Assembly: GCA_902564695.1 (NCBI GenBank)
Contig: CACFCB010000012.1
Coordinates: 1-39,373, forward strand
DNA length: 39,373 nt
Reading direction: 5' to 3'
From: an uncultured Prochlorococcus sp.
Lineage (GTDB): Bacteria > Cyanobacteriota > Cyanobacteriia > PCC-6307 > Cyanobiaceae
In this document: positions 1-39,373 of the stretch, piece by piece
Position numbering within the stretch: the stretch's first letter is position 1
Layout of the letters: the number at the start of each line of letters is the position of its first letter
Translations under genes and position numbers: made by a program
The notes under the pieces: model-generated
Seen by the model: the letters and a program-made list of their open reading frames with translations, nothing else
Database searches by the model: none
Told to the model about the DNA's origin: nothing

Positions 1-1047
1 CTTGAGATAAAAAATTTATGGCATTCGTTTGATTCCTGTAAAAATCCAAATTGGGTTCTTCAGGATATTAGACTATCACTCAAATCTGGAGAAATAGTTG
101 GTATTCTTGGCCCTTCAGGTTGTGGTAAAACCACTCTTTTGAGACTTATTGCAGGATTTGATAAACCTAGTAAAGGAATAATAAAAAAAGATGGAAAAAT
201 AATTTCCGATACCAATTACATTCTTCCACCAGAGAGAAGAAAAATTGGCATGGTTTTTCAAGATTATGCTCTTTTCCCACATTTAAAAGTTTGGGATAAT
301 GTTTGCTTTGGAATTTCAAGAAAGAAAAGTTCTCTAAAACGTGTTAATTGGCTCTTAGATTTGTTGGGTATTAATGAATTAAAAAGTAGATATCCTCATG
401 AACTATCAGGTGGACAAAGGCAAAGAGTTGCTTTAGCAAGGTCCTTGGCTCCAGGTACTTCGGTAGTTTTGCTGGACGAACCATTTTGCTCATTAGATGT
501 TCAAGTTCGTTCTCGTTTAAGATCAGAACTTTCTTCAGTTCTTAAATCTTGCTCTGCTTCGGCTTTTCTTGTAACCCATGACCCACATGAAGCATTGGCT
601 ATTTGTGATCGAATTGCTGTTATGAAAAATGGAAAGATACAGCAATTTTCAATACCTTCAGAGATAGTTTTAAATCCATCTAATGATTTTGTTGGTCAGT
701 TTGTTCTACAACAAAATATATTGCCTATTACATTTTCTAATGATGGATATGTCACCCCTGTCGGTCAACTAAGCTTACCAAAGAATATATTAATATCCAA
801 TGAATCAGTTTGTATGTTTGATAAGAAATCTATTAGTATTGAGAAAAATGAAAGTGGTAAGTATACTGTTTTAGCAAGGGAGTATCGAATTAATCATTTT
901 GTATATACCGTGGCTATTGGTGATCTAAAGGTTAAAGTAGAGTCTAATTTAGATCTTGTTTTAAATATTGGAGACAAATGCAATATTGAATATATTCTGG
1001 GACAGTATTTTCACATACTCCCTGAAAATATAAAGTCTAATTTTTAA
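1..1047 (+). CDS. futC: Fe3+ ABC transporter ATP-binding protein, 5' end cut by window
   Basis: The reading frame is open from base 1, so the gene begins to the left of the window; a TTG at 139 is internal. Visible motifs in order: Walker A GPSGCGKTT (bases 109-135), Q-loop MVFQDYALFPH, signature LSGGQRQR, Walker B VVLLDEPF, D-loop SLD and H-loop THD, then a C-terminal beta-rich tail of about 100 residues of the TOBE-like type found in FbpC/FutC and other importers of the CUT1/Fe3+ class. It would energise uptake of ferric iron (or another small solute) through an inner-membrane permease that is not in the window. The iron assignment rests on the family resemblance plus the ferritin gene 163 bp downstream and the Pcb antenna nearby; a polyamine or thiamine importer ATPase is the main alternative. 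Confidence 0.75.
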   Translation, partial: LEIKNLWHSFDSCKNPNWVLQDIRLSLKSGEIVGILGPSGCGKTTLLRLIAGFDKPSKGIIKKDGKIISDTNYILPPERRKIGMVFQDYALFPHLKVWDNVCFGISRKKSSLKRVNWLLDLLGINELKSRYPHELSGGQRQRVALARSLAPGTSVVLLDEPFCSLDVQVRSRLRSELSSVLKSCSASAFLVTHDPHEALAICDRIAVMKNGKIQQFSIPSEIVLNPSNDFVGQFVLQQNILPITFSNDGYVTPVGQLSLPKNILISNESVCMFDKKSISIEKNESGKYTVLAREYRINHFVYTVAIGDLKVKVESNLDLVLNIGDKCNIEYILGQYFHILPENIKSNF

Positions 1048-1210
1048 TTAATCACTGCCATGATCAATCTTTTCTTTAAGCAATTGAGATTCATTATCAA
1101 ATGAATAAATTTGAATTTCGGGGAAAATAACAACAAAATGATATAAAAACAGGTAATATTTGATTGAGCTAAAAATATTTTTTCATTTTCCTTTTTAGCT
1201 TATTTTGGAT

Positions 1211-1762
1211 ATGCAATCAGCCACATCTAGTTCTATAGGACTTAACAGAGGTCCTTCAGGTCGTGCTGTTGCACAGCCGATGGATTTTGATCTTCTTGAA
1301 GCTCTATATCAACATACTTCCCTTGAGAGGGTATCTAGCGCTCAATATCTCGCCATGTCCTTTTGGTGTTTAGAAAGAGAACTAAGAGGCTTTTCAAGCT
1401 TCTTTAAGAAAGAGTCTTTATCTGAGCAAGAACATGGTTACAATTTTGCGAAATATATAATCGCTAGAGGTCAAAATATTTTACTTGATGAAGTAACTAA
1501 GCCAATTCAAGAGTGGAAATCAGTTGAAGAGTTGGTTTCTTTGTCCTTCCAAATGGAGGCTGATGTTACGACTTCAGTGCAGCAATTATATTCTATGGCA
1601 GAAAGATCAAACGATACACGAACAACTGTATTCTTAGATCCTGTAATTGAAGAACAAATAAAATCAGAGGATGAAATGGCTTACATACTTGGTAAAGTTA
1701 AATTTGCAAATAATGATCCTTCGGCACTTTTTATCATTGATAACGAATTAAATATTAATTAA
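1211..1762 (+). CDS. Ferritin (183 aa)
   Basis: Iron-storage ferroxidase of the ferritin fold. Ferroxidase-centre residues are all visible: E39 in LERVSSAQYLAMS, E72 and H75 in SEQEHG, E116 in QMEAD and Q149 in EEQIK, spaced as in classic four-helix ferritins. It oxidises Fe2+ and stores it as a ferric core in a 24-mer in the cytoplasm. The N-terminal 24 residues are a Ser/Gly-rich extension typical of marine cyanobacterial ferritins. I place the start at ATG 1211 rather than the in-frame TTG at 1205. It lies downstream of the FutC-like gene on the same strand with a 163 bp gap, so it likely has its own promoter; no clear Fur box was seen there. Confidence 0.93.
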   Translation: MQSATSSSIGLNRGPSGRAVAQPMDFDLLEALYQHTSLERVSSAQYLAMSFWCLERELRGFSSFFKKESLSEQEHGYNFAKYIIARGQNILLDEVTKPIQEWKSVEELVSLSFQMEADVTTSVQQLYSMAERSNDTRTTVFLDPVIEEQIKSEDEMAYILGKVKFANNDPSALFIIDNELNIN

Positions 1763-1771
1763 ATTAATAAT

Positions 1772-1786
1772 CAAATCTTAGATTTG
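1772..1786. terminator. Short AT-rich hairpin between convergent genes
   Basis: CAAATCT and AGATTTG (7 bp each) flank one T, between the end of the ferritin gene and the end of the 93-codon minus gene. The arms overlap the last codons of the latter. It is weak and lacks a G/C core, so its role as terminator is only suggested by position. Confidence 0.3.
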
Positions 1787-2059
1787 CTGAAAAGTTGAGG
1801 ATCTTCTACTGATCTCAAATAAGAACTCTAAGGATAAATCATTACTATTATTCATTAATAAACTCTTAGAAATACTAATTATTTTGGATTTGGCTTGATT
1901 TAATTTAACTAGTTCTAATTTTAATCTTTTTGTTAAAAGTTTATTATGGCATGTTTTTAATGAGTAATTTATATTTTTTGATCTAATTTTTATATACTCT
2001 ATTTCTTTGCAAAGAGTTAGTACTAATGATTCAGAATTAGAATGTAGTTTTTTATGCAT
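1778..2059 (-). CDS. Hypothetical helical protein (93 aa)
   Basis: I do not recognise a family. The protein is Lys/Ser/Leu-rich, has no signal peptide or membrane segment, and appears to be mostly alpha-helical with possible amphipathic or short coiled-coil stretches (KRLKLELVKLNQAKSK). It starts with ATG 7 bp after the stop of the Crp-family regulator and in the same direction, so both are probably on one mRNA. That linkage makes a role as partner or modulator of the regulator possible, but nothing in the sequence proves it. Confidence 0.65.
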   Translation of the reverse strand: MHKKLHSNSESLVLTLCKEIEYIKIRSKNINYSLKTCHNKLLTKRLKLELVKLNQAKSKIISISKSLLMNNSNDLSLEFLFEISRRSSTFQQI

Positions 2060-2066
2060 TATTCAA

Positions 2067-2663
2067 TTACGCAGTTAAAGGTGATGACTCTATGAACTCT
2101 GGAGCAAGACTTACAGTTTGATCTCCGGATGGAGATTTTAGTAATTCTGCCGTTCTTAGTCTTGAGATTAGCCTGGTAGAAGTAACTCTTGTAGAGCCAA
2201 TAAGCTCCCCAATTCTTTCGTGAGTGAGCCTAAAAGGCAATTGGCACCAATCACCGCATCTTTTTCCCAATCTATTAACCAATAATGCAAATAAAGCTTG
2301 AAGTCTTTGTTCTGCATTACCCAAGTGTCTAATTCTAAGTAGTTGGAGTGTCCACTCGTTAACAGCGTCGTATCCCACTTCTTCAGCTGTTGACTCTGCG
2401 TCACTTCTAAAGCAAAGAGGCGTTAATGCTTCTACGCAAACGCCTTCGCTGCATAAACGATCAGTTCTTAGTTGGTCTCCTGATTGCAAAAAGGCCAATG
2501 TCATGCCTTCTGTTTCCTCACATGGACAATAAACACGAGCAATTCCCTCTAAAACTTCTAAACATGAATCTCCTCTTCGTGAGGATGGATCGATAAGTAC
2601 TGATTGACCAGTAGCCATTCGAACGGCTGATGCTGGTATGTCTGTGTAGCCTCTAAAGCTCAT
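2067..2663 (-). CDS. Crp/Fnr-family transcriptional regulator (198 aa)
   Basis: An N-terminal cupin/cNMP-type beta-roll (about residues 10-110) is followed by a long dimerisation helix and a C-terminal winged helix with the recognition segment LTHERIGELIGSTRVTSTRL, typical of the Crp/Fnr superfamily (compare NtcA and PrfA-like proteins). The N-terminal domain contains Cys residues (YCPCEET and others), which might sense redox or metal, but no Fnr-type four-Cys cluster motif is apparent. I chose ATG 2663; the frame extends upstream to a TTG at 2741 but that part looks non-coding. It lies between the Pcb antenna gene and the ferritin gene, so control of iron or light responses is plausible (inference). 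Confidence 0.85.
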   Translation of the reverse strand: MSFRGYTDIPASAVRMATGQSVLIDPSSRRGDSCLEVLEGIARVYCPCEETEGMTLAFLQSGDQLRTDRLCSEGVCVEALTPLCFRSDAESTAEEVGYDAVNEWTLQLLRIRHLGNAEQRLQALFALLVNRLGKRCGDWCQLPFRLTHERIGELIGSTRVTSTRLISRLRTAELLKSPSGDQTVSLAPEFIESSPLTA

Positions 2664-2877
2664 TACGCAAAAAGAGCTCGATTGGATTTCTAATTTACAC
2701 AAAAAAGAAGCCTTTTTGCAACCGATTCTCAATAGCAACAAGCTTTTTGAGATATGTAAGTATTTTTTTACAATTTTACGTATAAAAAATTACTTTCAAG
2801 ACCTTTTTATTTGATGAAAGTGTGTTTTTTATGACATTTGTCCGAATAGTTTTGTGATCTTTCTGGAAATTAAACTC

Positions 2878-2908
2878 AAAAAAAAAGGCCCGCATTGCGG
2901 ACCTTTTT
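2878..2908 (-). terminator. Rho-independent terminator after pcb
   Basis: Read on the minus strand: an A-rich lead, GGTCCGC, loop AAT, GCGGGCC, then a run of T. The stem continues with A:T pairs on both sides. It lies 35 bp beyond the pcb stop codon and is the strongest G/C hairpin in the left part of the window. Confidence 0.85.
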
Positions 2909-2942
2909 GATCACTATTTTAATAGTGTTATAGGCAATTTAA

Positions 2943-4001
2943 TCAACCGTTGGTGATTTTAGCGTTTTCCATATTGTCGAACGCTTTACCTACGCGTCTG
3001 AAGTCAAATCCCATAGCTCTAAGTGCATGCCAAAGATGTCCTTGGATGAAGAAGAAGCCAAGATAGAAGTGAACATTTGCCAACCAGGCTCTAGCTGTAT
3101 GAGCGCCAGTAGCAAGCGAAGCGTCAGTATCAACAAAATATGGAGCGAAATCAAACTTCAGTTGAAGTACATCTCCAAAGAATTCGGTTGAATAAACAGT
3201 TGTGTTTGTTGAACTCCAGAAAGCTGCAACAAGAGCACAATAGCCAACACCAGCTAGTGAGTATGAAAGAACAGCTTCAGCTGAAAGAAGTCCTTTACCT
3301 TTGAATTCTGTGTACTCACCAAATTGCTTAGTGATGATGTGGAATGCACCACCAATAATTTCGAAGAATGCTAGGAAAGCATGACCGCCCATAACATCTT
3401 CCAAACTAGAAATTTGAAGGAAATCAGCTTGGTGATTCCAAATCATTCCTAAATCTAGGTTGTAAGAAACTGTACGAGTAGCTCCTAATGCAGTATCCCA
3501 AATACCATGATATTGAGCCCATTCAACGAATTGAATGTTTGCCAATCCTAGGAAAATAAGGTGATGACCAAGAATAAATGTAAGTTTGTCTGGATCGTCC
3601 CACTCGAAGTCAAACTTTTTAGGACGACTTCCTTCAGGATAGTTTCCTAAATCGCCGTCATATCTTGTGGAGTGAAGAATTCCACCAGCACCAAGTACAC
3701 CAGAGAAAATAAGGTGAAGTACAGCAATAACTGTGCAACCATAAGGTTCAGTTATTACTCCGTTTTCAATTCCACCTATTCCAAGTTGTGCAAGGTGAGG
3801 CAAGCAGATCAAGTTTTGATTACCCATCGCAACGGATGAGTCATAACGAGCTAGCTCAAATAAAGTGAACGCACCAGCCCAGAACATCATCAAACCAGCA
3901 TGGGCAGCATGCGCAGCTATGAATTTTCCGGAGCGATTGGTCGTTCCTGAATTACCCGCGTACCAGTCATAGGTAACGTTGGGGTTCCCGTAGGTCTGCA
4001 C
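2943..4001 (-). CDS. pcb: Pcb chlorophyll a/b-binding antenna protein (352 aa)
   Basis: Integral thylakoid light-harvesting protein of the CP43/IsiA family that binds divinyl chlorophylls and feeds a photosystem. The start MQTYGNPNVTYDWYAGN, the His pairs that ligate chlorophyll (AAHAAHAG near residues 29-36, GHHLIF, GGHAF, GHLWHALRAMGF near the C-terminus) and about six membrane segments are all characteristic; length is normal for Pcb. Translation begins at GTG, which fits the conserved N-terminus. The neighbours (ferritin, FutC-like ATPase, Crp-type regulator) suggest this paralogue could be the iron-stress-induced, PSI-associated type described in low-light strains, but sequence alone does not settle which Pcb letter it is. 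Confidence 0.97.
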   Translation of the reverse strand: MQTYGNPNVTYDWYAGNSGTTNRSGKFIAAHAAHAGLMMFWAGAFTLFELARYDSSVAMGNQNLICLPHLAQLGIGGIENGVITEPYGCTVIAVLHLIFSGVLGAGGILHSTRYDGDLGNYPEGSRPKKFDFEWDDPDKLTFILGHHLIFLGLANIQFVEWAQYHGIWDTALGATRTVSYNLDLGMIWNHQADFLQISSLEDVMGGHAFLAFFEIIGGAFHIITKQFGEYTEFKGKGLLSAEAVLSYSLAGVGYCALVAAFWSSTNTTVYSTEFFGDVLQLKFDFAPYFVDTDASLATGAHTARAWLANVHFYLGFFFIQGHLWHALRAMGFDFRRVGKAFDNMENAKITNG

Positions 4002-4080
4002 GAGAAATAAACAAAGAACAGTAAGAGGATATATTTAGAGCTCTATAAGTTCCATATCCCTTCACATTGCTTATTGAAAT

Positions 4081-4095
4081 TGTAGGTTTTGTACA
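4081..4095. promoter_or_regulatory. TGTA-N7-TACA dyad upstream of pcb
   Basis: An inverted repeat TGTA...TACA with a 7-base spacer lies 80 bp upstream of the pcb GTG. Crp/NtcA-type regulators bind related half-sites, usually with an 8-base spacer, so this is only a candidate operator. Such short dyads occur by chance in AT-rich DNA. Confidence 0.25.
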
Positions 4096-4144
4096 TATTT
4101 CATGATCATCTGCTACTAAATAAGATCTTCGTGTTATGGGTGCC

Positions 4145-4156
4145 TTAAGTACTTAA
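4145..4156. promoter_or_regulatory. Perfect 12-bp palindrome TTAAGTACTTAA
   Basis: The palindrome lies in the 254-bp divergent intergenic region between pcb (minus) and the AhpC/TSA-like gene (plus), 100 bp before the latter's start. It might be a binding site for a dimeric regulator; there is no second copy that I noticed. Confidence 0.2.
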
Positions 4157-4255
4157 AACAGCCCAGTTTCACTGTGTTTTTTACATTTGAAATCCTGAAA
4201 ATCTCATATTCATCATGGAGAGTTTGTTATTTTGAAGACAAATGAGTTTTAATTT

Positions 4256-4981
4256 ATGGACTATAAAAATATTCTTTATGACTTTTTTGGTGATAAGGGA
4301 ATTTTTCATTCAAATAGAAAGCGTTTAATTGTATTACTGGGCTCTTTTGCTGATTTTGATAGTTTTGAATATTCTCAACATTTAACGAAAAAGTCAAAAA
4401 TGCTAATTGATAATTCTATCGATTTGGTTGTTATTGGTATTGGTAGTGAAAAGTCAAAAGAAATTTTTTGTGAATTTACAAAGCTAGACATTAACAAAGT
4501 AATAGCAGTAAGTAATTGTGATCTTCATGACAAACTTAATTTGAGCAAAGGACTAGTATCACCTTTGCCAGCAATTATGAATTTATTGATTATGTGTGCT
4601 GGTATCAATTCTAAAGGAACTATAAAAGAAGTGATAAGAGGCTATTTGGGAGATGGCAATGCCAAAAGGATTTTTAATTCAGAAGAGGTTATAAAAATTG
4701 GACGATTTAGCTTCTTTAAAGGAAAAATGTTTGAGGTTTTTTCAAAGAAAAATTCTTTAAGACCTTTTGAATTGGCCACAAGACGTCTTTTGAATATGAT
4801 TGAAATTCTATATAATTGGAAAACCTATGTCCCAGACCCTTCTTTTCTTACTCAAAGAGGGGCTACTATATTATTTAATGAAAATGATGAAATTCTTTAT
4901 AAATTTATTTCCCAAAGTCTTTTAGGATATTCAAATAAAATGAGCAACCCATTGTTATTTCTCGATGATTTTATCAATTAA
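4256..4981 (+). CDS. AhpC/TSA (thioredoxin-fold) family protein without peroxidatic Cys (241 aa)
   Basis: Resembles the cyanobacterial AhpC/TSA_2 (peroxiredoxin-like) proteins: a beta strand LIVLLGSF, then DFDSFEYSQ where true peroxiredoxins have their CPxC, the core LVVIGIG, a central LLIMCAGINSKGTIKEV segment, and the C-terminal block RPFELATRRLLNMIE...TYVPD...QRGATIL that marks this group. Because the peroxidatic cysteine position is occupied by Asp/Phe residues, peroxidase chemistry is unlikely. No signal peptide. It is followed 10 bp later by a zinc-ribbon membrane microprotein on the same strand, probably co-transcribed. The family's physiological role is not established. Confidence 0.75.
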   Translation: MDYKNILYDFFGDKGIFHSNRKRLIVLLGSFADFDSFEYSQHLTKKSKMLIDNSIDLVVIGIGSEKSKEIFCEFTKLDINKVIAVSNCDLHDKLNLSKGLVSPLPAIMNLLIMCAGINSKGTIKEVIRGYLGDGNAKRIFNSEEVIKIGRFSFFKGKMFEVFSKKNSLRPFELATRRLLNMIEILYNWKTYVPDPSFLTQRGATILFNENDEILYKFISQSLLGYSNKMSNPLLFLDDFIN

Positions 4982-4991
4982 TTAAATCTAA

Positions 4992-5207
4992 ATGATTAAG
5001 AATAAATGCTTGGTTTGCGGAGGCTTATCTTTTAGAGCTGATCGTGCATTATCTGGAAGATTAGTTTGTATATCATGTGGTAATCCATATGGTGTTAGAG
5101 GAGCTAGTAACAGGCCGCCTAATAAATTCAACTCTTATTCGCCAAATAAAAAAACTATATTTTTTATTATTATGTTTATTCTTGCTTTTATTCTTGTGGT
5201 TATCTAA
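4992..5207 (+). CDS. Zinc-ribbon plus single-TM microprotein (71 aa)
   Basis: Two CxxC knuckles, C6/C9 and C26/C29, form a likely zinc ribbon at the N-terminus; a basic Asn/Pro-rich linker follows and residues about 54-71 are one hydrophobic membrane helix ending at the C-terminus. This would be a tail-anchored protein with a cytosolic or stromal-side zinc domain. It follows the AhpC/TSA-like gene by 10 bp and overlaps the end of the convergent ABC ATPase gene by 4 bp. No function is known to me. Confidence 0.75.
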   Translation: MIKNKCLVCGGLSFRADRALSGRLVCISCGNPYGVRGASNRPPNKFNSYSPNKKTIFFIIMFILAFILVVI

Positions 5208-6016
5208 TCACATATTGGAATAGTTCTCCAATAATTATCATGTTTTATTACTTTAATAGAAATATCAAAAAGATCACTTAATATTTCTGAAGTGATGACT
5301 TCATCTGGTTTTCCATCTTTGATTATGGTCCCTTTTTTTATTAATATTACTCTATTTGTTTGAGGAATGATTGATTCTAAGCTATGGGTGACATAAATTA
5401 TATTTACTGATTTATTAATAAGCTTTATTAGTAATTTATTTATAATATAATTTGATTTTATATCTAAATTGCAAAAAGGCTCATCAAGTACTAGAAATTT
5501 TGGATGATAAACAAAGACCCTAGCTAGTAATGCCCTTCTTTTTTGACCATCTGATAATGAATGAAAATCTTGATTAACAATATCTTCTAACTCCAACTCA
5601 TTTATTAAGTCTTTAATTTTTTTTAAATCATTTTTTGAAAGTAAACTTGAGTTTCTTGCATTATATTGTCCATTAAAGCCTGATAATATTAACTCATACA
5701 CGATTACGCCTTTATTTACCCTATCCTCCATTTCTTTAAAAAGGAATCCTACTTTTTTTCTTAAATCCCAAATATTTATATTTTCTTTGTTGAAAAGTCT
5801 AAATGAACTTTTATTAGAAACTATTGGATAAATTGACCTATTTAATAATTTCAGGAATGTTGATTTGCCAGATCCGTTTGGACCTAAGATGACAGTATTT
5901 TCATCATAGTTAAGATTTATATTTAAATTTGATAAGATTTGTTTTTGATCAATAAATACATTTACTTTTTCTAAGCTTGCCCAAGATGTTAATTGTTTTT
6001 GTAAATTATCTACCAT
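5204..6016 (-). CDS. Orphan ABC transporter ATP-binding protein (270 aa)
   Basis: Cytoplasmic ATPase subunit. Walker A GPNGSGKST (residues 45-53), signature LSDGQKRRALLAR (from 154), Walker B FLVLDEP (174-180) and H-loop H211 are intact. It resembles the single-domain ATPases annotated as ModF-like or iron-complex/metal type, but no permease or binding protein lies beside it. It starts 33 bp after the Rieske oxygenase gene in the same direction and so is probably translated from the same mRNA; its 3' end overlaps the zinc-ribbon gene by 4 bp on the other strand. Substrate cannot be told. Confidence 0.85.
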   Translation of the reverse strand: MVDNLQKQLTSWASLEKVNVFIDQKQILSNLNINLNYDENTVILGPNGSGKSTFLKLLNRSIYPIVSNKSSFRLFNKENINIWDLRKKVGFLFKEMEDRVNKGVIVYELILSGFNGQYNARNSSLLSKNDLKKIKDLINELELEDIVNQDFHSLSDGQKRRALLARVFVYHPKFLVLDEPFCNLDIKSNYIINKLLIKLINKSVNIIYVTHSLESIIPQTNRVILIKKGTIIKDGKPDEVITSEILSDLFDISIKVIKHDNYWRTIPICD

Positions 6017-6049
6017 CCTTATTTTTTGTTAACTTAAATAATTTTATAT

Positions 6050-7384
6050 TTATAATAGTAAGAGAATAATACTTATAGGGAATAATGCTCTAGTTAGTAG
6101 TTTAATTAGTATTTTTCTATTATTCTTAATTGCCATTTCAGGATTCTCTGGAGGATATAACATGCCTCTATCATTATGTACGTTATTAGTAGTTGAGTTT
6201 GTTGGATGTATATCCCAGGGCTTTTCTTTATTTAATGCATTTTGTAACCAATCCCAATAATATTGAACCATTTTATCTTCTCCCAGTAATTTAACATTAT
6301 CTTTTTGTATGTAACCCATTTGTTCATTAAATGTCTGGGTTTTTAAAACCTGATAATCTTCTGTGAAAATTTTGTAAAATGTCTTTCTTTGCAAATTACT
6401 AAATAAAACTAAATTCGTAAATAATTTATTCTTTAGAAATTTTCTATAATGTCTGACTATTACCCTTGCTCTATTATTTCCTAGTGGAATATGATCTAAA
6501 ACTTGAATATATCGGGTGCTTTCAGGAGATCCTTTGTAAATAAATATTCTGCCAGGTGGGACAAATTTTATTCTTATAAACTCTTCTTGAGAACTTGTTT
6601 TATAAGAATATATACTTTCTATTTGCCTGTTATCACGTTTTATTTTTTGATTGAAACTAGTTATCGTATTTCTGTTTACATTTTTATCTGGAATTGTATT
6701 TCCATGCATCCAAAAGACATGTAATATATCAAGATGATTTTCAATAATCCTTGCCCAATCTGCCTTGAAATCTACATAAACTTCTTCATATTCATATTCC
6801 GAAGAAGGAAATCCATAAGAATCTGGTAGTAAACTATTCAAGGAAGATTTTATTTCAAAATCTTCAATATTTGATTGAGGTGTGCCAGTGTAATAAATAT
6901 AAATATAACCTTCTTTTTCTACACATGGATATTGGAGTAACTTTATACTCTTTGCATAGTTATCGTAATTTGAATCAATGATATGTTGGCAAGTTATTCT
7001 GTCTAAATTTGTGCAACTACCTTGTGATGAAAACCTTGCTCCATGATATGGACATACAAGTTGACCATTAATTACTTCGCCACCTAAGAAAGAAGCGCCT
7101 CTATGAGGACAGATATCTTTTACACATCTAACGATATTCTCTCTATCACGATACAAAACAAGAGGCTCATTATAAATTGTGAAGAAGTTTAATTTTCCTT
7201 CTTTCAATTCTTCACTACTTGAAACTGAATACCAACCTAATAGGCCATTTGTAAGTTGATTTATAGGTTTTGATGCTGTATTCTCTTGGCTTTTTAAACT
7301 TTTATGGTCATCATAATTTGAACTAATGAGATTATTAGTCTCATAATCAATGGATTTATTATCTTTTCCTTTTTCTTCCTTCAT
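6050..7384 (-). CDS. Rieske [2Fe-2S] oxygenase, pheophorbide a oxygenase / Lls1-like (444 aa)
   Basis: The Rieske cluster ligands are visible as C92-x-H94 (CPHRG) and C111-x2-H114 (CPYHG). The mononuclear iron site lies in NHLDILHVFWMHGN (H222, H227 as likely ligands). A C-terminal hydrophobic stretch (about residues 426-444) would anchor it in the membrane, as in plant PaO, Tic55 and CAO relatives. In these families the substrate is a chlorophyll derivative; in cyanobacteria the homologues are often named cell-death suppressor Lls1-like and the actual substrate is not settled. The first 40 residues are a charged, low-complexity extension. The ABC ATPase gene follows 33 bp downstream. Confidence 0.88.
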   Translation of the reverse strand: MKEEKGKDNKSIDYETNNLISSNYDDHKSLKSQENTASKPINQLTNGLLGWYSVSSSEELKEGKLNFFTIYNEPLVLYRDRENIVRCVKDICPHRGASFLGGEVINGQLVCPYHGARFSSQGSCTNLDRITCQHIIDSNYDNYAKSIKLLQYPCVEKEGYIYIYYTGTPQSNIEDFEIKSSLNSLLPDSYGFPSSEYEYEEVYVDFKADWARIIENHLDILHVFWMHGNTIPDKNVNRNTITSFNQKIKRDNRQIESIYSYKTSSQEEFIRIKFVPPGRIFIYKGSPESTRYIQVLDHIPLGNNRARVIVRHYRKFLKNKLFTNLVLFSNLQRKTFYKIFTEDYQVLKTQTFNEQMGYIQKDNVKLLGEDKMVQYYWDWLQNALNKEKPWDIHPTNSTTNNVHNDRGMLYPPENPEMAIKNNRKILIKLLTRALFPISIILLLL

Positions 7385-7573
7385 ATACGAGTAGATCTTT
7401 TAAAGAGATAAAAATTACCTCATTTGAAAAGAATTCTCCTGTTATTATGTCCCCAAAAAAATAGCACCTAAAGCCTTCATAAATCGATTAAATTTACATA
7501 AAAAAACTTGGAAGCAAAATAGTACTTCTTTATAGATTTTATTAATGCTTTTTTCGCACAGGATAGAATATCG

Positions 7574-7765
7574 TTATATGTTGTTTGGAGTTAGCTCAAT
7601 GCTTTCTATAAATTCAGAAGCTTCTTCAATGTCATTGCAAAACTTGCATGTACCAAGGTAACAACCTAGGTATCGCATAAAGGATGTTTTGCCACCTGTA
7701 AGCTGATATTCATGTATCGTTCCTCCTTGAGGTGTTGCTTTTACGAGTTGTGGTAAAGCGGCCAT
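7574..7765 (-). CDS. Small conserved-looking protein with a Cys-rich centre (63 aa)
   Basis: Unrecognised. The centre reads YLGCYLGTCKFCND, giving C35, C40 and C43 with a CxxC pair, preceded by a Gly/Thr-rich segment and followed by an acidic tail. Starts with ATG and stands alone, with about 190 bp to the Rieske gene. A metal- or redox-binding role is possible from the cysteines only. Confidence 0.6.
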   Translation of the reverse strand: MAALPQLVKATPQGGTIHEYQLTGGKTSFMRYLGCYLGTCKFCNDIEEASEFIESIELTPNNI

Positions 7766-7895
7766 TTAGAGAATTCTTTTCTCGTAATTTGGTTACATAA
7801 CGGATACGTTGCAATAGGTAAAATTACCAAAAAGCACGAATATTCTTTTTTCTTAAGATCTATAGTTTGATTTCTTATGATCCCATCCCTGTAAA

Positions 7896-8066
7896 TTAAT
7901 CGGTATATCCATCATCGTCTTCTGAATTAATGATGCGAGGGGTGTTTTTCATATGTTCATCCCATGGGTGAACATATGATTCTTTATCTGAGTAAACCTC
8001 ACTTTTTAGCTCTTCTATCAAGGTTTCGAATTGTTTTATTATCCTTTTTAGATTGTCTTTTTTCAT
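7896..8066 (-). CDS. Small acidic protein (56 aa), short gene on the minus strand
   Basis: An ATG at 8066 opens 56 codons ending with TAA at 7896. The product starts MKKDNLKRIIKQFETLIEEL, probably a helix, and ends with NTPRIINSEDDDGYTD, a very acidic tail. Composition, helix periodicity and the patterned C-terminus look like a genuine protein, unlike the hydrophobic Phe/Ile-rich translation of the opposite strand. No signal peptide or membrane segment. Family not recognised; small proteins of this size are common in Prochlorococcus. A CATATGTTCA/TGAACATATG inverted repeat (7950-7978) falls inside the coding sequence. Confidence 0.65.
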   Translation of the reverse strand: MKKDNLKRIIKQFETLIEELKSEVYSDKESYVHPWDEHMKNTPRIINSEDDDGYTD

Positions 8067-8883
8067 TTATATCTTTTGTAATTGAGGTCTATGTTTTTAT
8101 TATAATTACCAACAGTGTAAGAAATTTCTTTTATTTTATTATCTTTAAGCTTATTTAAATTAATTATGATATTTCAATATTCTCATGGGTATTAACTTTC
8201 TTCCTTATAAAAAATCAAAATCTAGTAATTAAAATTGCTTTTTGATGATTGGGCTTAAAAATATTAAGTAATTAATAAACTGTTTTGATTCTCCTGATAG
8301 TTGAAATGATTGATTCAGTTAAAAATCCCATAAAAATTTATTTTCTACTGGTTTATGCAATAATTCTTCCAGTCTAAGTTTTTCTGGAGTTTGGCAATAT
8401 AATGGTTTAAATTAAAAACTTTAGATTATATATTTTACTAATGAAATAAGACGTGTAATTTAAATCTTTTATTTTATTTGTATTAGTTATTAATAATGAT
8501 AAATCTATAAGAGAAAAAATATGCTTTTTGCTTATTAGATTTTGGTTGACATTGTTGATTTATCTTACACATAGTATATTGAAAACGTTGTTTTTCTAAC
8601 TTGAGTATTAATTTAAGTTGAATTATTTAATATTCAAGAGAATTGATAATGAAAATGTAACTATTTTCTACTAGACCCAAGATCTCAACTAGCATAATTA
8701 TATACAAATTTATACATTTATAAAGATGATTATTGAAAGAGATACAAGCGAAACTTTCTCTGAAGGGCTTAATCTTCTATTGAATACTCATGCAAATGAG
8801 CTAAGCCCTTAAAGGTTATGAAAAAGAAGTGAGATATAATACTAAAGCAATCCAAGTCGTAATCAGATTTATTTTTACATTAG
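8067..8883. other. Gene-poor AT-rich stretch of about 820 bp
   Basis: I see no convincing intact gene. It contains a 26-codon open minus-strand stretch without a start codon (about 8316-8407, ending ...KPVENKFLWDF) that reads like the tail of a lost protein gene, and a 28-codon plus ORF at 8726-8812 starting MIIERDTSETF just before the phosphofructokinase remnant, which could be part of that pseudogene. Overall this looks like eroding DNA. Confidence 0.5.
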
Positions 8884-9378
8884 GAAGAATCTGTTTCTAT
8901 CGAATTTGATGGAGAGAGAGGGGTTAAAAGGGCTTTAGAAAAACAATTAGAAAAAAATCAACACGCAGTTATTGTTTTAGGTGAATGAGCTGGTCAAGAC
9001 CTAATAAAAGGTTTTAATCAAGAAAAAGATGCCTCATGAAATATATTAAAAATGATATTGGTTTATTTCTTAAAGAACAAATACTCAACTCATTTACTAA
9101 AAGTGGTAAAGAAATATGAGTACGTTATCTTGATCGAAATTATCACATTAGATGTGTGAGAGCGATAGCTTCTGATTCAATTTTTTTTCTACCAATTAGC
9201 ATAGCAGTCTGTTCATGCCGCTATGGCAGGAAAAACTAATTTAGTTATTGGGTATTGGAATAATTTTTTCACACATGTTCCAATTTCTTTGGCAACTACT
9301 GAACGTCGTAACATAGATATTAAAGGTGCTCTTTGGAATGGAGTATTAAGCTAAAATCAACAATATCAGCTCTTGTAA
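8884..9378 (+). pseudogene. pfkA: Decayed C-terminal half of plant/cyanobacterial-type 6-phosphofructokinase
   Basis: Reading across two frames recovers a continuous match to the C-terminal half of group-III (plant and cyanobacterial) phosphofructokinases: HAVIVLGE then AGQDL, KDAS then NILKNDIGLFLKEQI, VRYLD.NYHIR, YQLA.QSVHAAMAGKTN and FTHVPISLATTERR. In-frame stops are TGA at 8986, 9037 and 9117 and TAG at 9202; two frameshifts lie in homopolymers (A-tract near 9046-9051 and T-tract 9181-9188). TGA 8986 and 9037 replace conserved glycines, one base change from GGA. The N-terminal ATP/F6P half cannot be recognised upstream. So the enzyme is lost. This agrees with the general view that Prochlorococcus lacks a normal glycolytic PFK, and the remnant shows an ancestor had one. 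Confidence 0.85.
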
Positions 9379-9640
9379 GTTTTGGGAATATTTCTTGGTT
9401 TGTTTGTAAATTTAACTCCCTTTACTTTACTAAAATTATTTTAATTATTTCAATATATACCCTAGGGATAATAAATCAATTTTTTAAAATCAAAAAATAT
9501 AGAACAACTGACAAATGAATATAAATATTCAATAATATAATTATGTTTAAAAATTATTATCAATCCGTTGGAATTAAGTAAAGTCATTATAATTTAAATT
9601 TTATACAAATAAAACTCTATAATCATATAATTATTATATA

Positions 9641-10939
9641 TTAACCAGCTTCTACTACGCTTTCATTGCTTGATATTACACTAATACATAAGGCCATTAC
9701 ACCAGATATTGCAGCCCTAGGTAATGTCATTATAGGATCAATGGCTAACAAAAGTAATAGAATAGGAGGTGCAGGTACTTGAAAGAACATTAGAGCTATA
9801 GCTATAGTAGGTACAACCGCCACACCATTTAATCCAGCGGATGAAATTCCAGTAACTACTCCTAAAATAATTATTTGTATCAAAACTAATGGGGAAAGTC
9901 TAACTTCATATAGGTTTAGAGCAAATACAATTGCAATGACATTGTAAACAACATTACCAAGTCTAGATATCAATAAGCTTAAAGAAGTAGATGCTTCAAC
10001 TTGACTAGATGCTCTGCCAATAAATTTTAATGTGTTAGTAATTGTTGGGTAGCAAGCCATACTCGAACCAGTAGATAAACCAACAATAAAAACTGAATCG
10101 GCTGGGTTGGTTTCAAGTAATTTTTTTTCTTCTTTTGAAGTATACCTTTTAATTATTAATCTCGAGATTCCTAAACATGCAACGGCTGAAACTAGAATGC
10201 AAATGGTTACATTTAATAGAGCTATTATTATTTCTGTATTAATGCTAGTAATAGCACCAGCAATTAAACATATCAAAAGAATTGGAGAAAGAAGTAACAG
10301 TTCATCCAAAATTTTTACCGAAAGTGAATTTATACTTCTAAGTAATGAAACTAATGGTTTTGAAACATCCTGAGGAATAATAGACAATCCATAACCAGCA
10401 AGTAATGATCCTGAGATAACTTTAAGAGTGTTGCTATTTGCAGCGTCAGATAATATATTTGAAGGAATTACTGATTGAAGCCAGGAGGTATTATTAGCAA
10501 GTGGATCTGCAATATCTGAAGAGAAAACAGTTAAATTAATATCTGTAATATCTAGCATAAACTTACCAATAGAAACCTTTCCGTCAGGAGATAGTATTCC
10601 TGGCTTCTGGTAAAGTGAAAGAGCTAGAGCAAGAATACTTGCAACAAACGTAAAAATAATTAGCGATAAAATTAGTTTTCTTGCAAAGAAGTTATTTTTA
10701 TTTGATTTATCTAATGTAAGAATAGAGTAAACTGAAATAATTACTGCTGTTAAAACTAGAGGTATAGCAGGATAAGAAATTAATTGAATTAATGTAAATC
10801 CCAGATCATTCAAGGATCTTGATATACCAGGTAAGAATGTACCTATTATTAAGCCTAGTGGAAAGATAATCAGTAAAAAATACTTAGGTTTTCTTAATGT
10901 AGTTAAAATACTACGAAAATTTGTGAATGAATTTGTCAT
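9641..10939 (-). CDS. Divergent SDF-family (dicarboxylate/amino acid:cation) symporter (432 aa)
   Basis: Inner-membrane secondary transporter of the DAACS/GltPh fold. Family signs: FPLGLIIGTFLP at the first helix, QSVIPSNI...NTLKVISGSLLAG, and a re-entrant HP1 equivalent STGSSMACYPT where typical members have an SSS motif. The sodium-binding NMDG motif of TM7 is replaced by RLGNV, and the TM8 substrate region is IDPIMTLPRA, so ion coupling or substrate differs from glutamate or C4-dicarboxylate carriers. ATG 10939 gives a 7-bp gap to the preceding gene; an in-frame ATG at 10963 would overlap it. It is the last gene of the Mrp-ComA operon, next to a periplasmic binding protein, so organic-anion or amino-acid uptake is likely. 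Confidence 0.8.
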   Translation of the reverse strand: MTNSFTNFRSILTTLRKPKYFLLIIFPLGLIIGTFLPGISRSLNDLGFTLIQLISYPAIPLVLTAVIISVYSILTLDKSNKNNFFARKLILSLIIFTFVASILALALSLYQKPGILSPDGKVSIGKFMLDITDINLTVFSSDIADPLANNTSWLQSVIPSNILSDAANSNTLKVISGSLLAGYGLSIIPQDVSKPLVSLLRSINSLSVKILDELLLLSPILLICLIAGAITSINTEIIIALLNVTICILVSAVACLGISRLIIKRYTSKEEKKLLETNPADSVFIVGLSTGSSMACYPTITNTLKFIGRASSQVEASTSLSLLISRLGNVVYNVIAIVFALNLYEVRLSPLVLIQIIILGVVTGISSAGLNGVAVVPTIAIALMFFQVPAPPILLLLLAIDPIMTLPRAAISGVMALCISVISSNESVVEAG

Positions 10940-10946
10940 TTTTAAT

Positions 10947-11795
10947 TTAGTTAATTGGCTCATAAAAAGAAGAATAATCTTTCATAATTTCACTATCTGT
11001 TTTTATTTCCTTTCTTTTCAAATAATAATCAAGAATATCTGATAAATATGTATTTGCCTCAGTTGATAGGAATATAGACTTTTGATCAATTATGTCATCA
11101 AATAAAATTGGAACATATTCGATTGATAAATTAGGCTTCTGATAAACAATTTTTTTTATCTCGGTAGCATCTCTATAAATTGCATCTACCTTTCCTTTTA
11201 ACAATGCATTTTTGCATTCAGCCCAATTTTTATAACCAATTTTTTCGGCATTGCTAAAAAGAGAATTAGCATAAGTGTCATAAGCTGATCTATCAATAAA
11301 ACCTATTTTCATCGATGAATTTAATAGCTCATTACCATAATTAGGATTATCAGGAGCAACTCCTAATGAATTAACAAACTTTCGGTTAGACAGAAGGGCG
11401 TGCCTAAAATTCATATATTCATGGGGATGAGCATCAGACATTCTTTTAAACGTTGTTCCTAATTTACCAATAGCCATATCAAAATCACCTGCACCAGATC
11501 TTTTTACTAAATTATTAAAGCTTGTTGAATCTCTATCAAATACAACTCTTACTCCAATTTCTTTTGCAAAGCCTTCAATGATATCAATATCGTAACCTTT
11601 TAGTTTTTTATCTTTAGGATCTAAATAATAAAAAGGAGGTGTTGTATAAGGTGGCAATCCAACATTTAAATAGCCACGTTGAATGATCTTGTCAATATAT
11701 ATATTTTCAGCAGCATATACTTTCTGATTGAGTTGAAATAGAAAAAAAAGAAAAAATATAAAAATAAAATTTCTTAACAAATAGAAAAATTTCAT
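10947..11795 (-). CDS. Periplasmic solute-binding protein, family 3 (about 282 aa)
   Basis: A signal peptide is clear: MKFFYLLRNF followed by a Phe/Ile-rich core and a cleavage site at VYA-AEN. The mature protein has the SBP_bac_3 pattern: IIQRGYLNVGL, PPFYYLDP...LKGYDIDIIEGFAKEIGV, FDMAIGKL, and KGKVDAIYRDATE, as in polar amino acid binding proteins. Such proteins normally deliver to an ABC permease, but none is adjacent; instead an SDF-type symporter follows by 7 bp. I chose ATG 11795, which puts the signal peptide at the N-terminus and avoids the overlap with the VOC gene given by an upstream start. Ligand unknown; amino acid or small organic acid. Confidence 0.85.
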   Translation of the reverse strand: MKFFYLLRNFIFIFFLFFLFQLNQKVYAAENIYIDKIIQRGYLNVGLPPYTTPPFYYLDPKDKKLKGYDIDIIEGFAKEIGVRVVFDRDSTSFNNLVKRSGAGDFDMAIGKLGTTFKRMSDAHPHEYMNFRHALLSNRKFVNSLGVAPDNPNYGNELLNSSMKIGFIDRSAYDTYANSLFSNAEKIGYKNWAECKNALLKGKVDAIYRDATEIKKIVYQKPNLSIEYVPILFDDIIDQKSIFLSTEANTYLSDILDYYLKRKEIKTDSEIMKDYSSFYEPIN

Positions 11796-11802
11796 AAATA
11801 AA

Positions 11803-12234
11803 TTAAAAAGGAAATTTAAGTTTTGTATAATATTTAAACTCAACAAAATTTTGAGATGGATCTATTAAAGAGAAAGTCATGTGTTCATCTTTTCTACCTT
11901 TAAATCTATAATCTAATTTACTATATATACTTTTAATATTATAGGCAAGTGATTTTTCATACATCGCCTCAATTAGTTCTTGACTTAAAAATGTTAGACC
12001 AAAATGATTTGGATAAAAACTAGCAGAAGTTGAAAAATCATTGTTTTTGGTCAAATGTGTTACAAGTTGGATATTTAATATCCCAAAGGTAATTCTGTCA
12101 TTAAGTTCTCTAAAGACTGTGGCCCCAATGCAATTACAATAAAAATCTTTTGAATCGGCTAAATTATAACTTTTTATTGCAATATGTACTAAATAACCAT
12201 GATCTATAGTGGGTTGCAGATTTATATCATTCAT
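11803..12234 (-). CDS. VOC-fold (glyoxalase/dioxygenase superfamily) protein (143 aa)
   Basis: Single vicinal-oxygen-chelate unit pair: start LVHIAIKSYNLADSKDFY is the typical first beta-alpha of VOC proteins, with H17 as first metal-ligand candidate, H77 (NHFGLTF) and E132 (NFVEFKYY) as the others. The second ligand position is not obvious. Residues 118-134 (HMTFSLIDPSQNFVEFK) match the usual C-terminal substrate/metal strand. It overlaps the 3' end of the ComA-family gene by 8 bp, so translation is coupled. Reaction unknown; lyase, isomerase or dioxygenase activity are all possible in this superfamily. Confidence 0.8.
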   Translation of the reverse strand: MNDINLQPTIDHGYLVHIAIKSYNLADSKDFYCNCIGATVFRELNDRITFGILNIQLVTHLTKNNDFSTSASFYPNHFGLTFLSQELIEAMYEKSLAYNIKSIYSKLDYRFKGRKDEHMTFSLIDPSQNFVEFKYYTKLKFPF

Positions 12235-12952
12235 TTACTAATAAGGTGTCTGATCTAAGTTTGTTACGCAATGCATGAACAGGCAATATGTTTTGAAGAC
12301 TTATGTTTCCTAAATTAACTTTTGAACCATAATGATTTATTAAATAAGATTGAATTTTTTTTGTTGGCGCTTCAAAAAGTATCTTATTTAAATCTATTTC
12401 TAATAAGAGATTATTTATAATATCTTTTTTCAAAGTACCATCTTGATTGGCAATACCTGCTGTTCCAGATTCTCTGGTCTCTAAAATTACAAATTTTGCT
12501 CCTGCCTTTAAAGAAGATAATGATTGATTTATCCAATCCTTTGAAGTTAGCAAGGGAAATTTTATGTCATTTTTTCTGCCTACCTCACTCATCACGTTGA
12601 AATCCTCAGAATATTCTGTTACAAGTTCATAATATTCTTGATCGGGTATATCAATAGTACCTCTACTTAACTCAACCCATTTTAGATTATGAGATTTTAG
12701 ATATTCTTTAAAAGTTAATAGTTTATTTTTATTATAAAAATATTCAAACATAGTTCCACCTAGAATTGGGATAATCTCATTTTTTTCACAAAAAGCTTTT
12801 TTTTTCTCAAATTCAGGATCAATTAATGAACTACCCCAACCAAATTTGTATATATCAATTATTTTAGAATAAGTGCTTAAATAATACTTAACTATTTCAA
12901 ATGGTGTGCTTGCGTCTAAAATATGGTTGATAGATTTCATTATACGATTCAT
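12227..12952 (-). CDS. Phosphosulfolactate synthase (ComA/HSA32) family protein (241 aa)
   Basis: TIM-barrel family whose founding member ComA adds sulfite to phosphoenolpyruvate to give phosphosulfolactate, the first step of coenzyme M or sulfolactate synthesis; plant relatives are the heat-stress protein HSA32. Conserved blocks present: DASTPFE, KFGWGSSL (about 36-43), ILGGTMFE (63-70), VELSRGTIDIP (93-103), MSEVGRK (121-127), ILETRESG (156-163), LFEAP (192-196) and VNLGNIS. All expected acidic and basic active-site positions look kept, so an active enzyme is plausible. The frame opens at a TTG at 12985; ATG 12952 is taken as start. No ComB phosphatase or ComC dehydrogenase is in the window, so the product's fate is unknown. 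Confidence 0.85.
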   Translation of the reverse strand: MNRIMKSINHILDASTPFEIVKYYLSTYSKIIDIYKFGWGSSLIDPEFEKKKAFCEKNEIIPILGGTMFEYFYNKNKLLTFKEYLKSHNLKWVELSRGTIDIPDQEYYELVTEYSEDFNVMSEVGRKNDIKFPLLTSKDWINQSLSSLKAGAKFVILETRESGTAGIANQDGTLKKDIINNLLLEIDLNKILFEAPTKKIQSYLINHYGSKVNLGNISLQNILPVHALRNKLRSDTLLVNE

Positions 12953-13003
12953 TATATTTTTAAAGCTTAATTCATTAGTTTGCAAATTTCAATATTATTT
13001 AGT

Positions 13004-13756
13004 TTATTTATCTGACCCTTGTATCTTTTGATTGTAATTATTATCCATGTCCACTATGTTTGCAGTAAGTAAGGCAATACATAAGATACCTAAAATACCA
13101 AATACTGTAGATACTAATTTCCCTAAAACACTTACAGGAGTAACATCACCATAACCAATAGTTGTAACACTAACTACTGAAAACCATAGAGATCGTATTA
13201 TAGAACCAAAATGCTGAGGATCATTGTTTTTCTCAATTACGTACATTGTAGAGGCAAATAGGTACGTCAATATAGAAAGTATTCCAATTGGGAAAAAAGT
13301 TCTGGTAGGATTTGAAAGAAATATAAAAGCTAATCTTTTCATTGCTACTCTTAGTTTTGAATCATAAATATTGAAAATAGTTTTGAGGATATATGCTGTA
13401 ATTACCAAAGGTGATTCGTTATTAAAATAACCTGTTGTTAATAATAAAATAGATGAGAAATCAAAGAAACATCTTGGTTTAAAAAAAATAAAAATTAGTG
13501 ATTTAATTTTATAATCATTTTTAGACCAAGTATTGATAATCTTACCTATATAATCAGAAAGGAAAAACAACTCAATTAAATTAAGAAAGAAATCTAATAA
13601 AAGTGTGGTTTGATTATTAATTAAAGTTGATTCAGTACTGACTGCAATTTCAATGAATAATAAAATAGTTACAAAATAAACTATATAATTATAATTCTTG
13701 CCTGGTAAAGAATCTAAATAATCACCAAAATACCATTGATCACTATATTTATACAT
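13004..13756 (-). CDS. Voltage-gated-like K+ channel, no RCK domain (250 aa)
   Basis: Six-helix inner-membrane ion channel. The selectivity filter TTIGYGD (residues 198-204) is the exact K+ channel signature, preceded by the pore helix SLWFSVVSVT and followed by the last helix LVSTVFGILGILCIALLTAN. Residues 24-145 form four helices of voltage-sensor type, but the S4-like segment has few regularly spaced basic residues (LRVAMKR), so voltage sensing is doubtful. The cytosolic tail is about 18 residues, lacking RCK or cNMP domains. It starts 2 bp after mrpB, so it should be made together with the Mrp antiporter, giving a K+ path that could balance charge during Na+/H+ exchange (inference). Confidence 0.92.
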   Translation of the reverse strand: MYKYSDQWYFGDYLDSLPGKNYNYIVYFVTILLFIEIAVSTESTLINNQTTLLLDFFLNLIELFFLSDYIGKIINTWSKNDYKIKSLIFIFFKPRCFFDFSSILLLTTGYFNNESPLVITAYILKTIFNIYDSKLRVAMKRLAFIFLSNPTRTFFPIGILSILTYLFASTMYVIEKNNDPQHFGSIIRSLWFSVVSVTTIGYGDVTPVSVLGKLVSTVFGILGILCIALLTANIVDMDNNYNQKIQGSDK

Positions 13757-13758
13757 AA

Positions 13759-14460
13759 TTATAAAATACCGCGCTTAATTATAAAAAGTCTTATAATTGA
13801 CCATGTACCTACAGTCACTTTAAGTGCACAAATAATATTAAGAATGGGTATTATTAAATTCTGTGGAAGATAAATAAATGAAAATAAAGAAGAATAAGAA
13901 GCAAAGCTAATTATAGATAAGAGTATAAAAGCAATCACGGCTATCTTTTCTATACTTATAATTTCATAATTGGAATAAATTCTTTCCAATCTACTTAGAC
14001 GACCAGTAATCATTAGCAGAGTAATAGATGTAGCGCCTGCGACTCCTGAAGCAAACCCACCACCGGGAGACAAATGACCTCTAATCGCTAATTCGAAGCA
14101 CAAAAATGAGGATAATAATGCAGCAAAATCTAATAATGAAATTAATGTTGGATCCTTAATAGCTATTAAGGATTTTTCAGATTTCTCATGAGCTAATAAA
14201 ATTTTCACTCCTAATCCTGCAATCGTGAAAACAGTTACTTCACCAATTGTGTCGAAGAGTCTGGTCCCGAGGATTACAGAGGTTACTGTATTTGGTATTA
14301 AGGTTTTTTCTGATAAATAATTTACTATTTCTTCAGTATTCCTGACTTCTATTTCATTATTAGAAAATAGAAGAACAATCATTACAGAGGCGATTGCAGA
14401 TAAATATAATAGCGATTTTATAAATTCATATCTGTAAACCTTTTTTATAGTATTAGTCAT
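13759..14460 (-). CDS. mrpB: Mrp antiporter subunit B, with MbhE-like N-terminal part (233 aa)
   Basis: Membrane subunit of a multisubunit Na+(K+)/H+ antiporter. The C-terminal half has the MnhB domain with its Gly-rich motif RGHLSPGGGFASG (around residues 125-138). The N-terminal half contains FDTIGEVTVFTIAGLGVKIL, the motif of MbhE or the very end of long MrpA proteins. The protein is therefore longer than typical MrpB (about 140 aa) and seems to be a fusion of MbhE and MnhB, as in other cyanobacterial-type Mrp systems. It overlaps mrpA by 4 bp (ATGA) and is followed 2 bp later by the K+ channel gene. Confidence 0.9.
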   Translation of the reverse strand: MTNTIKKVYRYEFIKSLLYLSAIASVMIVLLFSNNEIEVRNTEEIVNYLSEKTLIPNTVTSVILGTRLFDTIGEVTVFTIAGLGVKILLAHEKSEKSLIAIKDPTLISLLDFAALLSSFLCFELAIRGHLSPGGGFASGVAGATSITLLMITGRLSRLERIYSNYEIISIEKIAVIAFILLSIISFASYSSLFSFIYLPQNLIIPILNIICALKVTVGTWSIIRLFIIKRGIL

Positions 14461-14981
14461 GTGTTTATAATATTTATAGATAAATTTTTAATAGTATTAG
14501 TTGCCAGTAATTCTTCTCTTAGTATAGGAGATTCCACTAATAAGTCATTACCTATTATGGCTGCATGTGGAGAACCATTTAGAACGTTAGTGTTATCCCA
14601 ATCGACATTTCCAGAATGAATTGTATTTATAACTTTAACTTGCTTGAAAACTATATTAAAGTTCAACTCTGAAAATAAAAGATGTAAGTCATTTTCCAAT
14701 GACTTATTTATTGTATTATCATTTTCTACTAAAATTATTACAGAATAACAACCTTTTATCGCAATTATATACAGAAGTGTTGATAGTAGTGTTCCAACAA
14801 GTACTTCTGTGAGTGCGACATCAGGGGCTCCAAGAAGTGAATAAATTAAAGCAGCAGTGGAACCCAAAAATGATCTATAAATTAATCCTTGTATTGGTGA
14901 TTGATTTTTGATTAACAATATACCAATTATTGGTAATAGAAGCTCAAAAGGTAATAAGGTAGCAATTTGAATATTAGTCAT
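14457..14981 (-). CDS. mrpA: Short-type Mrp antiporter subunit A (DUF4040/MbhD domain, 174 aa)
   Basis: Contains the motif GAPDVALTEVLVGTLLSTLLY, hallmark of the C-terminal domain of MrpA/MnhA (MbhD, DUF4040). The large NuoL-like N-terminal region of full-length MrpA is absent, as in cyanobacterial mrp operons of order C-D-E-F-G-A-B. About three membrane helices (residues 5-75) are followed by a soluble tail of about 100 residues that I do not recognise. Overlaps of 4 bp on both sides (with mrpG and mrpB) show tight translational coupling. Confidence 0.88.
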   Translation of the reverse strand: MTNIQIATLLPFELLLPIIGILLIKNQSPIQGLIYRSFLGSTAALIYSLLGAPDVALTEVLVGTLLSTLLYIIAIKGCYSVIILVENDNTINKSLENDLHLLFSELNFNIVFKQVKVINTIHSGNVDWDNTNVLNGSPHAAIIGNDLLVESPILREELLATNTIKNLSINIINT

Positions 14982-15247
14982 GATTTATCTGATAATGAGC
15001 CCAGTAAATAACCAACTACAGTATTCCAAATTGCTAGAGAAAATATTGAAATTAGAAAGATTGGCCATTTATTTGGTGCCCTAATTAAAAAGGATAAAAG
15101 AATAATAATAGAACCAACCGTATCTGAAACAGTCAGAGTATGTAATTTATATAATAGATTATTGTTATGTGTTAACAATGGAGTTGTTCCCCAAAGCCAT
15201 AAAAACAAGCCAATAAATGCTAAAAGGTATGAAAATGATTGTTGCAT
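14978..15247 (-). CDS. mrpG: Mrp antiporter subunit G (89 aa)
   Basis: Small three-helix MnhG/PhaG subunit; the motif LLYKLHTLTVSDTVGSIIILL corresponds to the family's RLHaLTkaDTlG signature. ATG 15247 leaves 1 bp to mrpF; an in-frame ATG at 15268 would add seven residues and overlap mrpF by 20 bp, and I cannot exclude it. The gene overlaps mrpA by 4 bp. Confidence 0.87.
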   Translation of the reverse strand: MQQSFSYLLAFIGLFLWLWGTTPLLTHNNNLLYKLHTLTVSDTVGSIIILLSFLIRAPNKWPIFLISIFSLAIWNTVVGYLLGSLSDKS

Positions 15248-15248
15248 C

Positions 15249-15560
15249 TTAATTTCTATTAGTACCATATAAAAGTGTTAATGTAATCAAACCTGCATCT
15301 CCTACTATTAAAATAGTTGTCCCTATTGATCCAATAGACCAGTCGCCAATGAACACAGCATAAGATATAATTAATATCGCTATCTTAGATCCAAAACTTG
15401 ATGATGCAGCTATTTGTGTGAGGATTTTATTAGAATTAGTTATTGAAATCATAGGCATTAAGGAACAAATCAACATTGTGTAAATAATTAATAAATCAAA
15501 ATTATTTAACTCATTAGTTTTAAATGCAGTTACTAAAAATGTGAATAGGTCTGTATACAT
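15249..15560 (-). CDS. mrpF: Mrp antiporter subunit F (103 aa)
   Basis: Three predicted membrane helices and length fit MnhF/PhaF; the helix ending GTTILIVGDAGLITLTLLYG corresponds to the family's C-terminal helix. Divergent in the middle: the usual R-x2-D-R-VVALD loop is replaced by SNKILTQIAASSSFGSK, so identity rests partly on position between mrpE and mrpG. It starts 2 bp after mrpE. Confidence 0.8.
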   Translation of the reverse strand: MYTDLFTFLVTAFKTNELNNFDLLIIYTMLICSLMPMISITNSNKILTQIAASSSFGSKIAILIISYAVFIGDWSIGSIGTTILIVGDAGLITLTLLYGTNRN

Positions 15561-15562
15561 AA

Positions 15563-15976
15563 TTAATTTTCCTTTGTTTCCTTAACAATGTGTACTCTCC
15601 ATGTTTTTTTATCAGCTCTGCGTGTTACAAGACTCAATGGTGTAATTGTAATTCTTAGCAAATCTATAAAATTAATAAAATGAGAACCAGTTGATTTAAC
15701 AACTGATTCTTGCTCAATAAATAAGTCAGAAGGATTTTTAATCAAAATCAAATCTATTGTTTCCTTGAGTGCTTGAGGCACAATCATTATAGTAATAAAA
15801 ATTTCTTTAGTTAATAAAAATAAGTCAATTTTTTCAAACTTTCCAATAGGAATCATGGATGAAATGATTAAACCTATTAACATATTCAAATAACTAAAAT
15901 TTGAAGTAATAAGTGACCAAACAAATGTTCGGAAAGCAATTGTAATAAAGTATTTTATGTAACGAGTAATAGTCAT
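15563..15976 (-). CDS. mrpE: Mrp antiporter subunit E (137 aa)
   Basis: MnhE family: N-terminal membrane helices, then a soluble C-terminal part with the conserved ITITPLSLVTRRADKKTWRV, equivalent to the family's TLTPGTLT...VH block. Needed in characterised Mrp complexes for assembly. Its ATG overlaps the mrpD stop by 4 bp. Confidence 0.87.
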   Translation of the reverse strand: MTITRYIKYFITIAFRTFVWSLITSNFSYLNMLIGLIISSMIPIGKFEKIDLFLLTKEIFITIMIVPQALKETIDLILIKNPSDLFIEQESVVKSTGSHFINFIDLLRITITPLSLVTRRADKKTWRVHIVKETKEN

Positions 15977-17472
15977 AATTTAAAGTAAGTTAAATTTGCT
16001 AGAAGAAACGCAGCGACAATAAACGGTGCACCAATAATATCAATTGTCTTTCTTATATTAGATGATTCAATATTCTTTTCTATACCCATAACACATAGAT
16101 AAAATATTCCACCAATAAATAAGGCAGAAAGACTGTTTGTAAAATAAATTGATTTGAGCAAATCAGAACGTAGAAAAGAACTAGAAATTAATAATATAAT
16201 ACATAAAATAAATATAAAGTTATCATTGCTTATAAAAGATCGTATGCTAATAGATGGTATTTTCTTATAATAAGTTCTTCTAAATCTATTCAAATTAGAT
16301 ATTATTAATTTTACGTAAATTGCTGAAGTAAGCAAAGCAGATGTTGAAACTATAAGTTGAGCAGATGGGGGTAAATCATATTTTAATAGTGTTTTAGTTG
16401 TAAATCCTGCAATAAATGGAAAACCAGTAATTGAAAGACTAGCAATAATAAATGTGATTAGTCTTATTAAATCTTGACAATATAATATAGAGATGTCATT
16501 TGTACCTCTTTGATTACTAATTTTTTCATCTGAATTATCATTATGCGTATTAAATAATAGACACTTACATATACCATGCTGCATAACATATAAGCATGCA
16601 TAAGAAGGAGAGAGTATAGATATTCCTAATTGTGATACTGAGCTCCATCCTAATGTTCTTCCATCATCTGTTTCAAAAATTGCCAATATTGCCGCCAATA
16701 TTGCACTTAGTACGCCTATAACTATCATTGAATTACTTATTGGAATAAGTATTTGACTCATTCTTGAAATTGGAGCAATTCCTGCACATGTAACGCAACC
16801 CGAAAGTATTGATGATGTTTGTATTGATGCATTTGTATATATATTTGGGACCCAAATACCACACAAAAATATTCCAGATTTTGTTAAAAGACCTGCAACA
16901 ATAAGGCAAAGGGCTGTACTAGGAGCCAAGGAAAGATCATCGAGTGCAAATGATCCCGTGTATGTGAATGCCTGAATTACACCTATCAAATAGATGAGCA
17001 TTGCTAATCCTCCACCTATTAAATATTGGAATGATTGAAACAATGATTTATCAGTATTCTTATCTGCTATTAGAAGAAAGGCACAAAAGCCAGTAAGCTC
17101 CAGTGCTATATATATACTTATTAAATCTTTTGATATAAAACAAATAGATAAAGCTGAACATAAAACAAGTGATATTTGATAAAAATAATGAGAAAAATAT
17201 TTCCTTCGGAGAGAAAAAGTAATTAGAAAAACGACTGATGTTCCAAATATTAAGGGTAGGCTAAATTCGTCAAAGGATAATAATATTCCACCTTGATTTA
17301 TTAGAGTAAAAGAATTATTAAAACCATTTAGCAAACCAAATAAGCTTAGAAAGCTATTAATTAATAAAGTAAAAACTCCTACAAAAAAGAATTTATTAGG
17401 TAGCAGACAACCTAAAAAACCTACAATTACAGGCAGAAAAATCAGGCAGGTTAATATTATATTTATATCCAT
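15973..17472 (-). CDS. mrpD: Mrp antiporter subunit D, NuoN/MnhD-like (499 aa)
   Basis: The proton/cation-translocating subunit, homologous to complex I NuoL/M/N. About 14 membrane helices. Key charged residues of the family are kept: E125 in ALELTGF (TM5), K198 in LLTKSGIF (TM7) and K303 in GICKCLLF (TM8 region). The usual His before the ALLSG loop is lost (IYTNASIQTSSILSG). It is the only antiporter-like subunit encoded here, whereas many cyanobacterial operons have two D genes or a long A subunit; a second one may be elsewhere. Starts 1 bp after mrpC. Confidence 0.93.
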   Translation of the reverse strand: MDINIILTCLIFLPVIVGFLGCLLPNKFFFVGVFTLLINSFLSLFGLLNGFNNSFTLINQGGILLSFDEFSLPLIFGTSVVFLITFSLRRKYFSHYFYQISLVLCSALSICFISKDLISIYIALELTGFCAFLLIADKNTDKSLFQSFQYLIGGGLAMLIYLIGVIQAFTYTGSFALDDLSLAPSTALCLIVAGLLTKSGIFLCGIWVPNIYTNASIQTSSILSGCVTCAGIAPISRMSQILIPISNSMIVIGVLSAILAAILAIFETDDGRTLGWSSVSQLGISILSPSYACLYVMQHGICKCLLFNTHNDNSDEKISNQRGTNDISILYCQDLIRLITFIIASLSITGFPFIAGFTTKTLLKYDLPPSAQLIVSTSALLTSAIYVKLIISNLNRFRRTYYKKIPSISIRSFISNDNFIFILCIILLISSSFLRSDLLKSIYFTNSLSALFIGGIFYLCVMGIEKNIESSNIRKTIDIIGAPFIVAAFLLANLTYFKL

Positions 17473-17473
17473 A

Positions 17474-17827
17474 TCAATCTTCCATATCCCTAAAACGTAG
17501 AAGAGGATTATTTCTGCTTAACCTTAATGCAATCGCAGAAAGTAGAGCTTGAGTTGCAAATCCTATAACTATTGCAGTTAAAATAATAGCTTGAGGGTAT
17601 GGATCAGCGTAATTAGAATATCTTTCTAAACCAGTTATTGGGGTCTGCATTCCTGAAGAAGCAGCAATTAGGACGAAAAGAGAAATAGTAGCAGTATCTA
17701 TTACATCTAAAGAAAACAAAGCATTAAAAATATTTTTTGAATTAATTAATCCGTAACATCCTATTATTATTAATGTTACAAGAGGAACAAACAAAATGTA
17801 TCTTGTAAACTCTGATCCTAAATTCAT
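17474..17827 (-). CDS. mrpC: Mrp antiporter subunit C, NuoK-like (117 aa)
   Basis: Three-helix MnhC/NuoK family subunit; the motif DPYPQAIILTAIVIGFATQAL is the clear family signature (DPlPQALvLTAIVI). First gene of the 12-gene minus-strand operon. The 233 bp upstream of it should hold the operon promoter; no specific regulator site was recognised there. Confidence 0.93.
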   Translation of the reverse strand: MNLGSEFTRYILFVPLVTLIIIGCYGLINSKNIFNALFSLDVIDTATISLFVLIAASSGMQTPITGLERYSNYADPYPQAIILTAIVIGFATQALLSAIALRLSRNNPLLRFRDMED

Positions 17828-18060
17828 GTATGTATAACTAATACTTTAAATTTATATATAAAAAGAAATAGCACCCATATTATTTATATTTTATTTAGAA
17901 CATTTAAAAAAACATAAAGAATAATCGTCTGTTTCCGACTCATTGTATTAAAAAGTATTAAAAAATTTTATTTACTTAGATGGGTTTATAAATTCTAAAT
18001 ACCTTTGTAAAATATAAAATAATTTTGATATATTTATAGTCGAATTAACATTTCTTAAAT
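17828..18060. other. AT-rich upstream region of the mrp operon
   Basis: Very A/T-rich, no ORF of note, no strong hairpin. Presumed promoter region for mrpC because it is the only sizeable gap upstream of the 12-gene run. Confidence 0.4.
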
Positions 18061-18204
18061 CTATTCGTCGCTCATTTCCAAATCTAGGGATATAACGTCC
18101 TCGCAAGCATTGATTGAATTTATCGCTTCTGTAATAGTATCTTGGACGTATTCTATGTCGTCTACGTTTAGATCCAATTTTGCTCTAAGCTTGTAAATTG
18201 TCAT
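18061..18204 (-). CDS. Small acidic protein (47 aa), short gene
   Basis: ATG at 18204, stop TAG at 18061. The product begins MTIYKLRAKLDLNVDDIEYV and ends in ISLDLEMSDE; it has alternating beta-like (YKLRAKLDL) and helical (VQDTITEAINSINAC) segments and a net negative charge, a composition typical of a folded small protein rather than chance translation. It has one Cys and no membrane segment. Family not recognised. It lies 131 bp after the MIP channel gene and 233 bp before mrpC, same strand. Confidence 0.65.
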   Translation of the reverse strand: MTIYKLRAKLDLNVDDIEYVQDTITEAINSINACEDVISLDLEMSDE

Positions 18205-18335
18205 AGATAATTTAAATTGTTAATATTTTAATCTTAGTTCAGGAAATAAATAATGAGATAAATTCTTCTTATTTAGAGATGTTTTAATTACTTGATAATC
18301 TTTTAATTTTGATTGGGTATATAAATAATGATTCT

Positions 18336-18971
18336 CTATTGGAATTTTATTTTTGATGTTAAATTAAGCATAATTAGGATTATTAATTCTATAAATAAGA
18401 TCGACAAAATTCCAGTTGCTCCTGACTTGTGAATTCCAATTGCGATTGCGGGATTTAATATTCCTGAGGAATTTAAACCACCAAAGATTAATATTGGGAT
18501 AAGGCCAAAACCTACAACAATTCCAGATAGCGGTCTTGACTCGGGGCAGACTTTACCCTCTTCACTCCATGTTTTAATAAGTGATAAAAAGATGAATGTA
18601 AGCAATCCTTCGCTTATTAAGTTGACACTTGTTAGAGAAGTATCTATTTCCCTTAACGGATAAAAAGAAAAAACAGCCGTAGCGCCAATTAGTTGAAATG
18701 TTATATATAAAATTGTATTAATTAATAATGATTTATTTTTGTACCAATTATTCCCATGGTTAGATTGCATAAACATTAATGTAACAAGAGGGTTGAAATG
18801 AGCACCACTTATTCTTCCAAAAAGATGTATGAGAAAACATAATGTAAGTCCTATAAAAATTGAGGACTCTACTATGCTAAATGATGAATTTCTACTTGTA
18901 ATTATTGATATTGAAAGTATAGATGTACCTAAAAGCTCAATGAAAGAACGATAAATAACTGAATTAATCAA
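18336..18971 (-). CDS. MIP-family channel, aquaporin/glycerol facilitator-like (211 aa)
   Basis: Six-helix inner-membrane channel with two half-helix motifs: SGAHFNPLVTL (NPL, residues 60-62) in place of the first NPA and GILNPAIAIGI (NPA 173-175). The Arg that normally follows the second NPA and forms the ar/R filter is replaced by Ile, which should widen and de-charge the pore. FIELLGTSILS at the N-terminus matches the family's AEFLGT. The only usable start is TTG 18971: the frame is closed by TAG a few codons upstream and contains no earlier ATG. Substrate may be a neutral solute rather than water. Confidence 0.85.
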   Translation of the reverse strand: MINSVIYRSFIELLGTSILSISIITSRNSSFSIVESSIFIGLTLCFLIHLFGRISGAHFNPLVTLMFMQSNHGNNWYKNKSLLINTILYITFQLIGATAVFSFYPLREIDTSLTSVNLISEGLLTFIFLSLIKTWSEEGKVCPESRPLSGIVVGFGLIPILIFGGLNSSGILNPAIAIGIHKSGATGILSILFIELIILIMLNLTSKIKFQ

Positions 18972-19112
18972 CTCTTTGTATCTTAATTCCTATTATTATA
19001 AGAGATTTCATCTTGATAGTTTTTTAATTAATTATAAATTAACTTTAAAATTACTAATTTCTAAATCGTAAATAATACAATCTATATAAGCTTCTCAATA
19101 AATGTATATTGA

Positions 19113-19523
19113 TTACTCATCAACAAACCCTTGACTTATTTCGATGATTCTTCCGTCTGGATCCTTTATCCAAGCGGTTCTCCAACCTGGAATGAAATCA
19201 TCGAAATTCATTGGGCCTAGACTAATAATTAAATTGTCAATTTCTTTTAATTTCTTATCAACATCTTCTACTTTAAATGCTAAGTGTCTAAATCCTGGAA
19301 AGGTATATCCATCATTAGATGCCTCTGGAACTGGAGATTCTTGATCGGCCTCAAAGAGTTCTAGGTAAAAAGATGAATCAGCCATTTTTATAAATATTAT
19401 TTTTTTACCATCAGGTAATTCTGCAACCCTGGCTCTTTTAAAGCCAAAGTTTTTTACGTACCAATCTTCGGTGATTGATTGGTCCTTACAAGTAATTGCT
19501 AGTTGGGAGATAATTTGAAGCAT
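19113..19523 (-). CDS. VOC-fold protein, glyoxalase I-like (136 aa)
   Basis: Single VOC domain of lactoylglutathione-lyase type: LELFEAD (E55), GFRHLAFKVEDVD (H80) and DPDGRIIEISQG (E128) give three of the four metal ligands in the right spacing. The first ligand, usually His in the opening strand, is Q7 here (ISQLAIT), as in Gln/His-variant glyoxalases and some non-enzymatic VOC proteins. Last gene of a minus-strand run, 2 bp after a SnoaL-like gene. Aldehyde (methylglyoxal-type) or ring-fission chemistry possible. Confidence 0.85.
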   Translation of the reverse strand: MLQIISQLAITCKDQSITEDWYVKNFGFKRARVAELPDGKKIIFIKMADSSFYLELFEADQESPVPEASNDGYTFPGFRHLAFKVEDVDKKLKEIDNLIISLGPMNFDDFIPGWRTAWIKDPDGRIIEISQGFVDE

Positions 19524-19525
19524 GA

Positions 19526-19921
19526 TTAAGCAACCGTTCCATCTGGATATTGTGTCATACCAGCAAAGTGAATTTTTATCTTCCCTTCATCATCAAGGAC
19601 CCAACTGTCCGCAAATCTCATTTTTGCTTCTCCTTGATCGGTTTGCATAGTTATAGCTTCAACAATCATTAATGTCGTAGGGTTTTCTGTTTCGCCCCAA
19701 AATGCAATATTCGTTTCTAGGCCATTAATCCCTAATATTCCCTTAAAGTGTTCTTCTAACTCTTTATGTCCCCTAAAATACTTAGGAGTTTTTTCAAAAC
19801 TAGAAATCAAAACAGAATCTTTTGAGTACTGGTTTAATAAACCTTTGATATCTTTTTTTAGAATAAGGTTTATATGCTCTCTATAAAGATTTCCTAATTT
19901 GGAATCTGGTACGTTTTTCAT
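19526..19921 (-). CDS. NTF2/SnoaL-fold protein (131 aa)
   Basis: Small cone-shaped alpha+beta barrel family (ketosteroid isomerase/SnoaL). Visible: helix LGNLYREHINLILKKDIKGL, the strand following DSVLISSFEKTPKYFRGHKEL, and closing strands MRFADSWVLDDEGKI. Acts as hydratase, cyclase, isomerase or just ligand binder; which is unknown. 48 bp after another NTF2-fold gene and 2 bp before the VOC gene. Confidence 0.75.
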   Translation of the reverse strand: MKNVPDSKLGNLYREHINLILKKDIKGLLNQYSKDSVLISSFEKTPKYFRGHKELEEHFKGILGINGLETNIAFWGETENPTTLMIVEAITMQTDQGEAKMRFADSWVLDDEGKIKIHFAGMTQYPDGTVA

Positions 19922-19969
19922 GATAAATAAATAGATTAATAAAGTACAAGAATCTTTAAAACTTTTATC

Positions 19970-20395
19970 TCAAAGTTTACAAGACCCATTTTCGTAAATG
20001 AGTTCATTTACAACATATTTTGATACAGCCATATCACCATTAGAAAGCTTTTTAACCTTCCAAGTTTGATCTGCATCCATTCTTAGACGTGAGCTATGAG
20101 ATGCTGGAGGAGTCCAAACACTTGCGTGCCAATTAACAATCACATGTAATTCACATTCATCATTTTCGATGTTGATAATATCTGCTACTTTTAATGTGTG
20201 TTTTTCATCGAAGAATAAATTAATTACAGTTTCATACCATTGTTGATAACCACTGAAGCCATTTAATGATGCTTCCGGAAAAACCAATTCAACATCATCC
20301 GTTAACAATTTCTTGTATGAATCTATAGGGGCATGAATATCTAATAAACGATACCAATTGGATGCAAATGACCAAATTTCTGGATGTGTAAACAT
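19970..20395 (-). CDS. NTF2/SnoaL-fold protein (141 aa)
   Basis: Pattern of SnoaL-like proteins: N-terminal helix WSFASNWYRLLDIHAPIDSY, DDVELVFPEASLNGFSGYQQWY, then antiparallel strands with HVIVNWHASVWTPP and RMDADQTWKVKK. Related in fold but not near-identical to the next gene. It follows the ThDP enzyme gene by 48 bp and is likely in the same transcript. Confidence 0.75.
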   Translation of the reverse strand: MFTHPEIWSFASNWYRLLDIHAPIDSYKKLLTDDVELVFPEASLNGFSGYQQWYETVINLFFDEKHTLKVADIINIENDECELHVIVNWHASVWTPPASHSSRLRMDADQTWKVKKLSNGDMAVSKYVVNELIYENGSCKL

Positions 20396-20443
20396 AATTT
20401 TTTATTAAGATGAAAAATAAAGGAAATTAAAAGTACTAATTAG

Positions 20444-22165
20444 TTATTGTCCACAATGGACTCCAACTAATTCAGGATGAATATCACCATCTAGGACTAG
20501 ATTAATAAGGTAAGGACCATTATGGTTTAACATGTTTTGTATTGTTGATTTAACATCACTAGGTTTAATTACTCTTTCTGCGGGTACGGAGAAGCTTCTT
20601 GCAATATCATCAAAATATATTTCAGGGTTTGATAAATCAAATGCTAAAGGATATTGTCTATCCTTAATATTTCTTTCTTCCCAAAACTTATTTATATTTA
20701 ATTGTAATAAATGATATGAGCGGTTTTGACAAACTATAAATTTAGCATTTATTCCATGCCTTGCTGCTGTCCAAAGGCTTTGGATTGTATACATACTTCC
20801 ACCATCTCCTGAAAAACCAATTACAACTTTATCAGGATGTGCGAGCTTAACACCAATAGCCCCTGGAAATCCTGTGCCTAAAGATCCACCTCTTGTAAGT
20901 AATCTATCACCAGGCTTTTTCCCAGGAATATATTTATTTATAGGAGGTGAATTAGTAAGTGCTTCATCAAATATTACGCTATTTTCTGGAAGTAATTCTG
21001 AAAGAGTTTTGATAAAGTAGCCTGACTTCATTGAGATATTTTTTCCATCATATTTTTCATCACTATGTATTGGGATTACTTCGTAATCTTTATCTATAGT
21101 ATTATTTAAGAGAGGTGAGTCCTTTTCATAAAGTTTTCTTCTTTCTTGAGCTTTTGCATGCCAGCTATTTGGTAATGCCTCTATCTTTGGAAGTAATGCT
21201 TTAAGAACAGTAGATGATTTAGCAACTATTGAAAAATCAACTCTATGGTTTTTTGCGATGTTATTAACATTAGTGTCAACATGAATAATTTTCGTATTTG
21301 GTGAAAAGATTTCACCAAGAGTAGGAAAAACTTCAGGTAGTAAATAACATCCTAAAGCAATACATAAATCACAATCCTTAGTGATAGGGAGACTGCTGTC
21401 CCCAAACATATGTCCAGTGCTACCATAGTTAAGTGGATGATTATCAGCAATATTAATTTCTCCTCCATCAGCGGTATAGACCTTGGCTCCTATTTTTTCC
21501 GCCAATTGTGTTGCAATATCAGTTGCATGAGTCCAAGCAACTCCATCGCCTAAAAGTAGAAGAGGTTTTTGGGAAGATTGTATTAGTTTGGTGATGTAAT
21601 CTAAATCTTCATTAACAGGAATAGTTCCTAAATTTGGAATGTGTGCTGGATAAATTTCTTCTGTAATTTCTGCATCTAAAATATCTTCAGGAAGACATAG
21701 ATAGACAGGACCACATGGAGGCGTAGAAGCTATTTTAATCGCTCTCCTTACCATTCTTAATAGACTGCTAGGATGCTGAACCATTGCTGACCATTTTGTA
21801 ACAGGTTCAGCCATAGCAACAAGATCAGCTGCCATCTGAGCATCCATAGCTTGATATTTAATACCTGAATCACCTCCAATAACAATCAATGGAGATTGTC
21901 CTTTCATAGCTTGGTACAAATTGCCAATTGCATTACCAAGGCCTGGAGAACTATGAATTTGTACAAGAGCTGGTTTAAATCGCGCACGTGCATAGCCATC
22001 TGCACATAAAACAGCAATGGATTCTTGCAGGGTTAATATGTACTTCATCTCTGGAACATCAGAGAGAGCATCTAAGAATCCTTGTTCCACAGTCCCTGGA
22101 TTCCCAAACATATGATCAAGATTGTTTGCCAAAAACTGCCTTAAGATGGCTTCATGTCCACGCAT
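20444..22165 (-). CDS. ThDP-dependent 2-oxoacid decarboxylase, benzoylformate decarboxylase-like (573 aa)
   Basis: Three-domain thiamine diphosphate enzyme. Catalytic Glu E48 (LQESIAVLCADGYAR), the benzoylformate-decarboxylase type loop IHSSPGLGNAIGNLY with H71, and the cofactor motif GDGGSM (453-458) followed by N481 for Mg2+. There is no FAD-type acetolactate synthase signature evident, and the H71 loop favours decarboxylation of a bulky 2-oxoacid to an aldehyde. It is surrounded by VOC, NTF2-fold and DJ-1 genes that commonly handle reactive aldehydes, which fits an aldehyde product (inference). Substrate unknown. Confidence 0.85.
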   Translation of the reverse strand: MRGHEAILRQFLANNLDHMFGNPGTVEQGFLDALSDVPEMKYILTLQESIAVLCADGYARARFKPALVQIHSSPGLGNAIGNLYQAMKGQSPLIVIGGDSGIKYQAMDAQMAADLVAMAEPVTKWSAMVQHPSSLLRMVRRAIKIASTPPCGPVYLCLPEDILDAEITEEIYPAHIPNLGTIPVNEDLDYITKLIQSSQKPLLLLGDGVAWTHATDIATQLAEKIGAKVYTADGGEINIADNHPLNYGSTGHMFGDSSLPITKDCDLCIALGCYLLPEVFPTLGEIFSPNTKIIHVDTNVNNIAKNHRVDFSIVAKSSTVLKALLPKIEALPNSWHAKAQERRKLYEKDSPLLNNTIDKDYEVIPIHSDEKYDGKNISMKSGYFIKTLSELLPENSVIFDEALTNSPPINKYIPGKKPGDRLLTRGGSLGTGFPGAIGVKLAHPDKVVIGFSGDGGSMYTIQSLWTAARHGINAKFIVCQNRSYHLLQLNINKFWEERNIKDRQYPLAFDLSNPEIYFDDIARSFSVPAERVIKPSDVKSTIQNMLNHNGPYLINLVLDGDIHPELVGVHCGQ

Positions 22166-22212
22166 AATTAAATAAAATTAGTTTGATCTAGTAGCTATTA
22201 GTTATAAATTAC

Positions 22213-22240
22213 GGGGCTTAAATATAAATTTATAAGCCCC
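22213..22240. terminator. Hairpin GGGGCTTA...TAAGCCCC
   Basis: An 8-bp stem with 12-nt AT loop lies in the 100-bp gap between the DJ-1-like gene and the ThDP enzyme gene, 26 bp after the DJ-1 stop. No good T-run follows, so it may be a weak terminator, an attenuator or an mRNA-processing stem. Confidence 0.55.
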
Positions 22241-22265
22241 ACAATTCCTCTAGTTATTAATTTTT

Positions 22266-23123
22266 TTACCAACCATATTTCTTTAATCCTTTTTCAAGAA
22301 CCTCTATCATCAGCTCTCCAACTAATTGAGAATCTTGAGTCGAACGTCCTGTTAAGAATGGGTAATCAAGAATTGTGGAAAGTGTTTTACCCACCCCACC
22401 ATGATACTTCCCTCTTGGGCCGGTAGCGTCTCTAAGAATATATTCTAAGGGATAAAAAGGAGGACCAAAATTAGCAGATGTATTCATAGGTTCTCCATCA
22501 TATCCATACATTTGAGCAAATCCTGTACCCTCTTTATAATCATATTCGCGTGCATGCCCAGTAACATTTTTACCCCATATAATGCTTTTCCTATCAGTCC
22601 ATTCTCTAGCAAATGCTAAGCATGTTACGCAATAACATTCAGCCGCTATTAATTTATCTCTATCAACAAATCCAAGAATTAGATTATGAAGTCTTTCATT
22701 GTTTACCATGTCAACCATTGGACCGCTTCCACCAGGTAAAAGTAAAGCGTCATAAGGATCTACAAAATCTTTCCAGAAATCACTTCTTAGATTAAAAAAC
22801 TTTTCAAGTTCATGACCAAACTTATCCCCATTAAAATATGGCATCAATGGTAACTTCTCACTTAAATTTATAGGTGAGTTAAGTAAGTCTGATGAATCAA
22901 CAGCTGTTGTTCTAGATGCAAAATGAGAACTTGTTACAGCTTTATCTAAGGGAGGGTCTATATATGTTTCATCCATGCTTGGAGGTAAAGCAGGAGGTTT
23001 CCTTCCAAAAGGTGTCATGAAATCTAATTTATAGCCTGCAGAAGTTAATACATCTAAAGGCCCGATTAGTTCTTCTCCCCAATACCCCCATTCGGATAAA
23101 ACGACTAAGATTTTTTTGTTCAT
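22266..23123 (-). CDS. DJ-1/PfpI superfamily protein, Hsp31-like (285 aa)
   Basis: Starts with KILVVLSEWGYWGEEL, a flavodoxin-like first strand. Contains LLLPGGSGPMVDM and the nucleophile elbow AAECYCVTCLAFA with the candidate catalytic Cys followed by a small loop. The length (285) and inserts resemble Hsp31/glyoxalase III and ThiJ-like proteins rather than 190-aa DJ-1. Possible activity: glutathione-independent glyoxalase, chaperone or protease; unresolved. The first gene of the accessory minus run after the TPR gene, 100 bp from the ThDP enzyme. Confidence 0.85.
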   Translation of the reverse strand: MNKKILVVLSEWGYWGEELIGPLDVLTSAGYKLDFMTPFGRKPPALPPSMDETYIDPPLDKAVTSSHFASRTTAVDSSDLLNSPINLSEKLPLMPYFNGDKFGHELEKFFNLRSDFWKDFVDPYDALLLPGGSGPMVDMVNNERLHNLILGFVDRDKLIAAECYCVTCLAFAREWTDRKSIIWGKNVTGHAREYDYKEGTGFAQMYGYDGEPMNTSANFGPPFYPLEYILRDATGPRGKYHGGVGKTLSTILDYPFLTGRSTQDSQLVGELMIEVLEKGLKKYGW

Positions 23124-23232
23124 TGATGATTAATTAAGAAAAAATTTATTTAGATTTATTTAAGGACTATTAATAAGGTCCATCCCTTATAAATATAAGA
23201 CTAGAAATAAATAATTTTATTAACATATTTAT

Positions 23233-24639
23233 TTAAGGCTGATAATTAAAAGCAATACAAATCCTCTCATCTGATGATTGAAAAGGAATTGTTTCGTGAG
23301 GTAAATAGCTAGGAAAAAGAACTAATAAACCAGGTTTAGGTTCAATATATAATTTCTCACCAGTAGGGAATAGTAAATTACCATCATGATTTTGTTTTTT
23401 AGTATATGTATTAGGCGTTTTTAAATATAAAACACCACTTATAAGTGATCTTGGATGAATATGTTTCTCTTGCTTTCCTCCAGATTTAAGAATAACTCCC
23501 CATCCACTTAAATTTAATGATTTATTAAAATATTTTAATTTAGAAAACATAGAATGTTTTAGATATTCTTTTATCTTTGTTATTAATTTATTTTCAAGTA
23601 TGCCAAAGTATATATTATTTTTGTTCATTAAAATCTCATGAGTTTGAAAACCATTTCTAGTTGGTTTGTCAACTCTATCCCATTTTAAGGATGATTCTTC
23701 TTTTAATGATGAGATTAACAAATCTATATCTTTATCATTTGATTCAAAAAGATTATATGATTTAACTATTTTATTTAAATTGAAATAGTCAGACGAAGCT
23801 AATTTATCTTGGTAAATAGTAGGCATTTCGCTTATAAAGGCATAAAATTGTGTTTTTTCTATTTCAGTTTGTTTGCTCTTAAGTGACAAATAAGCTTTTT
23901 CCCATTCTTTCTTTGCAAATAAATTATAAATTATATCTTTTATATCTTTTTTATTGCCTGATTTAATGAATTTGTTTCTAATTCTATCTAGTGCTTCAAG
24001 AGCTTCAGGTGCATCTGGGACAATTCTTAAGCAACATTTTAAGTTGAAAGTAGCCTCTTCTAATCTATATTGTTTCTCGTAAAATAGTGATAAATTAAAG
24101 TAGCCTAAAAAATGATTTGGTAATAGTTTGATGATACTTAAATAAGTTTTTTCAGCCTCTTGATAATGACCAAGTTCAGAAAGTATAATTGCCTTGTTGT
24201 TCATTAATGAAGGGTCCTTAGGCCACTTTCTAAGTGATGATGTTATAATTTTATTTGCATTTTCTAAATCACCTAATCTAAAAAGAGATTCAGAATAAAG
24301 AATCGGAACTTCTATCTTTTCAGTTTGTTTATCATTAAGAAAACCCAAGACTTTGCATGCTTGATTATAATTTTTTGACTTTAACAGTGACTTACCTGAT
24401 AAAAACAATAGTGAGTTATTCCATGTTTTTATTTTATTAGTATTTTTATTAATAATATTATTAATATCCTTATACTTATGTCTTAAATCAAGTATTTTAA
24501 TTAGATTGTATAAAGATTCTTGATCATGTGGATTTTTTAGAGATTCATCTCTAAAAAAAGATTCAGCGATATCTAAATCACTATTTCTAAATGTATTTAA
24601 TCCAGTTGTTGATGGATTTTGTGGAGTTAGAGTAACCAT
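23233..24639 (-). CDS. TPR protein with C-terminal 2-oxoglutarate/Fe(II) oxygenase domain (468 aa)
   Basis: Residues about 30-230 are tetratricopeptide-like helical repeats (e.g. ALSELGHYQEAEKTYLSII and LLPNHFLGYFNLSLFYEKQ). The C-terminal 100 residues form a jelly-roll dioxygenase of the TIGR02466 type: KHIHPRSLISGVLYL (H393/H395 as Fe ligand region), LLVLFPSYLPHETIPF (H448) and ERICIAFN (R459 for 2-oxoglutarate). Such proteins usually hydroxylate a small molecule or a protein side chain. It is separated from the upstream AGE-STAS gene by a good terminator, so it is its own unit. Confidence 0.8.
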   Translation of the reverse strand: MVTLTPQNPSTTGLNTFRNSDLDIAESFFRDESLKNPHDQESLYNLIKILDLRHKYKDINNIINKNTNKIKTWNNSLLFLSGKSLLKSKNYNQACKVLGFLNDKQTEKIEVPILYSESLFRLGDLENANKIITSSLRKWPKDPSLMNNKAIILSELGHYQEAEKTYLSIIKLLPNHFLGYFNLSLFYEKQYRLEEATFNLKCCLRIVPDAPEALEALDRIRNKFIKSGNKKDIKDIIYNLFAKKEWEKAYLSLKSKQTEIEKTQFYAFISEMPTIYQDKLASSDYFNLNKIVKSYNLFESNDKDIDLLISSLKEESSLKWDRVDKPTRNGFQTHEILMNKNNIYFGILENKLITKIKEYLKHSMFSKLKYFNKSLNLSGWGVILKSGGKQEKHIHPRSLISGVLYLKTPNTYTKKQNHDGNLLFPTGEKLYIEPKPGLLVLFPSYLPHETIPFQSSDERICIAFNYQP

Positions 24640-24645
24640 AATTTA

Positions 24646-24672
24646 TAAAAAGGGTGCTAGTAAATAGCACCC
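24646..24672 (-). terminator. Rho-independent terminator after the AGE-STAS gene
   Basis: On the minus strand GGGTGCT, loop ATTTACT, AGCACCC, followed at once by TTTTTAT. A 7-bp G/C-rich stem and a T-run 12 bp after the stop codon at 24684 make this a textbook terminator. It lies only 7 bp before the ATG of the TPR gene. Confidence 0.9.
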
Positions 24673-24683
24673 GCTTATATTTA

Positions 24684-26843
24684 TTAAATTAAAGAAAACT
24701 CCTCAGTTAACTCAGCATCATCTAAAGTTTGTCTGACTTCTTTATTTGGATTCCTTATACTCAACTTAAAATCTGCACCTGATCTCTGCTTTGTGAATAA
24801 TAGATAATTCCAACCTATATCATCAACAGAATTTAAGTTTCTCATATCTAGATCTAATCCCTTTAGACCTGAAATTTTTTCTACCTCTTTTTTTAAATTA
24901 CTTACTGTTGTCTTATTCAGTTCTCCAACTAAATTAAATTTCGCAATTCCATCTTTAAAATCCATAAGATCAACATCAAAAGCTAATCCAGTAGGTGAGA
25001 TTCTACATCTAACTTTTAATTCTTTATCTGAAGTAGGTAAGAAAATGTGCATCTTTTCTTTATCAAACTTAGTAAATTCTTTTCCATCTATCCAAACTTC
25101 TGATAATTCAACACTACCTTTTGGTAATAGATCAGGAGCAACTCTTAAAATGTTATCTTTCCAAGCATGAGGTTCTGGACTGAAATAGAAGTCCATTGAT
25201 TGTTTATTTATTAACAAATTAGTGTAAATTGCAGATAAATAACATAATTCGAAGGAATGATAACCGGCCATTGAGTGACTACCTTTACCTCTTTCTGTTC
25301 CTAATGAATAAGGTTGTCCATTAGCTAAAACATTGAAATAAATTCCACCTTCCTCATAGTCTAAGAACCATCCATTGTAAAAAGCAGCCCCTTCTCTAGC
25401 AAATTGAAGGTACTCAGGCTTGTCATCATAAACCCCTGCCATTATGTAGTAAGCCAATATTCCTTGCTCTTGTTGCCACCAAGCTTTCCGATCATGCCAC
25501 ACAAGTCTATTTGTCTCTTCTCCTTCTTTTCTTGTCCTTTCCATCATGTCGTACCATCCACCTCTTTGATTATCACAACCTGAACTTGGAATAGCATCAG
25601 CTATTTGATGGGCAAATTTTTTGTAGCTTTCTTTGGGATTTAAGCTATGCATTCTTGTTAGGTTCCACGCAACTTTTAAGTTATGACCAACAACACAACG
25701 CGCCTGATGAATTCCCCACTTTAAGTCATGTGTCCAATCTTCGAAAAATTTCTCATTCATAAACGGGCTGTATCCATAATCTGGAAAATGTTCACAAATA
25801 GTGTCAAAAGTATCTTCTAAAAATGTCTCATAGTTCTTGTCTTCAGTAGCTAAATATAAGTTAATTAAGTAAGCAGGTGCATGATCTCCCACCGAGTTCC
25901 AGTTTTTCTTTGCTTTATTAATACCCAATGATTCAGCATGTGCATCAAAAGTTACCGGGTCAATATGCGAGTAGTAACCTCCATAAGGACCATGATCCTT
26001 GTAATAACGATTTAAGAATGAAATAGTATCATCAATATCAACTTTTATATTTTCTGTTCCAGTAATTCTAAAGGTTTGAGTAGCACCTGCTAAGGCATAA
26101 ATCTGTTCATAGCATGGGATAGCATTTCCACCTTCGTCTCCTCCTGCCGTTGAACCCATATATTTTCTAACACTTCCGTCTGACTGAATATCAATTTGAC
26201 TGTACCAATAACTTATACCTTCTGTTTTATTTTGATGCCTAAAATGTTTCTGCATATATTCAGTTCCATTCTTTGCTGCCTCTAGGGCTCTTTCATCACC
26301 TGTGATCATATATGCAGATGCAAATCCATATATAAGTCGTGAAATCGTATCAAGATTTTGTACACCATCTTGCTTTTCTCCTTCGGAACTTAAATCAGTT
26401 CTAAATTTTTTAAAATCTATTTTTTCACCTTCATTAACACCAAATTGTGCTTCCAAATAGAAGTTTAAAAGTTGTTGAATTTGTTTTATCCACCAATTTT
26501 GATCTTCAAATCTTAATTCATCTTTATTTCTACCAAAAAGTAATATATGTTTTGCTTCAAATTTTAAACCATCAGTTTCAGGATAAAATAAACCATAGGT
26601 ATGAATAAATCTTCCTTCTGAAAGGATATCTTTTATGCTTGGTGCAACTTGAAATGGCTCTCCTAAGTTTCTTACAAGTTCTGCATAACATGCCGACGTT
26701 ACTTTAACCGTATAAATACGTTTGTCTGAAGTCTCTAATTCAATTTCTCCTTGGCAATCAAATACTTCTGGGTAGCTAACTTTACGAATGTAACCAGCTA
26801 TTAAATCAGAAAATGAGAAATTTAGTTTGTTCTTAAGGGTCAT
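24684..26843 (-). CDS. AGE-family (alpha/alpha)6 barrel fused to a C-terminal STAS domain (719 aa)
   Basis: Three parts. Residues 1-110 are a beta-rich domain I do not recognise. Residues about 160-560 are an N-acylglucosamine 2-epimerase / cellobiose 2-epimerase type barrel with family blocks RLIYGFASAYMITGD, GGYYSHIDP, ARCVVGHNLKVAWNLTR (catalytic His in GHN), WWQQEQGILAYY and KGSHSMAGYHSFE (second His). Residues 636-719 look like a STAS domain (LDLDMRNLNSVDDIGWNYLL...NPNKEVRQTLDDAELTEEF). In STAS the regulatory Ser after VD is phosphorylated; here that position is D675, a natural phosphomimic. Epimerases normally have about 400 residues without STAS. 100 bp after glgX on the same strand, suggesting a role in glucan sugar turnover. 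Confidence 0.78.
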   Translation of the reverse strand: MTLKNKLNFSFSDLIAGYIRKVSYPEVFDCQGEIELETSDKRIYTVKVTSACYAELVRNLGEPFQVAPSIKDILSEGRFIHTYGLFYPETDGLKFEAKHILLFGRNKDELRFEDQNWWIKQIQQLLNFYLEAQFGVNEGEKIDFKKFRTDLSSEGEKQDGVQNLDTISRLIYGFASAYMITGDERALEAAKNGTEYMQKHFRHQNKTEGISYWYSQIDIQSDGSVRKYMGSTAGGDEGGNAIPCYEQIYALAGATQTFRITGTENIKVDIDDTISFLNRYYKDHGPYGGYYSHIDPVTFDAHAESLGINKAKKNWNSVGDHAPAYLINLYLATEDKNYETFLEDTFDTICEHFPDYGYSPFMNEKFFEDWTHDLKWGIHQARCVVGHNLKVAWNLTRMHSLNPKESYKKFAHQIADAIPSSGCDNQRGGWYDMMERTRKEGEETNRLVWHDRKAWWQQEQGILAYYIMAGVYDDKPEYLQFAREGAAFYNGWFLDYEEGGIYFNVLANGQPYSLGTERGKGSHSMAGYHSFELCYLSAIYTNLLINKQSMDFYFSPEPHAWKDNILRVAPDLLPKGSVELSEVWIDGKEFTKFDKEKMHIFLPTSDKELKVRCRISPTGLAFDVDLMDFKDGIAKFNLVGELNKTTVSNLKKEVEKISGLKGLDLDMRNLNSVDDIGWNYLLFTKQRSGADFKLSIRNPNKEVRQTLDDAELTEEFSLI

Positions 26844-26943
26844 TTTAAAAGAAGTAATTGGAGTTAAATAAGGAAAAGTTTAGTTATTAAATAAATAGGT
26901 TTTTATCAAACCTTAGAAAATTTTTTATTTTATTTAGGCATGA

Positions 26944-29109
26944 CTACTTCTCTCTGCGTGTAACTAGGATAACAATGCTTCTATCATTGACTATATAATT
27001 ATTATCTTTTATAAATACTTGATCTTTTTCTTCAACTATATCTTCTGGGGAAGATAATGATGTATCAATGGAGCGATACCAACTTAGAGAATCATATTGA
27101 GGTATCTCGAAAGATACTGGTTCCCAATGCATATTAAACATACAATGAATATTATCTATTTCGTCACCATCACCTCTTACATCTCCGAGAGTTACTGACA
27201 AACATTTTGCGTCAGGATCATTCCATCCTGGATTGTTTACTTTTGTTCCATGCCAGGAAATTTCAGGAATACCAAATTTGTTTTTTTGATCTGTAAAATA
27301 TTTACCTTTGAAATGATTTAAATATTTTTTACGCTTTTCAATTACTAATGACCAAAATCTTATCATCTCTTGACTTTCTTTCTCATTAATTTTTTCCCAG
27401 TTAAACCAATTCAAGTCATTATCTTGACAATAGGTATTATTATTACCTTTTTGTGATCTCATAAACTCATCTCCTGCAACTATCATAGGAACGCCCATTG
27501 AAAGCATTAATATTGATGCAAAGTTTTTAACTTGGCGTTTTCTTAAATCATTTACCCACTTGTCATCTGTCTCGCCTTCAATTCCACAATTCCAACTTAA
27601 ATTATCATTAATTCCATCGTTATTATTTTCACCATTAGACCAATTATTTTTCTGATTGTAGGCACATAAATCGTACAAGGTAAAACCATCATGTGCGGTT
27701 ATAAAGTTTACGCTATTAATTGGTTCATGATGACTCCATTGATATAAATCAGCACTACCAGTTAGTCTTGAAGCTAACTCGCCAATTATGCCAGGATCAC
27801 CTTTTATGTACTTCCTAATTGAATCTCTATATTTGCCATTCCATTCAGCCCATCTTGCACCAGGGAAATAACCAATTTGATAAAGTCCTGCAGCATCCCA
27901 AGCCTCAGCAATAACTTTACTTTCTGAGAGAACATCATCAAGTTCAATAGCCCAAATAACAGGGGGATGTTCCAAGGGCTCTCCATTCTCTCCTCTGCTT
28001 AATACTGAACCTTCATCAAAGCGGAATCCATCAACATGCATTTCCTCAACCCAAAATCTTAAGCAATCAAGAATAAATTTCTCCCCAACAGGATGATTAC
28101 AATTAAAAGTATTTCCACAACCTGTATAGTCATAATAAAATTCTTTTGATCCATTTTCTCCTGTTAAATAATAATAAGTTGAATTATCAAATCCTTTAAA
28201 TGAGAAAGTTGGACCTTGATGATTGCCTTCATCTGTGTGATTAAAAACAACATCTAAAATAACTTCAATTCCTGCTTTATGGAGAGCCTTAACCATATCT
28301 CTAAATTCAGAAATATGATCACCAGATTCTGTTGATGAACAATAACCTTGATGCGGAGCAAAATATCCAACTGTACTATAACCCCAATAATTAACTAAAT
28401 TATTACCATCATTAACTCCATATACGTCTTTGTTGTCAAAACTAAAACATGGCAATAATTCCACTGCTGTAATACCTAATTTCTTTAAGTAAGGAATTTT
28501 TTCTATAAGCCCTAAATATGTGCCAGGATTTTTTACTTTACTAGTTTTACTTTTAGTGAAACCAGCAACATGCATTTCATAAATCACTGTCTCGGACATT
28601 GGAATATTTAAAGGCTTGTCACCTTCCCAGTCATAATTATTTGTATCAATAACTACGCTTCTCATGCTGGTGTGTAAATTATCTCCTGGTCGGCATGCAG
28701 AGCCTCTATCCCAAAGGGTCAAAGTATTTCCTTTTGAATAGGGATCAATAAGAACTTTATCTTTATCAAATCTATGGCCGTTCCAGTTGTCATCTGGACC
28801 ATCAACCCTATAGGCATATCCCATTCCTGGTTTGATACCTTCAATGTATATATGCCACATGTAAAAGGTATGATTTTCTTTGTTATCAAGTGTTATTACT
28901 TCAAAAGGTTCAAGATCATCAGGATTGGTAAAAATTAAGATTTCAATTGAAGTAGCATGTTCACTATATACAGAAAAGTTAGCTCCTTTTTTATCTAAAG
29001 TAACTCCAAATGGATGGCCAGAACCTTTAAAAATATTAAACTTATAATCTTTAAAATTTAGCGCTTTACCGCATAGATCTTTTTTTAAATTATCTTGAGA
29101 GGTAGGCAT
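26944..29109 (-). CDS. glgX: Glycogen debranching enzyme GlgX, isoamylase family (721 aa)
   Basis: GH13 alpha-1,6-glucosidase that trims branches of glycogen limit dextrin. An N-terminal CBM48-like domain (GSGHPFGVTLDKKGANFSVY) precedes the barrel. Catalytic residues (numbered from the chosen start) are D365 in VDGFRFDEG, E402 in VIAEAWD and the HD pair at 473-474 in FITAHDGFT, all intact. ILDVVFNHT is the conserved region I. The frame opens upstream at TTG 29160, but ATG 29109 gives a normal N-terminus and is preferred. The AGE-STAS gene follows after 100 bp; a four-module glucan-binding-like protein is divergently encoded. Works in cytoplasmic glycogen degradation at night. Confidence 0.93.
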   Translation of the reverse strand: MPTSQDNLKKDLCGKALNFKDYKFNIFKGSGHPFGVTLDKKGANFSVYSEHATSIEILIFTNPDDLEPFEVITLDNKENHTFYMWHIYIEGIKPGMGYAYRVDGPDDNWNGHRFDKDKVLIDPYSKGNTLTLWDRGSACRPGDNLHTSMRSVVIDTNNYDWEGDKPLNIPMSETVIYEMHVAGFTKSKTSKVKNPGTYLGLIEKIPYLKKLGITAVELLPCFSFDNKDVYGVNDGNNLVNYWGYSTVGYFAPHQGYCSSTESGDHISEFRDMVKALHKAGIEVILDVVFNHTDEGNHQGPTFSFKGFDNSTYYYLTGENGSKEFYYDYTGCGNTFNCNHPVGEKFILDCLRFWVEEMHVDGFRFDEGSVLSRGENGEPLEHPPVIWAIELDDVLSESKVIAEAWDAAGLYQIGYFPGARWAEWNGKYRDSIRKYIKGDPGIIGELASRLTGSADLYQWSHHEPINSVNFITAHDGFTLYDLCAYNQKNNWSNGENNNDGINDNLSWNCGIEGETDDKWVNDLRKRQVKNFASILMLSMGVPMIVAGDEFMRSQKGNNNTYCQDNDLNWFNWEKINEKESQEMIRFWSLVIEKRKKYLNHFKGKYFTDQKNKFGIPEISWHGTKVNNPGWNDPDAKCLSVTLGDVRGDGDEIDNIHCMFNMHWEPVSFEIPQYDSLSWYRSIDTSLSSPEDIVEEKDQVFIKDNNYIVNDRSIVILVTRREK

Positions 29110-29417
29110 TTCTATATAAAGATAGGAGTTTGCGAATACTTCATAGGCCGGAAAATTCAAGATTTTCTTAAGAATTGACTCTTGTTCTTGAAGTATTTCG
29201 ACAACCTACATTAGTTTTATTGATGTGTCATTAAAAATTAAAAATCAATGTAGCATTAATACATTTTTAAATTATTATTAGTATGTATTGTAACTTTCTT
29301 TACATTGACTGAATATAGCTTTATCAACATATTTATGAATTTTTTTAAACATCAGCTTTCTTTGTTATCATTAAAATAATTTTTATTATCTAGGTCTTTA
29401 TTTTTATTATTAAATCT
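29110..29417. other. Divergent intergenic region glgX / beta-module protein (308 bp)
   Basis: AT-rich, no ORF, should contain the promoters of both divergent genes. No distinct operator or hairpin was recognised. Confidence 0.4.
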
Positions 29418-31046
29418 ATGTTATTTGAAATACCAAAGCATTCTTATAAACATATTAATGCAGAAAAAATTGAAAGTTTAACCTTGATTGGAAACCTAAA
29501 TGTTACTAGATGGGCATGGAACCCATTTAATAATGATTTAGATATGACAAGTTTGCCAAATGGAAAATGGGAGCACAAAATTAGAGTTGATGGTTCTAAT
29601 GATATTAAAACAGCAATATCTTTTAGAATTGTTATTAATCATAATCCTAGTAGACAATTAAAAGTTAAAGGATTCAAAAATAATAAATGGGAATTGAAAG
29701 AAGAATTAATTGAGGAGTCTTTGCAAAATATTAATTTCTACTCTTTAGCTAATCAGGAGTTGAAAATTATTTTCGATGAAAATAATAATACTCTAGAAAT
29801 AAATAGTAGTAGTCAAGAAAATAATAGTATTAAAGTAAAAGATCGATTTCACTCTTACCAAATAAATGGATTTGTTTGGGATGATATGAATATGTTTGAG
29901 AAATTTAACCCTTTAGTAAAAAATAAATCATTTACTAAAATAAATGATGAATTATGGTCAATTGATTTACCTCTAAAGGAGAATGGAGGAATTGACTTTA
30001 GATCAGATGGAGTATACCAGTTTTTGATCTCAGCAGACTTTCATGAGGATTTCGGATTCTCCGCAATTAATGATGGTAAAGGGACTTTAATTAATGGCAC
30101 TGGTTTTTCAAGTAGTCATGGAACCTCTAATCATTCTGGATGTACAGTAAAAATAAAAAAAAGTGGAAACTATAGAATTAATCTGCACAAGCCAGATTCC
30201 TTAAAACCATCTTTTTCAATCGAATCAATTGATAATATTTCAGGTGAATTTCAACCAGAAATATTAAATTCTAGAAATACATTTCAACTACTTGGATCTG
30301 TATTTGAGGAGGATTCTTTTAATCCTCTTCTGGAAAATCGAACATTAAAGGAAACGCAGGAAGGAGTTTTTGAAATTGAATTAGAAGTTAATGCCGGAGA
30401 TCATTCTATTAATTTTGCAATTAATAAAGAGCTTTTCCTTGATACTATGGGTTTAGGTTGTTGGTTTGAAGAAGATATGGATTATCCAAGTACAAAATTA
30501 TCTGGAAAAGCATGGCATGGAAAGCCTCATGAATTTAATATTGGCTTTAATTTAAATAAAACATCTAAATTAATATTTAAATATTATAGAGATAATGATA
30601 ATTTCTCTATAGAGGTGATAGGAAATCAATCTATTTTAACCCCGGTTGACTCAATTAAATCATTATCAATTGTTGGTGATTTTTCTCATCCAATGGATTC
30701 ATGGAATCCTATATCTTCTGCAAATTTAATGAATAGGATCTCTCACGATAGGTTTGAGAAATTAATTAATTTAGAAGCTGGCAAAAAATATACTTATAAA
30801 TATGTTGCTAATAAATCAAATTGGACAATGGTTTATGCAGATTATGAGCTAGATTGCAAAGGAACAGATTTTCTAGGAGATAATAATAATGCTGGTCGCC
30901 CTACTCAGAAAAGTTTAATCAAAAATGGGCAGTTGACATCACATGGTAATCCCCCTCCTTTGGAAGTAATACCTCTAGTTTCAGGCCCATACTTGTTTTA
31001 TGCGGATATAACCACTGGATCTTATTCGGTTAGTCTTATAAAATAA
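29418..31046 (+). CDS. Protein of four tandem beta-sandwich modules, probable glucan binding (542 aa)
   Basis: No catalytic domain, no signal peptide. Four repeated units start near residues 18 (IESLTLIGNL), 144 (HSYQINGFVW), 287 (NTFQLLGSVF) and 412 (IKSLSIVGDF). Each has a [W/F]NP motif 10-17 residues later (WAWNP, KFNP, SFNP, SWNP), a central charged strand (EHKIRVDG, LWSIDLPLKE, VFEIELEVNAGDH, RFEKLINLEAGKKY) and ends with a strand such as KIIFDENNNTLEI or LFYADITTGSYSVSL. The opening LIG..N-W-NP pattern resembles the SusE/CBM48-like fold that binds starch or glycogen. Unit 4 carries GRPTQKSL and LTSHGNPPPLE after it. It is encoded divergently from glgX, supporting a cytosolic glycogen-binding or scaffold role (inference). 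Confidence 0.7.
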   Translation: MLFEIPKHSYKHINAEKIESLTLIGNLNVTRWAWNPFNNDLDMTSLPNGKWEHKIRVDGSNDIKTAISFRIVINHNPSRQLKVKGFKNNKWELKEELIEESLQNINFYSLANQELKIIFDENNNTLEINSSSQENNSIKVKDRFHSYQINGFVWDDMNMFEKFNPLVKNKSFTKINDELWSIDLPLKENGGIDFRSDGVYQFLISADFHEDFGFSAINDGKGTLINGTGFSSSHGTSNHSGCTVKIKKSGNYRINLHKPDSLKPSFSIESIDNISGEFQPEILNSRNTFQLLGSVFEEDSFNPLLENRTLKETQEGVFEIELEVNAGDHSINFAINKELFLDTMGLGCWFEEDMDYPSTKLSGKAWHGKPHEFNIGFNLNKTSKLIFKYYRDNDNFSIEVIGNQSILTPVDSIKSLSIVGDFSHPMDSWNPISSANLMNRISHDRFEKLINLEAGKKYTYKYVANKSNWTMVYADYELDCKGTDFLGDNNNAGRPTQKSLIKNGQLTSHGNPPPLEVIPLVSGPYLFYADITTGSYSVSLIK

Positions 31047-31080
31047 ATAATTTTAATTTTATAAAGTATTTATCATCTTC

Positions 31081-31944
31081 ATGCTAAGTTTTTCCTTGTT
31101 TAATTCTTTAATCAGTAATTTCTCAGTATACATTTTACCAACAATTAGTATAGTTAATTCATCTGCCGGATCAGTAAGTGATGCTTTTCTGTGGGGAATA
31201 ATTACTTCAGCTTCTTTACCTTTGTCTGCATGGTTAGGAATGCAGTTTCTTCCAGGTAAAAAGATTATCTCAAAACTTCTTGCTTTTGCTGGCGGTGTTT
31301 TGATTGGATTGATCAGTTATGAATTATTAGAATCTTCATATCAAATTGGTGGTATTTCTCCTACATTTATAGGGTTAACAATAGGCTTACTAATTTATGT
31401 TATAAGCAATAGATGGATTGAGAACAAAGGAATTAAAGAAAGGAGATCTTGTGAACATGGAGGATGTAAAGATAATAAATGTGATCAATCAATATCAATT
31501 ACAAGTCAAGCTTTAGTACTTGGAGCGTTAATTGATGGTATTCCCGAAAGTGCAAGTATTGGAATAAGTCTATTAGATAATAAAATGCTTAGCGCATCAG
31601 TATTTCTTGGGGTTATCATAGCCAATTTCCCAGAGGGTCTTGCAAGTGGAGCAGGTTTAAGGAGATCGGGCATAAGTAGGTCTCGTATTTTATTAATTTG
31701 GTCTGGAGTTGCTTTTATATGCACAATTACTTCAGTCCTTTCATTCTTATTGCTAGCCGACTTATCCCCATATTTTCAAGCAATTATATTTTCAATAGCA
31801 GGTGGTGGTATATTAGCAATGACTTTACAAACGGTTATACCTGAGGCATACAAAGATGCTCATGATTTAGTAAGTATATTTGGATCATTTGGTTTTGCTG
31901 TAGCATTTTTCCTTTCTCACGGTTCTCCTTTTATTCATAATTAA
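31081..31944 (+). CDS. ZIP-family metal transporter (287 aa)
   Basis: Inner-membrane ZIP/ZupT-like transporter with about eight helices. TM4 carries LGALIDGIPESASIGIS and TM5 IIANFPEGLASGAG, the two conserved x-x-P-E-G/S metal-site motifs, but D152 stands where the usual first TM4 His is, and N182 replaces the TM5 His. The loop between TM3 and TM4 has a metal-binding cluster, C124, H126, C129 and C134 (RRSCEHGGCKDNKCD). Zn2+ or Mn2+/Fe2+ are plausible. Only 34 bp follow the beta-module gene, so read-through is possible but a functional link is not obvious. Confidence 0.85.
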   Translation: MLSFSLFNSLISNFSVYILPTISIVNSSAGSVSDAFLWGIITSASLPLSAWLGMQFLPGKKIISKLLAFAGGVLIGLISYELLESSYQIGGISPTFIGLTIGLLIYVISNRWIENKGIKERRSCEHGGCKDNKCDQSISITSQALVLGALIDGIPESASIGISLLDNKMLSASVFLGVIIANFPEGLASGAGLRRSGISRSRILLIWSGVAFICTITSVLSFLLLADLSPYFQAIIFSIAGGGILAMTLQTVIPEAYKDAHDLVSIFGSFGFAVAFFLSHGSPFIHN

Positions 31945-32021
31945 TATACAGTATTATCAATTATTAGATATAATTATATTTGAATTTAGTTTAAATATAT
32001 ATTGATCAAATTAGAAAAGGT

Positions 32022-32273
32022 TTATTTTATTAATTCAGGATCAATTAAATGACCACCCGCACAAAAATGCACTGCTTTTGCTTTACTTAAATCATCATCG
32101 TTATTTTCAAATTTCTTTGAAATTTCTTGGATACACTCATCTACTATGTAAAGTTCGTTTATTACTAAAGAACTTTCTATTGCACTAAGCAAAACAAAAA
32201 TTAGGACTTTAATAGCAATTAATACTTTTAAAGTGTCTTCTATTTTTTCAGGTAATTTTAAAGTTTTCAGCAT
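32022..32273 (-). CDS. Small membrane protein with C-terminal HFCAGG motif (83 aa)
   Basis: One hydrophobic segment (LKVLIAIKVLIFVLLSAIES, about residues 14-33) followed by an acidic helix and the tail VHFCAGGHLIDPELIK. Small Prochlorococcus proteins with similar His-Phe-Cys-x-Gly-Gly ends come to mind, but I cannot name a function. ATG 32273 is used; the frame opens further upstream only at TTG 32327. Confidence 0.6.
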   Translation of the reverse strand: MLKTLKLPEKIEDTLKVLIAIKVLIFVLLSAIESSLVINELYIVDECIQEISKKFENNDDDLSKAKAVHFCAGGHLIDPELIK

Positions 32274-32419
32274 AGATAAATAATGTATTATTTCATTTAT
32301 TATAACTAAATTAATTAGTTTAATCAACAGATGATGTTTCTTTACAGATTAAATTAAAAACTATATTTAATATTGAGGATATTTAAAATAAAAATTATTT
32401 AAATAGTCTTTAAAAACAA

Positions 32420-32797
32420 TCAATTAATGAAATCCTTTGCTCTCCAATTGCTTGAACCTGGTACATTTCTTTCAAGGACTTTGAATTCACTTTTGTTGAT
32501 AGCATTTTTATAACTCTCTAGGTTGTCCCACTCCTCTTCTAGTTTATATAAATTTCCATCTATTAAATTAAGTTCAGCTCTTACAAAACCTGTTTGAGTA
32601 TTGAAAAATTGGTGAATTTTATTCATTGATTTTTCAAGTTGTAACTTTTCAGATTTGTCAACTGATATTTCCATATCTAAAACAAGTGCATGTACTGGTT
32701 TAACAATGTAAGAAAAAATGGAAAATATTATTAATATGCTAATTAGATTTTTATAGAAAAATTTTATTAGAGTATTTATTTTTTTTTGACTATACAT
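32420..32797 (-). CDS. Secreted or membrane-anchored ABM-like small protein (125 aa)
   Basis: An N-terminal hydrophobic segment (residues 15-32) with VHA-LV cleavage site suggests export. The remainder resembles the antibiotic-biosynthesis-monooxygenase/dimeric alpha-beta-barrel fold: MNKIHQFFNTQTGFVRAEL then LYKLEEEWDNLESYKNAINKSEF, the typical pattern of W-x-s-x-e-a-y-x-a-h. ATG 32797 is preferred over a TTG upstream because it places the signal at the N-terminus. Role unknown; might bind haem or small ligands like other ABM-fold proteins. Confidence 0.65.
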   Translation of the reverse strand: MYSQKKINTLIKFFYKNLISILIIFSIFSYIVKPVHALVLDMEISVDKSEKLQLEKSMNKIHQFFNTQTGFVRAELNLIDGNLYKLEEEWDNLESYKNAINKSEFKVLERNVPGSSNWRAKDFIN

Positions 32798-32988
32798 AAA
32801 AATAGCTTTATACCTTTTAAATTTAATTATTAAATTATCTCCTAACAACCATACTTGCTTAAAGAGTTAGATCATGAAATAATTTTTAACAATAAAACAT
32901 TTGTGTTTATTTTTTTCAACTAGAAACATTAATTAACTTTGTATTACCAAAAAAAATAATTTGTTTAATATAAGCAAAATACTTAAAT

Positions 32989-33852
32989 ATGAAAACCTCT
33001 AAGTTCCTCTTTTTAGCTACGGCTCTATCAAGCTCTCTTTTCCTAGCTAGTTGCTCGTCATCAAAGAATGACAATTCATTATCGACATCTTATGGTTCGA
33101 AAATGACTCTAGGAAACGGCTTTGTTAGATCCTATGGTGTTGTAAAAGGTAAAAATAAAGTAAAAGAAATAGGAGTAATTATTTCTGAGGACTCTTTATT
33201 AGGCTTGCCAAAAGATTGTGGTAAGGATGCCCCCTCCAAAGGTTCTAGATGGATTATTTGTCAGGCGCAAGATAAAAATGATACAGGAAAGATGAATGAC
33301 ACAATGGTTTTAACACTTGATCTTCCACGAAATGTTTCCAAATTAGCTGGGATAAAAAAATTGGACTTTAGTTGGCTTCCTTATGGTCATGCTCCAAAAG
33401 GTGTTTGGGATAAACCTCAGTTTGATATCCACTTTCCTTTCGTAAAACCACTTGGCGGTTCAAATAGTGATTTATTCTATTCTCCTAAAACTTCTCAAGA
33501 TCAATTACCTGATGGTTTTATAGTTCTTCCAGGAAGTGGATTTCAATGGGATACAGCAGCCTTACAAGGTCATTCACATGCAGCAGATCCAAGTTCATCT
33601 CCAGAATTTGCAGGTGGTAAATTTGAAGGAAATTTTTTATATTTAACTTATGAAGGAAAGGCTATTGGATATGAGGCTTATGTAAGCAAATCTTTACTTG
33701 ATAGTAAAGGAAACTATACTAAAATTCTTGGAACTCCAGAGAATTCATTTGGTACAGATATCGCACCTAGTAAGTTAACCATTAATTTCATTGAAAAAAC
33801 AGGAAACTATAAAGTGACATTATCAGATTATAAGCCAGTTACTAAGAAGTAA
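32989..33852 (+). CDS. Lipoprotein with TTHB210-like (DUF5602) domain (287 aa)
   Basis: Signal peptide MKTSKFLFLATALSSSLF ends in the lipobox LASC with Cys22 as the acylated residue, so it is anchored in a membrane facing the periplasm. The domain features FSWLPYGHAPKGVWDKPQFD then IHFPF, plus GHSHAADPSSSPEF, a His-rich pattern seen in the TTHB210/DUF5602 proteins; several His could bind a metal. Ends with ...VTLSDYKPVTKK. Function unknown. A long perfect terminator hairpin follows. Confidence 0.75.
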   Translation: MKTSKFLFLATALSSSLFLASCSSSKNDNSLSTSYGSKMTLGNGFVRSYGVVKGKNKVKEIGVIISEDSLLGLPKDCGKDAPSKGSRWIICQAQDKNDTGKMNDTMVLTLDLPRNVSKLAGIKKLDFSWLPYGHAPKGVWDKPQFDIHFPFVKPLGGSNSDLFYSPKTSQDQLPDGFIVLPGSGFQWDTAALQGHSHAADPSSSPEFAGGKFEGNFLYLTYEGKAIGYEAYVSKSLLDSKGNYTKILGTPENSFGTDIAPSKLTINFIEKTGNYKVTLSDYKPVTKK

Positions 33853-33865
33853 TAATAAACGTTCC

Positions 33866-33897
33866 AATATAACCGATAATACTTTATCGGTTATATT
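33866..33897. terminator. Perfect 14-bp hairpin between convergent genes
   Basis: AATATAACCGATAA and TTATCGGTTATATT flank a TACT loop. It sits 14 bp after the lipoprotein gene and 12 bp before the end of the NTF2-fold gene, so it can serve both strands as terminator. Confidence 0.85.
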
Positions 33898-33908
33898 GAT
33901 GTCTTTAT

Positions 33909-34307
33909 TTATGATTTAAGCTGCTCAACTAAAGTAAATTGATCCCATACATTCCATAATTCTGCTATTTTTTCATCTGAAATTCTAAAAATAGTAATAC
34001 CATTAACATTTACAGATTTTCCTGTTGGCGGTGTTCCATAAAATTCACCTGTTTGAGTACCTGTGCATATCCATCGACAAATTACCCTATCGTCTGATTC
34101 ATAAATATCTTTAACATCATAAAAAGCATCTGGAATTCCTTTTATAAAACCACCGATAAAATTCTTTGCATTTTCTGCACCAACAATGTCATGAGCATTT
34201 ACATGTCCGACATAATCATCTGTAAAAATTTGATCAATTAATTCTAAATTTTTATCATTATATACTTCATAAAATTTTGAAGCAGCTTGAAGATTAGTTA
34301 AGGCCAT
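33909..34307 (-). CDS. SnoaL/NTF2-fold ester-cyclase-like protein (132 aa)
   Basis: Matches the SnoaL-like polyketide cyclase pattern well: NLQAASKFYEVYNDKNLELI, DDYVGHVNAHDIVGAENAK, the proton-transfer Asp/Glu region DRVICRWICTGTQTGEFYG, PPTGKSVNVNGITIFRISD and EKIAELWNVWDQFTLVEQL. Small cytosolic enzyme or binding protein, substrate unknown. It follows a GMC oxidoreductase gene by 36 bp on the same strand, so the two probably act together. Confidence 0.82.
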   Translation of the reverse strand: MALTNLQAASKFYEVYNDKNLELIDQIFTDDYVGHVNAHDIVGAENAKNFIGGFIKGIPDAFYDVKDIYESDDRVICRWICTGTQTGEFYGTPPTGKSVNVNGITIFRISDEKIAELWNVWDQFTLVEQLKS

Positions 34308-34343
34308 AATTGTAATGTTAGAAATATCCTTCTAAAGTTAGAT

Positions 34344-35852
34344 TCAAGGATCTTTTAGAAGGATATTACTAGCTATTTCACCGATTACCATTGTTGGTAC
34401 ATGATTATTTCCTGCAGTCACGTATGGAGTTACAGACGAATCAGCCACATGAAGATTAGCTATTCCATGAACTTGTAATTCTGAATTTACTACACTATCT
34501 TCAACTGAACTTCCAATCCTACATGTTCCAACTGGATGCCATAGGGTTGTTGCGTTTTGTCTTATGTAATTCTCATGTTCTGATTTGTCTGGCAATAATG
34601 ATTCACCAACCAATGAACTTAAACCTTCCTTCGAGGCAAGTTCTTGACATAAACTAATTGATTTCTTTAATACATTAATATCATCTTGGTGAGATAAATA
34701 TTTAGGATCTAATTTATATTCATTTTTATTTATATGAATTGAGCCAGTACTTTTTGGTTGTATTAAAATTGGCAAAAATATCATTACTGGACCACCCACA
34801 GGAGGAAGTAATCTTAAAAGAGGCTTTGGAGCAGCAGGCGTGAAATTTAATTGAAGGTCAGGAGAACCATTTGGACTATTGTTATTTAGGTTTACAAATA
34901 ATACATTTCCAGTTAACAATGATGGGTTAGGAAGATCTTTATTCAATCTATAAAGAATCGGAAGCTGAAGATGATCCATCAGATGTTCACCTACAGCCGG
35001 AATATTGGCATTAACCTCAATATTTGACTTTTTTAAAATATCTGGATTTCCGATTCCTGATCTCTCTAGAATAGTTGGACTAGTTAATGCTCCTGCACAA
35101 AGAATTATCTTCTCTTTACATTTAACTATTTTACTTTCTGATTCCTTTCCTTGTATCTCAACACCATAAGCTTTACCGTTTTTAATTAGAACACGAAGAA
35201 CTTTTGTTGATGATAATATTTTCAAATTTGGAGAAGAAAGTACGTCATATAAATATGCTTTAAATGCACTATTTCTAATTCCTTTTTCATCAATATTAAA
35301 TTGTAAAGGTCCTGCCCCATTACTTTGTTCTTTGCCATTGTAATCCCAATCATCAGCTTTATAGCCTAGTGCCTTAGCTGATTGTTGAAACTCTGGTGAG
35401 TATGAACTTGGATCTGGACAATTTCTTACTTTCATTAGGCCAGATTGGTATCTTCCTTCAGAAGGTCCATCAATGTAATTTTCTATTTTTGAAAGTGCCT
35501 TTTCAATATTTTTTTTAGACCAGTTCTGACCGCCACGTTCTTCAAGTATTTTGTAGTCAGCCTTATTACACCTAACAAACATCATTGCATTGATAGATGA
35601 ACTACCTCCTACTATCTTTCCCTGATTGATATCTATTACTCTATTTAATAGATTTTCTTGTGGAGTTGTTGAGTATTTCCAGTCGAAGCGAGTCCCCCAT
35701 AGGTTGGTAAATCCCTCAACATTGTCTACGTTTGATTGATTAATAAATAACTCACCTGCTTCAATAAGTAATACTCTTTTGCCATTATCAATTAATCTTC
35801 TACTCAAAACACAACCACTAGCTCCAGCTCCTATTACTATATGATCAAACAT
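34344..35852 (-). CDS. GMC-family FAD oxidoreductase, choline dehydrogenase-like (502 aa)
   Basis: N-terminal dinucleotide motif FDHIVIGAGASGCVLSRRL, FAD-binding GGSSSINAMMFVR, the GMC signature GALTSPTILERSGIG, and the catalytic His pair in LWHPVGTCRIG and TAGNNHVPTMVIGE. Oxidises a primary alcohol to an aldehyde. ATG 35852 is the start; the frame begins at a TTG three codons earlier. It is placed just before a SnoaL-type gene; no aldehyde dehydrogenase was seen nearby. Substrate unknown (choline-like, aromatic or terpene alcohols are all possible). Confidence 0.9.
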   Translation of the reverse strand: MFDHIVIGAGASGCVLSRRLIDNGKRVLLIEAGELFINQSNVDNVEGFTNLWGTRFDWKYSTTPQENLLNRVIDINQGKIVGGSSSINAMMFVRCNKADYKILEERGGQNWSKKNIEKALSKIENYIDGPSEGRYQSGLMKVRNCPDPSSYSPEFQQSAKALGYKADDWDYNGKEQSNGAGPLQFNIDEKGIRNSAFKAYLYDVLSSPNLKILSSTKVLRVLIKNGKAYGVEIQGKESESKIVKCKEKIILCAGALTSPTILERSGIGNPDILKKSNIEVNANIPAVGEHLMDHLQLPILYRLNKDLPNPSLLTGNVLFVNLNNNSPNGSPDLQLNFTPAAPKPLLRLLPPVGGPVMIFLPILIQPKSTGSIHINKNEYKLDPKYLSHQDDINVLKKSISLCQELASKEGLSSLVGESLLPDKSEHENYIRQNATTLWHPVGTCRIGSSVEDSVVNSELQVHGIANLHVADSSVTPYVTAGNNHVPTMVIGEIASNILLKDP

Positions 35853-36049
35853 TTTATACAAATTTATTTATTTTTAATACTAGAGATTAATCTGATTTCT
35901 AATGAGAAATTAAGATTTAATTAATATGTATTCAAGTGTAGTTTAATATTTGTAATTTTTATTATCAGCAAAACCAAACTAAATATATTATGAAATTATA
36001 AAGATAAAAAAAAGTAAGTTATAGTGAAAGTATATGAAATCTCAAAAAA

Positions 36050-36931
36050 ATGTTTAGAACCAAAAGCCTGATAAAGCTTGGAGATAAGAAAAGTAGGAAT
36101 AAAAAACTTTCTGAGATTTATTATAATAAAGTAATGAATAAAGCACAAATAGAAAGCATTCCCAAAATATTAAACAATGAATTTATTTTTACGATTCCAA
36201 CTCATCCCGAAGTATTTAAAGGCATAAAAGGATTTGAAGAGGAGGTTAATGGTCTACATGGAGCCTTCCCAGACGTTCATTTGGATGTTCACAAAAAGTG
36301 GTGTTTTGATGATTTGATAATAGGTTTGTGGAAAGGAACTGGTACTCATACGGGTGAAAAACCTTTAAGTACTCCAAATGGCCCATTGTTTGCGACAGGT
36401 AATTCTTTTGAGATACAAGGAGTTAGCTGGATAAAAGCCGATGGCGAATTGTTAAGAGAAAATCTTGCTAATGAAGATACCTTGAAAATAATTCATGATT
36501 TAAAAGTAAAAGATTGTTCAAACCTTTATGAAAATGCACAATCTTCATTGGTAAGTAGTTTTCAATTCCCTTACTCTTCTAATACATCAATTAATAAAAA
36601 ATTAGCAAATTTTGATACTACTTTAAATCACCCATTATTACTTAAGCCTGCTTTCGGAATGTATCAAATAGAGAGTTTCTTTTCAAAATATTGGTCTGCA
36701 TTTTCAAATCTTGATTATAAAATCACACATTCTAAATGTGATAAAAATATAAATGCCTATAGATGGACATTTACAGCTGATCATACAAGCGACTTTTTCT
36801 CTATCCCTGCTTCAAATAAGAAAATATCTCATCAAGGGGTAACTGTTTGTGTCCTTGATTCTAATGGTTCAATTGTTTCAACATTCATAAATGAAAATTT
36901 AATTGTCCTCTTATCACAGATAGAGCAATAA
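36050..36931 (+). CDS. Two tandem SnoaL/NTF2-fold domains (293 aa)
   Basis: Domain 1 spans about residues 25-145 (IYYNKVMNKAQIESI...GLHGAFPDVHLDVHKKW...IGLWKGTGTHTGE...FEIQGVSWIKADGELL); domain 2 about 180-290 (HPLLLKPAFGMYQIESFF...AFSNLDYKITHS...RWTFTADHTSDFFSIPASNKK...HQGVTVCVLDSNG). The two show the same order of features, so this is an internal duplication of a SnoaL-like unit. An internal ATG in a favourable context (M29) is a possible alternative start. Single-copy relatives are encoded at 33909 and 19526-20395. Function unknown. Confidence 0.78.
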   Translation: MFRTKSLIKLGDKKSRNKKLSEIYYNKVMNKAQIESIPKILNNEFIFTIPTHPEVFKGIKGFEEEVNGLHGAFPDVHLDVHKKWCFDDLIIGLWKGTGTHTGEKPLSTPNGPLFATGNSFEIQGVSWIKADGELLRENLANEDTLKIIHDLKVKDCSNLYENAQSSLVSSFQFPYSSNTSINKKLANFDTTLNHPLLLKPAFGMYQIESFFSKYWSAFSNLDYKITHSKCDKNINAYRWTFTADHTSDFFSIPASNKKISHQGVTVCVLDSNGSIVSTFINENLIVLLSQIEQ

Positions 36932-36948
36932 CAAACTTGTTTGTTATT
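36927..36948. terminator. Convergent 10-bp hairpin terminator
   Basis: AATAACAAAC and GTTTGTTATT are exact inverted arms with a TT centre; the TAA of the duplicated SnoaL gene is inside the left arm. It lies 10 bp before the end of the convergent flavodoxin-like gene, hence bidirectional. Confidence 0.7.
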
Positions 36949-36957
36949 AATGTAGAT

Positions 36958-37539
36958 TTATTTATTGAAATTTTTAGTTAGCTTAGCCACCCTGATTCCT
37001 AGAGCTTCACCTGTTAGTAGATCACCAGGTGTTGGTTTGAATTCTTCTCCAAAATTAACTTGACTCATTACACCAGTGTTACTGCTAAGTCTATTAGTAG
37101 CTTCTTCGAGACTTTTTCCTTGAAATAAACTATTTGGAGTATCACAACTTATCCAAATCATTCCATGTTGGCATGCAAAGGTTACTAAATAAGAGAGAGT
37201 AGATTGTTTATCCCCACTCAATCCAAGGCTAGTTGTAAAACCTGCAGCTAATTTTGAATTCCAGGCTTGGCTCATCCATCTCTCACTAGTAGCATCTAGG
37301 AAGCATTTCATTTGACCACTAACCATTCCCATATAAGTTGGAGATCCAAAAATTATTGCATCTGCTTTGTCCAATTTATTTAGAAATTCCTTGTTTTCAA
37401 ATCTACCTTCTGTAATCATATTACTTTTGATTTCCATTAGTTCTGTATCAGCAAATTGATTTGATCCTTTGTGAACTGCTTCTGCAAGAGCCTTAGTGTT
37501 TCCACTGCCTGAATGGAATACAATCTTTACAATTGTCAT
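36958..37539 (-). CDS. Flavodoxin-like NAD(P)H:quinone oxidoreductase, WrbA family (193 aa)
   Basis: FMN phosphate loop HSGSGNTKALAEAVHKG at the N-terminus, then IIFGSPTYMGMVSGQMKCFLD, the segment that contacts the isoalloxazine ring in WrbA-type proteins. Length about 190-200 is right for WrbA; the tail TGEALGIRVAKLTKNF is a typical last helix. Would reduce quinones by two electrons in the cytosol. The gene stands alone between a terminator and an AT-rich region. Confidence 0.85.
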   Translation of the reverse strand: MTIVKIVFHSGSGNTKALAEAVHKGSNQFADTELMEIKSNMITEGRFENKEFLNKLDKADAIIFGSPTYMGMVSGQMKCFLDATSERWMSQAWNSKLAAGFTTSLGLSGDKQSTLSYLVTFACQHGMIWISCDTPNSLFQGKSLEEATNRLSSNTGVMSQVNFGEEFKPTPGDLLTGEALGIRVAKLTKNFNK

Positions 37540-37666
37540 TTGAATGGATTTTTTATTATTATAAACATGAAGTCATTTTTTTTTTGTTATTATCATAATA
37601 TTATAATTTTAAGAAGTACTAAATTTCCAATAAATATTCTTTAGTATCTTTATATATATAATAATT

Positions 37667-37690
37667 TAAAGTTTATATATATAAACTTTA
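37667..37690. terminator. 24-bp perfect AT palindrome after the porin gene
   Basis: TAAAGTTTATAT and its exact complement run into the stop codon of the porin gene (TTA at 37688-37690 on the plus strand). Almost only A/T, so a weak terminator or just a 3'-end protecting stem. Confidence 0.4.
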
Positions 37691-39361
37691 GTAAGAGAGT
37701 CTAAATTCAAAACCTGCTGTAAGTATATTTCCAAGATCCTTTCTAACATTTGGATTAACTACATACCAAAGTTTTGGTTGTATAAATAAATAAGGTTTAA
37801 TTTGGGCGCTGTATCCCATTTCAAAAGTGCCCTGGTAATTACTAACATCACAACCAGGTACAGAGGTACATAGAAATTGGTTTTCACTTCTTTCTATAAC
37901 TCCCTTATTTACAAGGACATGAGCATATCCTGCATAAAAAATATCATTATCTCTTTTTCCAATACCCTCATAGGCAAGTCCACCAGATATTCCTTTGTTT
38001 GTAGATCCCCTATAGTCCCATGGACTATATTTTCCTTTAACAAAGCCTGTTAATCCTCTATTGTAACTACCTGGTTCACGATATAGCATTCGTTCCAGAG
38101 TTAAATAGTATTGAGAATTACCCCAGAGTTTCTCTCTATCATCATTGTTATGTCCTCTTCTATTATCATTTGTAGGGAAGAAATATGTTTTCCCATCTTT
38201 AATAAATGCATTACTTAAAGAATATCCAGTATGAAGTTGACCACCTAATCTAGCAAACCAAGGATTACCATTTTCTCCACGCTTAGTACTATAAGTACCT
38301 CCTCTATATGTTGCTTCATAAAGAATTTCTACCCCATACTTATCTAAATCCCAATATGTTTTTAATCCCCTTTTATTATCTAAACCGCCGCTTGGATCGT
38401 AATACCCAGTTGCAACCATTCCTTTAAGATGAATGTTATCTCCGATAACTTTTGCAATGGATATACCAGTTGGTGCTGTTGTTACAAGAGGACCATTTGC
38501 GGTGCTTGGAGTTGTTCCAATTATTCCAGGTTCATCAAAAGCCCAATAACTAAATAGACCTGCAACTAGAGACTTATTAAAAGTAATCCAAGGGTTAATT
38601 GCTCCAATCCGAAAATAATTTAAATTGTTTTTACCCCATGCCTGCTGGAGCCAGTATTCAAATACTCTTACTCCCTGCATTTCTGCATTAACGTCTGGAC
38701 TTCTTCCAACATCAGTATAAAAATATCCGTGATATTGACGAGTACCTAATCCTGCAGGATTTAAAGTGTTCCCATATGAATAAAGTGGACCGCCATTAAT
38801 AGCCTCTGGCCAAGTAAATGATGCATGAAATTGCCCCCCTTTCCACGAATCAGAAACCAATCTTGAATAAACATCTAATCCTATTACTTGCTGGGAATTA
38901 GCTTGCCAATATTTATGCGATTTTCTCCCCTTTATTAGGGGATTGTCAGATAAGTTACTATCTAGGTCATTAGCGAAGTCAAAAGCATAACAACCATATA
39001 TATCAACTCCTCGTTGATAAAGATCTTCTCGACTTTTGCTTATATTCTTATTTAAGGCGGATATTAATTGATCATTTTGCTTTCGGGGTAAAATATATTC
39101 TGGACGAAGGTAGGTATCTAGTCTGCGATAAGTTGAAGGTATTTTTAAATGTCGTAAGACATCGCAATGTTTTTTGTGGCTAAAGTTTTTTGGATCAATT
39201 GTTTTTGGTATATTTAGGCCAAATGGGTTGCTTGATAAATCTGATTTTGATTCGATTTCCTTTTCATTCAGGGTTTCAGCAAATACTTTTGGATTAAAGA
39301 GATTTGAAAAGGTAGGAAATAGTATTGCAAATAATAGTAACTTTGAAAATTTAATATTCAT
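37688..39361 (-). CDS. OprB-family outer-membrane porin (557 aa)
   Basis: Signal peptide (MNIKFSKLLLFAILF...KVFA-ET, cleavage after residue 28). The mature protein is rich in Tyr/Trp/Gly strands of the carbohydrate-selective OprB family: GVDIYGCYAFDFAND, GLDVYSRLVSDSWKGG, FRIGAINPW, GYYDPSGGLDN, LFIQPKLWYVVNPN and the last residues GFEFRLSY with terminal aromatic. No SLH domain is visible at the N-terminus, unlike many cyanobacterial OprB porins, which usually tether to peptidoglycan. Allows passage of sugars or small solutes. Two Cys pairs may form disulphides. Confidence 0.88.
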   Translation of the reverse strand: MNIKFSKLLLFAILFPTFSNLFNPKVFAETLNEKEIESKSDLSSNPFGLNIPKTIDPKNFSHKKHCDVLRHLKIPSTYRRLDTYLRPEYILPRKQNDQLISALNKNISKSREDLYQRGVDIYGCYAFDFANDLDSNLSDNPLIKGRKSHKYWQANSQQVIGLDVYSRLVSDSWKGGQFHASFTWPEAINGGPLYSYGNTLNPAGLGTRQYHGYFYTDVGRSPDVNAEMQGVRVFEYWLQQAWGKNNLNYFRIGAINPWITFNKSLVAGLFSYWAFDEPGIIGTTPSTANGPLVTTAPTGISIAKVIGDNIHLKGMVATGYYDPSGGLDNKRGLKTYWDLDKYGVEILYEATYRGGTYSTKRGENGNPWFARLGGQLHTGYSLSNAFIKDGKTYFFPTNDNRRGHNNDDREKLWGNSQYYLTLERMLYREPGSYNRGLTGFVKGKYSPWDYRGSTNKGISGGLAYEGIGKRDNDIFYAGYAHVLVNKGVIERSENQFLCTSVPGCDVSNYQGTFEMGYSAQIKPYLFIQPKLWYVVNPNVRKDLGNILTAGFEFRLSY

Positions 39362-39373
39362 ACTTGATAAAAA

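Follow-up and report, generated by a model that had tools for sequence, protein, structure and literature searches.

We herein describe a gene pair, encoding a family 3 solute-binding protein (SBP3) and a transporter of the SDF family, which is the real find of our analysis. The pair closes a run of twelve head-to-tail genes on the minus strand (9641-17827) of the window, a 39,373-nucleotide stretch of DNA from an uncultured Prochlorococcus sp., in the order mrpC-D-E-F-G-A-B, K+ channel (Kch), ComA, VOC, SBP3 and SDF. The initial annotation had treated SBP3 and SDF as two separate items; what we found is a conserved pair that extends far beyond this operon. Judging from sequence, we give even weight, for and against, to the proposal that the block is one ion-and-solute circuit, whose core would be an SBP3-dependent SDF elevator transporter for an acidic C3/C4 metabolite, plausibly a sulfonate. 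Searches of the open-licence literature, outside which most subscription journals lie, turned up no account of either the operon or the pair. In the accessible part of an earlier paper, the Na+:dicarboxylate symporter domain is listed in the domain network of SBP3-type proteins (PMC2950845); hence, an association was visible at the domain level in 2010.

Organization and conservation of the block

All twelve open reading frames of the operon-like run proposed in the initial annotation were confirmed, with the gene families in the order given there (Table 1), and Pfam names ten of the twelve proteins (SDF, SBP_bac_3, Glyoxalase for VOC, ComA, Ion_trans_2, MnhB, MbhD, MnhG, Proton_antipo_M and Oxidored_q2). 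Two start codons probably shift, that of SBP3 to 11795 and that of ComA to 12940, the position matching the start of the ComA orthologue in G028. Since ComA probably starts at 12940, the gap between Kch and ComA comes to ~63 bp, which exceeds the proposed spacing of 1-51 bp. A consensus scan gave no excess of promoter-like (60 vs. 70.3 in shuffles) or terminator-like sites (4 vs. 3.0). The G+C content of the block is ~0.27-0.29, and much of the flanks is similar in a composition check; moreover, a tRNA search of the window found none, hence a tRNA-borne island was rejected.

Table 1. Genes of the block and an upstream reading frame (positions in the window).
Feature	Position	Strand	Remarks
mrpC	17474..17827	-	Oxidored_q2
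mrpD	15973..17472	-	Proton_antipo_M; sole large antiporter-like subunit in the block
mrpE	15563..15976	-	Assigned by orthology and position; sub-cut-off MNHE match in the L019 orthologue
mrpF	15249..15560	-	Assigned by position and orthology; no family match
mrpG	14978..15268	-	PhaG_MnhG_YufB; start uncertain
mrpA, short	14457..14981	-	MbhD domain only
mrpB	13759..14460	-	MnhB
K+ channel (Kch)	13004..13756	-	Ion_trans_2, Ion_trans; TIGYGD filter; 250 aa
ComA-family enzyme	12227..12940	-	Probable start 12940; ORF also readable from a TTG codon at 12985
VOC protein	11803..12234	-	Glyoxalase; adjoins ComA
SBP3, family 3 solute-binding protein	10947..11795	-	Signal-peptide-like start (by eye); readable from TTG at 11846
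SDF (DAACS) transporter	9641..10963	-	Lacks canonical Na+-site residues
47-codon ORF	18061..18204	-	Upstream of mrpC; conserved with G028; candidate operon member only

All seven subunit positions (A-G) of an Mrp (CPA3) antiporter are filled and syntenic, that of MrpF by position and orthology only. In the Pfam search, neither mrpE nor mrpF of the window gave a family match; the mrpE orthologue reaches 24.0 bits on MNHE, below the cut-off of 27. The large MrpA with an antiporter-like domain of its own is absent, the window MrpA being 174 aa long, and in G119 and G273 the protein is likewise short, at 168 aa. Other cyanobacterial Mrp clusters share the order C-D-(E)-F-G-A-B and the short MrpA, as read also in G119 and G273, which have no block; the window Mrp differs from them in forming a separate lineage that is extended by the channel, ComA/VOC and SBP3-SDF. 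The mrpB identity to the window is 52-65% within this lineage (92% in G028); in the remaining 66 of the 83 genomes, the main matches reach ~45% or less. In the Pfam search, the channel showed no domain beyond Ion_trans_2/Ion_trans.

Among the 400 family genomes searched, 17 carry this Mrp lineage, the window genome included, and in 16 of these the contig continues downstream into SBP3-SDF. The seventeenth, G325, has a contig that stops within ComA, and an SDF fragment begins another of its contigs. With this one exception, the order of the genes present continues to SDF in the 16 further genomes (15/16). This linkage from Mrp to SDF is not chance, and the Mrp part and the ComA-symporter part, joined in the initial annotation, are thus linked in the neighbourhood survey as well. 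An mrp cluster was reported missing from WH8102 and MED4 in the portion of PMC6337551 available to us, which agrees with a patchy distribution; PMC8269262 and PMC7393227, likewise available in part, provide general context.

ComA, VOC, the channel and Mrp are each lacking in some of the blocks, VOC and ComA being the most frequently absent, and SBP3-SDF is present in every block that could be read to its end. In a scan of named genomes, SDF lay beside SBP3 in 14/14 SBP3 loci, ten of which belong to genomes already counted and four of which are new (L092, L095, L097 and L103). Two blocks (L092 and L098) have no Mrp upstream.

The SBP3-SDF pair and its residues

Outside picocyanobacteria, a class search returned 35 SDF matches of at least 100 bits, of which 33 loci were read (G626 and G646 are excluded from the counts). 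SBP3 adjoins SDF on the same strand in 29 of the 33, upstream in 28 and downstream in one; the four related SDFs with no adjacent SBP3 all come from one family (f16). Around lower-scoring generic SDFs, taken as controls, SBP3 was found within ~3 kb in 0/20 loci (SDF being re-detected in 19), and these 19 control SDFs group in a single clade, separate from 56 other SDFs. The adjacency among the relatives partly reflects shared ancestry, for SBP3-linked SDFs served to build the SDF profile (A3). Neighbours of the distant loci were only sampled; the sample includes one (L167, 4343-5584) with a sub-cut-off resemblance to a branched-chain amino-acid ABC binding protein. Among the twelve operon genes, Pfam revealed no ABC membrane or ATPase gene.

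A plasmid search with a cyanobacterial SBP3 matched 360 records, and the reading covered five of these. Among the four strongest matches, three (45-49% identity; Gemmobacter, Cupriavidus and Paraburkholderia) carry an unbroken row SBP3-SDF-racemase-SDF, and the two weaker records among the five have no SDF; these counts leave out H3, one of the four strong matches, and 355 weaker records. A plasmid search with the window SDF gave no match.

SBP3 could act as a sensor, which would bind an external amino acid and act in trans, like a glutamate-receptor ligand domain, to gate either the K+ channel or some other membrane protein, with SDF functioning independently. SBP3 is indeed related to such domains (AvGluR1 is among its weak matches) and lies between the K+ channel and SDF in the block; moreover, an ion-channel gene related to the block channel occurs near the Gemmobacter pair, and a dCache/HAMP protein adjoins many distant pairs. 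However, a channel search in the available stretches of the 33 distant cyanobacterial loci gave no match, L084 and L104 show no channel match and yet SBP3 remains with SDF, and at no locus read did the channel and SBP3 occur without SDF (the G325 contig ends before both SBP3 and SDF). Hence, we consider a sensory role improbable.

The SDF protein matches PF00375 with 129.4 bits (cut-off 27.9) over residues 31-432 of 440, but its NMDGT motif is replaced, mostly by [SA]RxGN across the SDFs, and the residues aligned with GltPh 310, 312, 401 and 405, which we take to have the Na+-site roles, are absent. Because they are missing, canonical Na+ drive of SDF, and with it the proposal that a Na+ gradient powers the symporter, is without sequence support. 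The broader idea, that Na+/H+ exchange is tied to the transporter, finds support in one genome, G106, in which a Na_H_Exchanger gene unrelated to Mrp precedes SBP3-SDF. SDF might even be a uniporter, an exchanger or an organic-anion channel, with Arg in place of the bound cation, rather than an ion-coupled pump. Among the 16 family SDFs of A3, none carries Asp at the 312 and 405 positions, and 15 carry Arg at 311. Yet Arg at 311 alone says little, since 16 of the 19 generic control SDFs have it too, and the presence of Na+/H+ antiporters from two families next to the pair hints at ion coupling, so that such a non-pumping SDF appears to us a possible but doubtful explanation.

At the position of GltPh Asp394, the 16 block-linked family SDFs have T (13), S (1), M (1, in G106) or D (1), a replacement that, as judged from the alignment, argues against an amino-acid substrate. 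In SBP3, on the other hand, Arg and Asp are kept in 12/12 family sequences and in 34/34 further rows (32 distinct); we assume that they correspond to the ligand-binding residues of amino-acid SBPs, with Asp expected for the amino group. Thus, the two proteins indicate different chemistry.

ComA and the racemase neighbour

The ComA-family enzyme scores 203.6 bits on PF02679 (cut-off 25.2) and 173.8 on the TIGR03849 equivalog, below its cut-off of 280. It shows near-full-length homology to the ComA phosphosulfolactate synthases of M. jannaschii (1qwg, E 5e-36) and B. subtilis (1u83, E 1e-42) and has the KFGWG, GGT.FE, RESG and FEAP blocks in common with both; it differs from them in falling below the archaeal equivalog cut-off and in lying within a transport operon. 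One viral-contig scan, with a single protein and covering close relatives only, confirmed no phage origin of ComA. VOC directly follows ComA in four of the 12 blocks readable on that side.

In a plainer reading, the operon would serve salt and pH homeostasis, with Mrp expelling Na+, the channel passing K+, SBP3-SDF scavenging glutamate/aspartate and ComA-VOC being a passenger. The reported involvement of cyanobacterial mrp-like clusters in salt tolerance and in the response to CO2 deficiency (PMC6337551, in the part available) favors it, as does the fact that VOC and ComA are the members most frequently absent. However, ComA is nearly confined to the block: 13 of the 14 ComA genes in the 400 family genomes sit within it, in a class sample ComA occurs in 3/291, all three with the block, and wherever its two flanks are readable ComA always lies between Kch and SBP3, which a passenger poorly explains. 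Hence, we think plain homeostasis rather unlikely, though less so than a sensory SBP3.

ComA is absent from 4 of the 17 family genomes with the block; thus, an obligatory ComA is ruled out and sulfolactate is not needed by the core. A homologue of ComB (PF04029) was found in G000 and in 23/25 genomes searched, ComA-bearing and ComA-less alike. Moreover, a racemase gene precedes SBP3-SDF in 23 of the 33 cyanobacterial loci outside picocyanobacteria, and the best NCBIfam model of these racemase neighbours is the CuyB cysteate racemase (NF052483, cut-off 190 bits). The three proteobacterial racemases exceed this cut-off (213, 217 and 224 bits), whereas all eleven cyanobacterial ones scanned fall below it (165-181 bits); the cyanobacterial racemases do exceed the threshold of TIGR00035, a general model for amino-acid racemases. 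Eight control racemases from genomes with no 100-bit SDF match (plus-strand loci only, 8/14 matches) are glutamate racemases with CuyB scores of 41-60 bits. The C3-sulfonate role first suggested for ComA/VOC is therefore plausible as a theme for the block, given the confinement of ComA, the ComB homologues and the cysteate-racemase-like neighbour elsewhere.

Proposed mechanism and comparison with known systems

By analogy with TRAP, TTT and TAXI-GltS, SBP3 would capture an acidic C3/C4 metabolite in the periplasm and deliver it to the SDF elevator carrier. In picocyanobacteria, the Mrp Na+/H+ antiporter and the K+ channel upstream might establish the gradients of Na+, H+ and K+ and compensate for the charge moved. 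Together with ComB, a phosphatase homologue whose gene lies elsewhere, ComA may make sulfolactate in most block genomes, and this N-free dianion could be a counter-ion to K+ or the compound handled by the transporter. The delivery by SBP3, the class of substrate, the ion coupled to transport and the direction in which transport runs, as well as ComA activity and the part played by K+, are all predictions in this mechanism. For marine microbiology, the block links ComA, an enzyme rare among cyanobacteria, with ion transport, and a prediction about sulfolactate in Prochlorococcus and Synechococcus follows from it.

We speculate, with considerable reserve, that SBP3-SDF may be a further class of SBP-dependent secondary transporter with a GltPh-type elevator fold in cyanobacteria and proteobacteria, specialised for C3 sulfonates and the analogous carboxylates (cysteate/aspartate at loci with a racemase neighbour, sulfolactate/malate at those with ComA), and wired in marine picocyanobacteria to Mrp and a K+ channel, so as to manage an N-free sulfonate anion and K+ together.

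According to the accessible text of PMC12344293, TRAP and TT were, before TAXI-GltS, the only secondary families known with a soluble SBP. TRAP (2.A.56) and TTT (2.A.80) resemble the window pair in joining a periplasmic SBP to an organic-acid carrier driven by an ion gradient (PMC5812351, part of the text), but differ from it in both the SBP and the carrier families, and Pfam found no DctQ/DctM or TctA/TctB families among the operon proteins. In TAXI-GltS (Bordetella pertussis BP0403-GltS), as in the window pair, an SBP of a family usual to another transporter type stands beside a putative-elevator secondary carrier; TAXI-GltS carries a TAXI SBP and GltS, whereas the window pair consists of a family 3 SBP (PF00497) and SDF (PF00375), and L-glutamate binding was measured for TAXI-GltS (PMC12344293, as far as accessible). 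With the DAACS/SDF carriers GltPh and DctA, the window SDF shares a domain spanning nearly the whole protein and the residues aligned with Asp390 and Arg397, but it differs in the replaced NMDGT, in the four changed positions and in having an SBP3 gene alongside. Elevator carriers have their archetype in the SDF family, for which many structures are solved, so that an SBP-paired SDF would provide a direct test case.

Linkage of the Mrp genes to ComA and the SBP3-SDF genes

In the window (contig C12 of a 1.44-Mb, 72% complete assembly), the twelve ORFs from mrpC to the SDF gene all lie on the minus strand; their families were assigned with Pfam and NCBIfam. The Mrp E and F subunits were too divergent for any Pfam match, and an orthologue of the E subunit reached the MNHE model below its cut-off. 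MrpA is of the short form, and so it is in G119 and G273, the further cyanobacterial Mrp loci examined.

The initial annotation had treated the Mrp part and the ComA-symporter part as one unit, and this linkage was borne out. ComA (PF02679) is present in 14 of 400 family genomes, and the block stands at 12 of the 13 ComA neighbourhoods read outside the window, including that of G325, where the contig stops within ComA. The single exception is G210 (locus L018), where ComA adjoins VOC in a cluster unrelated to the block. A PEP_mutase homologue, a TPP enzyme and ORFs judged by eye to be NRPS/adenylation-like are close by, and the cluster may encode a natural-product pathway that uses a sulfo- or phospholactate unit. 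Of 291 genomes in the class sample, three have ComA, and each of these also has the block. Moreover, MrpB matches occur in 83 of the 400 family genomes, only 17 of them of the window lineage (mrpB identity to the window at least 53% in that search; main matches elsewhere about 45% or less). Block-type SDFs occur in the same 17 genomes (a fragment in G325) and in G092, more distant ones in G106 and G183, and a weak partial match in G336; many assemblies behind these comparisons are incomplete. Block proteins are 74-93% identical to those of the window in G028 and about 35-80% in other genomes.

The composition of the block varies. ComA is lacking from the blocks of G346, G350, G355 and G403, the K+ channel from that of G355, and VOC directly follows ComA in 4 of 12 blocks with that side readable. 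Since the ComA-less loci are scattered over several places on a 20-locus tree of seven concatenated proteins (unrooted data, drawn at the midpoint), repeated loss of ComA is more consistent with the pattern than multiple gains at a single position. G106 has a Na_H_Exchanger gene at the position held by Mrp in the window, and the Kch-SBP3-SDF genes of G092 have no Mrp alongside. In two Mrp-less Prochlorococcus loci, L092 and L098, the K+-channel homologues carry SFAFDG instead of the filter TIGYGD, which suggests that K+ selectivity is retained only together with Mrp; the two are close relatives, so this counts as one event. A rival account of the block is a plain salt-homeostasis operon combined with glutamate scavenging.

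A probable accessory island

Synteny of the window with four complete genomes of the genus stops near 7.6-8 kb, none of the tested window genes between 9.6 and 39 kb matched anything in the next 13 kb of these genomes, and the TPP enzyme had no close homologue in six complete genus genomes (about 29% matches only). Hence the block and the genes upstream of it (TPP, DJ-1-like, SnoaL-like below cut-off, VOC2 and aquaporin) have the look of a probable accessory genomic island. ComA occurs in 2 of 37 genus genomes, the window's own and G028. The nearest named relative found is the Prochlorococcus single-cell genome AG-409-A10 (SBP3 identity 91%), whose contig is the same as that of G028. G028 has the same gene run, but its contig stops soon after SDF; its Rieske flank is found on a separate contig, preceded by 7.3 kb of other DNA.

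Additionally, the 508-bp gap upstream of mrpC holds a 47-codon ORF that shows good conservation with G028, unlike most of the DNA surrounding it. Homologues of the window's DJ-1-like, TPP-enzyme and 141-aa genes (57, 51 and 43%) lie in window order downstream of racemase-SBP3-SDF in L202, a locus of another cyanobacterium (G551).

Positions of the features discussed
Sequence	Positions	Strand	Feature
Window	9641-17827	-	mrpC to SDF, twelve ORFs
Window	18061-18204	-	47-codon ORF
Window	19970-23123		DJ-1-like, TPP-enzyme and 141-aa genes, upstream of the Mrp block
Window	20444-22165		TPP enzyme
Window	~8000-39373		probable accessory island
L202 (G551)	6840-10190		homologues of the three genes
L092	9066-9809		K+ channel, SFAFDG filter
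L098	3306-4046		K+ channel, SFAFDG filter
L018 (G210 contig 7, 33000-52000)	5833-11068, 16694-18442		ComA-VOC cluster
L174 (G432)	1-8032		mrpA, mrpB and SBP-less SDF

The SBP3-SDF pair as the constant core

Every block readable to its end contains both SBP3 and SDF, and for this reason the SDF profile was run over the 291 class genomes. Outside picocyanobacteria it gave 35 matches of at least 100 bits. Of these, 33 loci were read, and 29 have an SBP3 gene directly beside the SDF gene and on its strand, upstream in 28 and downstream in one; the four SDFs without one are all from one family, f16. None of 20 control loci, lower-scoring SDFs from other genomes, had an SBP3 of this kind within roughly 3 kb. 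The 19 controls re-detected form one clade apart from the 56 other SDFs on a midpoint-rooted tree, which shows the separation and not sister relations. SDF likewise adjoins SBP3 in all 14 loci of a scan of named genomes, four of them new (L092, L095, L097 and L103). L103, a ComA-SBP3-SDF fragment (45-55% identity) on a contig labelled as a Rubripirellula MAG (planctomycete bin), may be a misbinned picocyanobacterial contig. A plasmid search with a cyanobacterial SBP3 matched 360 records, of which five were examined. Among the four best matches, three (Gemmobacter, Cupriavidus, Paraburkholderia) carry the row SBP3, SDF, racemase, second SDF; two weaker matches, from an S. suis plasmid and a Sinorhizobium ABC operon, lack an SDF within 3 kb. 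In L174, an SBP-less SDF belonging to this group has mrpA and mrpB at a distance of about 5.4 kb on the other strand.

Predicted substrate and mechanism

A racemase gene stands ahead of SBP3 in 23 of the 33 cyanobacterial loci read, as detected with a racemase profile built from six of the 23. For these racemases, the best NCBIfam model is the CuyB cysteate racemase (cut-off 190 bits): all 11 cyanobacterial racemases scanned score below it, at 165-181 bits, and the three proteobacterial ones above it (213, 217 and 224 bits). All 14 pass the cut-off of the general amino-acid racemase subfamily TIGR00035; eight control racemases, from genomes without an SDF match of 100 bits, are glutamate racemases and score 41-60 against CuyB. 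ComA and ComB (the enzyme after ComA) are expected to yield sulfolactate, of which cysteate is the amino analogue. That two unrelated C3-sulfonate-type enzymes occur beside one transporter type is the chief reason to propose a sulfonate, or its carboxylate analogue, as substrate. Many distant racemase-SBP3-SDF loci (L159-L178, L192-L204) also have a dCache/HAMP protein of some 500 aa next to them, possibly sensing the same ligand.

We aligned 42 SDFs with GltPh (16 family, 23 racemase-linked and three proteobacterial sequences). Arg is found at position 311 in 41 and at 397 in all 42; none has Asp at 312 or 405 or Asn at 310 or 401, and the proteobacterial three have Asn at 405. Six further SBP3-linked SDFs without racemase have similar residues, with one exception (L177). 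In structural work, Asp394 binds the amino group of the substrate and Arg397 the carboxylate of its side chain. Asp394 is retained in 19 of 23 racemase-linked SDFs (Asn in four) and all three proteobacterial ones, whereas the 16 family SDFs have Thr in 13, Ser in one, Met in one (G106) and Asp in one (G092). For the racemase-linked systems this pattern fits an amino acid, for example cysteate or aspartate, and for the block it fits a hydroxy acid. Thr is also found in the ComA-less L081, L082 and L083, so the replacement does not track with ComA as such. However, SBP3 has retained both the Arg presumed to bind a carboxylate and the Asp presumed to bind an amino group in all 12 family sequences and in 34 more aligned rows (32 distinct). 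This suits a hydroxy-acid ligand poorly, in conflict with the SDF residues.

The best-supported reading, drawn from gene content and residues, remains that SBP3 would hand an acidic C3/C4 compound to the SDF elevator carrier, that Mrp and the K+ channel would supply ion and charge balance, and that ComA would make a related anion in most block genomes. Further rival readings are a sensor role for SBP3 and an uncoupled SDF. Among known systems, TAXI-GltS (PMC12344293) offers a precedent for a solute-binding protein paired with a putative elevator-type carrier.
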